From Kordia zhangzhouensis (GTDB lineage Bacteria; Bacteroidota; Bacteroidia; Flavobacteriales; Flavobacteriaceae), in assembly GCF_001005305.1 (NCBI RefSeq), contig NZ_LBMH01000006.1, forward strand, positions 62,001 to 126,000: a DNA stretch of 64,000 nt, read 5' to 3'. Below are positions 1 to 64,000 of this stretch, one piece after another; position 1 is the first letter of the stretch; the number at the start of each line of letters is the position of its first letter. The translations under genes and the position numbers were made by a program. The notes below the pieces were generated by a model. That model had not been told where the DNA came from, searched no databases, and saw nothing but the letters and a program-made list of their open reading frames with translations.

Positions 1-1
1 T

Positions 2-1219
2 AATTGGGGAAATGAAATCGTTTTTTATGGTCCTATATTGAAAGTTCCATACAAAACCTATGAAGAAACAGTAACCTATAATGCAGAAACAGAAGAAAGT
101 TTTAAAGAGAAACGCACCATATTGAATTATGCATATTTTTTCCCAGAGCAGTTGAATATTGACACTCATGTGGATACGGAGCGAAAAAAGCGAAATAATT
201 TTGATACCGCAGTATTCAAAGCAGGTATTAAAGCTACAGGTCATTTTGAAACTCCTAATTTTTCTACAAAATCAATTCTAGAAGAAGATATTGTTTGGGA
301 CAAAGCCGCTTTAATAATCCATAGTTCTAACTTAAAAGGACTTAAAAGTGAAGTAAAGCTTACTCTTAATGGAAATGAGTATGGTTTTGAAACAAATTAT
401 ACAATCCAAAATAATGGGTATCCACACTTGGAAGAACTTGAAAGTTCCTTCATAGCTCTTGCAGATATTCCAAAAACAAATACAAGCGATTTTCAATTTG
501 AGCTAGAATATAACGGAAGCGAACAAATTGAATTTGTTCCCATTGGAAAAGTTACTAATATACATATGACTTCCGATTGGAAAGATCCTAAACATATTGG
601 CAATTTTACAACACAAAACGAACAGACAACTGCTAATGGCGGATTTGAAGCCGAATGGAAAATTTTGAGCACGAATCGATCATTTTCTCAACAATTTTTT
701 CAAAACTTACCGCAACTTACAAGTTATGCCGTAGGCACAAATTTTATCTTTCCTCTTGATGAATATCAAAAGAGTCAACGTTCTGCCAAATATGGCTTTT
801 TAGTCATTGGACTCACATTTTTAGTATTCTTTTTAATTCAAACTCTAAGTAAAATATCCATTCATCCTTTTCAATATATAATGATTGGGCTTGCATTGAT
901 TATGTTTTACACTTTATTAATTTCTATTTCAGAACACAGCAGTTTCTTAAAAGCGTATCTCATCGCAGGTGTCGCCGTCATTGTGATGATTACTTTATAT
1001 TCTAGATCAATCTTGAAAAAGTGGAAATTTCCACTCTTTATCGGAGCCACGTTAACCACTATGTACGGATTTATTTTTGTGATTATTCAATTAGAAAGTT
1101 ACGCCCTTTTAGTGGGAAGCATTGGCCTGTTTATCATTTTGGGTATAGTAATGTATGTATCTCGAAAAATAGATTGGTATGTTGACCCTTCAAATTCACA
1201 GCAGGTACAATCTGCATAA
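2..1219 (+). CDS. creD: CreD-like inner membrane protein, 5' end outside window
   Basis: The reading frame is open from the first bases of the window, so the gene begins upstream; the TTG at 38 is an internal codon. The first visible residues (WGNEIVFYGPILKVPY) match the periplasmic part of CreD family proteins, where an IxGPxLxVPY segment follows the N-terminal membrane anchor. The visible part holds a long soluble region to about residue 255, then five hydrophobic segments in the last 140 residues, the usual CreD layout. CreD is an inner membrane protein linked to envelope integrity and beta-lactam response in gammaproteobacteria; its biochemical role is not established, and in Bacteroidota it is known mainly by homology. 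The next two genes lie on the same strand, but a 96-bp gap with an inverted repeat separates them. Confidence 0.85.
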   Translation, partial: NWGNEIVFYGPILKVPYKTYEETVTYNAETEESFKEKRTILNYAYFFPEQLNIDTHVDTERKKRNNFDTAVFKAGIKATGHFETPNFSTKSILEEDIVWDKAALIIHSSNLKGLKSEVKLTLNGNEYGFETNYTIQNNGYPHLEELESSFIALADIPKTNTSDFQFELEYNGSEQIEFVPIGKVTNIHMTSDWKDPKHIGNFTTQNEQTTANGGFEAEWKILSTNRSFSQQFFQNLPQLTSYAVGTNFIFPLDEYQKSQRSAKYGFLVIGLTFLVFFLIQTLSKISIHPFQYIMIGLALIMFYTLLISISEHSSFLKAYLIAGVAVIVMITLYSRSILKKWKFPLFIGATLTTMYGFIFVIIQLESYALLVGSIGLFIILGIVMYVSRKIDWYVDPSNSQQVQSA

Positions 1220-1242
1220 AAATTGATTTGTTAGTTTGATGA

Positions 1243-1298
1243 GAAAACGATTCCTAGCTTTTAAACTTTTTAGCGAAAAAAGCATAGGTTTCGTTTTC
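1243..1298. repeat. Imperfect inverted repeat after creD
   Basis: GAAAACGA (1243-1250) pairs with TCGTTTTC (1291-1298), and an inner CCTA-GCTTTT arm pairs imperfectly with AAAAGC-TAGG. A following A-rich run rather than a T-run on the plus strand makes it an atypical terminator. It may be a processing or attenuation hairpin between creD and the next gene. Confidence 0.35.
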
Positions 1299-1315
1299 AT
1301 TTAAAAAAAATTATC

Positions 1316-1618
1316 ATGAATATTCCTTATATCTACACGCTTTTAAAAACAGCTAAAATCACCGCTATTTTGAGTTTTTTAGGTGGAACTTTTTTACTTA
1401 TCTGCTATTTGTATAATGCAGGATCTCAAACAATTCTCAATTTAGGAATTTACTATGCATTATTCACATTACTCATGAACAGTATATTATTTTTTACTCT
1501 ATGTATCATTTTCATGCATAGTGAAGTAAAACGCAAAAATATTCTTAAATCATTGCTATTGATGATACTGAATATTCCTATCAGTTTATGTTATGTAATA
1601 CTGATTGCTAATTATTAA
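1316..1618 (+). CDS. Small integral membrane protein, unknown function
   Basis: A 100-residue protein, mostly hydrophobic, with three probable transmembrane segments (about residues 15-33, 40-66 and 74-97) and a short basic loop (EVKRKN) between the last two. I do not recognise a family. It sits between a CreD-like gene and a DUF1361 gene, all on the plus strand, 17 bp before the latter, so co-transcription with the DUF1361 gene is likely. The ATG is preceded by an A-rich stretch, as is common for flavobacterial starts. Length and composition support a real gene, but no function can be assigned. Confidence 0.6.
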   Translation: MNIPYIYTLLKTAKITAILSFLGGTFLLICYLYNAGSQTILNLGIYYALFTLLMNSILFFTLCIIFMHSEVKRKNILKSLLLMILNIPISLCYVILIANY

Positions 1619-1635
1619 TTAAATAAGAGAATAAA

Positions 1636-2298
1636 ATGTTATTAGACGCTACTAAATTGAATCGTTTTTTGCTCATTTTCAGCATATTTTGCATGGTATT
1701 ACTTTCATTTCGCATGCTCCTAACCGAAAGTTTATTTTATGGTTTTCTAGTGTGGAATTTGTTCTTAGCAATGGTTCCATATGGAATCTCTTCCTGGTTA
1801 ATACACACACATTGGATACGAAAACATAGTTTTCCTTTACTTTTATTCTTAGGAATTTGGTTGTTATTTTTACCAAATGCACCTTATGTCATTACAGATC
1901 TTAAGCATTTAAGATATGCCAAATCTTCTTTGAGTTGGTTTGATCCTTTTATGCTATTTGCTTTTGCTCTAAACAGTTTACTTTATGGAGTTATTTCAAT
2001 ACAACATATTTTTCAGATAGCGAAGGAAACATGGAATCGGAGAATGGCAAAGCTACTTATATTTTTTGTTGTTTTTCTATGCGGATTTGGAATTTATTTA
2101 GGTAGATATTTACGTTGGAATTCATGGGAGTTCTTTACACATCCTTTTCAGCTTATTCAAGATTGTATTTGGAGCTTAATTCATCCTTCATACCGAATTC
2201 GAACTTGGGGAATTACTGTAGGTTTCGGTTCATTTTTATGGTTTTTATTTTTGTCAACACAAAAAATTTATACCACAAAAAAAGCATCTCGCTCCTGA
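1636..2298 (+). CDS. DUF1361 family membrane protein
   Basis: A 220-residue polytopic membrane protein with about six hydrophobic segments. The signature LFLPNAPYVITDLKHL, near residues 77-92, and the later GRYLRWNSWE segment are characteristic of DUF1361 membrane proteins. The biochemical role of this family is not known. It closely follows the small membrane protein and its stop codon lies inside a terminator hairpin, so it is the last gene of this short plus-strand unit. Confidence 0.8.
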   Translation: MLLDATKLNRFLLIFSIFCMVLLSFRMLLTESLFYGFLVWNLFLAMVPYGISSWLIHTHWIRKHSFPLLLFLGIWLLFLPNAPYVITDLKHLRYAKSSLSWFDPFMLFAFALNSLLYGVISIQHIFQIAKETWNRRMAKLLIFFVVFLCGFGIYLGRYLRWNSWEFFTHPFQLIQDCIWSLIHPSYRIRTWGITVGFGSFLWFLFLSTQKIYTTKKASRS

Positions 2299-2307
2299 GA
2301 TGCTTTT
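2280..2307. terminator. Bidirectional intrinsic terminator
   Basis: AAAAGCATCTC (2280-2290) and GAGATGCTTTT (2297-2307) form a perfect 11-bp stem around a 6-nt loop, with A and T tracts on both sides. It overlaps the DUF1361 stop codon and lies between two convergent genes, so it can serve both. Confidence 0.85.
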
Positions 2308-2332
2308 ATATTTTTATAGGTCTAAAAGCAAA

Positions 2333-3538
2333 TTATTTGCCATCTACATAGTCTTGCAAATATGCGTATCGTTCCGTCAGTTTTCCGTCTGAAGTTGTCA
2401 TTTTTGCTCTAGCCAATACTCCATCTTTATCTCCGTTATAAAAAGCTGGAATTACATGTTTTAAAAACATCTCACCAAAACCTTCACTAGCGTCTTTAGG
2501 CAACTCACAAGGCAAATTATCAACTGCCATTACCGTGATTGCTCCTTTTGCATCAAAAGCTACTTCAGATTCTGTCTGTGGATCATAGCCATAAAAAGGA
2601 TTTGCGATTGTAGAAGGACGAATGGTACTTGCCACAGGACCATCTATATCACATGATATATCTGCTACCAAATTAATATTAAAATCAGGTTGTTTCGCAT
2701 CTTCGCGAGTAAATAAGTACGGAGCTCCATCTCCATAAAAATGACCTGCAATAAAAAAATCTGTCACTTTGGCATACGGTCTAAAATTGCTTTTATAGCC
2801 GCTTGGATTTTTATAAAATTCATACTTATCTCCAGCTTTTCCATCTGTACGGACATTATACTCCATCACATCAATCATACAATATACTGGCTCTGTAAAA
2901 TCTGTAGTCAAATATGCTGTATCACTAACTTCTTTGACTCCAAGATGGTCTAAAATTTCTTTGGCTCCATACGCTACTTTTCCTGAACCAGATAGAACAA
3001 TCTTAATAGCAGGAATTGTTATCTTATCTAATTCCTTTTTAACAGCTTTCAAATCTTCTAAACTTTCCACTTTGGGTAACGAAAATAATCCATCACGCAG
3101 TCCCATAGCACGAAAACCATTATAAGCTCCTACTAGTCCCGCATAACGACCAAAACCAATCAAACGGCCTCCATTTTTCTTTGTAATTACCTCATGATCA
3201 TACATTTCAATGTTTTTGGCCAATATAGCTTGTAACAATGCACGATTGTAAGGCTGTTTTTTAATTGTATGAGAAAAGAAAAAGTACTTCTTGTGAGGAA
3301 TCAAATGATCAATAGGAACTTCTTTTACACCAATCATTACATCACAATCAGACACGTCATTAGTGACTTCAAATCCTTTCGTAGTATAAGTATCATCAGT
3401 AAAAATACGAATATCAGAACTCTCTACTTTAAACGTCGCTTCCGAAAATTTTTCATTAGCTTCAGCTAATTTTTCAGGAGAAAAAACAACGCGCCTGTCT
3501 GGTGGGTTTTTACGTTCTTTAATGAGGGCAAATTTCAT
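2333..3538 (-). CDS. Saccharopine dehydrogenase / lysine-ketoglutarate reductase-like NAD(P)-dependent oxidoreductase
   Basis: A 401-residue soluble protein of the alanine dehydrogenase/PNT fold. The N-terminus (IKERKNPPDRRVVFSP) is the AlaDH/PNT N-terminal domain. FSHTIKKQPYNR near residue 90 and ADISCDIDGPVAS followed by RPSTIANPFYGYD near residue 295 resemble the LKR part of lysine-ketoglutarate reductase/saccharopine dehydrogenase proteins. A nucleotide-binding segment (KIVLSGSGKVAYGAKEIL) occurs near residue 180. The likely reaction is interconversion of lysine plus 2-oxoglutarate with saccharopine, but alanine dehydrogenase-like activity cannot be excluded. No separate saccharopine-cleaving partner lies next to it. 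It is monocistronic, with a short palindrome upstream. Confidence 0.75.
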   Translation of the reverse strand: MKFALIKERKNPPDRRVVFSPEKLAEANEKFSEATFKVESSDIRIFTDDTYTTKGFEVTNDVSDCDVMIGVKEVPIDHLIPHKKYFFFSHTIKKQPYNRALLQAILAKNIEMYDHEVITKKNGGRLIGFGRYAGLVGAYNGFRAMGLRDGLFSLPKVESLEDLKAVKKELDKITIPAIKIVLSGSGKVAYGAKEILDHLGVKEVSDTAYLTTDFTEPVYCMIDVMEYNVRTDGKAGDKYEFYKNPSGYKSNFRPYAKVTDFFIAGHFYGDGAPYLFTREDAKQPDFNINLVADISCDIDGPVASTIRPSTIANPFYGYDPQTESEVAFDAKGAITVMAVDNLPCELPKDASEGFGEMFLKHVIPAFYNGDKDGVLARAKMTTSDGKLTERYAYLQDYVDGK

Positions 3539-3557
3539 AGGCTTTTGGTATAATTAG

Positions 3558-3579
3558 GTCAGATATTTTATACTCTGAC
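3558..3579. promoter_or_regulatory. Palindrome upstream of the LKR-like gene
   Basis: GTCAGA (3558-3563) and TCTGAC (3574-3579) form perfect arms around a 10-bp AT-rich spacer, 20-41 bp upstream of the start codon of the minus-strand gene. The position suits an operator for a dimeric regulator, but nothing in the window identifies the protein. Confidence 0.35.
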
Positions 3580-3658
3580 AAAAGTGTGTTTGGTATATTT
3601 TTTGATTACTTAATAGTAGGATTTTAAACAAAACACACAAAACTATTAAAATTTGTGT

Positions 3659-3666
3659 TATTTTTG
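3659..3666 (+). promoter_or_regulatory. Possible -7 box for tmRNA
   Basis: TATTTTTG matches the Bacteroidota -7 consensus TAnnTTTG, 44 bp before the mature 5' end of the tmRNA. No clear TTTG element is seen at the -33 position, so confidence is limited. Confidence 0.4.
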
Positions 3667-3709
3667 CGATTCTTTTAACGAATTAAAAGAAAAAGTTCTT
3701 AAACATATT

Positions 3710-4107
3710 GGGGTCGACTGGTTTTGACAGCGAGTCGAATTGAAGTGTAAGCACGTCGAGCGCTGAAAAATAGCTCGTAAATCTCATAATTCACACTTTT
3801 TAAATGGCGAGAATAACTACGCTTTAGCTGCATAATCCGAATTATAGTACGATACGCCTTTAGTTTCCGTTAGACGGAAAAGCTAAATGTCTCGTAATAG
3901 CCCTTGTTGATGGCGATTACTTCAGAGGCACCATAAAAGTCAACATCGAAACTGTGTAGCTTCGTCACAGTTTTCCAATTGAAGAAGCTAAGCTATTAGT
4001 GGGCGGTTTTTGGTCAGCTAACAGTCGAAAAAGAAACAAAAACTAAGCGTGTAGAAAGCATTTGAATTGCTTGTTTGGACGAGAGTTCGATTCTCTCCGA
4101 CTCCACA
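3710..4107 (+). ncRNA. ssrA: Transfer-messenger RNA (tmRNA)
   Basis: A one-piece tmRNA that rescues stalled ribosomes. The 5' end GGGGTCG pairs with CGACTCC (4098-4104) to form the tRNA-like acceptor stem with one G-U pair. GACTGGTTTTGACAG after the 5' arm and GAGTTCGATTCTCTC (T-arm with TTCGA loop) before the 3' end are tRNA-like domain signatures. The mRNA-like part at 3806-3835 reads GGC GAG AAT AAC TAC GCT TTA GCT GCA TAA, giving the tag GENNYALAA, of the form known from Bacteroidota. The genome encodes A-CA after the stem, so the CCA end may need completion. The 3' ends of tmRNA genes are common integration sites, and an accessory patch follows directly. Confidence 0.95.
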
Positions 4108-4110
4108 AAT

Positions 4111-4148
4111 AACGCTCTAAAGCATTGGTTTTAGGGCGTTTGTTTTTT
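4111..4148 (+). terminator. tmRNA terminator
   Basis: AACGCTCTAAA (4111-4121) pairs with TTTAGGGCGTT (4130-4140) through 11 positions with one G-U pair, followed by TGTTTTTT. It lies 3 bp after the tmRNA 3' end. Confidence 0.85.
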
Positions 4149-4231
4149 GAGTTGACATTATCGTTGACAGAAGTAGTATTTTTATCTTTGTTTTTCAGCT
4201 TCATTTGACTTTTAGAATAGTTGATTTATTT

Positions 4232-4471
4232 CTATCCCAAATTTTCAATTAAATAATCTAAAGATTTGATTTGATAATCTTCATTTTGGTAATCATTCGT
4301 TTTGCAGAATGATACCAGTAGTTCGTACAGATTGTTTGTGAGAATGAAAAAGTATAAACCGTTTTTGATATTCTTTTCAATTTCAAATTCACGTTTGCAC
4401 TTTTCCAGTTCCGACTTTTTTTGCTTCAATTCTTTTAATAAAGCTTTGTTTACTTCTTTTTGATTTGTCAT
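4232..4471 (-). CDS. Small coiled-coil protein, unknown function
   Basis: Seventy-nine residues if translation starts at the ATG at 4471 (MTNQKEVNK); an upstream in-frame ATG at 4504 would add 11 hydrophobic residues and is less likely. The first half is rich in Lys and Glu with heptad-like leucines (KALLKELKQKKSELEKCKRE), so probably helical or coiled-coil; the second half is a short mixed segment. I do not recognise a family. It is divergent from the Xre gene across a 130-bp region containing several GTTAC/GTAAC motifs, suggesting the two may be regulated together, as in small accessory modules. Confidence 0.5.
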   Translation of the reverse strand: MTNQKEVNKALLKELKQKKSELEKCKREFEIEKNIKNGLYFFILTNNLYELLVSFCKTNDYQNEDYQIKSLDYLIENLG

Positions 4472-4554
4472 ATACGATAATTTTAATGTTACAAAACACA
4501 ACAAATATAGCTACTTAATATTAAACAGTAACATAAGACATAACATTTAGACGT

Positions 4555-4562
4555 TACTTTTG
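4555..4562 (+). promoter_or_regulatory. -7 box for the Xre gene, amid GTTAC motifs
   Basis: TACTTTTG is a perfect TAnnTTTG match 39 bp before the start codon of the Xre gene. The motif GTTAC or its complement GTAAC occurs near 4489, 4528, 4553 and 4602 around this promoter, which could be operator half-sites for autoregulation by the Xre protein. Confidence 0.5.
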
Positions 4563-4601
4563 TATTTTTATATAGCTTTGAAATGTTAAATAGTATTTTT
4601 T

Positions 4602-4895
4602 ATGTTACGTGTAAAAGAAGTTGCAAAGAGTAAAAATATAAGCTTAGAACAATTAGCCAATATTTTACAAATAAATAGAGTTACGTTAAGTAGAACCATT
4701 AACGGCAATCCCACCGTTGAAACATTGACGAAAATAGCGAATGCGCTTGACGTTGAAATTAGCGAGTTATTTAGTTCGTCAAAAGGTAATGCGAAGCTTC
4801 ACGGCTATGTAGAGTACAAAAATGAAGTGTATCGTATTCACTCGAAAAAGGATTTGGAGAATTTGCTTGACATTGTAAACACCTCTTCAAATTAA
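4602..4895 (+). CDS. Xre-family helix-turn-helix regulator
   Basis: A 97-residue protein whose first 60 residues are a Cro/C1-type HTH: the helix pair LEQLANILQINRVTLSRTI is followed by NPTVETLTKIANALDVEISE, a standard Xre layout. The short C-terminal tail (GYVEYKNEVYRIHSKKDLENLL) may serve in dimerisation or ligand sensing. The start ATG has a good -7 box 39 bp upstream. Such regulators typically control small accessory or mobile modules; here the protein is divergent from a small coiled-coil gene and precedes a membrane protein and a replication initiator, so a role in controlling that patch is likely but inferred. Confidence 0.85.
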   Translation: MLRVKEVAKSKNISLEQLANILQINRVTLSRTINGNPTVETLTKIANALDVEISELFSSSKGNAKLHGYVEYKNEVYRIHSKKDLENLLDIVNTSSN

Positions 4896-4965
4896 ATATT
4901 GTAGTCAAAATTAGAAATTTCTAATTAATGAATTAAATTTCTTACTTTTATTTAAAACAATGTAA

Positions 4966-5865
4966 ATGAAATTAATTTTTAATTTTATAAAGAAGATTTC
5001 TAAATCTCTTAAAGACCACCTATCAATTATCTTGTTTATTCCTACTTTCTTAGGTGGAACATGGCAAATACTAGAGTTATACAGAATTTCCCCTTATCAT
5101 ATTAGGTTTTTTTCATTTTCTCAACTAGCATCGGATGGGCTTTTAATTTTAATCTATTTACTAATAGGTTATTTTGCACTTTACATACCGTATAGTAAAA
5201 TTATAGTTAACGAGGATTTAGATTTAGAAGATACTAATGATAATAAAAAGGAAACTATTAGCAAAGAGGGAAAAGCACAGCTAAATATTTTATGGTATTT
5301 TTTCATCTTAGGAATCTCTTTCAGTATAATTTTAAAAATAAATACTTATTCCCTTAGTTCTTACTTCCAATTATTATATATACTACTCATTATTGTTTTT
5401 TCATCTATATTATTATTGAGTCATATACTTTTTGTATGGTCAAAAAATAAGTATATTGCAATAATAATATCCTCATTTATTATTTTTGGATTATCTTTTT
5501 CTATTCGGGAAGCCTATAATAAGTTAAAGAACTCTCCAGATGCAAAGTCATATTACTATGATAAAGATTTTGTCAAATTCTACAACACAAAAAATATAAA
5601 TAGAATTGTCAAAGAAAAAATAGGTGATTTGCCATATACTATACAATACTTCAATGATAAGTATATTTTTATCATTTATGAAAATGAAAAGAAGGAAAAG
5701 AATTATTTAAATTTGAAGTTTGATGCTTTTTTTGAATTCAAAAAAGATGAGTTGAAACCTAAAATTCAAAAAGATTCGGTTTATAAAGAACTTACTACAA
5801 AAACTGACTCTTTAAATTTAAAGTTGGATGAGATAAAGAAAGATAGTTTAAACATTCAAAAATAG
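4966..5865 (+). CDS. Hypothetical membrane protein with C-terminal soluble domain
   Basis: A 299-residue protein with five or so hydrophobic segments (about residues 19-36, 50-72, 108-128, 135-153 and 164-180), then a soluble, Lys-rich domain of about 115 residues (from DAKSYYYDKDFVKFY) ending in a helical KTDSLNLKLDEIKKDSLNI tail with a repeat of DSLNxK. I do not recognise a family. It lies 70 bp after the Xre gene on the same strand, and converges with the rep gene. Very low GC and lack of any recognised family fit accessory DNA. Confidence 0.6.
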   Translation: MKLIFNFIKKISKSLKDHLSIILFIPTFLGGTWQILELYRISPYHIRFFSFSQLASDGLLILIYLLIGYFALYIPYSKIIVNEDLDLEDTNDNKKETISKEGKAQLNILWYFFILGISFSIILKINTYSLSSYFQLLYILLIIVFSSILLLSHILFVWSKNKYIAIIISSFIIFGLSFSIREAYNKLKNSPDAKSYYYDKDFVKFYNTKNINRIVKEKIGDLPYTIQYFNDKYIFIIYENEKKEKNYLNLKFDAFFEFKKDELKPKIQKDSVYKELTTKTDSLNLKLDEIKKDSLNIQK

Positions 5866-5909
5866 TAGCCATTTCTTCAAAAAATTAACTTTCAGAAATT
5901 ATGTATTCT

Positions 5910-6920
5910 TTATTCCTTTGCGGTGTCTATGGATTCAGAAAGCAAATATTGTAAATCAATTGTCATATTATATCCTGTCAAGCATTCGCCCGTATCGGTA
6001 TTAATCCAGTCGGTTGCGTTGGGCGTAAACTCCCATAATTTGTAATTTTCTACTGTGCGTACATTGGCTTCTTTGGTTTCCTGCGGTGGTAAGTTAAACC
6101 CAAAACGATCAAAGATGCGTTTCCCTTTCATAGCCGCGTTTATGTTATCCATTGCACGCGCATATATTTTCATTTCTTTCTTTACATGCTTTTTATTATT
6201 TGGATCGGGTTCTGTAAAAACCTTTGTGCCGTATTTTATTGTTTCTATTAAGTCGTGTTCTAAGTTTTCAACTGCTCTAAAATGCTGCCCTTTTTTTGAG
6301 CAATGAAATTGCCCTTTTCTGTTCCATTGCTTGCACCATTCCTGTATCAAATAAAGGGCGGTTTCTCTATTGGGTACAATTACATGATAATGCGGATTAT
6401 ATGTATTTTCTTTTGGATTGAAATTACATTCGAGTGACTTAATACCTACCAATCTCATCCCTTTTCCGCGGTGGTGTCGTTGTTTACACCTATCTTTTAT
6501 TTTTGTGAATGCTCTTTTCATTCCATCAACTCTATTTTTAAGCTTATTCGCTTTTATAGTTTTTATAGTTAGAGTAACGAAATACGGATTTTCCCAATTT
6601 TTCAATACTGGATAATAGGTATTTATTTTATCTGCTTTGCGAATGGCATTACAAATGGTACAATAACGGGTTTTACAATAATTTGCGTGAAGCCTTTTGT
6701 TATGTTCTGTAAAAGTTGAACAGCAATGATAAGCATTCCAATATGATTTTACACGTTCGGTCGCTCCTTTGTCTTTTGCTACATCAATAAGGCTTAATAA
6801 CAATTTGCGAGAAATTGTTTTACGTTGCGCTCTATTGATTAGTGATTCGTTACCTATCATTTCCGTACCATTGCCCGCTATTTGTACCTTGTGAGGTTTT
6901 TTGTTCTCATTAGCTGTCAC
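5910..6920 (-). CDS. Rolling-circle replication initiator (Rep_1-like, HUH endonuclease)
   Basis: A 336-residue initiator that would nick a double-strand origin and start rolling-circle replication. Motifs run in the family order: a Cys-rich N-terminal region (C66, C67, C82, C87, C90; YCKTRYCTIC), motif 1 FVTLTIK at 114-120, the metal-binding HUH motif NPHYHVIVP with H177 and H179, and the catalytic tyrosine in KYGTK (Y230, YxxK). The start used is a GTG at 6920; the frame stays open upstream (VLLDTLAQS) to a stop at 6957-6959 with no other start codon, at the junction with a transposase relic. The N-terminus may therefore have been cut by that insertion. No matching origin was identified. 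The gene suggests an integrated small plasmid or a related element. Confidence 0.85.
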   Translation of the reverse strand: MTANENKKPHKVQIAGNGTEMIGNESLINRAQRKTISRKLLLSLIDVAKDKGATERVKSYWNAYHCCSTFTEHNKRLHANYCKTRYCTICNAIRKADKINTYYPVLKNWENPYFVTLTIKTIKANKLKNRVDGMKRAFTKIKDRCKQRHHRGKGMRLVGIKSLECNFNPKENTYNPHYHVIVPNRETALYLIQEWCKQWNRKGQFHCSKKGQHFRAVENLEHDLIETIKYGTKVFTEPDPNNKKHVKKEMKIYARAMDNINAAMKGKRIFDRFGFNLPPQETKEANVRTVENYKLWEFTPNATDWINTDTGECLTGYNMTIDLQYLLSESIDTAKE

Positions 6921-6939
6921 GCTTTGTGCTAATGTATCA

Positions 6940-7810
6940 AGAAGTACTTTTGAGAATTATAAATCCATTGTAATTCACAGGTGCAATGCCTCCTATTTTA
7001 AATGGTGTGTGAAGCGATTTTCCAATCAGTTGTTAGCAAAAGAAGTAGAAACTATCAAAAAGTATATGAACAATGATAATTACAAACATTGGTCAAAATC
7101 TTCAATCTATTTAAAAGCGATAAGAGTTGAAGTGTTGTATTTCAACATTCTATAAATACTGCCGACTACTTGGGTTTACTGGCAATGCCAGATATAAAAA
7201 GTCGGATCATTATCATCCTATTAGAACAACAAAACCCAACGAACTTTGGTGTGCCGATGTGACGATCTTTAAAACCAAAGACAACGTAAAACATTATATA
7301 CATTTTTTAATGGATCATTTTTCAAAGTACATTATTGGATATAAAGTTTGTAAAAGCTCTTCTGGTGAAGCTATTAAAGAGTTACTTCATTCAGCGTATG
7401 AGTTACACAAGCCAGAAAAACTACAATTTTTGACTGACGGTGGAAGTGAAAATGTAAATACAATTGTTTCCAATTTTATCAACTCCCCTGATGTTCCTAT
7501 AGAACATATTATTGCTCAGAAGGATGTGGTATTTTCCAATTCTATGGTGGAAGCTTTGAACAAAGTGATCAAACACCAATTTCTGTTTCCACAGGAAATT
7601 ACTAACGGAATTCGACTTCGTTCTATTCTCGATGAATCTGTTCCTATCTACAACGAAATACGCCCACAAATGAGCCTGAACGGAAATACACCCGAGGAAT
7701 CTTTTCATGGAATTCCTAGCAATTTTGATACCTATAAAGCAGGTTTTGTACACCAAAAACAGCTAAGACGTATAGAAAACAAGAAAAATAGATGTAAAGG
7801 ATGTCTATAA
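6940..7810 (+). pseudogene. IS3-type transposase (orfB) remnant
   Basis: Two adjacent plus-strand frames together match an IS3-family transposase B subunit. The first (to 7155) carries the pre-core helical part (NQLLAKEVETIKKYM, YKHWSKSSIYLKAIR); the second (from about 7130 to 7810) carries STFYKYCRLLGF and the rve core with the catalytic triad D (WCADVT), D (LTDGGSEN) and E (NSMVEALNKV), at positions 44, 104 and 142 of that frame. The shift between 7126 and 7145 moves to the next frame, a net gain of one base, and lies inside orfB, so it is damage rather than the normal A/B frameshift. orfA is absent and the N-terminus is incomplete. I could not find terminal inverted repeats. The left edge abuts the rep gene. 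Confidence 0.8.
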
Positions 7811-7833
7811 AACCAATTCACCAAACCAAAAAG

Positions 7834-7867
7834 AAAAAGGAAGCATCTTTTTGATACTTCCCTTTTT
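7834..7867. terminator. Hairpin terminator after transposase relic
   Basis: AAAAAGGAAGCATC (7834-7847) pairs imperfectly with GATACTTCCCTTTTT (7853-7867). A and T tracts flank the stem, so it could work in both directions. The rest of 7868-8088 is AT-rich and shows no gene. Confidence 0.6.
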
Positions 7868-8088
7868 ATAAATATAGTGAATTTTAAATAGTAATTTTTA
7901 ACTCTCTCTATTTGAGTGATTTCCCATAAATGGGACAGTTTATTTTAAAACAGCCGTAGAGATTCCAGTGCTGTTTTTCAATTATTCATATCTAAAATTA
8001 AAGCTATGCCCTAATTTACACCATTACCCAACTTTATTTTCAGTAATTTTGGATTTTAAAAAAATTTTCTTCATAGTAAGTGTATCAA

Positions 8089-8517
8089 CTAATCTGTACC
8101 ATTATTCAAACTATCTATTATTTTTTTAAACTCCTCTTCAGTATAGTAATTATCTGTATCCCAATCGTTTTTGTGTTTTTCATAAGGAAATAAGTTTAAA
8201 AAATTTTTTTTCATTTCTTTACTCATATATTTTTCAGCAATGCTATATCCTAATTTATTAGTTATTAAAGCTTCATATATACATACATCTAGAATATTCA
8301 ATACTAATTTATTTTCTAATTCAAAAATTGAGTTTAAATGGCTAAAGATTTTTTTTAATAATTTTGAATCATGAGCATTTTTTAGTATGTATGTACCTAA
8401 CCTATCATAATCATTATAAATTAGATTTTCAAATTCCTCGTACTCTAAAAATTCTGGTACATCATCAGATAATTTCCCCAAATAGTATTTTTCTTTTTTA
8501 ATATTTCGTTTTATCAT
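8089..8517 (-). CDS. Candidate immunity protein for the giant YD/Rhs toxin tip
   Basis: A 142-residue acidic cytosolic protein without signal peptide or membrane segment. Acidic and aromatic-rich stretches (DDVPEFLEYEEFENLIYNDY; DTDNYYTEEEF) fit a toxin-neutralising protein. I do not recognise its family. Its position is the main evidence: it starts 9 bp after the stop codon of the giant Rhs gene, directly behind the toxin tip, where polymorphic toxin loci carry the cognate immunity gene. It is also the last gene of the run before the terminator at 7834-7867. Function is inferred from position, not from homology. Confidence 0.6.
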   Translation of the reverse strand: MIKRNIKKEKYYLGKLSDDVPEFLEYEEFENLIYNDYDRLGTYILKNAHDSKLLKKIFSHLNSIFELENKLVLNILDVCIYEALITNKLGYSIAEKYMSKEMKKNFLNLFPYEKHKNDWDTDNYYTEEEFKKIIDSLNNGTD

Positions 8518-8526
8518 AATATAGAA

Positions 8527-11500
8527 TTAATTACTTACACTTTTGATTGCATCTTTTAATTCATTTATTAATTCATTTGCAATTTTTAAGTCTTCACTAC
8601 TAAGAACTTCATTTTTATATTTTCCTTTTCCAGAAACTAAATCTTTTAACCCCTTCAATTTATCATGTGCCTTTTGCCAATGTCTTCCTCCGACACCCTC
8701 CTTTAAAACAGCAGCTGCAGTCCCTCCATTTCCAATAGAAGCATTTTTTCTATAAAGTTCTCCAAAAAAATCTTTTAAGTAAGGATTTTGGATAGAATTA
8801 GAAATAAATTCTCTAACACTTCCGATTATTTTGAATCCTAATGTTTTGCTCTTTTGCAGAAGCGAAACAGGATCACAGTCGCTATTATGTACTAAAACTT
8901 TTCGTTTAGAAACATAATAGGTATGAAAATCAGCTACTTCAAAATTATATACTCTATGTTCTCCTTTTTCATAAGTAATATTATCAATAATAATCTTACT
9001 ACCGTCATAAAGCGTTAGTTCATCACCAATTTTTAAATCTCTAACTTCTACCCACTTACCACCAATAAAGAATGGGTGGTCTTCTGTTGCTTCAATTACT
9101 TCATCACCTGCATATATTTTATAGATGTGATCTCTTACTTTTACAAATGTATTGATAACTGGTTTAAGTTCAAGCTTCCTAGTTTTGTCATCAAAAGCCC
9201 AAACCAAATCACCTACTTTTACATCTTCAATATTTTTATAACCATCAGATGTGAGTACCTCTGTACCTGCTATAAAGCATCCACAAGGGCTTAGTTTTTT
9301 TGCCTGCTTAAACAAGCTAATAGCTTCATCTCCGTATTTGGTTACATACTTAGTGATTTTTCCTCCATCACCAACAATAGGAACTACCGCTACTATTGAA
9401 TAAGCTGCATTTTCATAATCACCTTCAATAGTATAAAATAATGCGTTGGTTCCATCTGCAAACTCTCCTACAATTGGTACAATTCCTGCAATATCTAATC
9501 CTAAATGTATCCCATCATTTGTTAGACTTGCTAAGTCACTTCCTGCATTTAAGAACTTCTTTAATCTTTTAGATTCAGCTAAATCATATTCACTATCTGA
9601 CATTTGCCCCTTACCATATCTAATTTGATTGTTAAATTTATCGGTTGTCGTTGCTTCAACCATATCTTTAACATCTTTACTAGTTCTTCGATAAAGATAT
9701 TCTTTAGTAACATTGTAAAGAGCTTTGACTATATTGTATACTTCAAGTTCTGCGCCTTCAAGCTCTACTCCTAAACCTAATTTATTCTCTGAAAAAGAAT
9801 AAGGAGAGTTCCAAGGGAAATCTTTCTTTAATGGGTCAGTAGCAAAAAATCTACCTAATCTAGGATCATGCATTCTAAATTTAAAATTATGCGAGTTCCC
9901 TTCACCCTTTAATTCATCATCTTTTTCTTGTCCTTGGAAGCCATATCTATAACTCTCATCACTTGCATGTCTTCCTGGAGTTAGCATTCCATACGGATAA
10001 TAATCGTTATATGAAAGAACGTCTGGTAAGAAACCTGTTACTTCTTGGGTTTCAACCACGGTAAAGATAGCAAAATCTTTGATATAAAATGCTTCTATAC
10101 TAGTATCCGTTGGATCTTGATGTGATTTTAAGAGACGAACCTTGTAGGTTCCCGTTACAGGTGCTGTAAATGTAAATGTCGTTTCGCCACTTTGTGTTAC
10201 TAGTATGTTGTAGTGAGCAGTACCTCCTTCTTCAGTAACTTCAATTTTAATATCTGCATTGTAGTTATTCTTAATTATATCTGTAACTATTTGGTATTCG
10301 GTGTTTTCTACAAAATCTACTTGAAAATACGTTCCTGTATTGTTATTGGTTGTGGCACATTGTAAGTTCCCATTTAAAACCAATTCAACACCTTCACCAT
10401 CTTCTACAAAACTTTCTAAATCACCAGCAATTTTATTGGTCTGACTTCCGTAGGCTACTACTTTTTTGTCAGAGATGACACTTAATACGTTTCCTAAGTG
10501 ATTGGATAGTTCATAGGCCTTATCTCCAATATAGTTAGTGTTGTTAGTGTATGCCAACGGTCCGTTAACAAAATTTTCATAGTAGGTATTGTCCAAATAA
10601 TTTGGAATTCCATCATTGTCATCGTCAGCTTGCCCTTCTACAGAAGTGAAAAAACCATCATTATCATCGTCAGTATCTAAATAATTTGGAATCCCATCAT
10701 TGTCGGTATCAGTAGTTCCTTCTACACTTGTCAAAACACCGTCATTGTCATCATCGGTATCTAGATAATCTACAGTACCATCACCGTCTGAATCGTCATT
10801 GTCTACATTTCCATCTTGATTGGTATCTTCTAAATAATCATCGATTCCATCATTGTCTGTATCTGTATAGAAAGCATCTGGAATTGTATAATCGCTAGAT
10901 ATTGGATTACTTGTACTAATGGCATTCATTGCCACACCCTGATTGTTGGTTAGAAAATCTTCGTCTAGCATTGGGAAATAAATCGTTTCCGAATCACTGT
11001 CAGAAAAGTCAAAGTAATACTTAAAGTATGCTACATCTTGTGATACCAAGCCCGCAGTTCTATATATGAATCCGCGGCTTTGTCTGTTGATTTGTGTCAA
11101 AGCTCCTGTACTTGTATTGGATACAATGAGTCTATTAACATCGTCAGATGGAGAATAGGTAACTCCGTTAATGGTAATATTTGCATTTTCACCAAAGTAG
11201 TTACAATTTACTTTAAGACCTTTGCTTTGTAATTGCGCCTCACTGAAAATGTATGGAGTAATGTAGTATTTACTAGTGAAATATCCGTCTCCATTGTTTT
11301 TGACATCTTCATATTCTTCACGAATACGCATATAAAATGCATATTTGTTACTCGTTGAATTTTTAATCACATAAATACTTGCTTCTACATATTCATCATA
11401 TTTCCCATCTCTTACATTAGCGTGACGCAAGATAGCTATCGGATTGCTTTGTTGATTGGTTTCAATTTTGAATTGTGTCTGAATATTAATACCTCTAAAC

Positions 11501-14500
11501 TCACTTCCTACACCTGAATTCGTTGTTGGTTGATCCCAATAGAAATACGTATCAGCTGTAGTTCGCAACCCACTTTTTGTAAAACCTCCTGTAAACACTG
11601 GCACACCGCTTCCTGTTGTCCCTGTTTGTATTTCTGTTGGAAAGTTTTGATTTACGAGTGTTTTACCAACATTTTCAATTCCTAGGCGTGAACTTCCATA
11701 TATATGATGTTCTTTTTGAATCATTTCTATGTCGAAATCGTACAGATTTCTTGAGCTCGTAACATCATAAATTCCTAATACATTTCCTTGTGCATCACGA
11801 GCATAAAAAGTGGTTTCTTTGTCGTTGCTATTTCCTTTTTTATAGGTTGATTTTCCAATTCGATTTCCTAATCCATCATAGTGGAATGCAATAACATTAG
11901 GAGTCCCTTTTGACATGTACGGCAATTTGTGCACTTCTTTTACTTTTCCATCAACTCTCCAAAAGATTTGTAATCCTTCTGTTTTATCCTCAATTAATTG
12001 TCCAATTTCGTCATATATGTAGTTATGATTGTTGGTATTGTTCGGATTAACATTGTAATTGTAACCGTAGCTTGTTAAGAAGTCTATTTGGTCTTCGATA
12101 TCTGCACCAGTTTCGAATTTATCTGCGGCAGCTATTTCATCACTAACTATGGCTAACTTATTTGTTAGTTCTCCATTTTCGGTAATGTATTTGTACTCAA
12201 AATTATCCATGGTTTTGAGCACTCCATTTTCTGGCACATATCTTTGTAATGTTTGTAAGTTTCCGTTTTTATCAAATGTGTATGCTGACGCATAACTTTC
12301 TCTCGCCTGCAATGAATTCAGTGGTTTATCTGTTACTGCTTTGGAATTCATTGCTTTGATTCTATTTAATTGATCGTAGGTATAGTTATTTACCTGCGTC
12401 GTTAAAATATGTTCATTTTGATCTCGCAATGAAGTCATCATGGTTTTGATGTTTCCATTGTAGAGATTCTTGTCATTAGAAGCTACTATCGAAGTATTAG
12501 AAAGCTTAAATACATTTCCTGAAATAGTAGTATTGCTTGGTGTATAGTCACCATCGTAATAATGTAATGCGTATCCAAAAGCATCTTTTGCCATATTGCT
12601 CCGTGAAGCAATTCCATCATTACCAAAATCGTTGGTCGCATTAGCTAGGCTTTCACCATTTACCGATTTTAACCAACCTTGCAAGGTGTAGATATAATCG
12701 GTTCCTTGTACTTTTTTATCACCAATTTCTACTCTGGCTAATGGACCGTGTTCATAATAGTTGTAATTAGCATCCTGTTCCCAAACATTGCCATCTTTGG
12801 ACGTATATGCTGAAACAATTCTGTTGTCAGCATCGTATTCATATTTATGGATGAATTGGTCAGGTTTTTCAGGTTGAAATATAACTTGATGGACATTTCC
12901 GCTAATTAAATCATATTCATAATGTACTCGCTTTAGGTGTGCTTCACAATCAAGAATAGTTGTTTGCTCTTCACAGTTTGGGAGTTTTAATTCCGTTATG
13001 TATGTAACTAATTCTTTTACATTTCCATGAACATCATAGTTATAGAATAATGCATTGTCAAACTTAGGTGTTTTATTTGGAGGGATTTCATCAAAATAAC
13101 ACACAGCTGTGACTCTATTAATACTATTAAACGGTGTATATGTCGCAGTGAATAAGTCTGAAGAATATACCGCTGTATTTGCTGTTTCTTCTACTAAAAT
13201 TCTGTCGTCGTACGTCGTTCGAGTGACTTCTCTTCTGCGCATAGACTCGTATAAGTCATCAAAATTATTGACTCTAACTCCGCCATATAACAGTTTTCCT
13301 TCGTTTGTAATTGTATAGCTAGAAGCATTGTCTTCAATTTCACCAGCTTCCAAAATTCTTCCTAAGCCATCATATCTTGTGTAGCTATACTTTTTATGTG
13401 GAGTTGCATCTGCTTGTTTTGCATTTTGAGAAGCGATAATTCTTCCTAAGTCATCATAAGCAAATACTGTTTCGCCACCATCAGGTGTTTTTTGCCAAAC
13501 TAATTGATTTAGCGAATTGTATTTGTATTGTGTTTTTAATACGTGTGCTGGTAAAATTGGCGTGGTAGTATTTTTGTTACGGAATAGATTATGCTCTTCT
13601 AAATCCATATCACCAAATTCAATACGATTGACTCCTTGCGGCGGTACTGTTTCTGTTAAATTTCCTGCTTGGTCATAATAGTAAAGTGTGTATTGATATT
13701 CTTTGTCTTTATAGGTAACATCAAATTTCTCTACCAATGCAGCTAAAGCTTGTGAAGTATAGTCTAGTTTGAATTGGTGTTTGATTCTTTCTATATAAGC
13801 ATTATAATTATCAGCACCATACGCTTCTGAAATATTAATCGCGAATTCTCTACAATCACTCAAGTCATCATTGATGTTAAGATTGATTGTTGGAATCATT
13901 GGTTTTGGCGGACAAATTTCAGGATACTCAGCTAAGTAATAAATAACGAATTCACTCCATGTTTTATATGTTGGATCTTCAGGAGTTAAAGTATTTCCTG
14001 CATTGTCAATATAAGTTTTGTATGCCTGTATTACAGGTACATAACCTGCTCCGTTAAGATTAAAACCATAGTTTAATGGAGTTGCTCCAAACTCAGCAAT
14101 GGTTAAGAAATATGGAGCATTAGTATCTACAACATCTGTTCCTCCAGCAAAGGTTTCTAAATAATCAATATAACCTTCTGTAATGTATTGATAATTCATA
14201 TTATCAAAATACTCTAGTGTATGATGATTTGGAATTGTATAGTTTGGAATGTCACCTATTTCATTAGTATAACGTTCCCACATAACATCTCTGTCTACAG
14301 GAGTAACTGTTTGTGGAATACAGGTTGTACAAGGTTCCGTAAAAGAAGTATTTTCTTTTTGGAAAGTTGTTACGATATTTCTATGTGCCGTGAGTGGTCC
14401 ATTGTTAGAAAGTATCGCTACCAAATCACAATCAAAATTTAAAGGAGATAAACTTGTATATCTTTTGTTTGGTGATTGATAAATTTCGCTTGAAGCAACT

Positions 14501-17500
14501 GCATTACTACTATATGGACTATTATAAAAAATTCCATATTGTGTAGGCATTGTATTAGATGGTAATCCGTACGGATCAACTCCAGTAAAACTTGCTCCAT
14601 TGGCAATTCCGTTTTGCATTAACGCATCTGTCAGTTCTATGATTACAAAATAACTAGGTAATGAAATTCCTGTGTTTTTAAATTCTAATTCTATTGTATT
14701 TTGTAGATTGGTATTCACAGCAAATGGAGCGGTCCAAACAACAGAGTTATACGTTATTGAGATGTTATTGTGCAGTAATCGTGCATTTTTTGTAAAGAAA
14801 TCCATCAATTCAGATGTAAAGAATTGTGATACTTCTTGCTGCGCATAGAAGTTCCCACCTGATAATACCGAATTCAGTAATTGTGTCATTCCTGTATTGA
14901 AAACTGTTTCATTTGTCTGAATTGCAGCAATACAATTAGCACTACTAGTATCACTGTCGCAAATATCGCCAATACCATCTTGGTCAACATCTGATTGATC
15001 AGGATTGTAGGTGTTTTGACAGTTGTCACAACCATCTCCAATTCCATCTCCATCACTATCTATCTGTAATGGATTTGCATATTTTAAACAGTTGTCACAG
15101 TTATCAAATACACCATCATTATCTAAATCAATTTTTCCACAATCTGGCGTATTAATATCAACACTTTCATCTCCATCAATATATGTACAGCAATCGTATG
15201 GTAATGCTGTAATAGTAGCCGTGAACGTGTAAGGGATAGAATGTCCTGTAACTGCGTAATTCACAATCGTTTCTATAACAATATTTGTTGTTCCTCGTAC
15301 ACTAACGTTATTGATAGCATAAATACCATTTTGAGATGGAATCACACCACTTGCTAAAGATTCAAAACTTATTGTTTGTCCGTTGTGTATAAAATCTGAA
15401 AAGTTAGAAAGCTCTACTACAGTATTTCCTGCAAGTGTAATGGTATAGTTTCCATTTGCGTTATTATTCCAAATAGCAGCACTATTTAAAGGATCATCTC
15501 CTAAAAACTCAGGAAGAAAATCATCTTCACTGTATGCTTCCACTGATTGTAGATTTACAGAAGTCCCAGAAAATGGCAACATAGCGTTCATCATATTCTT
15601 AATGCTCATTGCAAAATCCTCTTTGTCTTGACATGCTATATCATCGTTCATAACACCACCGTTTCCAAGTGGTTCTCCAATTGGAGTTCCGTCTCCGTAT
15701 GTTGCTACATTATCCTGTCCGTCTACAAAGCATTCACCAATTTTAGCAATGGTATTTCCTGAAATGATAATTTCTGCAATTACATTGGTACTTCCTGGAA
15801 CTACTACTTTAGCCGCCATGCTAAAATTAAATCGTGTAGGAGAAACTGCGGCATTATAGTTTGTATATGCAAACTGACTTACTTCACTAATTCTCCAAGT
15901 ATTATTATAGTTGCTCCAACTGTAGGTTGGATCTTCGATTGTAAAATTGATAGGCAACGTTGTAGTTGTAGGTGTATCTACTGTGATGACAATTGCCAAA
16001 TCTTGTCCAGTTTCTGTAGCTTCAAACTCAATTCCAGTATTAGGATTTGCTTGAGTTGTAGTTGTTCCTCCTAAACTTTCAAAAAGATTCATGCTAAGAT
16101 AATTTCCTTCAAACGGACTAATATCTCCTAATAAGACTATGGAATTGCTATTTGCTTGTGAAATCTCGTTTGTGTCAGTAATAATTCCTTTAACAAAGGT
16201 TTCAAAATCACGCCCTAAAGGACATTGTCCTGAGCTTACATAGAATTGATATCCTGTATATTCTTCTAACTGTTGCCCAACTTCTGCTACAGTTTGATTT
16301 GAATCGTAGTTGTAATCTTCAGAGATAAATCTTTTTATTTTAGAAAAATACAGATTGGCATACACCCCACAAACGTTTTCATTAGCACCATTTGGCACTG
16401 AAGTCGGTCCAAAATTACTACCCGTATATTCGTTTAATCGCAATACGGGATTTCCAGGATTATCAGCATCTTCACCAATACATCCATTATAAGCATTTTC
16501 TTGAATAGCGTACATATTTGCCAAAGCACTTTTAACACGATCTCTGAAAGATAGATACATGCTCCTGTAAATAGGCCACACTTCTTCTTTCTGCTCGTCC
16601 GTCATGGCACTTACATTCACCGTACAATTTGCTTCAATACTGTTGCATCCAACCGTTAAAAGAGCATTGTACAGCATGGTTTGATTCGTGTTTTCATAAT
16701 TATTCGTTACCGCTTCTAGAGCTACTGCAGTATGATAGGTGACCGTGGCGTTAGCAAAAACTCCGTTAATATCTTTAAATAAAGGATCGTTATCGACAAT
16801 TGTGTTTAGAGAACTAGTATTTAAATAATCAGAAGCATCTACAGTTGAAAGTTGATTCAAGAAGTTTTCGTATCCATCAACATTCACTATAAAAGTACCG
16901 TTTGAATTGGTTAATTGCTTTGTAAGATTGCAAAGTTGATCTGAAAAGTGTGAATACACATATTCTGGATGAAATGCTACCAAAGATTCTGCCCATTGAT
17001 CTTGCCAATAGGTTTCAAAGTCTTCTTCATTTAAGTTTTGTGGCTCAATCGCTACGAAACCAGCATTTAAAGGGTCTTCTACTGTGAGACCATACGTATT
17101 TCCTTCTATTGGAATCAATACTGTTACAATCTCACCATTAGCATCGTAATAATGATACGGATCTGCATATTTTGGATTGAAAGGCGTTTTCCAACTAAAT
17201 CTCGCGGGCAAGCTTTGTCCAGATCCACTAGTGACATACAAATCTTCAATAAATGGATTTGTAAGAATATTGTTCACATCGTCAAAGATGCTCAATTCAG
17301 GTACTACATCAACTAATTCGTATTCGCCATTACTGTTGAGTTCACTTACTTTTTTACCATATTGCCCGACAAGTTTCATATCATTGATAAGTGTCTGAAT
17401 GGTAACGTCACATGATATTGAATTCGTGGCTAAATCTGTAGCATTTGTATAGGTTGTGGAAACCATTCCGTCAGCAATACAAGGCGCCATACATGCTTCT

Positions 17501-19818
17501 ACTAGTAAGTCATATTCACGTTGAAATCTTTCTCTTAATGCGTCTTCAGTTGTTTGGTCTAAGTTGTTATAGTATAGTATTTGGGTATCGACATAATCAG
17601 CTTGGTTAGTTCCAAGTGATTGTACACATTCTTCACAAGTTGGGAAACAATCTTCAATACTACCTGATACGTCAAAATCAGAAGGTTCTAAAATACAGCC
17701 ATTGGTTTGTCCTTCAGTGATATAATCATCAGCATATTTATTAAGGGTTTCTTCGTTTACTTGAACCGTTTTATGAATAGCTAAATCGCCTAAAGGCGGT
17801 GTTATTGAAAATGATTCATCATGTGAGCCACTTATATCTTGATCATTAAATGTGAATAAGACATTTCCACATTCGTCTTTTATATCGATACCTATATCAT
17901 AGGAAAAAGGGAATGTGATTTCTGTAGTTGTGAGAGTTGTTTCGTTTTCACAATTTGTAGTAAACTCTCCATTTACATTCAAATTATAGGTAAAAGCATG
18001 TGCTTCTCCATCTTTTGTTACAGTTCTAAATCCATCATATCTCAGTCCGTCGTTGACATTAAAATTTGGAAATCTTCCTGTATTGAAGTCAATGTTATTA
18101 TCGATATCCGTATCAGCGTCGTTTGGATTTACTTTATTTAATAAATCAAGAGTGGTATTTATATGTAAACCATTTTCTTCTTCTGGTAAACTGTCAAGTG
18201 ATTCAGGATTGTCTGCTGTTAATGCTGTTGCAATGGTTCTTCCTTGCGGATCTACATAGCTTACACTTACTTGTCCGTTAGGATCTACTACGGTGTTTTT
18301 TTTGTAATACGAATCCCAACCAATATCAGCTCCAAAAAGACGATCTAATTCTTGTTGAGAAGGTTTGGAATAGAAATATTTCATTTCGTGTCCAGAACCT
18401 AGTTTATGTGTAACACCCACTCCACTTTTTCTTTTGATACGACCTGTATTATCTGGCGTGTATTGAATTTGAGAAAACGGATAATTTTGCGCATCTGGAA
18501 CGGCATCGTGAAATTCACTAGTGCCCGTATAATTAGGAGAGTAGTACTTACTGGTTCCTGAGGTATTTTTCATTCCATCCACCTCTATATCGCAGTTAGT
18601 TGTATTGTTTGTGGCATCCCAATCAAAATCCATATGAGAATATTTTATTTCATTCATATTCACATTATGGTTGGCGTAGTATCTTATTTCATTACTCGTA
18701 GTTGGCGCCGGTAAAATTTCAATACCAGGCCGTCCTTGATTGTCATATACTACTTCACCTACAATAGCATTATCGTCAGTATTAATCTTAGTCACTGTTT
18801 GACGATTTCTCAGTGTTCCATCAAAATAGCTAACAACTTCTTTCTTTTTACCTTCTTCCGCATAACTGGCTTGAAACTGCCAGTTCTTATTGTCTTCATG
18901 TCCAATTACAGTTTTGTGTGCCCAATCAGCTACTGTTGAGGTTGTTGTTCCTGTTTGACTCCAAGGTCCATAAAAGTTTGTGGTGTAATCATCAGCAAAT
19001 CTCCCTACAGCTCTTACTCTATAAATGATATAACCACTATCGTAAATATCTGAAATTTCATAATGAGTGTTTTTCGTGTTAATTCTGGTACTGTTTCTTT
19101 GAAATTCTTTTTCGGTTAATGAAACAGTATTTGGTGTATTTTCGTAATTATCAATCCAAGTCCATTCTACATCATACGAAATAGCACCAGCCACAGGATT
19201 CCATGAAAGTTTGTACTCACTCGTATTTTCGGCATTCTCAACTAGTTCGAAAACTGTAGGGGCTGGACTGTTTGAAATATCAACTACATAAACTCCATTG
19301 AATCCTAATTGGAGTTGAATATTTTCAGGAACTTCCAAAACAGTTGTATTGGTATCATGATAAGTAGTCGAGTAGCCTTCAACTTCTATTTTTGCACCAT
19401 AACGATTCAAAATTTTATGATATACTTGATCTGCACTATTTCCCAAATTAGCATGTGGTTTGAACTCAACAGTTAAGGTTTCATTATAAAAATCATCCAA
19501 ATTACCATCAGAAAGCACAGGATATATTTTTAATTGCAATTCAAAAGAGTAGTGTCTAAAAGGTGCAATATCATTATTGACTTTCAATAAAACATGAGCT
19601 TCTGGATTGTAAATTGTATTGTTAGGAATGTCTAAACCAGCAGCTTTAAAAAGAGGAATATTATACGTTGCATAGTTTTCGATAGCTACTTTGTCGTATA
19701 CATCACTCTGCTCAGCTACTTTTGGAATAGTTCCTTGTGCTATTGCTAATGAATATGTACAAAATATACTCATCCAGAGTGCTACTTTGAATATATATGT
19801 TGATTTCATTATTTTCAT
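8527..19818 (-). CDS. Giant exported YD-repeat/Rhs polymorphic toxin protein with Hint domain
   Basis: A 3763-residue secreted protein. Order of parts: signal peptide (1-28, ending SLAIAQ); fibronectin III-like domain (about 185-290); Cys-rich region with paired cysteines (CVQSLGTNQ... EACMAPC); a first thrombospondin type 3 array (about 1553-1623); Rhs/YD repeats (about 2046-2650, e.g. [24 protein letters not shown]); a second TSP3-like Asp array (about 2983-3086); Rhs-associated core (about 3278-3328; [20 protein letters not shown]); a pre-toxin segment ([18 protein letters not shown]); a Hint autoprotease domain (about 3513-3646, [20 protein letters not shown] to VLVHNS); and a C-terminal tip of about 117 residues. 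Rhs shells enclose a C-terminal toxin; Hint domains usually release it. No type IX sorting domain ends the protein. A second ATG at 19809 is an alternative start. The immunity candidate follows. Confidence 0.88.
8530..8880 (-). other. C-terminal toxin-like tip of the giant Rhs protein
   Basis: The about 117 residues after the Hint domain form a compact module. The recognisable parts are [18 protein letters not shown], then [19 protein letters not shown], then a helical end [19 protein letters not shown] recall similar IGNGGTA...K..LK.L endings in other large exported bacterial proteins with variable tips, but cannot name the toxin family or activity with confidence. A nuclease-type activity is only a guess from the conserved His, Arg and Lys. 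Confidence 0.55.
10560..10870 (-). repeat. Second thrombospondin type 3-like Asp repeat array (coding)
   Basis: Within the giant Rhs gene, repeated units of the type [19 protein letters not shown] and [16 protein letters not shown] give a near-repeat at DNA level (TCATTGTC-rich on the plus strand). Such units bind calcium and are common in flavobacterial exported proteins. It sits between the YD repeats and the Rhs-associated core. Confidence 0.8.
14950..15160 (-). repeat. First thrombospondin type 3 repeat array (coding)
   Basis: Within the giant Rhs gene, canonical Cys-containing TSP3 units ([50 protein letters not shown]) lie at about residues 1553-1623. They are likely calcium-binding linkers between the N-terminal half and the Rhs shell. 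Confidence 0.85.
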
Positions 19819-19913
19819 GTGCTTGTATTTTTTGTGTTCCGTAATGGCTACACTGTTTTTATAATGTTATGGAATACTGGTACTGGTATTGAGATTAAGA
19901 TGAAAAGACAATC

Positions 19914-20651
19914 TTAGTCTTGAATAATTCTGAATGCCTTATAAGCTATTGTGGGAGTAATCTTTTCTCCTTTTTTATGTATATAAGAAGTTAATTGAGT
20001 CATTCGCTTTTCTTCTTGGCTAAGAACAGTTTTAAAGTCAGATAGGGCAACTTCTAATTTAGGGTTTCCTATTTTTTTCTCGCCATCTGCACTCGTGTAA
20101 GGTACTTGTGACAGAAAATACAAGACCTGCTTGGTCATCATTGAACTTTGTTTGTCAATATAAATTTCAATTTTTCCGTAAGGCAGTTGGGTAATGACAT
20201 CTGTCGTTAAAGTACAAACCCAATGATTTCCTTGATCAGATACTTTTTTTACTTTAAATTGTTGAATATAGCTCTCTAAAAGTTCCCACGGCGATTGATT
20301 ATAATCATCATTTACTTTTGTAACAAGTAGTGCTTTTTGTGTTTCATTACATTTTATTGCTAATTGTGTTTTTTGATCGATTAAAAAAAATGTTTGGTTG
20401 ATTTTTGTGTATACAACTTTATCGTGTTTAATCGTTCTTCCTTTGTAGGATAAGGAAGGATTCGTATCTGCATATGTATCATACCAATTATAACTCATAT
20501 CACAACTCATATCACTACTACTTTTCATGATATTTTGAGTTTCTTTTAGAATTTCAAGTGCTGTTTTTTCTTGTGCAATTCCTAACGTACTACAGCTTAT
20601 AAAAAAGATTCCCGTTAAAACTCTTAGATTGTTATATATAAATTGTTTCAT
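19914..20651 (-). CDS. Exported protein, possibly LolA-like fold
   Basis: A 245-residue protein with a signal peptide (MKQFIYNN...LGIAQ, cleavage near 26). The mature part starts with ALEILKETQNIMKSSSDMSCDMSY and runs as alternating beta strands with a final lysine-rich segment. The pattern, a helix with the leading ILKE.QN.M followed by antiparallel strands and phrases such as GKIEIYIDKQSSMMTKQVLY, resembles the LolA/LolB-type half-barrel that binds lipidated partners, but I cannot confirm this. It lies 2 bp after the 203-residue exported gene and 95 bp before the giant Rhs gene, in one operon. A periplasmic chaperone or carrier for the YD proteins is a plausible but unproven role. Confidence 0.6.
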   Translation of the reverse strand: MKQFIYNNLRVLTGIFFISCSTLGIAQEKTALEILKETQNIMKSSSDMSCDMSYNWYDTYADTNPSLSYKGRTIKHDKVVYTKINQTFFLIDQKTQLAIKCNETQKALLVTKVNDDYNQSPWELLESYIQQFKVKKVSDQGNHWVCTLTTDVITQLPYGKIEIYIDKQSSMMTKQVLYFLSQVPYTSADGEKKIGNPKLEVALSDFKTVLSQEEKRMTQLTSYIHKKGEKITPTIAYKAFRIIQD

Positions 20652-20653
20652 TC

Positions 20654-21229
20654 TTATTGTTTTTTACTTTTAGAGCGTGTTTCTTGAATGGTGTACACTC
20701 CTTTTTCTGTTTCTTTTTTAACACGAACTAAACCGCCTTCTTTATCGTATTCATAGTAAGTTGCATAGTTGTTTTCATCGAGTTCTGCCATCAATCGTTG
20801 TGTGTCTTTATCATACACAAAACTTTTCATACTGCTGTTGAATGGAAATATTCGAACATCGTCGAAGTAGCAATCACTTTCATTTTGACAAGACAAACGA
20901 ACTCTTAGTGAATCAGGAGTGTTATTTGAGTTTTGACTTTCAGTAATTTGGATAATTCCAATAATGCGTTGCCAACCGTCAATGATTTTTCCGCTTGGAT
21001 ACATTGTCATTACAGGATATGAAGGTGTTGCAGAATCACCAGTGTAAAAATGGATTTCTAGCGTACCATTAGTATATGTTTTTTTTTCATTACTGTTGTC
21101 TTCTTTTACCCAAGCACTGACGATATATTTTTTGCTTTTATTTAATGAAAAACTTAAACATGAGGTTTCTTGAGAATATAAAGTACTTCCAGCTAGGAGG
21201 ACTAAAATGTGTAGAATATATTTTTTCAT
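20654..21229 (-). CDS. Exported protein with C-terminal YD-type tail
   Basis: About 191 residues from the ATG at 21229 (MKKYILHILVLLAG), which gives a clean signal peptide ending in LYSQ; a start at 21265 would overlap the upstream gene and add an unlikely leader. The centre looks like a beta-sandwich, carbohydrate-binding-like domain (KKYIVSAWVKED, CYFDDVRIFPF). The last 60 residues (SFVYDKDTQRLMAELDENNYATYYEYD, here shown in part as LMAELDENNYATYYEYD) are a YD-repeat unit and match what I know as the usual ending of the large flavobacterial proteins encoded just upstream. It therefore looks like the detached C-terminal part of the 2020-residue protein, now with its own signal peptide. Confidence 0.7.
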   Translation of the reverse strand: MKKYILHILVLLAGSTLYSQETSCLSFSLNKSKKYIVSAWVKEDNSNEKKTYTNGTLEIHFYTGDSATPSYPVMTMYPSGKIIDGWQRIIGIIQITESQNSNNTPDSLRVRLSCQNESDCYFDDVRIFPFNSSMKSFVYDKDTQRLMAELDENNYATYYEYDKEGGLVRVKKETEKGVYTIQETRSKSKKQ

Positions 21230-21251
21230 TTGTGTATATATTAATTTATTA

Positions 21252-24200
21252 TTAAGCATTTCCATATCCTACAGTTATTATAAAGGAACAGATTTCGCCA
21301 TTGTCTAGTTTAATACCAACTCTACAGGTTGCAGTAGCATTCGGAAGAGTTTGTCCAAGGATATCTACCTCTAAATTGAGTCCATTGATTGAAAGACTTA
21401 CGTAATTTGGGTCGTTTGTGTCTGATATAACAGTTGCACTGCGTAACTGTATAATTGTATGTTCTCCAAGATGATTTTGTATTAAAGAAGGAATGTTAAA
21501 AGAACCTGAGAAAGAATCATGGTCAAGGCTAACAGATTGATCTGGAATAATTGGGCAAATAAAAGAATCTGTTGATGGGCAGTCAAAAATTTCAACTGCT
21601 ACTGTTGGGATACATTCAATTCCATCGTCATATAATTGTACTTTTTGACCAGAAAAAGAGCCTGCAGGAACTTTGATACTATAACGTCCAGTATGTGATT
21701 CTTCTTCAGTAATTGTTACTCCATTAGGTTGAGAGAAGTTGAAATGATACGTGTCAATCTCAAAACCTGTATATCCCATTTCCGTATAGTTACTGTTGGA
21801 AGCCACTGCTAACGGAAGCTTATAGTCACTATCATACTGAGCAGAAGAATACCTACCAAGTGCATCTCTATTCTCTAATTCAGCACCATACGGTGAGTAT
21901 TGTGTTACTTCACTAGCGAACGTCCAATTAGTATCATCTTCGACCCATTTCTCTAAGTTAGAATCATACGTATAGAAAGGAGAAAAGGTTTCAAAGAATC
22001 CACTATTTCGTTTCGTATCGGTTGATGAACGTGTCGTTAAATATGCGTACGACTTTACAGCACGCCAATCTCCTAAAACATTATTTATAAATGGGTTTAC
22101 AGTACTAAATTTCGGATATGAAAGTAAATGTTCACCGTTTAGATTATCCTCAGAAGGATATTTTACGCCTTTTCGCCAATAATCTTCATATTTAATAGCA
22201 GAAGCATTGATAATTCTTGGATTCACTCCTGTCCCACCATAGGCAAAATCACTAACCTCAATCACATCGTCTCCAGTCCCTATTGGATTCCTCATCGTTG
22301 TTACGGATGCCATCGTTGCACTCTGTAAGTTTCGATAGCTAGAGCGTATCACTTTAATTAGCTTTTCATTACTATCAATTCCACAAGCATTAACAATTGA
22401 GCCATCTCTATCAATAAATATGATTTTATTCTCAGGAGAGATTTCGTTAATCCAGTAATGTCCTTCAATGGTTTCATCTTCTCCGTTGTACATGTAAACC
22501 TCATCTCCTTCATTTAAAAACTTATCTAAATTGAAAGACGTATTGTAATGTGATGTGCTTTGTTGATACCATGCTGTAGCTCCTTCTTCATCTCCTGATG
22601 CATCTGGAGTACCATTACTTTGAACAGGTTCGATCCAAAGAGATATTCCTAGATTTTGAACAGCTTGCCCCATTCCTTTATATGCCCAATGTGCTGGATA
22701 GCTAAAATTGTAATAATTGTCTTTATATGCGTTAGCTGTCTCAGTCAGCAACACTTGTCCACTTACCGCATCCCAAGCAAGATTTCGAGTACTGACACTA
22801 GCTCCTAAATCGTATGCTACTTTTTCTTTTAAAATTCCTGTTTTGTGAATTACTTTAGTAGTGGTCGTTGTATGTAATATGGTTTCATTTCGTTTGTATT
22901 CATAAGGAATTTGACCTAAAAGAATCGGGATGATACCAACAGTGAAAAAAGTAAGATTTATATTTACACCATAACTTTCAGATAAATTATAATTTTCATT
23001 AAAATCAGTAATTACATCGTAATGAGTTCCTATTTCTTTAGTCGCTACGGTACCATCAGAGAGAATTACAGATAGGCGGTTGTCTAATTCTCCAGTATCA
23101 TTTGTATTGTATTTATAATCTACACCAGAAATTAGGTTCTTATTTTCATCATATATTTTTTGCGATTTAGATTTTCCGTTCATGTCATTCGTGATGATTG
23201 AAAATCCTTGAGAAAGTGCTAATTCTGTATTTACGCTTAATCGTAGCACATTATCTAATATATTCTCTTGATTGGTTCTATAATTGTTTTTATCGTCGAT
23301 ATCTATATGATCTGATTTTGTCGGAAAGTCTTTTGAAGTAAAGAATTCATTAACCACTTCTCCTGTTGCATGTCTTTTTACAACTTTCACATCAGTACCA
23401 TCATCATACGTTCTTTGTAGATTTTTCACAGAAACTTTACTGTACGTAACTATTGCTGAAGGATAGAATGATTTTCCAAAGGGTTTTTCAACATATTCCC
23501 TAGCTTGTAGTTTTTCAGAATCGTCAAAAAATGGTTGAATCAAAGGATTCTCCTTGCTCATATTTGGTTCCCAAGTAGCAACTCCGCTAGAGCCCTTACT
23601 ATTATTGTTTTCATCTTTTCCTAAACTATAATCATATTCTTGTCCGTAAAAATTGCTATAAGGGTTTACAGAATCTGATTGTGGATTTTCTACCATGATG
23701 TCCCAATTGTCATGCATAATTACTTTTTTAACACGTAATCCACCTCCTAGTTTTGCATTCGTTGGATGTTGCAAGCGAATCCATGATTTTTCAGGGTTGA
23801 AATTCCGAGCAATTCTTCGACGCTCTAGATACCCGTTTGGACCATCAAAAATTTCTAACATTACTGGCAGTGTGCTACCTATTGCATTAACAATATCACC
23901 AATATTTGTAGAAGAAGGTGTATTATCACCTGTTCCATAGGCATAACGATTGAGATGCTTCCTAGCAAAAAACCAACCTGATTTTGCTATTGGATTCGTA
24001 GTTCCGGCAGGCAAATTATTTCCAAACGGAGAAACTGAACTATCGCCTCCTTCTTGGTTTTCCAATTGAATAGGAATAACTCCATATTTTCTATCAACAT
24101 CATCACTAGTGTCATTAACCGTACCATTGTTATCAGTATCTGTAAAGACACTAAAACTTCCTGCTTTATCTATATTACAATACCCTTCTACATAATCATA

Positions 24201-27200
24201 ATTACAATTACCGTTTTGGGTCATATTTAATAAAAATCTAAAAAACAGCGGCTTATCAATATTTTCTCCTAAATATCTTGCTTTGAATTCATCAATTGAT
24301 AAAGATGTATTCACATCTTCTAGTAGCTCTACAACCAAGTATTTTGTATGTGCTCCATTAGTATATAAGTTTTCGGTAAGATTGTCTAAACCTAAAGGAA
24401 CTTGGTCACTCACACCCTTTACTTTGAACATCTGCATGGCTTTTTTATCCTGCACGTATTGATAGTCATCCGATTCATATTGTAGTTCAATACGTCCGCC
24501 TGATGGTAAGTCTATTGATGAGAGTGTCCAAGCTCGTGCATATAAGTCTTGTAATTCCTTGTCTTTTTGTTGCACAAAAGGGAATTCTTGAGCTGTGATA
24601 TCAATTTCAACTTCGCAAGTAGCAGTTGTATTTCCAGTAGGCAATACTACGTCATCATTGACTCCATCACTATCTGTATCTACTTTTGAAACTCCTTTTT
24701 CAAATAACGGTTTATAGTTACCCCAAATGTCATATGATTTCATTTGGTAATCCGGATTCATATTGTCGTAATTAAACACATACGGTGTGTATTTTCCCAT
24801 CTTAGAATTGCGGTAGGTAAAGTATACTTTTTTTAAAGTAAGTTTTCCCCTATTGGTTAGACCGTCATTACTATCTGCCGTGGTAGCTTCACTATTAAGC
24901 GTTTCGGGGGCTAAAGAATAATCGTATTCAAAATGCGCTGTTTTTATTGGACTAATGTCACTATCTCCATTGATAAGCTTTTTATATTCTGGCTTCGAGT
25001 ATAATCTGATAGTATTCAATCGTAACATTTTCGAATTACCAGTTCCTTTTGCGTCTTTTCTCTTTGAAAAATCAAAGGTAGCTACGTGCGTTTTCGTTTC
25101 AATCATCGTAGCATATTTTAATTCTTTTTCACCACGCACATAACTTCCTTTTTGATCGTTCGTTTTTGTATATAATCCAGGATTATAAGATGCCTTTGGA
25201 GCTTCCCCTTCTGCATTATAAGGCACACTCCATTTATAAGTAGCATCTAACGAACTGATAAGCTCATTATCTTCTGCTGTATCATTTGTAAAATCGTTGT
25301 AATGTATTTTGGTATATGCTCCAAGATCGTCATCTGTAGGGCCATCTCCCGTAAGGTCTTCATAATCGTTAGAAAGCACCGCACTTAACAAATAAGTATG
25401 TGCATAATCAGGTGTGATAATTTTATTAAAATATTCATCAAAACCTCCTGCACTATCAGCAGAATCATTTCCATTAACAGCTATAGTCCCTGTTTCTAAA
25501 TCAGCGATTCCGTTAGCACCAAAAGTTACTTCTTCTTTCGTATAATTTACAGCCGCTTCTCCATATACATAGACTGCACCACTTGGTTGGGTAATTTTCA
25601 TCCCATTGGTATGGTGTAGCTTTAGACTATCGTGTTCACTCACAAAAGGATCAAATGAAGCGTCTTTTTTGTTTATTTTTTGAATTGCCTGATTTCGTTG
25701 CTCACGTTTCGCTCTTCTTAAAGAACCATCAATCAGTACCGGTGGAGTATCATCTTCAATATCATTAGTAGCCGTATAGTTTTTTATATTAAATCGACTA
25801 ACTGCTTTTTTATTGTATTTATTACCATCTGGCTCTAAATCTAACGCCATCGGTTTTTCACCTGACAATTTATTATTATATAGATCTTCCTCAAGATCAG
25901 CACTTAAATCTCCTATAGGCTTAAAATAAGTTTCTTCATAATCCAATTCCGTATCACTTACCGATTGAAATTTGTGAATTGCCGGAGTATTCCAAACGCC
26001 CGTATGACTTCTCGTTGGCGAGTAGTGAATATCTACCCCATTTCTAAATCCCCAGCCACCTTCAATTTCACCGCCCAGACTAAAGCTATCACCGGAGTCT
26101 TCAATTTTTTGATTAAACACATACCCTGTTTGCCCTTTAAAAGGACGAAACTGTCCAGCAATTCCTTGTCCTTGAATTTGATAAATATCATACGTGTAAT
26201 TCGTTATAGGTAGTGCTAAGGTATTTTTTGTGACCGTACGCTCATTTTCTCTGTTAAAATCTAAGATATCTTTATGTGAAGCCTCTTTAGTAAATTCGTA
26301 ACCGTACGTTTTTTCTTCTTTTATTTTTTCTTCCTTTTTTATTTTTTGCACGGAATAAAATGCAGATACTCCTCCTTCAAAACTAAATGCTGCTAGTTGC
26401 GGTCCTAAAGAGGCTCTAAACGTATAATTTTCATTATGATACCCTATACGCTTTGTCGGTGTAAAAGTGTTATCTATAAAAGAAACACCTCTAGAAGCAC
26501 TACCCAATGTACTTGTATACCCCTTTTTTATATTAACCCTTCGCGTCGTTGATGAATTAATATTAAAAGCGGAGATTCCCTGTCTACTGTTATACGGAAG
26601 TCCTACCCCATAATTTTGAGAAATGGATTCATTACTATTTGCTTTTGCACCGTCCAAACTTTCAGAGAAACCAATAGTTGGCGATACCGAAGCTCCATTT
26701 TCAACGGACGGAGAAAGATTCATTCCTACACTTGTATTTTTGGTGAACTGATAGGAAACTCCAAAAGAAGGTGTAAAACTAAAACCTTCATAGTTGTTAT
26801 GCACTAAAGTGGCACTAGCATTTCCTGAAAAAGAATCTGTTCCTGGTATAGGTTCAGTACCTGGTATAGGTTCAGTACCTGAAAGCTGCCCATTTATAGA
26901 AAGCGTCATTCCCACAGTTTTGTTCTTCTTCATATTGTTTTCATAGCGAATCGAATCTCCCTTAAAATCGTCAGGTAGTCCACGAACGTTTCTGTTGATT
27001 TGCCCCACGCTTAAGTTCCAACCTAAGCCAACCCAAGAAGCCTCTTGATCCATCGTAATGCCAGCATCATACGCTAAGTTTAATGGATAACCACCAACAT
27101 CCATAATAGGAATGTTATAATTAAAATCTCCCGTACTAAGATTTACCATATCGGAAGTTCCAATTGGCGTAAAGGCATTAAACTCTGGTTGTGAAGGACC

Positions 27201-27314
27201 ACTTGTCAATGCAAATAATTGAGAAGGTTGTATAGTGGTTAACACCAATTGCATTGCTAAATAGCAAGCTATAACCTTTGATAGTTTTCCAGTTCTAATA
27301 TGCTGTATAATCAT
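21252..27314 (-). CDS. Large exported SpvB/TcB-like YD-associated protein
   Basis: A 2020-residue exported protein. A long signal-like N-terminus (to about residue 36) is followed by GTSDMVNLSTGDFNYNIPIM, then MDQEASWVGLGWNLSVGQINR. The latter resembles the LGWxLxxxxIxR signature at the start of SpvB/TcB-type shells, and the whole N-terminal block is a recurrent flavobacterial arrangement. Long beta-rich stretches follow, with a late segment GRYSSAQYDSDYKLPLAVAS that is typical of YD proteins. No Hint domain or toxin tip is present. An ordered pair of a TcB-like and a TcC/Rhs-like protein recalls the cocoon of ABC toxin complexes; this is an inference. First gene of an operon driven by the LytTR-type site at 27490-27560. 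Confidence 0.78.
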   Translation of the reverse strand: MIIQHIRTGKLSKVIACYLAMQLVLTTIQPSQLFALTSGPSQPEFNAFTPIGTSDMVNLSTGDFNYNIPIMDVGGYPLNLAYDAGITMDQEASWVGLGWNLSVGQINRNVRGLPDDFKGDSIRYENNMKKNKTVGMTLSINGQLSGTEPIPGTEPIPGTDSFSGNASATLVHNNYEGFSFTPSFGVSYQFTKNTSVGMNLSPSVENGASVSPTIGFSESLDGAKANSNESISQNYGVGLPYNSRQGISAFNINSSTTRRVNIKKGYTSTLGSASRGVSFIDNTFTPTKRIGYHNENYTFRASLGPQLAAFSFEGGVSAFYSVQKIKKEEKIKEEKTYGYEFTKEASHKDILDFNRENERTVTKNTLALPITNYTYDIYQIQGQGIAGQFRPFKGQTGYVFNQKIEDSGDSFSLGGEIEGGWGFRNGVDIHYSPTRSHTGVWNTPAIHKFQSVSDTELDYEETYFKPIGDLSADLEEDLYNNKLSGEKPMALDLEPDGNKYNKKAVSRFNIKNYTATNDIEDDTPPVLIDGSLRRAKREQRNQAIQKINKKDASFDPFVSEHDSLKLHHTNGMKITQPSGAVYVYGEAAVNYTKEEVTFGANGIADLETGTIAVNGNDSADSAGGFDEYFNKIITPDYAHTYLLSAVLSNDYEDLTGDGPTDDDLGAYTKIHYNDFTNDTAEDNELISSLDATYKWSVPYNAEGEAPKASYNPGLYTKTNDQKGSYVRGEKELKYATMIETKTHVATFDFSKRKDAKGTGNSKMLRLNTIRLYSKPEYKKLINGDSDISPIKTAHFEYDYSLAPETLNSEATTADSNDGLTNRGKLTLKKVYFTYRNSKMGKYTPYVFNYDNMNPDYQMKSYDIWGNYKPLFEKGVSKVDTDSDGVNDDVVLPTGNTTATCEVEIDITAQEFPFVQQKDKELQDLYARAWTLSSIDLPSGGRIELQYESDDYQYVQDKKAMQMFKVKGVSDQVPLGLDNLTENLYTNGAHTKYLVVELLEDVNTSLSIDEFKARYLGENIDKPLFFRFLLNMTQNGNCNYDYVEGYCNIDKAGSFSVFTDTDNNGTVNDTSDDVDRKYGVIPIQLENQEGGDSSVSPFGNNLPAGTTNPIAKSGWFFARKHLNRYAYGTGDNTPSSTNIGDIVNAIGSTLPVMLEIFDGPNGYLERRRIARNFNPEKSWIRLQHPTNAKLGGGLRVKKVIMHDNWDIMVENPQSDSVNPYSNFYGQEYDYSLGKDENNNSKGSSGVATWEPNMSKENPLIQPFFDDSEKLQAREYVEKPFGKSFYPSAIVTYSKVSVKNLQRTYDDGTDVKVVKRHATGEVVNEFFTSKDFPTKSDHIDIDDKNNYRTNQENILDNVLRLSVNTELALSQGFSIITNDMNGKSKSQKIYDENKNLISGVDYKYNTNDTGELDNRLSVILSDGTVATKEIGTHYDVITDFNENYNLSESYGVNINLTFFTVGIIPILLGQIPYEYKRNETILHTTTTTKVIHKTGILKEKVAYDLGASVSTRNLAWDAVSGQVLLTETANAYKDNYYNFSYPAHWAYKGMGQAVQNLGISLWIEPVQSNGTPDASGDEEGATAWYQQSTSHYNTSFNLDKFLNEGDEVYMYNGEDETIEGHYWINEISPENKIIFIDRDGSIVNACGIDSNEKLIKVIRSSYRNLQSATMASVTTMRNPIGTGDDVIEVSDFAYGGTGVNPRIINASAIKYEDYWRKGVKYPSEDNLNGEHLLSYPKFSTVNPFINNVLGDWRAVKSYAYLTTRSSTDTKRNSGFFETFSPFYTYDSNLEKWVEDDTNWTFASEVTQYSPYGAELENRDALGRYSSAQYDSDYKLPLAVASNSNYTEMGYTGFEIDTYHFNFSQPNGVTITEEESHTGRYSIKVPAGSFSGQKVQLYDDGIECIPTVAVEIFDCPSTDSFICPIIPDQSVSLDHDSFSGSFNIPSLIQNHLGEHTIIQLRSATVISDTNDPNYVSLSINGLNLEVDILGQTLPNATATCRVGIKLDNGEICSFIITVGYGNA

Positions 27315-27489
27315 TATAGCTAAGTTTTATTTTTAAACTTAATTTGTTATTCTTCGTTAAAATGTATGATGTACAATACAGTCTTTACATTGCATCAATG
27401 AAAAGATGAAGTTTTACCTGAATGTTTTAGAGAGGAAATTGTTTTGCTTTTAGGGCTAAAACAATTGAGGTGGGTTTATTCTACAACGG

Positions 27490-27560
27490 CTAAAGTATGT
27501 AATTATACTATGTTACCATATAAATAGTTAATAAGCGTACTTTTTTTTTCATAAGCGTCA
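27490..27560 (-). promoter_or_regulatory. LytTR-type direct repeat pair and promoter, YD operon
   Basis: On the minus strand two ACGCTTAT units (plus-strand positions 27551-27558 and 27531-27538) lie 20 bp apart, start to start, with an A-rich spacer. A -7-like box TACTTTAG (27490-27497, one mismatch to TAnnTTTG) starts 34 bp after the proximal repeat, as at the pilin promoter. No TTTG is seen at -33, consistent with activator dependence. The leader to the 2020-residue gene is about 170 bp. Confidence 0.75.
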
Positions 27561-27584
27561 TAAAAATCAGTTTTGAAATACTTT

Positions 27585-28169
27585 TTAAAGCTTAAGTGGT
27601 TTGGATTTGAAATTGAATTTAATGATTCCATTACCGAATAACTGATCATTATACAACAATTGAATTTCTTCATTTTCAGGAACGTTTCCAAAATATAACA
27701 AGGCTCTCTTAAAAGGAGCCACTTTGAAGTTTCGTTCAAACAAAACTCCCGAACACGTAATAGTATCTCTGGAAGAGGTAATAACTTGAAAATCCTTTTC
27801 TAATTTAAAAGACATATATTCTACCGCTTTTTCATAAGGCAAGTTGGTAAACTCTTTTTCAAGTAAATCTTTTTCTTCATCATGATGAAACTCAATTTCA
27901 ACAATGCGTTCATTTTTATGTAGTTTATATAATGAATCCACTGCTTTGGGCTCAAAATTTTGATTATCTTTTAAAATATAATAGTGTAACGGAACTTCTG
28001 TTGCAGTATAATTTATAGTGTTGATATATTGATTTATTTGTTTCGATTTCCACCCATCGACAGCCAAATTAAAAAATTTATAATCTTCTGTAACAACACG
28101 CTCATGAGAGGTATTCTTACAAGATATTACTGCCAAAATAGCAAATAGAATATATGCTAATTTTTTCAT
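27585..28169 (-). CDS. Lipoprotein of the secretion operon, unknown function
   Basis: A 194-residue lipoprotein with lipobox AVISC (Cys17), so it is anchored in a membrane. The mature part is mixed alpha/beta and ends in a beta-rich lysine-terminated stretch (IIKFNFKSKPLKL). I recognise no domain. It is the last gene of the pilin-to-secretin operon, 11 bp after the OmpH-like gene. Possible roles are a secretin pilotin or an accessory lipoprotein of the machine; the sequence gives no direct sign. Confidence 0.6.
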   Translation of the reverse strand: MKKLAYILFAILAVISCKNTSHERVVTEDYKFFNLAVDGWKSKQINQYINTINYTATEVPLHYYILKDNQNFEPKAVDSLYKLHKNERIVEIEFHHDEEKDLLEKEFTNLPYEKAVEYMSFKLEKDFQVITSSRDTITCSGVLFERNFKVAPFKRALLYFGNVPENEEIQLLYNDQLFGNGIIKFNFKSKPLKL

Positions 28170-28180
28170 AATGATTATGT

Positions 28181-28687
28181 TTATTGATTACTTCCTTCGT
28201 ATTTATTATTTGCAAACTGTATCACTTCTTCAGTAAAATCATACGTTTTATCAGCATACATAATATTCCCATTACCTTGTATTCCGAAAATAAGATGTAC
28301 TTCTTTTTCTGTGCCAAATTCTTCCAAATACGAGTTAAGTCGTTCCCAAACTTGCCTATTAATTTGCTCCTTTACTTCAGTAGTTAAACGTTGAAGGTTC
28401 GTATTCTCCAAATAGACTTTTTGTTTAAATTCTTGAATTGCTTTTGGGTTATTTTGTCGTTGTAATAATTGATACAAGCTGTCTATCTTTTTTTGTTGTT
28501 GATTTAAAGCTGGTAACTTCATTTTTTGTAAATCTTCAGTCATATTGAATTGACTAAACAATGCTAAATTATCAACATATCCATATTGTTTTACTTCTTC
28601 TTTTGGAAATAGAAATACAAACATACTAATCAGTCCTACAATGAGAAGTATTAGATTGATAATCGGGAGAAAAGTTAATTTTTTCAT
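28181..28687 (-). CDS. OmpH/Skp-like periplasmic chaperone-type protein
   Basis: A 168-residue protein with an N-terminal membrane segment (NLILLIVGLISMFVFLF) followed by YVDNLALFSQF, a long helical hairpin region with Gln, Lys and Glu (about residues 50-115), and a C-terminal GIQGNGNIMYADKTYDFTEEVI strand-helix part. This is the Skp/OmpH layout: a small beta body with coiled-coil arms, including the closing ADKTxDxTxEVI motif. Skp-type proteins hold unfolded outer membrane clients. Here an uncleaved anchor is likely. Its place inside a secretion operon suggests a dedicated chaperone. It overlaps the next upstream gene by 4 bp (ATGA). Confidence 0.7.
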   Translation of the reverse strand: MKKLTFLPIINLILLIVGLISMFVFLFPKEEVKQYGYVDNLALFSQFNMTEDLQKMKLPALNQQQKKIDSLYQLLQRQNNPKAIQEFKQKVYLENTNLQRLTTEVKEQINRQVWERLNSYLEEFGTEKEVHLIFGIQGNGNIMYADKTYDFTEEVIQFANNKYEGSNQ

Positions 28688-29166
28688 CTGCTTAATTTTA
28701 TCGTTTTTAATGTGTTATTGTATTGTAATTGTATGGAATCTTCATAAATTTTTTTGACCTCGAATTTTTCCAAAATGATTTCTCTTTCTCTCCTTTTCAT
28801 GATTTTTCCATTTACATTGATTACGCCTAATTTTTTGTTACTTCCTTTACTTACTATATATCCATGGTATAGAATACTAGGCCATTTTACACTAACAGGA
28901 AGTGGCTTTTTTTTAGGAGCTATTTTTGTCTGTGTTATTTTTTGTGATGTTTTACGTGTGACAAATACATTTTCAAAAGGATTGTTTATGTCTTTCAATT
29001 CAAAAGTATCTTTTCGTATTGTGTATTGAGTTGGTTTACTGGTTTTTTGAGCAATTTTAGGGCTTGATACTATTTTTTTCTTGACGAAATATGTATAACC
29101 AATACTTCCCCAAATGATGAGTGTCAACAAAATCAACGCATTATTTATATTCTTTTTAGAGATCAA
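28684..29166 (-). CDS. GspC/PilP-like inner membrane clamp protein
   Basis: A 160-residue bitopic protein: a transmembrane helix at about 9-28, a linker with basic and Pro-rich stretches, and a compact beta domain from about residue 95 (PSILYHGYIVSKGSNKKLGV, INVNGKIMKRREREIILEKF, KKIYEDSIQLQY). The pattern Y-x-G with later strands ending in kkIxxDsixlxy matches the homology-region domain of GspC and PilP, which connects inner membrane assembly proteins to the secretin. Operon position next to the other machine genes supports this. Sequence similarity is by pattern only; the role is inferred. Confidence 0.65.
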   Translation of the reverse strand: MISKKNINNALILLTLIIWGSIGYTYFVKKKIVSSPKIAQKTSKPTQYTIRKDTFELKDINNPFENVFVTRKTSQKITQTKIAPKKKPLPVSVKWPSILYHGYIVSKGSNKKLGVINVNGKIMKRREREIILEKFEVKKIYEDSIQLQYNNTLKTIKLSR

Positions 29167-29180
29167 AATTGATACTATTT

Positions 29181-30143
29181 TTATTCGGTTGTGAATGATC
29201 TGGAAATACTATAAGAGCTTGAATTTCCTGCAACATCTTTTGTTTTTACTCTCCAATAATACGTTCCGACATTTGGAATATCTACTTGTTGCGAAGTTCC
29301 ATTCGTGACTGTAAAACTTTCTATAATCGTATTGAAGTTAGCATCTTGTGCTATTTCAAGAATACTACTTACTTCCGACTGCACATTTCCACTGTCTTGA
29401 CCAGTAGTCCAGTTAAAATCTATAGCAATAGCTGTAATAATTTCCTCATTGGCAGGAGAAACTAATAAAGGCTGATTTGGTGCTTGCCTATCTATATAAA
29501 TTGATCTCGAAGTATATGCGGTTTCTGAATTAGAATTCACTGCTTTTACTTTCCAAATGTATGCTGCATCTTCATCAAAAACTGAAGCATTCACACTATA
29601 GTTTGTTCCTGTAATATCTCCTTGTTGTGTAAGTGTTGTTTGCCCATTCAGATTTTTAATCAACTCAAAAGTATAAGAATCTGCAAATTGTAATTCATTC
29701 CAAGTGAATAGTAAGTTAGTCGTATTTGTATACAAATTTGCGGATGGCGTATTGAGAAGTAACGTTTGGTTTGTTAAATCAGAAGAAGCTTCTACGGTAA
29801 AAGAAATCGGAAAAGAATACGCGGTATCATATGCAAAGTTTTCTCCTCTCACTCGCCACTGATACATTCCTGGCTCTAACGGATATTGAAACGAAGTTCC
29901 ACTAACCAGTGAATCCAATAGTATCATGTTATTTTGAGAAGGACGTACCAATTGTAATCGATAATTATCCGCACCTTCCAAAGATTGCCACGAAAAATTT
30001 ACCAAATTATTTACAATCGTACTGCCTTCTGAAGGCATGATTGGTATGACCAGATCATTACTTAAGTCTTCTTCTAAAATATCATCACATGATAGAAAAA
30101 GAAGCAACCATATAATGCTTAAAAATTTAATGTTATTTCCCAT
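29181..30143 (-). CDS. Lipoprotein with fibronectin III-like domains
   Basis: A 320-residue lipoprotein (lipobox LFLSC, Cys19). Three immunoglobulin/fibronectin III-type domains follow, each with a closing YxWRVxA-like strand: YQWRVRGENFAYDTAYSFPI, YIWKVKAVNSNSETAYTSRS and YYWRVKTKDVAGNSSSYSIS. Such domains usually make adhesive or scaffolding surfaces. It lies between GspC-like and GspM/PilO-like genes and overlaps the latter by 11 bp, so it belongs to the machine operon. It could act as an outer membrane scaffold around the secretin or at the cell surface. Confidence 0.75.
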   Translation of the reverse strand: MGNNIKFLSIIWLLLFLSCDDILEEDLSNDLVIPIMPSEGSTIVNNLVNFSWQSLEGADNYRLQLVRPSQNNMILLDSLVSGTSFQYPLEPGMYQWRVRGENFAYDTAYSFPISFTVEASSDLTNQTLLLNTPSANLYTNTTNLLFTWNELQFADSYTFELIKNLNGQTTLTQQGDITGTNYSVNASVFDEDAAYIWKVKAVNSNSETAYTSRSIYIDRQAPNQPLLVSPANEEIITAIAIDFNWTTGQDSGNVQSEVSSILEIAQDANFNTIIESFTVTNGTSQQVDIPNVGTYYWRVKTKDVAGNSSSYSISRSFTTE

Positions 30144-30654
30144 AATTTTGAAAATAAAGTTCTAACAATAATTCTGTTTTGTTTGTGCTATAATTTTTTT
30201 TTGAATAGAATTTTGCACTTACAATTTTGGAAGCTTTAAATTCTTTTTCAATAGTATATATTGTATTTAATAATGTTTCGTAATTGCCTGTCAAGATTAT
30301 TTTATTGGTAAGTATTGTAAAAGCATTATTCCCTTTATACATGTGAGAATCTGCAATATTTACAACACTTACATGAAGCGCATGTGTTGTTATAAAATCC
30401 AATATTTTTTGTTGTATTAATGCATGATTTTCTGAATTACCAACCACTTTATCTAATACTGATAATTCATTTTTCAAGGATTCAATTTTTGCAAACGGTT
30501 GTGTTACATTTTCTACCAATTGATATGAAGCATTGAGTTCTTTCTTTAATTGAAAAATAGGTTGATAGGTCTTTTTGTATACTGCCAAAAAGAGCAATAC
30601 CAATAAGAGTATCACGATGAAAAAACGTCTTTTATGTGAAATTTTTTCTAGCAT
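30133..30654 (-). CDS. GspM/PilO-like inner membrane protein
   Basis: A 173-residue bitopic protein: cytoplasmic start (MLEKISHKRR), a transmembrane helix (FFIVILLLVLLFLAVYK), a helical stretch (to about 80), and a ferredoxin-like domain at the end (LHVSVVNIADSH, TILTNKIILTGNYETLLNTI, SKIVSAKFYSKKNYS). This is the shape of PilO and GspM, assembly platform proteins that pair with PilN/GspL. It overlaps its upstream partner by 1 bp and the FN3 lipoprotein by 11 bp. Family assignment is by architecture and position. Confidence 0.7.
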   Translation of the reverse strand: MLEKISHKRRFFIVILLLVLLFLAVYKKTYQPIFQLKKELNASYQLVENVTQPFAKIESLKNELSVLDKVVGNSENHALIQQKILDFITTHALHVSVVNIADSHMYKGNNAFTILTNKIILTGNYETLLNTIYTIEKEFKASKIVSAKFYSKKNYSTNKTELLLELYFQNYGK

Positions 30655-31838
30655 TAGAAGTGAATATGAATTAGGAATGATTTTTTACGATTCCTATCTT
30701 GTGTATAGTCTTCAATATCTATTTTTTGCACCCAATCTTTTTCTGTTAATTCCGCTATCCAATAATTAAAATCCGAATCGTTGTTAGTAGTTCCTTGTAC
30801 ATGAATTTGTTTTTTATAAAATTGCACTTCTTTATCATCACGTATTTTCTTTGTAAGTGGCGTAATGTTAAGCTCCGTCAATTTGATGTTTTTCTGAACT
30901 GAATTCCCAATTTCATAGAAATAGTGTGTTAAGAACTTAGGGTGAAACAAACCTGAAGTAGCCACAATAGTTTCTTTGTTTTTTTTCTCTTTTTCTAATA
31001 AAGAGATTATTTCATTAGCTTTCGAAACTTCTGCAATCAAGGCTTCTTTTTCAGTAAATAATCTTTGATAGTTTTCCAAAGTAAAGTGCCCAAAAAGTAT
31101 TGCCATGAGTAATAATACTAACCCAATGATTCCAACTGTTTTTGTTCTATTAAAAAAAGCATAGTCGATACGATTTTGATCTAAAAAAGGAGTCTCCATT
31201 GTAAGCACTTCTTCTTGGACATGATATTGTATGACCATAGCGAATAAGGCAATTTCTTCCCTATTTAATTCTATATCTTCAATAGTGTATAGTTGTTTTT
31301 CTATAGTGCTGTCAATTTCAAAATCTTGAAGTCCATCTTCCGAAAAAAACAACTTTACGCTATTAGAAATAATGTTTTTTTCTGATAAAAAAGAACGCAA
31401 TGTATATGTAATAAATGGCCCCATTGCAATATCTAAAATGTGATACTTTTTGGCTTTGAACTGTGCTACATACTTATCAACCATTTGTTTTCTACACATT
31501 GACACAAATACGTGTTCACTTTGATGTAGTTCATAAAAATAGAAATCGTCTGGATTGCCTTTAAATAATAGCTTGTTACGATAATTAGCAACACGGACTG
31601 TTTTTTTATGAAGTATTCCAACACCAGAAAAATGTAACAACAAGGGATATTTTGGCTGTACTTCTTTGTATACAATGTCTAAAGATTTTGTATCGAAACG
31701 TTTACCTACCGTAAAATTATTTTGCTTATTGTGAACAGTCAAAAAGTAATAATTTACTGTTTCTTCAGTTGAAAAGTGAATACCCAACACTTGAAAAGTT
31801 TGTTGAAAAGGAATGATATGTTTTAACTTTTGAAACAT
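30654..31838 (-). CDS. GspL/PilM-PilN-like assembly platform protein
   Basis: A 394-residue protein with a cytoplasmic actin-like part of about 240 residues without hydrophobic segments, one transmembrane helix (VGIIGLVLLLMAILFGHF, about 245-262), a coiled coil (EALIAEVSKANEIISLLEKE) and a C-terminal periplasmic domain (KLTELNITPLTK, KKQIHVQGTTNNDSDF). This is the GspL design, or a PilM-PilN fusion: the cytoplasmic part would contact the ATPase and the periplasmic part the GspM-like partner encoded next. It lies 1 bp after the secretin gene. Actin-fold motifs are too weak to read. Confidence 0.7.
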   Translation of the reverse strand: MFQKLKHIIPFQQTFQVLGIHFSTEETVNYYFLTVHNKQNNFTVGKRFDTKSLDIVYKEVQPKYPLLLHFSGVGILHKKTVRVANYRNKLLFKGNPDDFYFYELHQSEHVFVSMCRKQMVDKYVAQFKAKKYHILDIAMGPFITYTLRSFLSEKNIISNSVKLFFSEDGLQDFEIDSTIEKQLYTIEDIELNREEIALFAMVIQYHVQEEVLTMETPFLDQNRIDYAFFNRTKTVGIIGLVLLLMAILFGHFTLENYQRLFTEKEALIAEVSKANEIISLLEKEKKNKETIVATSGLFHPKFLTHYFYEIGNSVQKNIKLTELNITPLTKKIRDDKEVQFYKKQIHVQGTTNNDSDFNYWIAELTEKDWVQKIDIEDYTQDRNRKKSFLIHIHF

Positions 31839-31839
31839 T

Positions 31840-33756
31840 TTAATACGTAACTGTTGGCTTGATAAGAATGTGTAATTTTGACTTCTCTTTTTTCTTTTTT
31901 CTACTACTGAAAAACCATTTTATTACGGGAATTCTAGAAAAGAAAGGTGTTCCTGTTCCTGAGTTTTCATTTTCCAATTCATCCAATCCGCCTAATAAAA
32001 TCATCTCATTATTTTTGACGCGTACCATCGATTCAAATTTCCGTGTAGCTTTTCCGGGAGGTGCATTTTCACCTGCTCTACCTAAAAAAGAACTTTGCTC
32101 TACAGACACTTCTAATGTGACATATTCATCTTTTGACACGTAGGGTTTGATGCGCACGCTCAAATTAGCATCCGTAGATTTCCATTGTCCAGATTGTAAT
32201 ACATTATTATTAATGCCATTTTGAATCAATTCATTTCTTTGCTCAAAGTAATAACTAGTTTCACCAATAGAAGTTGAAGCTTCATGACCGTTAAGCGTCA
32301 CTAATTTTGGCGTCGATTCTACTTTTATGTATGAGTTGTTTTCTAGTGCTTTCAGACTTAGGTAAAAACGTTCAGTTACTTTTCCTAAATTCACAATTCC
32401 CAAGCCATTAAAAGCATCTATCAATCCATTTACGGAGTTTGCATTTACTTGAACTTCTGAGGTAGGAAACAAGACTCCAGAAGTAGTTCTTTTGTTATCA
32501 TCTAACCCAGCTTGAAAACCCGTTTGCACTTCATATCCTTTTTGATATTGTACAATCATGATTTCAATTTCAATATTGGGAACTACTTTGTCAATTTCTT
32601 TTAAGTACTCTTTGAGTGCTATAATTTGAATACTAGAACCTGTTACTACAAACCCGTTTAATTCTACAAACTCTACAATTTCAATTTTATCTGTTAAGGC
32701 TTTGGGGAACGTTTCTTTTACAGATTCTATCGTTCTGTTTTCCATTTGAATCAACGTAGTTTTGCGCAATCCATCGGTGTCGTGTTTTCCAATTAAAAAG
32801 ATTTCATCAACTATTTTGTGAGTGTATTTTTTTCCTTTAAATACGTGATTTAAAAGCTCTTCAAAGGTAATTCCATTTGCTAGTAGTGTTGTTGTTTCAT
32901 TTTCGGGCTTGTCATACATAAAATAGTTAATATTCAGCTTTTCCGCAGCCTCCACTATAATATTCATAACATCCCCTTCATATGCATTGACTGAGAGAAA
33001 TCCTTTTGTATCAACAGCAATTGAATAATACCCACTCGAGTTTACAGGTACGTTTTTTTGTCTATTGTTTTTATTACTTTTTGAATTTTTGGCCGCAACG
33101 CTTTCTTCTATGACAATGTCACTTTTTTCAATATAATAGAAATCATTTTCATCTTTAGTAACCATTAAATTGTTTGACTTCGCCATCATGTCTAACACTT
33201 GATCAAACGGTCTGTTGAGAATATACGACGAAATCACTTGTTTTTTTATAGAAGGTGCTAACACAATGTTTTTTTGAGATGCATCTGTAATTGCTTGTGC
33301 TACTTTTACAATAGAGTCTTGCTTGAGTTTTAACGATAAAAAACCATTCTCTTTATTATAACTGACATCAATTTTTTTTACAGGAATAGGTTTAGGTTTT
33401 TCTGGAACAACTTCTTTCTTTTTTAAGACTAAAATTTTGCCTTTTACATCCATTTCTATATCATACTTCCCAATTAAAAAGAGCAATACATCTTTTACAG
33501 GAACATCATAAAAATTGCTAGAGACTATTTGATCCAAAGAAGTATCGACATCAATACTTAGCTTGTGTTCATCTGCAATTGCAGAAACAAAATCATACAA
33601 AGTGATTCCTGAAATTTCAACTTGCATTGTTTTATTATATGCATCAATTTCAGTAGCTAATTTTTCTATTTGTGTACGATACTCCTTGCTTTCCTGTGAA
33701 AAACAGCAACCAACTATTAAGAGGATCAGTATGAAACTAATTTTTCTATACATCAT
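31840..33756 (-). CDS. Secretin (GspD/PilQ-like outer membrane channel)
   Basis: A 638-residue secretin that forms the outer membrane pore. N-terminus: signal sequence and CCFSQ near residue 18, which could be a lipobox or a signal peptidase site. An N0/STN-type domain follows (about 45-110: AIADEHKLSIDVDTSLD). Further STN/N-type modules are at about 125-205 and 240-330. The secretin core spans about 410-638: VESTPKLVTLNGHEASTSIG, then the conserved MILLGGLDELENENSGTGTPFFSRIPVIKWFF, shown here in part, with R/K-rich RKKKKEKSKLHILIKPTV as final strand. It lies 1 bp after the ATPase gene. This gene is decisive for calling the cluster a T2SS/T4P-like machine. Confidence 0.92.
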   Translation of the reverse strand: MMYRKISFILILLIVGCCFSQESKEYRTQIEKLATEIDAYNKTMQVEISGITLYDFVSAIADEHKLSIDVDTSLDQIVSSNFYDVPVKDVLLFLIGKYDIEMDVKGKILVLKKKEVVPEKPKPIPVKKIDVSYNKENGFLSLKLKQDSIVKVAQAITDASQKNIVLAPSIKKQVISSYILNRPFDQVLDMMAKSNNLMVTKDENDFYYIEKSDIVIEESVAAKNSKSNKNNRQKNVPVNSSGYYSIAVDTKGFLSVNAYEGDVMNIIVEAAEKLNINYFMYDKPENETTTLLANGITFEELLNHVFKGKKYTHKIVDEIFLIGKHDTDGLRKTTLIQMENRTIESVKETFPKALTDKIEIVEFVELNGFVVTGSSIQIIALKEYLKEIDKVVPNIEIEIMIVQYQKGYEVQTGFQAGLDDNKRTTSGVLFPTSEVQVNANSVNGLIDAFNGLGIVNLGKVTERFYLSLKALENNSYIKVESTPKLVTLNGHEASTSIGETSYYFEQRNELIQNGINNNVLQSGQWKSTDANLSVRIKPYVSKDEYVTLEVSVEQSSFLGRAGENAPPGKATRKFESMVRVKNNEMILLGGLDELENENSGTGTPFFSRIPVIKWFFSSRKKKKEKSKLHILIKPTVTY

Positions 33757-33757
33757 A

Positions 33758-35179
33758 TTAGGTGTTCAATAAAATTGGATACACTTCTTCTAATGAAGTC
33801 GTACCATTTTTAAATAATTGTAACGCTTTGTGTGCTAAACTTTGAGTAGTATCAATATGATTTTTGGCTTCTTGCAAGCGTTCTTTTTTTATAACTTCTG
33901 AAATCATAGAAGTAATAGGAATCATTTCATAGATTGCGGTTCTACCTTTATATCCTGTGTAATAACATTGGTGACATCCTTTTGAAATGTAATGATTCGA
34001 TAACGTATAATCATTCCTTAAATAATTAGGTAAGTCTTCTTTGTTTAAAACTGCTTTTTCTTTACAGTGTACACATAGTTTACGAAGTAAGCGTTGCGCC
34101 ACTGAAATGTTGAGTGTTTCTGCTATTAAGAATGCTGGAACATCCATGTCAATAAGTCTTGAAATGGTTCCTAAAGCAGAATTTGTGTGTATTGTAGAAA
34201 GTACTAAATGACCTGTCAAGGAAGCTCTAATTGCCATTTGAGCAGTTTGTGCATCTCTGATTTCTCCTAACATAATAATATCTGGATCTTGTCGTAAAAA
34301 CGAGCGTAATGCGGAAGTAAACGTAAGCCCAATACTTTCTTTGAGTTGTACTTGATTGATTCCTTTTAGTGTGTATTCAATAGGATCTTCAACGGTTACA
34401 ATGTTTGTTTTGGAATGATTCAAGTGCTTCAACGTAGCGTATAAAGTCGTTGTTTTTCCTGATCCCGTTGGACCGCTAATTAATATAATTCCATTGGTTT
34501 TTTTGACCGCATTTCGATACATGTCTTGCTCTTCAGCATCCATCCCTAATGCATTTAAGTCTAAATGAGATGCATCTCTTCCCAACAAACGCATTACTAC
34601 TTTTTCGCCGTAATGTGTTGGCAATATGGAAACCCTAATGTCGAATGTATTAAAGTTGATGCGTCCATCTTGCGGCAATCTTTTTTCAGTAATGTCAAGG
34701 CTAGCACGAATCTTTATTTTGTTGATTAATTCGAGATAATTTGTCGTTTCTATTTTATATTTTTCAATGAGCAAACCATCAATTCTAAAACGCACGCGCG
34801 CTTCTTCCTCAAAGATTTCTATGTGAATATCACTCGCTCTAATTTGTTTGGCTTCTTGAATTAATTCGTCTAAAAAATCGGTGCTAAGTTGGGTATTAGA
34901 ATTTGCGTGTGCAGTTTCATTTTCTCCTGTTCTATAGTATGTAGCCAATGCTTGTTGAATACTTGCTGCATCTACATATTTAAAGCTGATTTTCTTACCT
35001 AAAAAGAGTTGCAATTCCTGCGTAAAGTGGTCTTTATTTCGATTCCCTTCTTCTGTATACAAAACAATTGTACTCGCATCTTCACTAAAAGGAATTACCT
35101 TATAGTGATTGGCAAGCTCAGCATTAATAATTTGCTTTTGCTCAACAGTGATGGCGATATATTGTTCAGTTGAATTCAA
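33758..35179 (-). CDS. GspE/PilB-type secretion or assembly ATPase
   Basis: A 473-residue hexameric ATPase that powers pseudopilus assembly. Motifs: Walker A GPTGSGKT at 236-243, Asp box TVEDPIEY at 262-269, Walker B IIMLGEIRD at 301-309, His box TGHLVLSTIHTN at 322-333, and the C-terminal zinc-binding cysteine pairs CVHC (369-372) and CHQC (about 404-407) that mark assembly ATPases (GspE/PilB) rather than retraction ATPases. The N-terminal part is shorter than in PilB. No second, PilT-like ATPase is in the cluster, favouring a T2SS-like pseudopilus over a retractile pilus. It overlaps the prepilin peptidase gene by 14 bp. Confidence 0.95.
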   Translation of the reverse strand: MNSTEQYIAITVEQKQIINAELANHYKVIPFSEDASTIVLYTEEGNRNKDHFTQELQLFLGKKISFKYVDAASIQQALATYYRTGENETAHANSNTQLSTDFLDELIQEAKQIRASDIHIEIFEEEARVRFRIDGLLIEKYKIETTNYLELINKIKIRASLDITEKRLPQDGRINFNTFDIRVSILPTHYGEKVVMRLLGRDASHLDLNALGMDAEEQDMYRNAVKKTNGIILISGPTGSGKTTTLYATLKHLNHSKTNIVTVEDPIEYTLKGINQVQLKESIGLTFTSALRSFLRQDPDIIMLGEIRDAQTAQMAIRASLTGHLVLSTIHTNSALGTISRLIDMDVPAFLIAETLNISVAQRLLRKLCVHCKEKAVLNKEDLPNYLRNDYTLSNHYISKGCHQCYYTGYKGRTAIYEMIPITSMISEVIKKERLQEAKNHIDTTQSLAHKALQLFKNGTTSLEEVYPILLNT

Positions 35180-35657
35180 TGAAAAATGGATTTACAATAT
35201 TGCAGAGTTTTAAACCAAAACACACGATTAGAAAAAGAGCTAAATACCCAGCTAATGGTAGTGTGGCCTGTTTTCTTAATTTTTGTGTAATCACAAATAG
35301 GATGATTGAAAGCAATAGTCCCACAATAAAAAACAGAATATAATTATGAACTTGAAACAAAGGCGTTATTACTATAAGAAATAAAATATCTCCCAAACCG
35401 ATTGATGTATCAATAGGGTTTTCTAACTGTTTATTTTTTATTGTTTGATACATCATAAATCCGATACTTGTTATGCCTAAAAAGGCAATACTTTTACACA
35501 TTTCGTAAAGGTTGAGTAATGGTTCTAGGTAGTTAATTAGGATTGAAATCATAGCAGTCCCTATGATAAGAAATGCGTGAACAGCTCTATATTTAAAATC
35601 TTGTATACTAATAATGAGAAACAGTAACAACAGTAGTATGATGAAAATTATTTTCAA
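35166..35657 (-). CDS. Prepilin peptidase (A24 type), without methylase domain
   Basis: A 163-residue polytopic membrane protein with six hydrophobic segments. Catalytic aspartates are seen as D20 (ISIQDFKYRAV) and D90 in SIGLGDILF, the GxGD motif of aspartyl prepilin peptidases. The N-terminal cytoplasmic methylase domain of PilD/GspO, with its zinc cysteines, is missing, so this is the short A24 form. It lies between the main pilin and the ATPase genes and would process the four (pseudo)pilins encoded here. Start codon ATG at 35657 overlaps nothing and lies 4 bp after the pilin gene. Confidence 0.85.
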   Translation of the reverse strand: MKIIFIILLLLLFLIISIQDFKYRAVHAFLIIGTAMISILINYLEPLLNLYEMCKSIAFLGITSIGFMMYQTIKNKQLENPIDTSIGLGDILFLIVITPLFQVHNYILFFIVGLLLSIILFVITQKLRKQATLPLAGYLALFLIVCFGLKLCNIVNPFFIEFN

Positions 35658-35661
35658 AACG

Positions 35662-36090
35662 TTAGTCTTTTACAATTTCTTTTAAGTTTCGTTGATGATC
35701 TATTTCCCAGGTATTGTAATTTCCATCGCCATCAAAATCTTGAATGGATTGCGCTCTGGCTTTGAAACTATTAATAGACGCTTCAATAATTTCAATTCTG
35801 TAAACAGCTTGTCCACCTTTATCAATCGTCAGTTCGGTTTCATATCCTATATCTTCTAAACTTGAAGAATATTTAGCATGTGTAAAAAAGTAATTTTTCT
35901 CGTAAGAGTATAGAGAGTTAAGAGCTGTTTTTGCCTCAATAGCTCTTGCTTGTACAACAGCTTGCGTTTGATTTGGTAATACTAAATATATAAGAATACC
36001 AATAATACATAATACAATAAGAATTTCAGTAAGTGAGTATCCTTTGAGCCATAAATGCTGTTTCTTTTTCTGAAGATTTTTTTTGACCAT
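35662..36090 (-). CDS. Main type IV pilin/GspG-like pseudopilin
   Basis: A 142-residue prepilin: basic leader (VKKNLQKKKQHLWLKG), cleavage after Gly, then YSLTEILIVLCIIGILIY with Glu at position 5, the classic class III signal. The hydrophobic helix leads to QARAIEAKTALNSLYSYEKNYFFTHAKYSSSLEDIG, shown here only as landmarks (EKNYFFTHAKYSSSL), the GspG/pilin pattern of the alpha1 end. A C-terminal DFDGDGNYNTWEID loop looks calcium-binding, as in GspG. First gene of the large operon, with its own LytTR-type promoter at 36119-36189. It is the only one of four prepilins here with the canonical Gly at -1. Confidence 0.92.
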   Translation of the reverse strand: MVKKNLQKKKQHLWLKGYSLTEILIVLCIIGILIYLVLPNQTQAVVQARAIEAKTALNSLYSYEKNYFFTHAKYSSSLEDIGYETELTIDKGGQAVYRIEIIEASINSFKARAQSIQDFDGDGNYNTWEIDHQRNLKEIVKD

Positions 36091-36118
36091 GAACCTATTG
36101 AGTTTTATTATTTCATAT

Positions 36119-36189
36119 CAAATGTATACATAAAGCACTATGACTCTATGAAATAGCTAATAAGCGTCAGAAATAATTAATAAGCGTTC
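36119..36189 (-). promoter_or_regulatory. LytTR-type direct repeat pair and promoter, pilin operon
   Basis: On the minus strand two ACGCTTAT units (plus-strand positions 36180-36187 with an A at the outer end, and 36160-36167) lie exactly 20 bp apart. The distal unit reads ACGCTTAT within GAACGCTTAT and the proximal within GACGCTTAT. A perfect -7 box TACATTTG lies at 36119-36126, starting 34 bp downstream of the proximal unit. No TTTG is present at -33, as expected for an activated promoter. The leader to the pilin ATG is about 25 bp. Confidence 0.8.
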
Positions 36190-36235
36190 ATTTTCTCTTG
36201 TAAAAAATGCTTTTTGAGCTAAAAAATAACACAGA

Positions 36236-37378
36236 TTAACCAATGACTTTACTGAGGTCAAACATTGGCGTGTACATGGAAATTAGGATAAAACCCACCA
36301 AAAATCCTATAATGATGATGATTAAAGGTTCTAAGATGGTGCCCACCATTTTTGTAGTGTGATCAATTTCATCATTATACTGGTTATTAAGTTTATGAAA
36401 CATACTATCAAGTTCATTGGTTTGTTCTCCAATACCTACAAGAGCTTTTAATTTGTCGGGAAATATAGTATGCTTTTGCAAACTAACAGCTAATGAATTT
36501 CCTTTCAATATGTCTTGTTTTATTTGGTAAATTGATTTCTGCATCGGATAAAACACAATCATTTCTTTGGTGAGTTCTAATGAGATAATTAAAGGTGTTT
36601 TTGCCCCTAGCAATAGACTTAATGATTGACAAAATCTGGATACATATATTTTCTGTATAAATTTGCCGATAAAAGGTATTTTTAAAAGTATAACACCTGT
36701 TATCTCTCTATATTTATCATTGTTTTTATAGTGTTTATGAATACCAATAATTAGTAATATAGCCATTAATAGCACTACTATTATGGTATTAAAGTTTTCT
36801 GATAATTGAATGACAAATTTTGTGATGCTAGGTAATTCACTTCCAAATTGTTTAAAAACAGAACTAAACATCGGAACAATATAATTGAGCATAAAATACA
36901 ATACCAAAAATGTAATTCCCAATACAAATGCAGGATATGTAATGACCGAAATAAGCTGTCGTTTCATTTTTATTTTACGCGCAAAAAATAACTGCAACTG
37001 CTGCAATACTTCTGCTAATTTTCGTGTTTCTTCCCCTATTTTTATACTATGATACTCATACGGAGAGAATTCTTTATGCTTTTTAAGAGCATCAAAAAGT
37101 GTATTTCCGGCAACTACATCTGTATTAATTGTTACCAGTATTTTTTTGATTTTTTTAGACTTTTGTTGAGAGGCTAATATATGTAGTGACTGATTAAAAT
37201 CGACACCTGATTTGATGAGTACCGCAAATTCTCTATAAAAAGCCTCTTTGTCTTTGCTTGAAAACTTAGAAAAAAAATCAAAGTTCAAAGAGGTCGAATC
37301 TGCTTTCTCGATTTTGAATTCCTTTATTGTATTTTTCGGTTTTGTTACATTAAGTTTCACTCCTTTAATTTTTAACAA
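36236..37378 (-). CDS. GspF/PilC-type inner membrane platform protein
   Basis: A 380-residue polytopic protein with two GspF domains. The N-terminal half holds FYREFAVLIKSGVDFNQSLH, then the first membrane helix (SVITYPAFVLGITFLVLYFML). The second half repeats the fold with VSRFCQSLSLLLGAKTPLIISLELT and ends with EPLIIIIIGFLVGFILISMYTPMFDL. This is the platform protein that anchors the ATPase and builds the pseudopilus. It follows the pseudopilin genes directly with no gap and is the last gene of the upstream operon before the pilin promoter. The order differs from proteobacterial T2SS. Confidence 0.93.
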   Translation of the reverse strand: MLKIKGVKLNVTKPKNTIKEFKIEKADSTSLNFDFFSKFSSKDKEAFYREFAVLIKSGVDFNQSLHILASQQKSKKIKKILVTINTDVVAGNTLFDALKKHKEFSPYEYHSIKIGEETRKLAEVLQQLQLFFARKIKMKRQLISVITYPAFVLGITFLVLYFMLNYIVPMFSSVFKQFGSELPSITKFVIQLSENFNTIIVVLLMAILLIIGIHKHYKNNDKYREITGVILLKIPFIGKFIQKIYVSRFCQSLSLLLGAKTPLIISLELTKEMIVFYPMQKSIYQIKQDILKGNSLAVSLQKHTIFPDKLKALVGIGEQTNELDSMFHKLNNQYNDEIDHTTKMVGTILEPLIIIIIGFLVGFILISMYTPMFDLSKVIG

Positions 37379-37858
37379 TTATTTCATTTCTTCTATAAAA
37401 GCAGTATTTATAGTTTGATTTAAAGTATTCTTTTTATAATAATTCAAATCAATAATTTCATCATGCAATTGTAACTTCAAAGAGATTGCAAAATGATGTT
37501 CTTTTTTTTCAAAAGTGCATGAAATTACTTTTGAAAATAGAGTTTCGACATGTGCATTATGAGCCCTTTTAATCGTATCATTTTTAAAAGAATAATATAT
37601 CTCTGTTTCGTCATATCGTTTTAAGTGTAAGGTTTCATCACTATAATCTAAAGTCACAGCTTTATACAAATCTTCATTGAAAGTAGTATTGAATACCGTA
37701 TAATCATTGGTGATTAATTGTTGCTTCTGAAAGATTATAAATTGCTTGTTAAAAGAGGTAAACACCGTATATATTACACCTATCAACACACTAGAAATGA
37801 TGAGACCAAATACGGTTTCTGTAAGTGTAAACGCTTTGTATTTATGGTTGAACCTCAT
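37379..37858 (-). CDS. Minor pseudopilin with prepilin signal KA-FTLTE
   Basis: A 159-residue protein with leader MRFNHKYKA, then FTLTETVFGLIISSVLIGVI, a class III signal and hydrophobic helix with Glu5. The residue before the predicted cleavage is Ala, not the usual Gly. The rest is beta-rich (LDYSDETLHLKRYDETEIYY), with size and shape of GspJ or PilW-type minor pseudopilins. It overlaps the preceding pseudopilin gene by 17 bp. Confidence 0.85.
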   Translation of the reverse strand: MRFNHKYKAFTLTETVFGLIISSVLIGVIYTVFTSFNKQFIIFQKQQLITNDYTVFNTTFNEDLYKAVTLDYSDETLHLKRYDETEIYYSFKNDTIKRAHNAHVETLFSKVISCTFEKKEHHFAISLKLQLHDEIIDLNYYKKNTLNQTINTAFIEEMK

Positions 37859-38204
37859 TAGTAGTTGAAATTAGATACGTAAATGTTTCTGTTTTTGTAT
37901 TGGTAGTTATGGTAAAATCAATTTGTTTGATATTGGAATTATCTTCATAATTATTCACTTCTTGTTCTATGGTAAAATTGGAGAATGTATAGGTTTGAGC
38001 TTCAATTTTATCTTGTTCGTGCAATTCATGTATGATTGTATGTATTTTTTGATGTGCCTGTATATAATCAGTAGAAAAGTTTGTTTTAAAAACATTCACA
38101 AAAACAATGGTTGCTACGACCATACAGATAGCAATAATTGCTGTTGCCATGACAGACTCTAGTAATGATGATGCTTTTACGTTATAATTCTTTAATAGTT
38201 TCAT
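37842..38204 (-). CDS. Minor pseudopilin with prepilin signal KA-SSLLE
   Basis: About 120 residues from ATG 38204 (MKLLKNYNVKA), which gives a normal short basic leader; a start at 38249 would add 15 non-basic residues. After Ala-11 comes SSLLESVMATAIIAICMVVA, a hydrophobic helix with Glu5. The compact C-terminal part is beta-rich (FTITTNTKTETFTYLIS). It matches GspI-like small pseudopilins. Ala again replaces Gly at -1. It overlaps genes on both sides, so expression is tightly coupled. Confidence 0.82.
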   Translation of the reverse strand: MKLLKNYNVKASSLLESVMATAIIAICMVVATIVFVNVFKTNFSTDYIQAHQKIHTIIHELHEQDKIEAQTYTFSNFTIEQEVNNYEDNSNIKQIDFTITTNTKTETFTYLISTTNEVQP

Positions 38205-39414
38205 AAGTACGAACATGTTCTGTATTTGTATCAAATAATGGAATTCCAATAAAATTTTCAGGTAGTTTACTAATGTCTATTTTTGCATTCATCAAAAGAT
38301 TAGCGTAGTTAGCTTCCTTAGTTTTAGTATTCAATCTATCTGCATACACACTTCCATATACAGTTCCTTTTAGTTCCATCACTCCATAACAATATATAGT
38401 TCCCACAACAGTTGCGCTATCATCAATGAATAGTGTTGATTTTTGTGCTGTTTGATGATTCATATTGTTTAGTATAATTCCTCCAATCAACACACTTTTC
38501 TTTCCTATAGTAATGTTAGCGCTGTCTTTTGGTTGCTGGATTAAGATACTTGATGGATATTGTAAGGTTACGTTATCTTCAATTATGACAGCCGTTGAAG
38601 CAATAATTTGAATGTTTCCACTAAAACCTTCTTCCACCACTACTTTTTTTGCTTTTATAATGACGTCTTCCAATTTCATATTTCGCCGTACCACTAATGT
38701 TCCTTCAGATTGAAATATAATATTCCCTTTAACTGTTTTACCTGACAAAAATGAAAGATCATTTGTAATGTGCACTTGTGTTGCTTTATCAAATGTCCGC
38801 ACATAGGTTTGTTGTTTCTCTATAACTTCAAAAGTTGATATTGAGGCCGATTCAATAGCTGTCTTCGTATCAAAGTTTCTCAATTTAGGAAGTCGCTCTT
38901 CAGATGTTTTTTGAATTCCTTGTACTTTTATGTTTGTCTTTTCCCCATGTATATTTTTTTTTTCAAGTATTCCTTTTGGAATGTAAATATCACCAGTAAT
39001 AGTTACATTACCTGCCACATTTAAAACTCTATCATAATCTGAGACATATAAAGCTATAGTAGGTTTTATAATTTCGCCTACAAGTACATTTTTTTTTACG
39101 GTATCCCTTTTATGATAAGTTTTTGCAGATAGTACTTTGTAAAATCCCCAATCGGATACTTTCATATTTGAATATATATGATCTGAAAAAATATTAGTCT
39201 GTAAGACTTCTTCTTTAGTTTTACTAATATTTGACAGCATTAATTGTATCGCAGAATCATTTGTGAGTTGCAGTTGAGTTTTTTGTAGTATTCTTTTTTG
39301 AAATAAGGAATTATAGCTTGACATTAATAACATTCCAAAACAAAGCGCGCCAATTAACAAACACACAAAAACAGCTTGTAATAATGACGATGCTTTAAGT
39401 TTTTTTAGCATCAC
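38182..39414 (-). CDS. Large minor pseudopilin-like protein with beta-helix repeats
   Basis: A 410-residue protein. The start MMLKKLKA-SSLLQAVFVCLLIGALCFG looks like a pseudopilin signal, again with Ala before the cleavage site and with Gln in place of Glu5; GspK-type tip pseudopilins also lack Glu5. The body, however, is not a GspK globular domain: from about 120 to 380 it is a series of short beta strands (VAGNVTITGDIYIPKG, VKGNIIFQSEGTLVVRRN, IIKAKKVVVEEGFSGNI, TIGKKSVLIGGIIL, ELKGTVYGSVYADRL) like a beta-helix or bactofilin-type repeat. This pilin-plus-helix combination may form the tip or an adhesive surface. Overlaps both neighbours. Confidence 0.75.
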   Translation of the reverse strand: MMLKKLKASSLLQAVFVCLLIGALCFGMLLMSSYNSLFQKRILQKTQLQLTNDSAIQLMLSNISKTKEEVLQTNIFSDHIYSNMKVSDWGFYKVLSAKTYHKRDTVKKNVLVGEIIKPTIALYVSDYDRVLNVAGNVTITGDIYIPKGILEKKNIHGEKTNIKVQGIQKTSEERLPKLRNFDTKTAIESASISTFEVIEKQQTYVRTFDKATQVHITNDLSFLSGKTVKGNIIFQSEGTLVVRRNMKLEDVIIKAKKVVVEEGFSGNIQIIASTAVIIEDNVTLQYPSSILIQQPKDSANITIGKKSVLIGGIILNNMNHQTAQKSTLFIDDSATVVGTIYCYGVMELKGTVYGSVYADRLNTKTKEANYANLLMNAKIDISKLPENFIGIPLFDTNTEHVRTYETIKEL

Positions 39415-40045
39415 GCTTCAGTTTTTCTTGGTTTCCATTAATAGTATCTTTACGCTTTCTTTTAAAAATACGCTTTAAAAAAGGCGCTCTTTGAATGGTA
39501 TCTTTCCGCTTTTTCTTAAATAAGCGCTTTAAAAAGGGTTCTCTTTTTATAGTATCTTTTTGTTTTTTTGGAACTAGAACTCCTCTTTTGTAAATCAATG
39601 TATCTCGTGAAACATAATCTATCCAAGTTCCATGTTTTTTGTGATTTCGATACATTCCTTCCTCTTTCTTTTCTCCGCTTTCAGTGTACGAAATAAAACT
39701 GCCGTGTCTAGAGCCATTTTTCCATTTTTCGGTTGTTGCTAAATTTCCGTTTTCATACCAACTCTTCCAAAGCCCATCTTTTAATCCGTTATCAAAAACT
39801 CCTTTTTCAGCAAGTTGCTTAGATTTATAATATTTAATATAATCATTCACTAAAATAGCACCTCCTATATCACCTGTTACCTGATGAATTTCTCCTGCTC
39901 TATACCAGAAATAAGTTTTTCCAATCTCAGGTTTTATCTTTTTTTCTAAAGAAATATAAAACTCATAATCAAAATTTTGATTATTGATGATTCGCTTTTG
40001 CGGAAGGGCACATAAAACTAAAAATAGTGTGATATAAATTTTCAT
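39395..40045 (-). CDS. MORN/YwqK-type repeat protein with C-terminal tandem basic repeats
   Basis: A 216-residue exported or membrane-anchored protein (hydrophobic start MKIYITLFLVLCALPQ). Its centre has toxin-antitoxin YwqK-type MORN repeats: GLKDGLWKSWYENGNLATTE, GSRHGSFISYTESGEKKEEG, NHKKHGTWIDYVSRDTLIY. The C-terminus has three basic repeats of about 17-18 residues around KDTIxRxPFLKRxFK at about 160-203. MORN repeats often bind lipids or proteins. It is the first gene of the minor pseudopilin operon and overlaps the next by 20 bp, with a LytTR-type site upstream; so it belongs to the machine. Its role is unknown. Confidence 0.72.
   Translation of the reverse strand: MKIYITLFLVLCALPQKRIINNQNFDYEFYISLEKKIKPEIGKTYFWYRAGEIHQVTGDIGGAILVNDYIKYYKSKQLAEKGVFDNGLKDGLWKSWYENGNLATTEKWKNGSRHGSFISYTESGEKKEEGMYRNHKKHGTWIDYVSRDTLIYKRGVLVPKKQKDTIKREPFLKRLFKKKRKDTIQRAPFLKRIFKRKRKDTINGNQEKLKRDAKKT
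39436..39566 (-). repeat. Tandem coding repeat, KDTI-PFLKR units
   Basis: Three units of about 51-54 bp at the 3' end of the MORN gene encode KKQKDTIKREPFLKRLF, KKKRKDTIQRAPFLKRIF and KRKRKDTINGN. The DNA units are similar enough to permit copy-number change by slippage. Confidence 0.7.
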
Positions 40046-40125
40046 AATTCCAATGTAACAAGAACTTGATAGATGTATTGAGTTGCATTTTACAACATAT
40101 ACTATACATAAACCAATTATACTTT

Positions 40126-40153
40126 ATAAGCGTAGAAATTAATTTATAAGCGT
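40126..40153 (-). promoter_or_regulatory. LytTR-type direct repeat pair, MORN/pseudopilin operon
   Basis: On the minus strand ACGCTTAT occurs at plus-strand positions 40146-40153 and 40126-40133, 20 bp apart start to start, 81-108 bp upstream of the MORN gene start. A -7 box at the expected distance is weak here (TAAAATGC). Confidence 0.75.
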
Positions 40154-40374
40154 CATTTTTTTCTATTGACATATGTGAGTTGAATTAGAAAAACACAGTT
40201 TTCTAGTGTTCAAAATGGTGAAGAAAATTTTCAAAAAAAAAGCTACCTAAGTAAGTGTCCTTGGTTGTTTAAATTTCTTGTAAATCATCGGTAATGTATA
40301 TAATGAATTTCAACACACTATTTTTATTAACATATTTTTAATAAGAAAAAACATACTTATTAAAACAAAACATG

Positions 40375-40442
40375 ACGCTCATTGCAAAAACTCGACGCTT
40401 ATACAATTTTTTTGTATCGAATAGGTGTAATACTTTCCTTTG
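40375..40442 (+). promoter_or_regulatory. LytTR-type direct repeat pair and promoter, LytTR gene
   Basis: ACGCTCAT (40375-40382, one mismatch) and ACGCTTAT (40395-40402) lie 20 bp apart on the plus strand, facing the LytTR gene. A -7-like TTCCTTTG (40435-40442, one mismatch to TAnnTTTG) starts 33 bp after the proximal unit. This points to autoregulation of the LytTR gene. Confidence 0.72.
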
Positions 40443-40519
40443 ATTTCAGAATATAACCCTAACCTTCCTATTTCCCCTATCCAATTAAAGGAATAATAAA
40501 CTAAAATACATATTGCATC

Positions 40520-40918
40520 ATGTCAAAAGAAAGAGATTATCAAGGTCTGTTAATTACAAACAACAAAAAATTTTTCCGCATAGGAAGTAAACTTCAAGGA
40601 AAATACATTGATAAGTCACAAATTGTGTACATTGAAGCTTTTGAGAGTTATTCTTGGATATACCTAAAGGATGGTTCGGAAATTTTAAGCAGTAAAAATA
40701 TTGGAACACTCGAAGAGTCTTTTAAAGACATTAGTTTTATACGCATACATCGTTCCTATTTAATCAATCCTAATTATGTACAATTATATGAACCTCATTA
40801 CAGACTTGTACATCTTACTGGAGAAATTGTGTTACCGATAAGTCATCGCAAAAATCGAATTATTCTAAAGATGGTTGGTAATACAGAATCAAACACTCCA
40901 TTTAGAATAGCAATGTAA
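40520..40918 (+). CDS. Stand-alone LytTR-domain DNA-binding regulator
   Basis: A 132-residue protein consisting of little more than a LytTR DNA-binding domain (about 18-122): KYIDKSQIVYIEAFESYSWI, YLKDGSEILSSKNIGTLEES, FIRIHRSYLINPNYVQLYEP, and GEIVLPISHRKNRIILKMV are the expected blocks, including the IHRSYLIN motif. There is no receiver domain and no membrane part, so activation must come from protein level, an unlinked partner or another signal. LytTR proteins bind paired 9-10-bp direct repeats about two helical turns apart. Matching pairs precede this gene and three nearby operons. It is monocistronic and ends before the terminator at 41047-41078. Confidence 0.92.
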   Translation: MSKERDYQGLLITNNKKFFRIGSKLQGKYIDKSQIVYIEAFESYSWIYLKDGSEILSSKNIGTLEESFKDISFIRIHRSYLINPNYVQLYEPHYRLVHLTGEIVLPISHRKNRIILKMVGNTESNTPFRIAM

Positions 40919-41046
40919 ATAAGTAGCTGGTATATTACCTTAACTTAAAACTTATTCTCTAATCCAGAATTAGTTCGAGGAGGAAGGCACGAAAGTGATT
41001 GGACAAATTTATCTGAATGTTATATACGGAAGAAATCAATAGCATA

Positions 41047-41078
41047 AAAAAACGTTTCATATTATTGAAACGTTTTTT
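41047..41078. terminator. Bidirectional intrinsic terminator
   Basis: AAAAAACGTTTCA (41047-41059) and TGAAACGTTTTTT (41066-41078) form a perfect 13-bp stem with a 6-nt loop, between the convergent LytTR and DUF2490 genes. Confidence 0.92.
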
Positions 41079-41099
41079 ATTTACTCTATCTTTTTATTC

Positions 41100-41798
41100 T
41101 CAAAAAGAATGGTGCATGCTGAATTGCAGTTGTCCTTTTTGCCAATTAACCGTAGTTTGTTTCATCCAACCCAGTTGAAAACGAACCGAGTTTGTGATAG
41201 CATATCCAAATCCAAGATAAGTACGATTTCTATCAAAAAATTGGACACTACGATTCTTGCCTATCTGTCGTTCTCCATTAATAAACAATTCGTTATAAAA
41301 AGCAAAATAAGGAGTTCCTTTCGCTAAACTTGTTCCCTTTAAAGGTATGTTTACAAATAAATTGTATCGGTAGCGTGTTCTAAAATCTTGATTTTCTGCC
41401 CAACGTTGTTCATATCGAAGTCTATGAGTTAACAATACTCGATTCCACAATGTATTTGAAAACAAAGCTTCTTGATAAATTCGGCTTTCAGAAACGGGAT
41501 TGTCTACTTCTGTACCGTATTGCCCCGTGGTTATGTTTCCGTATCCTAAAGTAAACTTAACTCCTGAGTTTTTCGGTGTATATGTAATTCCTGATCGAAG
41601 TAATAATTGCTCTCTATCTCCCAAACCACGCCAATCACGATATTGAAAATCCCCTTGAATTCCCCAATTGGAATTTTTAAAATTTGTACTATAAAAATAC
41701 ATATACCAAGCTCCCAATTGATCTTCATCAGGTCCTTGCGCATGACTCATTTTTGTTAATAATAAACAGATTGTGAATAGAAAAATAGTTCTTTTCAT
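41100..41798 (-). CDS. DUF2490 outer membrane beta-barrel protein
   Basis: A 232-residue exported protein with signal peptide (MKRTIFLFTICLLLTKMSHAQ) and alternating beta strands ending in an aromatic residue (QLQFSMHHSF), as in outer membrane barrels. The mature start EDQLGAWYMYFYSTNF, with WGIQGDFQYRDW and TRYRYNLFVNIP, is typical of DUF2490 proteins. Their function is not known. It is monocistronic and divergent from the DUF255 lipoprotein. Confidence 0.82.
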   Translation of the reverse strand: MKRTIFLFTICLLLTKMSHAQGPDEDQLGAWYMYFYSTNFKNSNWGIQGDFQYRDWRGLGDREQLLLRSGITYTPKNSGVKFTLGYGNITTGQYGTEVDNPVSESRIYQEALFSNTLWNRVLLTHRLRYEQRWAENQDFRTRYRYNLFVNIPLKGTSLAKGTPYFAFYNELFINGERQIGKNRSVQFFDRNRTYLGFGYAITNSVRFQLGWMKQTTVNWQKGQLQFSMHHSF

Positions 41799-41925
41799 AA
41801 GTGCATTTTTTTTCTTTTATACATACTACACAACACCTAAAGAGTATTGCTTTTAGAAATAAAAGTAATACTATTCATGCTAATAAAAAATTATTAGTAA
41901 AAGGATACAAATACAAAGTTTATTT

Positions 41926-41957
41926 ATTGCACCTATGTACTGTGATGCTTATATTTG
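41926..41957 (+). promoter_or_regulatory. Promoter of the DUF255 lipoprotein gene
   Basis: ATTG (41926-41929), 20 bp, then TATATTTG (41950-41957) is a near-perfect Bacteroidota -33/-7 pair. Transcription would start close to 41964, which excludes a start codon at 41801 and supports ATG 41972 with a very short leader. Confidence 0.7.
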
Positions 41958-41971
41958 ATAAAATACCATAC

Positions 41972-44071
41972 ATGCGATTTTTTATCTTATTCATTTCGAT
42001 TATTTTTTTAGTCTTTTGCGCTTGTACGAAAGAAACTCACCCCTATACGAATGCTCTTGTTCATGAAACCAGCCCTTATTTGTTACAACATGCACATAAC
42101 CCCATAAATTGGCAACCTTGGAGTGAAGAAATTTTAGCTAAAGCTACAAAAGAAAATAAACTAATTCTATTTTCTATCGGATACGCTTCATGTCATTGGT
42201 GTCATGTTATGGAACAAGAAACTTTCGAGAATGAAGAAGTAGCAAAATTTATGAACACACATTTTATTAATGTTAAAGTTGATCGTGAAGAACATCCCGA
42301 CATAGACAAAACTTACTTAAAAGCAGTACAAATGATGACTGGAAATGCGGGTTGGCCTTTACATTGTATCACACTTCCTAATGGCGAACCTGTTTGGGGC
42401 GGCACGTACTTTACAAAAGAACAATGGATGAATGCATTGGAACAAATTGTTAAAATACATGATAGCAATCCTAATGAAACCGCTCAGTTTGCAAAAAAAG
42501 TAGCTAATGATATTCAAAAATGGAACACATTTTCTTCTGATACTTTACTTAATCTTTCTAAAATTTCGCTGAAAGAAATCCAATCTAAATGGAAAAAGAA
42601 GTTAGATTTAGTTAATGGCGGGCAACAGGAAGAAGAGAAGTTTCCACGTTCAACTAATTATCGCTTTTTACTTCGTTATGCAGTGCTAGAAAAAGATTCT
42701 GTGTTGCTGAATTATGTGCATACTACATTACGAATGATTGCCGAAAAAGGCTTGTACGATCATATAGAAGGTGGCTTTACAAGATATACTACTGATAAAG
42801 CATGGCAAATTCCTCATTTTGAAAAAATGCTCTACACCAATGCGCAGTTAATTTCTTCATATTCGTTGGCTTACCAAACCCAAAAGAATGAAAATTACAA
42901 AACTGTCGTATATGAAACCTTAAATTTTATCAAAAAACAATGGCTTCGCAACGATCATTTATTATATGCATCGCTCAATGCTGATAGTTTTAATGAAAAG
43001 AATGAACTCGAAGAAGGTGCATATTATACATGGAGAAAAGAAACCTTACAGCAAGTATTAGGTAGCGATTTTGACTTATTTTCTAAATATTTTAATCTCC
43101 ACTCTTCGACAAACATTATATCTGAAGAAAATCCAGAAGAAAAATACGTGTTGACAAAAAAGCACGATGATGCCTCTTTTATGAATTTATACCATCTCAC
43201 GGAAGATCAATTAAAAGCAAAGGTCAATACATGGAAAACGATTCTTTTAAATGAACGAAAAAAAAGAAATCTTCCTCAAACAGATACCAAAGTACTCACA
43301 GCTTGGAATGCTTTAATGCTAAAAGCATATACAGACGCATACAAAACGTTTGGAGATGAGCAAATAAAAACACAAGCTGTCCAAACAGCTACTGCTATTA
43401 AGAACAAGCTCATTTCAAAAGAATGGAAAGTTTTGCGTAGTTTAAACAATCCTGAAATTGATGGTTTCTTAGAAGATTATGCATATTTAATCGATAGTTT
43501 TTTAAGCATGTACCAAATTACCTTTGACTCGCAATGGTTGTATGATGCAAAATCACTCACTACATATGTGTTAGAGCATTTTTACAGCCACACAAACAAT
43601 TTGTTCACTTTTAGTGAAATCAACTCGAAAGGGCTACATTTTGAAGAGTTTGATGTAGAAGATGGAATTATGCCTTCAGCAAATTCTGTGATGAGTCATA
43701 ATTTATTACAACTTGGACACTATTTTGGCAATGATGACTTTTTACAAAAAAGTAAAATTATGCTACTACGAAACATCCCTGACATTATAGAATACCCAAA
43801 CTTATATGCCAATTGGCTGGATTTGTTGTTGCATCTTTCGCAACCTTATTATGAAGTTGTTATTTGCGGTAAAGACGCACATGAAAAAGCAAGAGCATTA
43901 CAACAAAATTACCTTCCAAACATGTTACTTTGTGGAAGCACATCCGATAGTGAATTGCCTTTACTCAAAAATCGTTTCAACGAAGGCAAAACTTTAATAT
44001 ATGTATGCGTAAATAGAACTTGTAAACAACCCACAGAACGTATAGAAAAAGCTATTGAATTAATGAAATAA
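41972..44071 (+). CDS. Thioredoxin-fold DUF255 lipoprotein (YyaL/SPATA20-like)
   Basis: A 699-residue lipoprotein from ATG 41972 ([18 protein letters not shown], lipobox Cys16 or Cys18); a longer frame to 41801 lacks a sensible leader. The N-terminal DUF255 thioredoxin-like domain reads [20 protein letters not shown] and [10 protein letters not shown] with the CxxC at C74 and C77, then [12 protein letters not shown]. The rest is an alpha/alpha-barrel-like region ([27 protein letters not shown]) as in YyaL/SPATA20. The activity is not established; a thiol-linked or glycan-related role has been suggested for the family. Its stop lies 1 bp from that of the convergent GPH symporter gene. Confidence 0.88.
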
Positions 44072-44072
44072 C

Positions 44073-45461
44073 TCAATTTTCTTTACGCATTGCCGTTAAT
44101 CCCTCTTCAATTTCAATCATTTTTTTAGAGGTCAACGGATAAAACCACAATGCGACAACTCCAATTAATACAAAAACTGCTGGAACAATACTCATATTCA
44201 GTTTAATTCCTTCTAGCATTTCTGGAGTTTTTACCAAGGCTTTTCCATCATAATTATATATGTTTAAAACCATCAAAGTAATTGCTCCTGCAACTCCTCC
44301 TCCAAATTTCATAGCAAAGGTTCCGGCAGAAAAAATTAAACCTGTGGCGCGACGTCCATTTTTATATTCAGAATAATCTGCAGCATCGCCTAGCATCGCA
44401 AAGAATAACACAGGCATTAGTCCTGCTCCAAATTCAGAACTGATTCCTAAAAAAAACATCATTCCCACTTGATTAGAATCTAACCAATACATGGCACCCG
44501 CCGTAATTGCTGAAAATAGAATACTTATAATGAATAGGTTAACTTTTCCAAAATATTTGGTCAATTTAGGCGCAAAAATGGTAGAAATCATTGAAATGAT
44601 TAACAAAGACAATAAATACAGTCCAGCCAATCCATTCTCGCCACCCCAAGCAGTTAAACTCCCAAAAAAATGAGATTCATCTTTAGCGTAATGAGTAAAA
44701 TAATACATTGCCGAACTCTGCTTGATGATATTGTAGGTTACAAAAACGAATCCTATGAATAACAAAATTAACCAAGGACCATTCTTTAGTAAGTCTTTAT
44801 AATCTTCTTTAATATTATTAGTAGCCACTGCTTTTACTCGTTCGCGTGTAGTGTAAAATGTAATAAACGAGAATATTGCCAAAATAAACGCCAACACATA
44901 CATCGTGTATTGATACCCAATATTTTTATTTCCTTCTCCCAAATAGTCAACTAAAGATATTACTCCTATTGTAGCAATGATTCCTCCTAAATACGCGCCA
45001 AAAAAACGATACGAAGAGAGTTCGGTTCGCTCTTTTACATCACTTGTCATTACACCCATCAAAGCAGAATATGGGACATTATTGGCGGTATAGACCAATG
45101 TATAAAATATAGATGTTCCATAAGCCCAAATGATTTTTCCTTGCAGACTTAAATCGGGCGTAGTAAACTGCAAAACGAGAGCCACTCCAAACGGTAATGC
45201 TGTCCAAAGTAACCAAGGACGAAACTTTCCATATCTGCTTTTTGTTCGATCTGCAATATTTCCCATAATCAAATCAGTCACACCATCGCCAAAACGGATT
45301 ACTAATAATAAGGTTGCTACAGCAGCCGTTCCCAATCCGAAGACATCTGTATAAAATATGGGCAAAAAAGGGCCAATAGTTCGCCAAGCAATGTTTGCTG
45401 CAGTGTCGCCTAGAGCGTAGCCTACTTTTTCTTTGAATGATAATTTTGTTTGTGTTGACAT
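44073..45461 (-). CDS. GPH-family sugar:cation symporter (MelB-like MFS)
   Basis: A 462-residue transporter of 12 membrane segments from ATG 45461 (MSTQTKLSFKEKVGYALGD). That N-terminus is the hallmark of MelB-type glycoside-pentoside-hexuronide symporters, as are the loops NIADRTKSRYGKFRPWLLW and the central ERVKA stretch. An upstream start at 45551 would add 30 residues in the upstream gene. The locus suggests import of a glucoside or oligosaccharide, coupled to Na+ or H+. It is the last gene of the minus-strand carbohydrate cluster, 17 bp after gntP. Confidence 0.88.
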   Translation of the reverse strand: MSTQTKLSFKEKVGYALGDTAANIAWRTIGPFLPIFYTDVFGLGTAAVATLLLVIRFGDGVTDLIMGNIADRTKSRYGKFRPWLLWTALPFGVALVLQFTTPDLSLQGKIIWAYGTSIFYTLVYTANNVPYSALMGVMTSDVKERTELSSYRFFGAYLGGIIATIGVISLVDYLGEGNKNIGYQYTMYVLAFILAIFSFITFYTTRERVKAVATNNIKEDYKDLLKNGPWLILLFIGFVFVTYNIIKQSSAMYYFTHYAKDESHFFGSLTAWGGENGLAGLYLLSLLIISMISTIFAPKLTKYFGKVNLFIISILFSAITAGAMYWLDSNQVGMMFFLGISSEFGAGLMPVLFFAMLGDAADYSEYKNGRRATGLIFSAGTFAMKFGGGVAGAITLMVLNIYNYDGKALVKTPEMLEGIKLNMSIVPAVFVLIGVVALWFYPLTSKKMIEIEEGLTAMRKEN

Positions 45462-45478
45462 GCGACGAAAATAAAAAA

Positions 45479-46834
45479 TTAAATGATGAGTGAAATCCCT
45501 AAAACGATAACAAAGCTCATAAATGCCAAAATTGTAGTCATAAGTGTCCAACTTTGAAATGTTTGTTTTTCGTTAATTCCTAAGTATTTACTAACAAGCC
45601 AAAACCCACTATCGTTTACATGTGATAAAATAGATGCGCCTGAAGCAATAATAATAACTAGCAATGCCTTGTCTATCTCAGTAAAGTTTTCTTGTACCAT
45701 TACTAACGGAGCTGTAATTCCTGCCGCTGTAATCATTGCAACTGTTGCAGAACCCTGAAGTATGCGAATTATCGCTGAAATGAAAAAGCCAAAGACTAGT
45801 ATAGAAACCCCTATTTGTGAAAAGTAATTTGCCAACATCTCTCCTATACTTGTATTGACAAGCACTTGTTTAAAAACACCTCCTGCACCTGTTAGCAAGA
45901 TGATGACTCCTGTTGGTCCCATAGATCGAGATGTGATATCCAACAATTTTTCTCGGGAAACTTTTCTTCGAACTCCTAATACATACCAAGCAATTAAATT
46001 GGCTAAAATCAAGGCTACAATCGGATTTCCTATAAAACGAATCCATTGCTTTATATTTTCCTCAATTAAATTATCAGAAACTAAAGGACTATTAATAACT
46101 GTATTACAAACTATTAACCCAATCGGAATGCCAATAATAGCAAGAATTAATGAAACAGCAGGGTAACTTTCCATTGTTTCATTGGCTGTTATTTTGGGGG
46201 CTTCTACATGAATTTTCTTAGAGATATAGTTTGCAAAAATAGGACCACATACAGTCGCTGTGGGAATCCCTACCAACACTCCAAATAAAATTACCCATCC
46301 CAAATCGGCTGTTAAAATATCAGCTACTGCAATTGGTCCAGGTGTTGGTGGTATAAATGAATGTGTAATTGCCAAACCTGCCAACAACGGGATTGCATAA
46401 AGCAACAAGGATTTTTTAGTTTTTCGTTGGAGCGAATACAGAATTGGAACTAAGATGATAAAAGCGACATCAAAAAATACAGGAATTGCAACTAAAAAAC
46501 CTGTAAGCATTAATGCCCATGAGGCACGTTTTTCTCCAAACTTTAACAGCATAAATTGAGCTAAAGTCTCAGCACCACCTGAATATTCAAGAATGGAACC
46601 AAAAATTGCACCAAGTCCAATGACAAGCGCTACAAACCCTAAGGTATTTCCCATTCCTTCTTGTATAGTCATGAGAATACTACTCGGCGACATTCCTGCA
46701 AGCATTCCTACCACAATACTTGCTATAAGCAATGCTATGAAAGACTGAATCTTACATTTTAAGATTAATATTAATAAGACTACAATACCTGCTAAAACAG
46801 AAAAAAGTAACGATATGTCTAACTGTGCTTCCAT
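45479..46834 (-). CDS. gntP: GntP-family gluconate:H+ symporter
   Basis: A 451-residue polytopic membrane protein of the GntP permease family. Family segments seen are FIPPTPGPIAVADIL near 160, GSATVAMITAAGITAP near 365, and SHVNDSGFWLVSKYLGI near 403. It carries gluconate or related sugar acids inward with protons. It directly follows gnd (2 bp) and gntK upstream, so the genes give a coherent gluconate uptake and catabolism unit. Related members transport other aldonates or hydroxy acids, but the neighbours favour gluconate. Confidence 0.9.
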   Translation of the reverse strand: MEAQLDISLLFSVLAGIVVLLILILKCKIQSFIALLIASIVVGMLAGMSPSSILMTIQEGMGNTLGFVALVIGLGAIFGSILEYSGGAETLAQFMLLKFGEKRASWALMLTGFLVAIPVFFDVAFIILVPILYSLQRKTKKSLLLYAIPLLAGLAITHSFIPPTPGPIAVADILTADLGWVILFGVLVGIPTATVCGPIFANYISKKIHVEAPKITANETMESYPAVSLILAIIGIPIGLIVCNTVINSPLVSDNLIEENIKQWIRFIGNPIVALILANLIAWYVLGVRRKVSREKLLDITSRSMGPTGVIILLTGAGGVFKQVLVNTSIGEMLANYFSQIGVSILVFGFFISAIIRILQGSATVAMITAAGITAPLVMVQENFTEIDKALLVIIIASGASILSHVNDSGFWLVSKYLGINEKQTFQSWTLMTTILAFMSFVIVLGISLII

Positions 46835-46836
46835 GT

Positions 46837-48228
46837 TTATTTTTTCCAGTGATAGTGAATTTGTTTTTGAGAGGCATCATTTACTCTTTGAAATGTATGC
46901 GCTCCAAAAAAATCTCGTTGCGCTTGAATCATATTCGCAGAAGTACGTTGAGTTGTCATCATAAGCCAATAGGAATACGCTGCTGTAATACATGGAATAT
47001 TCAAGCGATATTGTAATGCATATTGTATTCCTTTTTTTACATCGGATTCCAGATCAGTAAGCTGCTGAATAATAGTCTCGTCATCCAATAATGAGTCTTT
47101 TTCTTTAAGAATGCTCATACATTGTTTTAACATGGCAGATTTAATTATACACCCATTGGACCATATTCTACAAATTTCTGCCAATTGTAATTGCCATTCG
47201 TATGTTTTTGATGCAGCACGAAGTAGCTCAAATCCTTGATGCAAGTTTAATAATCGAGTAAACTTGTAGGCTCTTTTTATCACATCAATGGCTATTTCTT
47301 CAATAGGGTGATGTGGTTTGGAAATTGCTAATTGCGCTCTTTTTTCTTTAAGTGAAGATAAATAACGAGCATATACTGCCGAGGTTTTGATTGTTGTAGG
47401 CACTCCTAATTCCATCGCAGCTATACTCGACCACGAACCAGTCCCTTTATTGCCTGCTTTATCTAAAATTGTATCTAATACATAGGTATTACCTTCTTTG
47501 GTAGTCAAAATATCTGCAGTAATTTCCAATAGATAGCTTTGAAGTTCCGTTTGATTCCAGTTACGGAAAATTGTTGCAATATCATTATATGAACATGTTA
47601 GCGATAAAACTTCGTATAGTTCTGCCAATAATTGCATGTCGCCATATTCAATACCATTATGAACCATTTTAACAAAATGTCCTGAACCATCATTTCCAAT
47701 GTAAGCACAGCATGGTTTTTTATCTGCATCTTTTGCAGCAATCATTTCCAAGATTTTTTTTACAACAAGATAACTTTCCTTATCTCCTCCAGGCATTAAT
47801 GAAGGCCCCGTAAGTGCGCCTTCTTCTCCTCCTGAAATTCCGACACTTAATAAATGTATGTGCTGTTTTTTTAAGTCTAAAATTCTTTTATTGGTATCTT
47901 TATAATGTGAATTACCTCCATCCAAAAGGATGTCTCCTGCTGATAAATAAGGAAGTAACGTAGCAATCACTTGATCAACCGCTTTTCCTGCATTGACCAT
48001 GAGCAGTATTTTTCGAGGAGTTTCAAGAGCGTTAACAAAAGCCTGTATATCTGAAAAACCTTGAACTTGTTTGTCTGAATAAACTTTTGCAAAAGTTTGG
48101 GCAATATGTACCTCATCTGTCGTTTCTCGATTATACACTGCCACCGAAATGTTTTTATTTAGTGCGTTGATAGCTATACTTTTTCCCATCACGCCCAAAC
48201 CGATAATTCCAAAAGAAGCATTCTTCAT
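46837..48228 (-). CDS. gnd: 6-phosphogluconate dehydrogenase, decarboxylating
   Basis: A 463-residue enzyme that oxidises and decarboxylates 6-phosphogluconate to ribulose 5-phosphate with NADP+. The N-terminal dinucleotide motif GLGVMG is at 11-16, and YNRETTDEV after the second strand, with NR in place of an acidic residue, fits NADP+ use. Substrate and catalytic motifs are DGGNSHYKDT, GISGGEEGALTGPSLMPGG and GHFVKMVHNGIEYGDMQL with its conserved Lys and His. The C-terminus with QAQRDFFGAHTFQR is complete. It overlaps gntK by 4 bp (ATGA). The pairing with gntK and gntP means gluconate is sent to the pentose phosphate pathway rather than Entner-Doudoroff; no edd or eda is in this window. Confidence 0.96.
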   Translation of the reverse strand: MKNASFGIIGLGVMGKSIAINALNKNISVAVYNRETTDEVHIAQTFAKVYSDKQVQGFSDIQAFVNALETPRKILLMVNAGKAVDQVIATLLPYLSAGDILLDGGNSHYKDTNKRILDLKKQHIHLLSVGISGGEEGALTGPSLMPGGDKESYLVVKKILEMIAAKDADKKPCCAYIGNDGSGHFVKMVHNGIEYGDMQLLAELYEVLSLTCSYNDIATIFRNWNQTELQSYLLEITADILTTKEGNTYVLDTILDKAGNKGTGSWSSIAAMELGVPTTIKTSAVYARYLSSLKEKRAQLAISKPHHPIEEIAIDVIKRAYKFTRLLNLHQGFELLRAASKTYEWQLQLAEICRIWSNGCIIKSAMLKQCMSILKEKDSLLDDETIIQQLTDLESDVKKGIQYALQYRLNIPCITAAYSYWLMMTTQRTSANMIQAQRDFFGAHTFQRVNDASQKQIHYHWKK

Positions 48229-48716
48229 ATGTGTCCCATTTTTTGTAAAATTTGTATCATAATTTCGTTTGGTGAACTTGCGTTAGAGATATGTAATCCA
48301 TATGTCGGTTCTTCTAAAGTATCAAACTGTGACTGCATTAATTGAACATTCATAAAATGATCTGTACGCTGTTGCATACGTTGTTGAATTAGTTTAGAAT
48401 CGCTTTTTAAGTAAATCCACTGTATTTGACTTATTCCTTCACTCAATTTTTTTCGGTAGCTTTCTTTTAATGCTGAACAAGCTAAAACTACTCCGTACTT
48501 CTCTGTATACGTTTTAAGTTCATTGTTCAGTGTGTCCAACCATGGCATGCGATCTGTATCATTGAGAGCTATTCCATTTGTCATTTTTTGAATGTTTTCT
48601 TCAGAATGAAAGTCATCTGCATCCAAAAATGGAAGATTTATTTTTTTTGCTAGCTGCTTTCCAATAGTTGTTTTTCCGCATCCACTAACACCCATAATAA
48701 TAAAGAGTTTATTCAT
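48225..48716 (-). CDS. gntK: Gluconokinase
   Basis: A 163-residue kinase from ATG 48716 (MNKLFIIMGVSGCGKTTIG), beginning with the P-loop GVSGCGKTT at 9-17. FLDADDFHSEENIQKMTNG and LNDTDRMPWLDTL are the gluconate kinase motifs, and ACSALKESYRKKLSE is the lid region. A start at 48767 would add 17 residues within the GH3 gene and is not needed. It phosphorylates gluconate to 6-phosphogluconate for the adjacent dehydrogenase. It overlaps the upstream GH3 gene by 8 bp and gnd by 4 bp. Confidence 0.93.
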   Translation of the reverse strand: MNKLFIIMGVSGCGKTTIGKQLAKKINLPFLDADDFHSEENIQKMTNGIALNDTDRMPWLDTLNNELKTYTEKYGVVLACSALKESYRKKLSEGISQIQWIYLKSDSKLIQQRMQQRTDHFMNVQLMQSQFDTLEEPTYGLHISNASSPNEIMIQILQKMGHI

Positions 48717-50961
48717 ACTTAAATGTTGCCCTATTTTGCGTAGCCGAATGCGCCCCAACCCAAACATTAAAAGTTCCTTTTTCTACACTTAATTGTTGTT
48801 GATTATCATAATATTTCAAATCATCAATTGTTAAGGTAAAGTGTATCGTTTTTGTTTCATTGGGTTGCAACGTCACTTTTTGAAATCCTTTTAGTTCTTT
48901 TACTGGTCGAGTAATGCGCCCAGCCACATCTTGCACATACAATTGTACAATATCACTTCCTGCACGTTCACCTGTATTGGTGACTTTTACCGAAACAATT
49001 AGTTCTTCATTTTCCGAAATAATCGTATCTGTTAAATTAATTTTTCCATATGAAAAACTGGTATATCCTAAGCCATAGCCAAATGGATATTGTGGCAAAT
49101 AACCAACATCTAAATAGTGAGATGTGTTACCAAGTGAACTTTGCCATGCACCAATTGGAATGCTATCTAGCTGTACAAATTCCTCTGGAATTACTGGTCG
49201 TCCTGTATTTTTATGATTGTAAAATAATGGCAATTGTCCTGCCATTTTTGGCCATGTTACTGGCAATCGTCCTTGAGGTTCATCTTCTCCAAAAATCATG
49301 TCGTAAATTGCAGGTCCTCCCATTGTTCCTGGATGCCATGTCATTAAGATTGCATCTACATCATTGATAATATTTCCTACTGTAATTGGTCGTCCAGCCA
49401 TAATGATTAGCACAATGGGTTTTCCGGTTTTGGCTAGCTCTTTAATGAGATCTTCTTGTGCTCCAGGCAAATTAATATCAGCTCTACTATGCGCTTCTCC
49501 CGAAAGAATTGCTTCTTCTCCGCCGATAAATATAATGACATCAGAAGTTTTTGCTACCGACATTGCTTTTGAGAAGTTTGCAGCACTCTTATCACGACTG
49601 TGTGATAATCCTTCTACATAGTTGAATGTAACGTTTTTGCTTTGAAATGTATGGATTGGCGTTTGTGTAAATTTTCCATCACCATCAAATGTCCATGTAC
49701 CAAGTTGTTCTCTTGGCTGATTTGCTAACGGTCCAATAACTGCCAATTTTGTGTTGGCAGCCAATGGTAATATATTTTGATTATTTTTTAATAATACCGA
49801 ACTTTTTATAACAGCTTCTTTTGCTTTTTCCAAATGTGCTGTCGCGTACAGATTGCTACTTTTATCTTCTCTATAAGGATTTTCAAAGAGTCCCATTTTC
49901 AATTTTACCCGTAAAATATCACCTACCAATTTATCAATTTGTGAAATGGTAATTTTTCCTTCATCAAGTAATGTTTTTGTATAGGTTTCAAATGTTTTGC
50001 TTGTCATTTCCATATTTAAACCTGCATTCAGCGAAATTTCGGCTGCATGTTTAAGATCTTCTGCAAAACCATGAGGAATCATTTCTTTAACCGAATCCCA
50101 GTCACTCACTACAAATCCATCAAAATTATATTCGTCACGTAATATATGTGTCAGCAACCGCTTATCACCAGAAGCTGGTATACCATTCATTTCGTTAAAA
50201 GCAGTCATAAATGTTTGTGATCCTGCCTCTACAGCAGTTTTAAAAGGAGGTAAATAGACATTGCGCAATAGTGCATCATTGATGATGGCTGTATTATAAT
50301 CGCGTCCTCCAATTGCAGCGCCATAGCCAATAAAATGTTTTGCGCAAGCAATCATACTGGTGGGATCTTTTAAATTTTTCCCTTGAAATCCTTTTATATA
50401 CGCTTCGGATAATTTGGCCGCTAAGAATGGATCTTCTCCTGGTGATTCGGCAATACGTCCCCATCTACTATCTCTCGCAATATCAAGCATAGGAGCAAAC
50501 GTCCAACGAATACCAAATGACGAAGCTTCTATAGCTGCTATTCTCGAAGAATTTTCAGCAACTTCTGTATCCCAACTAGCAGCGATTCCTAAGGGAATTG
50601 GAAAAATGGTTTTATATCCATGAATGACATCTCTAGCGAAGATTAATGGGATTTTGTGAGGACTTTCTTCTACAGCAATTCGTTGCAATTCGTCTACATA
50701 TGCGGTATTTGTGACATTTAAAAAAGCTCCAATTTTTCCATCTCTAACAGCTTGTTTTAAAGAGTCTGGCAGTTCTCCTTTTACTCGGCTTGAAGTTCCT
50801 CGCAAATTTAATTGACCTATTTTTTCATCTAAGGACATTGTAGTAAGGAGTTCATTGACTTTTGTCTCTATTTCATCTACTGGTTGTGTGTGTGTTTCAC
50901 AAGAAATTATCAAAATTGAAAAAATACAGAGTAGTATTCTATGTTGTTTTAAATTATTCAT
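48709..50961 (-). CDS. GH3 family beta-glucosidase lipoprotein (first copy)
   Basis: A 750-residue lipoprotein (lipobox LIISC, Cys21) of glycoside hydrolase family 3. The (beta/alpha)8 domain has KIGQLNLRG, RDVIHGYKTIFPIPLG, TFAPMLDIARDSRWGR, and the nucleophile in GFVVSDWDS (D287). The C-terminal alpha/beta sandwich carries the probable acid/base region GGEEAILSGEAHSRADI, and a fibronectin-like tail ends the protein. The likely reaction is exo-hydrolysis of beta-linked glucose from oligosaccharides at the cell surface or in the periplasm. It overlaps the gluconolactonase-like gene by 8 bp and gntK by 8 bp. Confidence 0.93.
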   Translation of the reverse strand: MNNLKQHRILLCIFSILIISCETHTQPVDEIETKVNELLTTMSLDEKIGQLNLRGTSSRVKGELPDSLKQAVRDGKIGAFLNVTNTAYVDELQRIAVEESPHKIPLIFARDVIHGYKTIFPIPLGIAASWDTEVAENSSRIAAIEASSFGIRWTFAPMLDIARDSRWGRIAESPGEDPFLAAKLSEAYIKGFQGKNLKDPTSMIACAKHFIGYGAAIGGRDYNTAIINDALLRNVYLPPFKTAVEAGSQTFMTAFNEMNGIPASGDKRLLTHILRDEYNFDGFVVSDWDSVKEMIPHGFAEDLKHAAEISLNAGLNMEMTSKTFETYTKTLLDEGKITISQIDKLVGDILRVKLKMGLFENPYREDKSSNLYATAHLEKAKEAVIKSSVLLKNNQNILPLAANTKLAVIGPLANQPREQLGTWTFDGDGKFTQTPIHTFQSKNVTFNYVEGLSHSRDKSAANFSKAMSVAKTSDVIIFIGGEEAILSGEAHSRADINLPGAQEDLIKELAKTGKPIVLIIMAGRPITVGNIINDVDAILMTWHPGTMGGPAIYDMIFGEDEPQGRLPVTWPKMAGQLPLFYNHKNTGRPVIPEEFVQLDSIPIGAWQSSLGNTSHYLDVGYLPQYPFGYGLGYTSFSYGKINLTDTIISENEELIVSVKVTNTGERAGSDIVQLYVQDVAGRITRPVKELKGFQKVTLQPNETKTIHFTLTIDDLKYYDNQQQLSVEKGTFNVWVGAHSATQNRATFKYE

Positions 50962-51940
50962 GGGAAAAAGAATAGTTTGCTTGAGTTATTTTATACATTG
51001 GTTTTTTGAAAAATGTGCTGCGAACGCCTCTTGTGTCGAGTTTAATTTTGAAGATAGAACCTGCTTTGTTGTACTGCTTTTTTTCTTCATCGTTCATATC
51101 GAGACTTGAGGTTGTGATATAAAGAATATCCAGATTTTCTCCTCCAAATGCACAGGAAGTTACATTGTGAGCAGGCACATGAACTTTTGAAAGCATTTTC
51201 CCTGTAATAGGATCATATTGCGCAATACAGTTACCGTTCCAAAGACCAACCCAAAGTTTATCGTTTTCATCAATTGTCATTCCATCAGGAAAACCATCAG
51301 CTTCATCAACTTTTACTGCGATTCGTTCATTGGAAATAGTGTTGTTCTGCTCGTTGTAATCGAACGCTCTAATGTTTGAAGTTGGTGTGTCGATATAGTA
51401 CATTGTTTTTTTATCTTTTGTCCATACAATACCGTTAGAAATGGTAATATTTCCCAACATTTTTTGTGCTTCTCCGTCAGAGTTGATTTTATATAGACTT
51501 CCTTCAGGTTTGGATTGTGGCAAATGCATAGAACCCACCCAAAGATTTCCATTAGGATCGCACTTGCCATCGTTGAAACGATTTTCTGTATGTGTAGCTT
51601 CAATATCTGAGAGTAATGATATATTTTCTGTGACGATATTAACCATATAAATACCATCTTCCAGAGCTACCACTGCTTCATTTTCAATTTCAGAAGGCAC
51701 AACAGTTCCTATCCGTGACGGCATTTTGATTTCTTTGTTAGTTTTGGTTTTAGGCGAATAGATATTGAGTGATTTTCCTTCAATATCTACCCAATAGAGT
51801 ACTTTTTTTCGATAATCCCAAATAGCTCCTTCTCCTAATTTAGAAGGAATTTCATATTCTAATTCTGCCATTAATTCTGTTTTATTTGTCTTACAACACG
51901 TAAAAACAAGCAGTAGAAAGCATAAAGTTATTCTTTTCAT
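50954..51940 (-). CDS. SMP-30/gluconolactonase-type lipoprotein
   Basis: A 328-residue lipoprotein from ATG 51940 (MKRITLCFLLLVFTCC, lipobox near C15). It is a six-bladed beta-propeller of the SMP-30/gluconolactonase group: metal ligands appear in KLGEGAIWDYRKKVLYWVDI (Glu), ENRFNDGKCDPNGNLWVGSM (Asn, Asp), SNGIVWTKDKKTMYYIDT (Asn) and DGFPDGMTIDENDKLWVG (Asp). It would open glucono-1,5-lactone or a related aldonolactone to the acid. The lipid anchor places it outside the cytoplasm, before GntP uptake. Some family members act on other lactones or phosphoesters. Confidence 0.88.
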   Translation of the reverse strand: MKRITLCFLLLVFTCCKTNKTELMAELEYEIPSKLGEGAIWDYRKKVLYWVDIEGKSLNIYSPKTKTNKEIKMPSRIGTVVPSEIENEAVVALEDGIYMVNIVTENISLLSDIEATHTENRFNDGKCDPNGNLWVGSMHLPQSKPEGSLYKINSDGEAQKMLGNITISNGIVWTKDKKTMYYIDTPTSNIRAFDYNEQNNTISNERIAVKVDEADGFPDGMTIDENDKLWVGLWNGNCIAQYDPITGKMLSKVHVPAHNVTSCAFGGENLDILYITTSSLDMNDEEKKQYNKAGSIFKIKLDTRGVRSTFFKKPMYKITQANYSFSHE

Positions 51941-52020
51941 TTTTTGACAATATAGGTATGTATTTATCCTAGAATACAAGGTGATTCTTGTATTCTCCTC
52001 AAAAAATATGTGTATGTTGC

Positions 52021-55000
52021 TTAATTATATTTTATAAACTGAATGTAATCGTTGTTTTTGATGGAGAGTAGGTATGTGTCTTTTCCAATAGAAATTGTTT
52101 GTAAATCCTTTACATCTCCCGAAGTATACAATCCGCTTTGTGTAACTGGAACCGATTGAAAGAATCCCTTTCCATTTCCTTGCAGGTATACTCCATAACT
52201 CGCATCATTTCGAGGTGTTTCTACTTCTGAATTATATAAATTTCCTGCAGCAATGATATCCAAATAACCATCGCCATTGTAATCATTTACAAGAATTTGT
52301 TGAATGCTTGAGAGTTGCGCTTCTACAGGCAATTCATGTATTTTAAACCCTTGGCTGGTATTTTCTAAATATATACTTGCAAACGATTTTACTTGATAGT
52401 GTAATGCATTTTCTAATTTCTTTTTTCCGTATACATCTATAAGAGTAGCAGTAGAAAATTCGTCATAATTTTTGAATTTTTCTTTGATTCCTGGTACTTG
52501 CTGCGAAGAACATTGTCGGCCACGAACAGGATATTGTTCTCCATTTTGATAGTAACTAAGTACAATATCTTCTTTTTGATTCTTATCAAAATCTTCTACA
52601 TAAATATCAAATGTTTCAGCTTCGGTTGCTTTGTATTTATAATTAAGTCCGTTGTTGCCTATTACATAATCCATATCACCATCATTATCAAAGTCTCCTT
52701 GCTTAATGCTCCACCACCAACCTCTTGTTTCTTGTAATCCATATTTTTCAGTCACATTTTCAAACACTCCTTTGTTATTTTGAAGTAGTGTAATGGGCAT
52801 CCATTCTCCTACGAGAATTATATCTTCCCATGAATCATTATTAAAATCAGTGATTACGGCACTTGTAGCCATTCCTATGTTTAGCAATGCAGGCGCAAAA
52901 TTTTTCGTAGTGTCTTCTAATTTTATTTCATTAGTAGTTGAGATATTTTCAAGAAGAAGACTTGATGTTGGAAATGGGTATTTGCCTGGTGTTTGACGAC
53001 CTAAAACCAATACGTCTTGCTTTCCATCTTTATTATAATCAAATGAGTAAACACGTGAACCACTAATAGCAATAGTGGGAAGTGCAGTATTACTTTTTTG
53101 AAAACTCCCTTTTCCATCATTAATGTATACTCTGTCTTGCAAGAAGTTAGAGTTTTGAGCAAATTCATAACCTCCACTTACCACGTATAAATCTTGATCT
53201 CCATCGTTGTCTGCATCAAAGAAAAGTGCACCAGTATCTTCTGAAATTTTATCAGCTTCAAATGTAGTAGTTGTTTGCGCTTGAAAGCCATTATGAGTCT
53301 GTAAGTATATGTGAGCAGAATTTCCAAATGAACCACCAACAAAAATATCTTCAAAACCATCATTATTTACATCGGCAACTGCGACTGCTGGTCCAAGTGT
53401 AGACATTTGATGTGGTAATAATACTTGCGTAGCAAAATCATCATAATCATTCTCAGTATGCTTAATGATTTTCGAAAGTGCCTTATGAGTAGCAAATTGT
53501 TTTGGGTTCTCTGAGATTTGAACGTTTTCTTTTTCAATTGCTTCAGCATAATTCAATACTAGAGTTTGATTGGCTTCAATGTCTTTTTGTGTATAGATTT
53601 TACCATCATTCCAAACCACGAATAAACTGTCTATTCGGGTTGTTTTTTCCAATCCGAAGTGCAATTCAGGTGCGATTGAAGATTGGAATCCACGAGTCAA
53701 TGTCAGTTCTTGTACTTGCTGCTTCCCATCAACATATATAGTAATTCTTGAGCCCAATCCGTAACTGTTTGAGGTACTTCCTTTGAGTTGAACTTTTAGA
53801 TAATTATATGTATCTGACGCATTATTTTTAAAAATAACAGCTTCTTCGTCTATGTTGTTAATGATAATTTCTAAGTCACCATCATTATCTATATCGGCAT
53901 ATACAGCTCCGTTGGAAAAGCCTTTGTGTTCAATTCCCCAGTCTTGATTTGATTTTTTGAATGACAGATTTCCTTGATTTTGGAATATAAAGTTGTCTAT
54001 TTTTTCACTCGGAATTAATTGACTTTTTTCCAATAATGATAGTGAGTCGTACTTTTCTTTTCCTATATTTTTAAAAAAATCTTTATTGTTAATCTCTCGA
54101 CGCGTTCCATTACTAACAAAAAGGTCTTTATGTGAATCATTATCAAAGTCTGCAAATAATGGCGCCCAACTCCAATCGGTTGAAGAAGTTCCTGTTAATC
54201 GAGAAATATTTGAAAATTTTGGCACTCCTTCTTCTTGATATCCTGTATTGAGTTGCAAGCAATTGTGCATATATTGGTAATGAAATCCATAGAGTACAGT
54301 TTCATAGAATAAACGAGGATTCATACTTGCCATATTTGCCTTGGACCGTCTGTTGGTATCTGCATCCATATCAGCTTGGAAAATGTCTAAAAAACCATCG
54401 TTATTGATATCGGCTACATCAACACCCATTCCATAGAAAGCTGTTTGGTTGGTTGCTTGTTTAATGACTTCTTTAAATGTACCGTCTTGATTATTGATGT
54501 ATAGAAAATCTGGAATACTATAATCATTTGAAACATATAAATCCATCCAACCATCATTGTTCACATCTGCGGCAGCTATACCAATTGAAAAACTGTAATT
54601 CCTAACGCCTGCTTCTTCTGAAACATCTGTAAACGCATGTCCATCATTTCGGTAAAGTTTATCAGATTCAATCGAGGTGACATTTTGCATACGATTTTTA
54701 TAGATCATGTTTGGCGTAGATGGATGTGCTATAGGATAGTTTGCCAAATACATATCCAAATCGCCATCATTATCGTAGTCAAAAAAAGTAGCTTGAATAG
54801 AGTTTCCTTCATCTGCAACTCCATATTTTTCTGCAACTTCCGTAAATGTATTGTCTGTATTATTGAGAAACAGTTGGTTTTTTTTATTTCCTGTTTTCCC
54901 CGCAACTGAACAATAAATATCTAAAAATCCATCATTATTCACATCGACCATTGTCGTACCTGTATACCATCGATCATCTCCAGCAATATGACTACTTTCC

Positions 55001-55311
55001 GTAATATCTTTAAACTGCAGATTTCCTTGGTTAAGATAGAGTCTATTTTTTACTTGATTGCCAGTAAAGAATATATCAATCAAACCATCATTATTAATAT
55101 CACCTACCGATACGCCGCCTCCCATATATAGCGATGTATATGTGAAGTAATTAAGGCTATCTGTTTCTGTAAGCGTATTTGCAAATAAAACATTTGTTTG
55201 CTCAGCTGTTAACTTTGTAAATATCTTTTGTGATTTCTCTTTTGATGTCTCGTTGGAAGTACACGCACTTAGCAAGCACAAAAGCATCAGTATTTTACTC
55301 AGTTTTTTCAT
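52021..55311 (-). CDS. VCBS/FG-GAP repeat lipoprotein with ASPIC/UnbV domain
   Basis: A 1096-residue lipoprotein from ATG 55311 (MKKLSKILMLLCLLSACTSN, lipobox Cys18). It contains about ten or more FG-GAP/VCBS calcium-binding propeller repeats (DINNDGLIDIFFTGN, DVNNDGFLDIYC, DYDNDGDLDMYLANY, DFDNDGDMDYVIGNN) and ASPIC/UnbV segments (YLKVQLKGSTSNSYGLGSRI). Two propellers are likely, one either side of the UnbV part. Such proteins often lie next to SusC/SusD pairs and are thought to be surface glycan-binding or structural proteins. It sits between SusD and the gluconolactonase-like gene. Confidence 0.88.
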   Translation of the reverse strand: MKKLSKILMLLCLLSACTSNETSKEKSQKIFTKLTAEQTNVLFANTLTETDSLNYFTYTSLYMGGGVSVGDINNDGLIDIFFTGNQVKNRLYLNQGNLQFKDITESSHIAGDDRWYTGTTMVDVNNDGFLDIYCSVAGKTGNKKNQLFLNNTDNTFTEVAEKYGVADEGNSIQATFFDYDNDGDLDMYLANYPIAHPSTPNMIYKNRMQNVTSIESDKLYRNDGHAFTDVSEEAGVRNYSFSIGIAAADVNNDGWMDLYVSNDYSIPDFLYINNQDGTFKEVIKQATNQTAFYGMGVDVADINNDGFLDIFQADMDADTNRRSKANMASMNPRLFYETVLYGFHYQYMHNCLQLNTGYQEEGVPKFSNISRLTGTSSTDWSWAPLFADFDNDSHKDLFVSNGTRREINNKDFFKNIGKEKYDSLSLLEKSQLIPSEKIDNFIFQNQGNLSFKKSNQDWGIEHKGFSNGAVYADIDNDGDLEIIINNIDEEAVIFKNNASDTYNYLKVQLKGSTSNSYGLGSRITIYVDGKQQVQELTLTRGFQSSIAPELHFGLEKTTRIDSLFVVWNDGKIYTQKDIEANQTLVLNYAEAIEKENVQISENPKQFATHKALSKIIKHTENDYDDFATQVLLPHQMSTLGPAVAVADVNNDGFEDIFVGGSFGNSAHIYLQTHNGFQAQTTTTFEADKISEDTGALFFDADNDGDQDLYVVSGGYEFAQNSNFLQDRVYINDGKGSFQKSNTALPTIAISGSRVYSFDYNKDGKQDVLVLGRQTPGKYPFPTSSLLLENISTTNEIKLEDTTKNFAPALLNIGMATSAVITDFNNDSWEDIILVGEWMPITLLQNNKGVFENVTEKYGLQETRGWWWSIKQGDFDNDGDMDYVIGNNGLNYKYKATEAETFDIYVEDFDKNQKEDIVLSYYQNGEQYPVRGRQCSSQQVPGIKEKFKNYDEFSTATLIDVYGKKKLENALHYQVKSFASIYLENTSQGFKIHELPVEAQLSSIQQILVNDYNGDGYLDIIAAGNLYNSEVETPRNDASYGVYLQGNGKGFFQSVPVTQSGLYTSGDVKDLQTISIGKDTYLLSIKNNDYIQFIKYN

Positions 55312-55408
55312 TAACAACTTAGTTTGAGTTATATAATAACAAAGCAGCATGCATGACACACTGCTTTGTTACAGCAATTCAAATGATATGATTGAATAAA
55401 GTTATTTT

Positions 55409-56956
55409 CTAGTAACCAGGATTCTGGTCGGCTACTGTAAGTTCTGCATTTTTATCTATTTCAGTAATTGGAATTGGGAATAGATCATTTTTAGGTGCAT
55501 AACCAGTTCCTGCCAATTCTGTTGCAGCTCTTCCCCAACGAACTAAATCCCAAAAACGTTGTCCTTCATGAGCCAATTCTAAGAATTTTTCGTCTACAAT
55601 TGCATCAAATAAAGCAGTTCCTGCTAGTGATGGACTTACATCTGCCAATCCTGCTCTATTTCTTACTTTATTTAATTCGGCACGTGCATTTCCGTCTTGT
55701 CCTGCTTTATTGTATGCTTCTGCTGCAAGTAATAATACTTCTGCATAACGGAACAATCTAAAGTTGGTACTATAGTTTAATTCACGAACTCCATCACTAC
55801 TTGTATCTTCTGCTCGGGTAGCATATTTTATACGAATAGCACCTTCATAATCCCAAATAACTCCTCCTGTTGCACTGGTAGCATCTACTCCGCCTCCCGC
55901 AGCAATCAATTCGGCTTCAGTAAGTAATGTTGCTGCTTTTCTTTGTGTATCTCCAGCATTTTCAAAAGCACTTATAAGTTTTGCTGTTGGCAGATTGAAT
56001 CCCCAGCCATTTAACAATCCTGTTCCTGTTACATCAAAAATTCCATCTCCTCTTGGCCCCATCAACTGAATGTGTAAGTTACTTTCATTACGTCCTCCCC
56101 AAGCGATATTTCCCCAATCTCTACTCGTGGTAGATACAAAACCTATTTCAACTAGAGATTCTATACCAAACTCTTTATCGATAGACCATACATCTGCAGG
56201 ACTAGCTTCTAAATCATGCATAGGATTGGTGATTACTGATTCAAAATACGGAATAGCTTCCATATATTTTTCTTGGAATACTAGCACTTTTCCCATTAAC
56301 GCTTGCGCTGCTCCTTTTGAAAATCTAAAATCATCTGCCAAAGCAGATTTTTCTGGTAAATTAGCAATTGCATCTGCTAAATCTGCTTCTATTTGTGTGT
56401 AGATATCTGCTCGAGAAGATTTAGCCAATCCAAAATCAGCTGCACCTTGCGGAAGTGTCAATCGTAACGGCACATCTCCAAACATAGTTGTTAATTCAAA
56501 ATAGCTCCACGCTCTGATAAATTTTGCTTCAGCAGTAGCTCTATCTTTATTGCTCAACGTACTTTCTTGCAAACTTTCAATGACTAGGTTAGAAAGCGCA
56601 ATTGTACTATAAAAGTTGTTCCATATATTCTCAATGGATCCGTTTGCAGTAGAAATATTTGTATAATCGTCAATGTCTTGCAATTGAGGTTGGTCACTAG
56701 AGTTTCCTCCTGCACAGTTGGCATCATCTCCAGGTAATAACTTTACAAAAAAGGCACTGTGCCAATCTTTACTATAATTCAAGTGCATTAAATCATAAAT
56801 TCCAATGACTGCTGCTTCTACATTTTCTTCTTTTTGGAAGAATGTTTCAAGGTCTTCTACATTTTCAGGTGGATTTGTAGTAAAGTCATCACTACACGCC
56901 AATATTCCTAAAAATAAAATTACGGCGGTTAATAGAATGTTTTTTTTCATTTTCAA
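55409..56956 (-). CDS. susD: SusD/RagB-family surface glycan-binding lipoprotein
   Basis: A 515-residue lipoprotein (lipobox LGILAC, Cys21). The N-terminal half has the tetratricopeptide-like helices typical of SusD (AAVIGIYDLMHLNYSKDW, WNNFYSTIALSNLVIESLQ, AEAKFIRAWSYFELTTMFGD VPLR), and the end has NYSTNFRLFRYAEVLLLAAE, LNKVRNRAGL and FLELAHEGQRFWDLVRWGRA. It caps the SusC porin and captures the oligosaccharide. It follows susC by 11 bp. The bound glycan cannot be read from sequence; the locus enzymes point to a beta-glucoside. Confidence 0.94.
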   Translation of the reverse strand: MKMKKNILLTAVILFLGILACSDDFTTNPPENVEDLETFFQKEENVEAAVIGIYDLMHLNYSKDWHSAFFVKLLPGDDANCAGGNSSDQPQLQDIDDYTNISTANGSIENIWNNFYSTIALSNLVIESLQESTLSNKDRATAEAKFIRAWSYFELTTMFGDVPLRLTLPQGAADFGLAKSSRADIYTQIEADLADAIANLPEKSALADDFRFSKGAAQALMGKVLVFQEKYMEAIPYFESVITNPMHDLEASPADVWSIDKEFGIESLVEIGFVSTTSRDWGNIAWGGRNESNLHIQLMGPRGDGIFDVTGTGLLNGWGFNLPTAKLISAFENAGDTQRKAATLLTEAELIAAGGGVDATSATGGVIWDYEGAIRIKYATRAEDTSSDGVRELNYSTNFRLFRYAEVLLLAAEAYNKAGQDGNARAELNKVRNRAGLADVSPSLAGTALFDAIVDEKFLELAHEGQRFWDLVRWGRAATELAGTGYAPKNDLFPIPITEIDKNAELTVADQNPGY

Positions 56957-56967
56957 AGTTTTTTTGA

Positions 56968-59900
56968 TTAAAAATCGAGCGCTAAACCAAAGATCATTCT
57001 TGCGGCTGTTGGATAATATCCTCTATCTACTCCTATATCATTAAATCCAAAGTTTCCAATTTCTGGATCTAGTCCTCTATATTTAGTGAATGTAAAGTAG
57101 TCATCTAAAGATACGTAAACTCGTAAATTGTTTACGTGTAATTTTTCTGTAATGTTTTGTGGCAGCGTGTATCCTAACTGGATTTGCTTAATTCGCATAT
57201 ACGAACCATCTTCTACCATTAAGTCAGTATCGTACGCATCTGTAATTGTGGCTGCAGATGGAAAAGTAGCTGTATCTCCTGCATTTTGCCATCTATCATT
57301 AAAGTAATGTACAGGTTTGTTGGTAATAGGACGCGAAGGTTGGTTATATGAAGTAAAGATATCATTTCCAAGTGTTCCTTGAAACTGCAAGTTAAAGTCA
57401 AATGCCTTGTACTGCATACCAATATTCCCTCCAAATAACACGTCTGGATGTGGCGAACCTATAAACGTTTTGTCTGCATTTGTAATGTTTCCATCTCCAT
57501 CCGTATCAACACGAATCAATTCTCCTGTAGCTGGATCAACTCCATTAGTTTGATATCCGAAGAAATACCATGCTGGCAATCCTTCTGTGAACCTTGTAAT
57601 TCCATCATCATTTTGTGGGGCTCCTGCTCCACGGATTGAAGTTCCTTGAGGTAAGAATAGTATTTCTGTAACTTCATTATCTAGAGTAGATAGATTGGCA
57701 TTGATTTGATATTTAAATTCATTATCATTATTTGCATACCCTACTTCAAATTCAAAACCTTTGTTGACAATTGTTCCTGCATTGAACTCATTTGATGTAA
57801 ATCCTGCCGAACCTGGCGTAATAAGACTTCCATCAGATACAATTAAGTCTTCAGTTGTTTTCTTGTAATAGTCAACCGAAAAACGCAGTTTATTTTGCAT
57901 AGCACGCAAGTCAATTCCAAAATTCGTTTGAGAAGAGGTTTCCCAAACTAAGTTCGAGTTAGCAAATCCTGTAATTTGCGCTCCTCCAACTCCAAGGTAA
58001 TCGATTGGTAGCCCATTAATGTTTCGTGTTATACTAATTACATCTGAATTTCCTGCCAAATTAGACTTGTTTCCATTTTGTCCCCAACTTCCTCTAACTT
58101 TAAAATAGTTTAAAAATGCATCTTCTTTCCAAAAATCTTCATTAGACACTACCCATCCTGCAGAAAAAGCAGGGAAAGTAGCCGCTCTATTTGCTGAAGG
58201 AAACTTGTCTGAACGATCGCGCCTTACAGAAGCTTCAAATAAATATTTTCCATTATAATCATACGAAAGTCTACCGTACATTGATACTAAATTATCTCTG
58301 AATGTATTAATATTAGCCGTACGATCATCTACTGTATAGCCTGGTAAGTCTAAATCAAAAGCTGTAAAATCTGGTATCGCAATAGAACCGCTTCTTGATA
58401 CAATTGTTGGAATTTCAGTTTCTTCTGCAGAATATCCTGCCAAGACTGAGAAATTATGATTCCCGAACGATTTATTGTAGGAAGCAAAATTTTCCCATAA
58501 CCAACGTCTTGAGCGAATTCTTGATTCAGACATTGTATACGTTGTATTTTGTGCTTCAGATGCTACAAAATATGGCAATACTGTGTTTCTGTTATAAAAG
58601 TCTCTGTATTCATACCCAAATCTTGACGTAAATTGCAATCCTTCTAAAATGGTAAACTTTCCATAAATAGTAGATAAAAACTGATTGTTTTCATTCAATG
58701 TTCTATTTACATCTGCATATGCTACAGGGTTCAACACTTCTCCAGTTGAATATGTTGGGTATCCATACACATTTCCGTCTCCATCTCTAAGTAAAGGTAC
58801 ATTTGGAAAACCATTATCGGCAGCTCTATCAATTACTTCTTGTGGCACTTGCCCCGCAGGGTAAACCACAGGTGTTAATGGATCAATTACCAATGCATTT
58901 TGAATAACTCCTCTTGTATCATTATCTTCTTGCACCCCTTTTTTATCTATAAATGATGTTGTAGCACTTACTCCTGCCTCAAACCATTTCGTAATTTCAC
59001 TTTTCAAGTTTAAGCGAAGTGCCGTTCTTTTGAATGATGAATTTTCTTTAGATACAATTCCATCTTGATCTGTATGAGCTGCCGAGAAATAGTATGAAAT
59101 TTTAGCTGCTTCTCCCGATAAACTCACATCATAACGTTGCATGAATGCTGTATCAAAAACTTCGTCAACCCAATTGGTATCATACCCATTACTTACTACA
59201 GATGTTACACCTGCTTCGTTCATGTAAGTAACAAACTGAGAGGCGTTCATCAATTCTAAATCGGTACGTAAAAATTGAACTCCTAATTGAGAGTTAAAGT
59301 TTACCTTAATTTTTTTTCCTTTTCCACTTTTGGTTGTAATGATAATAACACCATTAGCCCCTTCTGTTCCATAAATAGCCGCAGACGCAGCATCTTTTAA
59401 AACTTCTAGATTCTCAATATCGGAAGGCGGAATATTATCGATAGTAGAAACCTTCATTCCATCAACGATAAATAATGGCTCGGAAGTACCGCTTGAACCT
59501 GTTCCTCTAATCCGAATTCGCGCTCCAGAACCTGGCGAACCTGAAGAAGAAGAAACTGTAACACCAGACGTACGCCCCTGTAACGCTTGTTCTACTCGTT
59601 GATTGGATACACTTTTAATATCTTCTGCATCCACACTAGAGATTGCACCTGTTACTAAACTCTTTTTCTTAGCTCCATAACCTACCACAACCACTTCATC
59701 CAACGCACTTTGATCTTCTTCTAGTGTTACGTTAATTACTGTTTGGTTTCCAACAGCTACTTCTTTCGTTTTGTAACCTACATAACTAAAAACCAAAGTT
59801 GCATCTGGTTGCACGTTTTTAATTGTATAGCTCCCATCAAATCCGGAAACTGTTCCATTAGACGTTCCTTTTACGGTAACATTCACTCCTGGAATTCCTC

Positions 59901-60006
59901 CAGTAGCATCTGATACAACTCCCTTAATTTCTTTTTGTGCGTATAAAACACTAAAAGAAGAAAGGAGCATGACCAGCAAAAAATTCTTTAAAATGTTGTT
60001 TTTCAT
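56968..60006 (-). CDS. susC: SusC/RagA-family TonB-linked outer membrane importer
   Basis: A 1012-residue outer membrane transporter. After a signal peptide (to LYAQ) comes a carboxypeptidase-regulatory-like domain (KEIKGVVSDATGGIPGVNVT, GSYTIKNVQPDATLVFSYVG), the SusC TonB-box-like junction DEVVVVGYGAKKKSLVTGAI, the plug (RIRGTGSSGTSEPLFIVDGM, NIPPSDIENLEVLKDAASAA) and a 22-strand barrel that ends with the usual C-terminal aromatic FGLALDF. It imports oligosaccharides with energy from TonB-ExbBD. First gene of the susCD operon; divergent from araC, which probably regulates it. Confidence 0.96.
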   Translation of the reverse strand: MKNNILKNFLLVMLLSSFSVLYAQKEIKGVVSDATGGIPGVNVTVKGTSNGTVSGFDGSYTIKNVQPDATLVFSYVGYKTKEVAVGNQTVINVTLEEDQSALDEVVVVGYGAKKKSLVTGAISSVDAEDIKSVSNQRVEQALQGRTSGVTVSSSSGSPGSGARIRIRGTGSSGTSEPLFIVDGMKVSTIDNIPPSDIENLEVLKDAASAAIYGTEGANGVIIITTKSGKGKKIKVNFNSQLGVQFLRTDLELMNASQFVTYMNEAGVTSVVSNGYDTNWVDEVFDTAFMQRYDVSLSGEAAKISYYFSAAHTDQDGIVSKENSSFKRTALRLNLKSEITKWFEAGVSATTSFIDKKGVQEDNDTRGVIQNALVIDPLTPVVYPAGQVPQEVIDRAADNGFPNVPLLRDGDGNVYGYPTYSTGEVLNPVAYADVNRTLNENNQFLSTIYGKFTILEGLQFTSRFGYEYRDFYNRNTVLPYFVASEAQNTTYTMSESRIRSRRWLWENFASYNKSFGNHNFSVLAGYSAEETEIPTIVSRSGSIAIPDFTAFDLDLPGYTVDDRTANINTFRDNLVSMYGRLSYDYNGKYLFEASVRRDRSDKFPSANRAATFPAFSAGWVVSNEDFWKEDAFLNYFKVRGSWGQNGNKSNLAGNSDVISITRNINGLPIDYLGVGGAQITGFANSNLVWETSSQTNFGIDLRAMQNKLRFSVDYYKKTTEDLIVSDGSLITPGSAGFTSNEFNAGTIVNKGFEFEVGYANNDNEFKYQINANLSTLDNEVTEILFLPQGTSIRGAGAPQNDDGITRFTEGLPAWYFFGYQTNGVDPATGELIRVDTDGDGNITNADKTFIGSPHPDVLFGGNIGMQYKAFDFNLQFQGTLGNDIFTSYNQPSRPITNKPVHYFNDRWQNAGDTATFPSAATITDAYDTDLMVEDGSYMRIKQIQLGYTLPQNITEKLHVNNLRVYVSLDDYFTFTKYRGLDPEIGNFGFNDIGVDRGYYPTAARMIFGLALDF

Positions 60007-60027
60007 ATTGATAATTAATTAGGTCAG

Positions 60028-60113
60028 TTTTTGTGTAGAATTTATTTTTTAGCGTTTTAATTGTCAAAAAAACAATATTACTATTGGATTATTTTCAACT
60101 TTTTACACAAAAA
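60028..60113. promoter_or_regulatory. Inverted repeat in the susC-araC intergenic region
   Basis: TTTTTGTGTA (60028-60037) and TACACAAAAA (60104-60113) are perfect inverted copies 66 bp apart, in the 217-bp region between the divergent susC and araC genes. The spacing, about seven helical turns plus, would allow looping by a dimeric AraC-type regulator. No similar copy is seen upstream of the second GH3 gene. Confidence 0.4.
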
Positions 60114-60223
60114 ATCATTTAATTTGCACAAATGTATACTCAATATTAACAAATGTTTAATACAATTTTATCAAATACCAGTATATTTTTTATAAAATTA
60201 TGTTAAAGCAATTCTCCTAACTT

Positions 60224-61096
60224 ATGCAAAAGAAGATTCATAGAGAAATTACACAGTTATCACAAGCCGACAGCTTTTTAGTATATTATCGCGTAAAAGA
60301 TGAATTTGACTTCCCTCTACATTTTCACCCAGAATACGAATTAAACTTTATTTACAACGGCAAAGGTGTTCGTCGTGTCATTGGAGATCACATGGAAGAA
60401 ATAGGTACTTACGAACTAGTTTTGGTAGGCCCTAATTTACCACACTGCTGGGAATTACACAATTGTAAAAACAAAGAAATTCACGAAGTAACCATACATA
60501 TTCACAACGATCTTTTAGACGACCAATTGCTTTCAAGAAGAGTGTTCAAATCAATTCGAGACATGCTCAATAGATCTATTCACGGAATTTTATTTTCAGA
60601 AAAAACTGCCAAAGAAATCATGCCAAGATTACTTGAACTTCCCAAAACATCGGGCATTGACTACTTTTTAGAATTTATTTCCATCTTACAAGATCTTTCT
60701 AATTCGAGAAACCAAAAACTCCTATCTACTTCTTTTTCTAATTATAATGAATTTGAAAACAGCGACAAAATCAAAAAGATATACGAATACATTCAGAATA
60801 ATTTTCATCGAAAAATCACACTTGACGAAATTTCTTCTTTAATTAATATGACTCCTGTTTCTTTTAATCGCTTTATCAAAAGCAGAACAGGAAAAACCTT
60901 CATTGCGTTTACCAATAGTACACGCGTAAGCTATGCTACCCGATTTCTTTTGGAAACAGATATGAGTGTAGGTGAAATTGCATACAAATGCGGATTTAAC
61001 AACCTAGCTCATTTTAACCGAATGTTCAAAAAAATTAAAAATGCCACCCCAAGTGAATTCCGTGCAGAATTTAATGGCATACAAAAAGTGCTATAA
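60224..61096 (+). CDS. AraC-family transcriptional regulator with cupin domain
   Basis: A 290-residue regulator. An N-terminal cupin (about 20-110; FPLHFHPEYELNFIYNGKGV, GTYELVLVGPNLPHCWEL) would sense a sugar. The C-terminal part (about 190-285) has two HTH motifs of AraC/XylS type: ITLDEISSLINMTPVSFNRF and MSVGEIAYKCGFNNLAHFNR, followed by KNATPSEFRAEF. It is divergent from susC and upstream of the second GH3 gene, so local control of both is likely. Activating sugar is unknown. Confidence 0.92.
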   Translation: MQKKIHREITQLSQADSFLVYYRVKDEFDFPLHFHPEYELNFIYNGKGVRRVIGDHMEEIGTYELVLVGPNLPHCWELHNCKNKEIHEVTIHIHNDLLDDQLLSRRVFKSIRDMLNRSIHGILFSEKTAKEIMPRLLELPKTSGIDYFLEFISILQDLSNSRNQKLLSTSFSNYNEFENSDKIKKIYEYIQNNFHRKITLDEISSLINMTPVSFNRFIKSRTGKTFIAFTNSTRVSYATRFLLETDMSVGEIAYKCGFNNLAHFNRMFKKIKNATPSEFRAEFNGIQKVL

Positions 61097-61216
61097 TACT
61101 ATTTTATCATTTTAATACCATTTTTAATACTCTAACATAAAAAAAAGATTATATTTTGACTATTTGGGTATAATAGTTAGACTAATAATATTATACTTTT
61201 ACATCACATAATCCTT

Positions 61217-63532
61217 ATGAAAACAATCCTCATGAATCGTAACCAATACAACGTCCTACTCATATTAATAATGGTACTTTGTTTTTTAGGATGTGTCACA
61301 AATAAAAAAAGTGGTTCACAAATGGAAGTGATGAAAGAAATATCTGTTGACCAAAGAGTTGATTCTTTACTAGCAAAAATGACCTTAGAAGAAAAAGTAG
61401 GTCAAATGAATTTATATAATGGTTTTTGGGACGTAACTGGCCCAACACCACAAGGAGGTTCTGCAAAGCTTAAATACGAGCATTTAAAAAAAGGCTGGGT
61501 AGGCGCTATGCTAAACATACGAGGTGTCGAAAATGTAAAAGAAGTACAACGCATCGCTGTGGAAGAAACACGCTTGGGCATTCCATTACTCATCGGGTTT
61601 GATGTCATACACGGATACAAAACACTAAGTCCTATTCCATTAGCAGAATCAGCAAGTTGGGATCTTGAAGCAATTCGCAATTCTGCTCGTGTAGCAGCAA
61701 CGGAAGCTTCTGCAGCTGGAATCAATTGGACTTTTGCTCCTATGGTAGATATTTCTAGAGATCCGCGATGGGGACGTGTTATGGAAGGTGGTGGAGAAGA
61801 CCCATATTTAGGAAGTAAAATCGCCAAAGCTCGTGTACTTGGTTTTCAAGGAAACGACCTCACAAAAAATAATACTATTGCCGCATGTGCAAAACACTTT
61901 GCTGCTTATGGATTCTCTGAAGCAGGAAAAGAATACAATACAGTAGATATTGGAACTTCAACCCTATACAATACAGTATTACCTCCTTTTAAAGCCGCTG
62001 CTGATAGTGGCGTAAAAACATTTATGAACTCGTTCAACGAACTAAATGGTGTTCCTGTTACTGGAAGTGAATTTTTACAAAGAGACATTTTAAAAGGCGC
62101 ATGGGACTTTGATGGATTTGTAGTATCTGATTGGGCATCGATTAATGAAATTATTTTTTGGGGACACGCGAAAGACAAGCGTCAAGCAGCCATTATTGCA
62201 GCTCGAGCAGGCTCTGATCTTGATATGGAAGGACATGTTTACATACAAGAATTGGTACAATTAGTACAAGAAGGTGTAGTACAAGAAAGTATTATAGATG
62301 ATGCCGTTCGCAGAATCTTAAAAGTAAAATTCGAATTAGGTCTTTTTGACAATCCATATACGTATTGCGACGAAACCAACGAAAAAGAAAATATCGGCCA
62401 CACAAAGCATCATGAGGCGGTACTTGATGTTGCTAAAAAATCTATTGTGTTATTAAAAAATCAGGGGAATCTTCTCCCATTACAAAAAGAAGGACAAAAA
62501 ATAGCACTGATAGGACCGCTTGCTGCCGATAAAAACAGCCCTTTAGGAAGTTGGCGTATAGCTTCAGATGATCATACAGCCGTTTCTGTGTTGGAAGGAA
62601 TGCAACAATATACAGGCAACACACTTACGCATCACAAAGGTGTTGAACTCGTTGTTGGAAACACTGCTTTCATAGAAGAAGTGCAAATCAATACAACAAA
62701 TCGCACTGGCATTGACGAAGCTGTAGCAGCTGCCCAAACTGTAGATGTTGTTGTTATGGTACTAGGCGAACATGGTTTTCAAAGTGGCGAAGGCAGAAGC
62801 AGAACCCATTTAGATCTGCCTGGATTGCAACAAGAACTTCTTGAAGCCGTATATGCCGTAAATCAAAATATTGTATTAGTATTAAACAATGGTAGGCCGC
62901 TAGCCATTGAATGGGCTACAGAGCATATTCCTGCCATTGTAGAAGGTTGGCAGCTCGGCACGCAATCTGGTAATGCTATTGCACAAGTGCTATATGGCGA
63001 TTATAACCCTAGCGGAAAATTACCTATGACATTTCCTAGAAATGTAGGACAGATCCCTATTTACTACAACTATAAAAGTACAGGAAGACCTGTAGACACG
63101 AACGACAATGTATTTTGGTCACATTATACAGATGTTGACAACACTCCTTTATACCCTTTTGGACACGGATTGAGTTACACAACGTTCCAATATTCTAACT
63201 TCAAAGTACATGGAACAGAATTTAAGATTGGTGACACCATCAAAGTAACCGTTGACGTAACCAATACAGGCGATTATGATGGCAAAGAAGTAGTGCAATT
63301 GTATATCCGAGACCTTTTTGGAAGTATTACACGCCCCGTGCGAGAACTCAAGGGCTTCGAGTTAGTTTCGCTAAAAAAAGGAGAAACCAAAACTATTGAA
63401 TTCAAATTAAGCAATAAAGAACTTGGATTTTTTAACAACCAAGGGGAGTATATAGTAGAAGCGGGCGACTTTGAAGTTTTTGTGGGAGGAAGTTCAATTA
63501 CTTCATTGCAAAGTAGTTTTACCTTAAAATAA
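61217..63532 (+). CDS. GH3 family beta-glucosidase lipoprotein (second copy)
   Basis: A 771-residue lipoprotein (lipobox CFLGC, Cys26) of glycoside hydrolase family 3, a BglX-like paralogue of the copy at 48709-50961. Landmarks are EKVGQMNLYNG, FDVIHGYKTLSPIPLAESAS, TFAPMVDISRDPRWGRVMEG and the nucleophile in GFVVSDWASI (D305). The second domain has LGEHGFQSGEGRSRTHLDLP as probable acid/base loop, and a fibronectin III-like tail follows. It lies 120 bp after araC on the same strand. The two GH3 copies differ enough to suggest different linkages or chain lengths. Confidence 0.94.
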   Translation: MKTILMNRNQYNVLLILIMVLCFLGCVTNKKSGSQMEVMKEISVDQRVDSLLAKMTLEEKVGQMNLYNGFWDVTGPTPQGGSAKLKYEHLKKGWVGAMLNIRGVENVKEVQRIAVEETRLGIPLLIGFDVIHGYKTLSPIPLAESASWDLEAIRNSARVAATEASAAGINWTFAPMVDISRDPRWGRVMEGGGEDPYLGSKIAKARVLGFQGNDLTKNNTIAACAKHFAAYGFSEAGKEYNTVDIGTSTLYNTVLPPFKAAADSGVKTFMNSFNELNGVPVTGSEFLQRDILKGAWDFDGFVVSDWASINEIIFWGHAKDKRQAAIIAARAGSDLDMEGHVYIQELVQLVQEGVVQESIIDDAVRRILKVKFELGLFDNPYTYCDETNEKENIGHTKHHEAVLDVAKKSIVLLKNQGNLLPLQKEGQKIALIGPLAADKNSPLGSWRIASDDHTAVSVLEGMQQYTGNTLTHHKGVELVVGNTAFIEEVQINTTNRTGIDEAVAAAQTVDVVVMVLGEHGFQSGEGRSRTHLDLPGLQQELLEAVYAVNQNIVLVLNNGRPLAIEWATEHIPAIVEGWQLGTQSGNAIAQVLYGDYNPSGKLPMTFPRNVGQIPIYYNYKSTGRPVDTNDNVFWSHYTDVDNTPLYPFGHGLSYTTFQYSNFKVHGTEFKIGDTIKVTVDVTNTGDYDGKEVVQLYIRDLFGSITRPVRELKGFELVSLKKGETKTIEFKLSNKELGFFNNQGEYIVEAGDFEVFVGGSSITSLQSSFTLK

Positions 63533-63595
63533 CTATTCAAATATAACTACCTACAAGATTCTATTTATATAGTTTATTTTTTAATTTTATTCACT

Positions 63596-63627
63596 AAAGA
63601 TGCTCTATCGGTTGAGCATCTTTTTTT
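63596..63627 (+). terminator. Intrinsic terminator after second GH3 gene
   Basis: AAAGATGCTC (63596-63605) and GAGCATCTTT (63614-63623) form a perfect 10-bp stem with an 8-nt loop and a T-tract. The rest of 63533-63825 shows no gene. Confidence 0.9.
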
Positions 63628-63825
63628 GTTCTTATTGGACGAAAATATTGATAATGTTTACACATCACACTCTTTTTTACAGACAAAATAGCAGCATCCA
63701 TCATTATTGCTTTGTGCAGCAAATCAAATAATTGTTATCACACAACTTCCTAAACTTAACTATTGAGAAGTAGTTAAAAAAATAAATTATAAAGTTTGAT
63801 TAGATTCTTACATGCAATAAACAAC

Positions 63826-64000
63826 TTAAAGTTCTAAGATTGCGTCGTCGGTAAATGCATAATTCTTTAAATCTTCAAAATCAGAACGTGTATTTAAACC
63901 TGTAAATAAGCTAAATGCAGGTAAAATCAATTGTTGTGTTGTAACTTGATAACAAGGTAGTTTCAAATATTGTCTGCCTTTCATTTTGATACGAACACCT
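63826..64000 (-). CDS. Probable PdeM-like phosphoesterase, 3' end only
   Basis: An open minus-strand frame enters from the right edge and stops at TAA 63826-63828. The visible end reads GVRIKMKGRQYLKLPCY, then QQLILPAFSLFTGLNTR, then DAILEL. The GRQxLKLPC and LILPAFSxFTG segments are the C-terminal signature of the calcineurin-like phosphoesterases associated with a DNA ligase/DNA repair cluster (PdeM). Fifty-eight residues are visible, so the assignment rests on this tail only. Confidence 0.6.
   Translation of the reverse strand, partial: GVRIKMKGRQYLKLPCYQVTTQQLILPAFSLFTGLNTRSDFEDLKNYAFTDDAILEL

What the first reader, a model, noticed from the sequence alone, without database searches (positions are those of the whole stretch)
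27490..40442. A four-site LytTR regulon: ACGCTTAT-N12-ACGCTTAT pairs in front of every operon of the YD/secretion block
Four intergenic regions hold two direct copies of ACGCTTAT (one copy has a single mismatch), always 20 bp apart start to start, always pointing towards the downstream gene: 27531-27558 (YD operon), 36160-36187 (pilin operon), 40126-40153 (MORN/pseudopilin operon) and 40375-40402 (LytTR gene). At three of the four, a TAnnTTTG-like -7 box begins 33-34 bp after the proximal unit and no -33 element is seen. LytTR proteins are known to bind paired direct repeats about two helical turns apart, and the only LytTR gene in the window lies beside two of the sites. I infer that this LytTR protein activates all four units, including itself.
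Basis: partly seen in the sequence, partly recalled or inferred. Interest (0 to 1): 0.88.

Follow-up and report, generated by a model that had tools for sequence, protein, structure and literature searches.

The report
Marine bacterium's likely DNA-uptake switch sites
Twin DNA tags found in front of four operons turn out to mark a genus-wide set of genes for taking up and recombining DNA, plus toxin-like genes, in marine Kordia bacteria, probably switched on by a LytTR-type regulator much as competence is in streptococci, although the regulator next to the tags is probably not the main one.

Summary
The repeats are real: three exact pairs and one with a single mismatch, where stated; 100 shuffles gave none. 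The genome is a Kordia. With at most one mismatch, all 11 Kordia genomes searched hold 5-18 pairs (127; reversed control 3); 88 other genomes hold 4 (control 3). The regulon is larger than four units: sites lie upstream of recA (11 of 11), comEC (10 of 11), radC (at least 7), comM (at least 4), HU-like genes, pilus operons, and lipoprotein, YD and toxin-like genes. I read it as a natural-competence regulon coupled to secreted effectors. A -7 box (TAnnTT) starts 32-36 bp downstream in 91 of 126 sites; the repeats are footprinted. The half-site nearly equals that of BrsR, an S. mutans LytTR competence regulator (PMC6193735). The window LytTR is probably not the general activator: strong homologues occur in 6 of 11 genomes, yet all carry sites. 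A better candidate is a membrane LytTR, single in 11 of 11 Kordia, without orthologue in 49 other genomes, beside double-glycine peptide genes. dprA lacks a site. Binding and transformation are untested.

The parts
27531..27558 (-). Activator site 1 (ACGCTTAT-N12-ACGCTTAT) in front of the YD operon
   Evidence: same place in G002, G006, G008
27490..27497 (-). -7-like box TACTTTAG, 34 bp after site 1
   Evidence: genus-wide position
8089..27314 (-). YD operon: 2020-aa protein, 203 aa, 245 aa, 3763-aa protein with RHS core and intein/Hint-like stretch near the C-terminus, 142 aa
36160..36187 (-). Activator site 2, in front of the pilin operon
   Evidence: same place in G002, G006, G008
36119..36126 (-). 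-7-like box TACATTTG, 34 bp after site 2
27585..36090 (-). Pilin operon: pilin (35662-36090), prepilin peptidase A24 (35166-35657), PilB/GspE-type ATPase (33758-35179), secretin (31840-33756), six further genes
40126..40153 (-). Activator site 3, in front of the MORN/pseudopilin operon
   Evidence: same place in G002, G006, G008
40086..40092 (-). weak -7-like box TAAAATG, 34 bp after site 3
36236..40045 (-). MORN/pseudopilin operon: MORN protein, 410 aa, 135 aa, ComGF-like pilin (37379-37858), GspF/PilC platform protein (36236-37378)
40375..40402 (+). Activator site 4 (one mismatch) in front of the standalone LytTR gene
   Evidence: 13 of 21 strong homologues (this one included) have an N12 pair upstream, up to 3 mismatches
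40435..40442 (+). -7-like box TTCCTTTG, 33 bp after site 4
40520..40918 (+). Standalone LytTR protein, 132 aa, no other domain found: a regulon target, possibly a secondary regulator
   Evidence: PF04397 E 5e-14; distribution

Best explanation
ACGCTTAT-N12-ACGCTTAT is the activator site of a natural-competence regulon of Kordia. A LytTR-family protein binds the two repeats on one face of the DNA, just upstream of the -33 region, and recruits RNA polymerase to the -7 box TAnnTT some 34 bp downstream. The targets are the DNA channel (comEC), recombination functions (recA, radC, comM, an HU-like protein), a type IV pilus without a PilT-type ATPase where present (this window), and secreted or toxin-like proteins (YD/RHS, papain-fold toxin, peptides). 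Taking up DNA and attacking neighbours would thus be induced together. The window's LytTR is itself a target and at most a secondary regulator. The main activator is probably another LytTR protein, best candidate the membrane-anchored LytTR encoded beside double-glycine peptides. Shown: sites, distribution, promoter geometry, conservation, gene identities by homology. Inferred: binding, activation, DNA uptake, the identity of the regulator.
For: Whole-genome counts: 127 pairs in 11 Kordia genomes (control 3) against 4 (control 3) in 88 others. Site upstream of recA in 11 of 11: 7 at one mismatch or less, G002, G007 and G010 by weight matrix, G000 with a 192-aa gene between. Site upstream of comEC in 10 of 11, about 65 bp before the start codon. 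radC 7 and comM 4 of 11 at one mismatch or less, the other genomes not examined. Families by Pfam: PF03772, PF00154, PF04002, PF01078/PF13541, HU-HIG. Pilin resembles ComP/ComGC and one pseudopilin ComGF, all below cut-offs. -7 box in 91 of 126 sites. Repeats 86-94% identical between genomes, spacer 49-69%, flanks 41-59%. BrsR half-sites ACCGCTTAT/ACCACTTAT and competence control by HdrR/BrsR (PMC6193735, passages). ComEC, RecA, ComM and RadC are listed among hypothetical competence proteins of Riemerella with homologues in Flavobacterium (PMC7965970, passages).
Against: No dprA has a site within the fetched stretch (0 of 11), though a dprA insertion mutant of Riemerella was below the detection limit for transformation (PMC8459023, passages). 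G004 and G010 carry regulon sites but no PilB-type ATPase above cut-off, so the pilus is not a constant member. In most species recA starts about 500 bp after the site with a hairpin-like inverted repeat between, so the site may not serve recA; the terminator scan of two loci did not call the hairpin. In the window's own genome the second repeat at comEC is decayed and a 192-aa gene lies between site and recA. Many targets (DUF6261, lipoproteins, giant proteins without a family) have no known link to competence. The paper searches listed no report of transformation in Kordia.
Confidence: 0.72

Rival explanations
1. The main activator is the membrane-anchored LytTR (309 aa, at least three hydrophobic segments plus LytTR), sensing or gated by the double-glycine Cys-rich peptides encoded just downstream: a peptide-controlled competence circuit.
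For: One orthologue in each of 11 Kordia genomes (58-64% identity to that of the window's genome), none in 49 other genomes (best 28%), and all 8 genome-contig hits are Kordia, in a scan that rests on two short peptide patterns: the same spread as the motif. It lies next behind comM, downstream of a site, in G000 and K. algicida. Double-glycine peptide genes start within 240 bp of it in 11 of 11; 3 of 7 peptides scanned pass the cut-off of the class I lanthipeptide leader model, the other 4 fall just below.
Against: No site of its own found in the other 9 genomes (G003 and G004 with smaller flanks). Only one of 6 LytTRs of the genome that have a match of 55% or more in G002 and no full-length match of 45% or more in G031/G036. 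Its identity to G002 (58%) is lower than that of some rivals (94%) although the motif is invariant. It may serve only its own peptides.
Confidence: 0.4
2. The window's standalone LytTR activates all these units, including itself.
For: Own site upstream; of 21 strong homologues, itself included, 13 have an N12 pair upstream and 4 an N13 pair. Overlapping regulons of two LytTRs are known for HdrR and BrsR (PMC6193735, passages).
Against: Strong homologues absent from G002, G004, G006, G010 (G008 only 43%), which hold 8-18 sites. In three of these five (G002, G006, G008) the same pilus operons carry the sites.
Confidence: 0.12
3. Another LytTR of the genome is the activator.
For: Five other LytTRs pass the same elimination (those of L032, L037, L038, L044, L045).
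Against: None was seen beside an intergenic site or a competence gene in the loci read. The elimination assumes that the regulator is Kordia-specific and kept in G002, which is not certain; only two outside genomes were compared.
Confidence: 0.35
4. The sites belong to a surface-colonisation or killing programme (YD toxins, T9SS-secreted proteins, peptides), and comEC/recA/radC serve DNA repair or nutrient DNA, not transformation.
For: Many targets are secreted, lipoprotein or toxin-like. dprA lacks a site. Two species lack a pilus ATPase.
Against: comEC, recA, radC, comM, HU-like and a ComG-like pilus together match known competence gene sets better than a repair or adhesion set (inference).
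Confidence: 0.2
5. The direct repeats are bound by a non-LytTR factor with 20-21 bp spaced direct half-sites (AraC type, from general knowledge).
For: The spacing alone does not exclude it.
Against: The half-site nearly equals published LytTR half-sites, and the distance to the promoter agrees with Bacteroides LytTR operons (repeats 11 bp upstream of TGTA-19-TATCTTTG; PMC6193735, passages).
Confidence: 0.08

Closest known systems
Streptococcus mutans LytTR regulatory systems HdrRM and BrsRM (PMC6193735; passages read)
   Same: LytTR activator; paired 9-bp direct repeats 12 bp apart just upstream of the promoter; half-sites ACCACTTAT/ACCGCTTAT (BrsR); regulon holds competence and bacteriocin genes; autoregulation
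   Different: There a soluble regulator plus separate membrane inhibitor, in a Gram-positive; counted as 9-mers the Kordia repeats are 11 bp apart; here the sites stand directly before comEC, radC and pilus operons, and the candidate regulator is one membrane-anchored chain
ComE of Streptococcus pneumoniae (recalled, not tested)
   Same: LytTR protein on paired direct repeats, competence, double-glycine pheromone precursor
   Different: Receiver domain and ComD kinase; early genes only, late genes by a sigma factor
Bacteroides LRS-like operons (PMC6193735; passages read)
   Same: LytTR with transmembrane segments; direct repeats 11 bp upstream of a Bacteroidota promoter
   Different: Targets other than the own operon not given in the passages; 11-bp repeats of another sequence; partner membrane protein
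Riemerella natural transformation (PMC7965970, PMC8459023; passages read)
   Same: Flavobacteriaceae; ComEC, ComM, RecA, RadC, DprA
   Different: No pilus homologue found there and no competence regulator in the passages read
Competence-coupled killing by TfoX/QstR in Vibrio cholerae (PMC6237807; start of abstract only)
   Same: DNA uptake and killing of neighbours under one control
   Different: Other regulators; T6SS instead of YD/RHS-type effectors

Membership tests
LytTR-type activator site | two direct repeats of about 9 bp, starts 20-22 bp apart | tested here: met
   127 pairs at 20 bp in 11 genomes, control 3; 21-bp variants before four K. algicida LytTR genes (read by eye)
LytTR-type activator site | lies about 10 bp upstream of the -33/-35 region, at near-fixed distance to -7/-10 | tested here: met
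   TAnnTT starting at 32-36 in 91 of 126; TG starting at 9-12 in 51 of 126, weaker
LytTR-type activator site | bound by a LytTR protein | not testable with these tools
   needs footprint or EMSA
LytTR-type activator site | half-site resembles known LytTR half-sites | tested here: met
   (A)ACGCTTAT against BrsR ACCGCTTAT, 8 of 9, compared by eye; the leading A is at 65% of sites (PMC6193735 Table 2)
Natural-competence regulon | comEC under the common site | tested here: met
   10 of 11 genomes; own genome decayed
Natural-competence regulon | DNA-processing genes recA, comM, radC, dprA under the site | tested here: inconclusive
   recA 11 of 11 but a hairpin or a gene lies between; radC 7, comM 4 of 11 at one mismatch or less, others not examined; dprA 0 of 11
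Natural-competence regulon | DNA-uptake pilus under the site | tested here: inconclusive
   window-type pilus operons with sites in G000, G002, G006, G008; no PilB-type ATPase above cut-off in G004, G010
Natural-competence regulon | cells become transformable when it is on | not testable with these tools
   needs transformation assay
LytTR regulatory system (LRS) | soluble LytTR regulator in operon with a membrane inhibitor | tested here: not met
   window LytTR: next gene is on the other strand and a DUF2490 protein; candidate is one chain with hydrophobic segments and LytTR
LytTR regulatory system (LRS) | direct repeats before the regulator's own operon | tested here: inconclusive
   met for the window LytTR; for the membrane LytTR only through comM in G000 and G009

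The most novel reading that the evidence does not exclude
Kordia have a peptide-controlled competence circuit: Cys-rich double-glycine peptides made beside a membrane-anchored LytTR act as the pheromone, and the LytTR, possibly working from the membrane, switches on DNA uptake, recombination and YD/RHS-type killing at once. It would be an independent Bacteroidota counterpart of streptococcal ComCDE.
Probability: 0.2. Interest if true: 0.9.

Novelty: new variant of a known kind. Interest (0 to 1): 0.72.

Why it matters
Natural transformation is reported for a few Flavobacteriaceae, and none of the listings of my paper searches points to a competence regulon or its regulator in Bacteroidota (open papers only, most seen as listings). 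A 28-bp signature before comEC, recA, radC, comM and a pilus names the whole regulon in a genus with named species (K. algicida, K. periserrulae, K. jejudonensis) and makes 'when is a flavobacterium competent?' testable by reporter fusion. It also would link DNA uptake to polymorphic toxins in this phylum, and suggests that a LytTR half-site of streptococcal type controls competence in two distant phyla.

Tried and rejected
Chance or low-complexity origin of the repeats: rejected. A motif spread through the family: not seen, above background in Kordia only among 99 genomes. A link to dprA: looked for, not found. Rfam families in four recA loci: only two sub-threshold matches. SOS regulation as an alternative: the Flavobacteriaceae motif GGA-N5-TCC reported in PMC8565304 (passages) is unlike this one. 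Telling regulators apart by base-contact residues: the alignment gave no clear answer. PDB relatives by sequence: only 3d6w, weak. No structure was predicted, as it would not name the regulator. Rows dropped before counts: one search shows no one-member families and part of its output was cut; searches use 126 sites with one mismatch or less, distinct downstream sequence and 90 bases downstream; one search leaves G000 out of recA and comEC. The radC, comM and seven of the ten recA rows were chosen by the motif (one mismatch or less), which raises their repeat identity; the ten comEC rows and the other three recA rows were picked by a weight matrix made from the sites, which also leans that way, though less strictly. 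The -7 letters at comEC score lower (57%) because the box there is often shifted by about one base.
Full report
Observation. Three are exact, one has one mismatch, all start 20 bp apart and point to the gene behind. 100 shuffles give none. The single 8-mer is not enriched.

Beyond the window. The same pattern with up to two mismatches occurs 16 times in the 4.03-Mb genome (reversed control 3). The better ones outside the window lie before comM, radC, a 192-aa gene upstream of recA, a second standalone LytTR with YD genes, a lipoprotein gene, a DUF6261 gene and a transglutaminase-like gene pair (named by eye); one has no ORF of 60 aa or more within 700 bp behind it, and four of the two-mismatch ones lie inside ORFs. 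In 99 genomes, own included, with up to one mismatch, the 11 genomes of the genus hold 127 pairs (control 3) and the other 88 hold 4 (control 3). The genus is Kordia: all 8 genome-contig hits of a genus-specific protein are Kordia records.

What stands behind the sites. I fetched stretches round the sites of the ten other Kordia genomes and read the ORFs downstream. Families in several genomes: recA (7 at one mismatch or less; G002, G007 and G010, checked later, also have a site, and in the window's genome a 192-aa gene stands between: 11 of 11), comEC (5 at one mismatch or less; 10 of 11 with a weight matrix), radC (7), comM (4), HU-HIG DNA-binding proteins, the pilin and MORN/pseudopilin operons and the giant YD operon (G000, G002, G006, G008), DUF6261 (8 genomes), two lipoprotein families (7 and 6 genomes), standalone LytTR genes, giant proteins without a family (4 genomes), a protein with a papain-fold toxin domain, T9SS-tail proteins. 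In the window's own genome the distal repeat at comEC is intact and the proximal one decayed at the usual place. dprA has no site in 11 of 11 stretches.

Promoter anatomy. Over 126 distinct sites TAnnTT starts 32-36 bp after the proximal repeat in 91; other 5-base bins hold 2-25. T at position 38 is 94%. TG, a possible -33 element, is commonest at 11-12. At recA, radC, comEC and comM the repeats are 86-94% identical between genomes, the spacer 49-69%, the flanks 41-59%. This looks like an activator site next to the polymerase, and the geometry agrees with LytTR sites in Streptococcus and Bacteroides (PMC6193735, passages). The S. mutans BrsR half-site ACCGCTTAT differs from (A)ACGCTTAT in one base (with 12 against 11 bp between the 9-mers), and HdrR and BrsR govern competence and bacteriocin genes there.

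Which regulator. The genome has 21 LytTR proteins. Strong standalone homologues of the window LytTR (44% or more, itself included) number 21 in G000, G001, G003, G005, G007, G009; G008 has one at 43%; G002, G004, G006 and G010 have none, yet carry 8-18 sites. Thirteen of the 21 have an N12 pair upstream (up to three mismatches), four, all in K. algicida, a pair with one more base between (by eye), and four no full pair. So these genes look like targets. Sixteen of the 21 LytTRs of the genome have a match of 55% or more over nearly full length in G002, and six of these lack a full-length match of 45% or more in two other genera. One of the six is a 309-aa LytTR with at least three hydrophobic segments. 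It is single in 11 of 11 Kordia and absent as an orthologue from 49 other genomes, lies next behind comM and its site in G000 and K. algicida (in G003 some 8 kb behind), and is followed in 11 of 11 genomes by genes for Cys-rich double-glycine peptides, of which 3 of 7 scanned pass a class I lanthipeptide leader model. I rank it first, without proof.

Function. comEC, recA, radC, comM and an HU-like protein with a ComG-like pilus point to natural transformation; ComEC, RecA, ComM and RadC are also in the hypothetical competence list for Riemerella, with homologues in Flavobacterium (PMC7965970, passages). Toxin-like partners suggest that killing and DNA uptake are coupled, as known for streptococci and Vibrio. 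Weak points: no site at dprA, no pilus ATPase in G004 and G010, a hairpin between site and recA (not called a terminator in the two loci scanned), many targets of unknown role, no experiment.

Literature. The listings show no paper on a competence regulon in Kordia or Flavobacteriaceae; the library holds only open papers and I read passages of six (PMC6193735, PMC6668835, PMC7965970, PMC8459023, PMC8565304; PMC6237807 only as a listing, so five by passages). Denise et al. 2019 (PMC6668835, passages) place the so-called T2SS of Bacteroidetes with type IVa pili, which fits the machine in this window.

Verdict. Observation right, importance underrated, regulator probably misassigned.

Noticed in passing
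window 8527-19818: 3763-aa YD/RHS protein with RHS core (3273-3345, at the cut-off) and an intein/Hint-like stretch (3514-3585, just below the cut-off), followed by a 142-aa gene: looks like a polymorphic toxin with a candidate immunity gene.
   Followed up: partly
L107, L120, L126, L140, L170, L176, L188 and others, between site and recA: Conserved element TTTTTACTGCAACTAC followed by an inverted repeat AAAAGTGCTTCT...AGAAGCACTTTT; a similar TTACTGCAAnnACnG stands roughly 150 bp upstream of the sites of several LytTR and toxin-like genes.
   Followed up: partly
G000:C22, G001, G003, G005, G007, G009 (L230-L236): A second secretin/ATPase cluster (secretin mostly about 735 aa) occurs in the same six Kordia genomes that hold strong standalone LytTR homologues, and in four other genera of the 60 genomes searched.
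   Followed up: no
L384-L387 (G009, K. algicida): Four standalone LytTR genes have the repeat pair with 13 instead of 12 bases between (by eye).
   Followed up: no
L204-L214, L300-L307: One to several Cys-rich double-glycine peptide genes directly downstream of the membrane LytTR in 11 of 11 Kordia genomes.
   Followed up: partly
L202, L203, L153, L183, L104, L058: Giant proteins (about 1150-1320 aa where complete) that share a similar N-terminal stretch, each behind a site; no Pfam family for the two scanned.
   Followed up: no
window 3710-4106: tmRNA gene with tag GENNYALAA.
   Followed up: no
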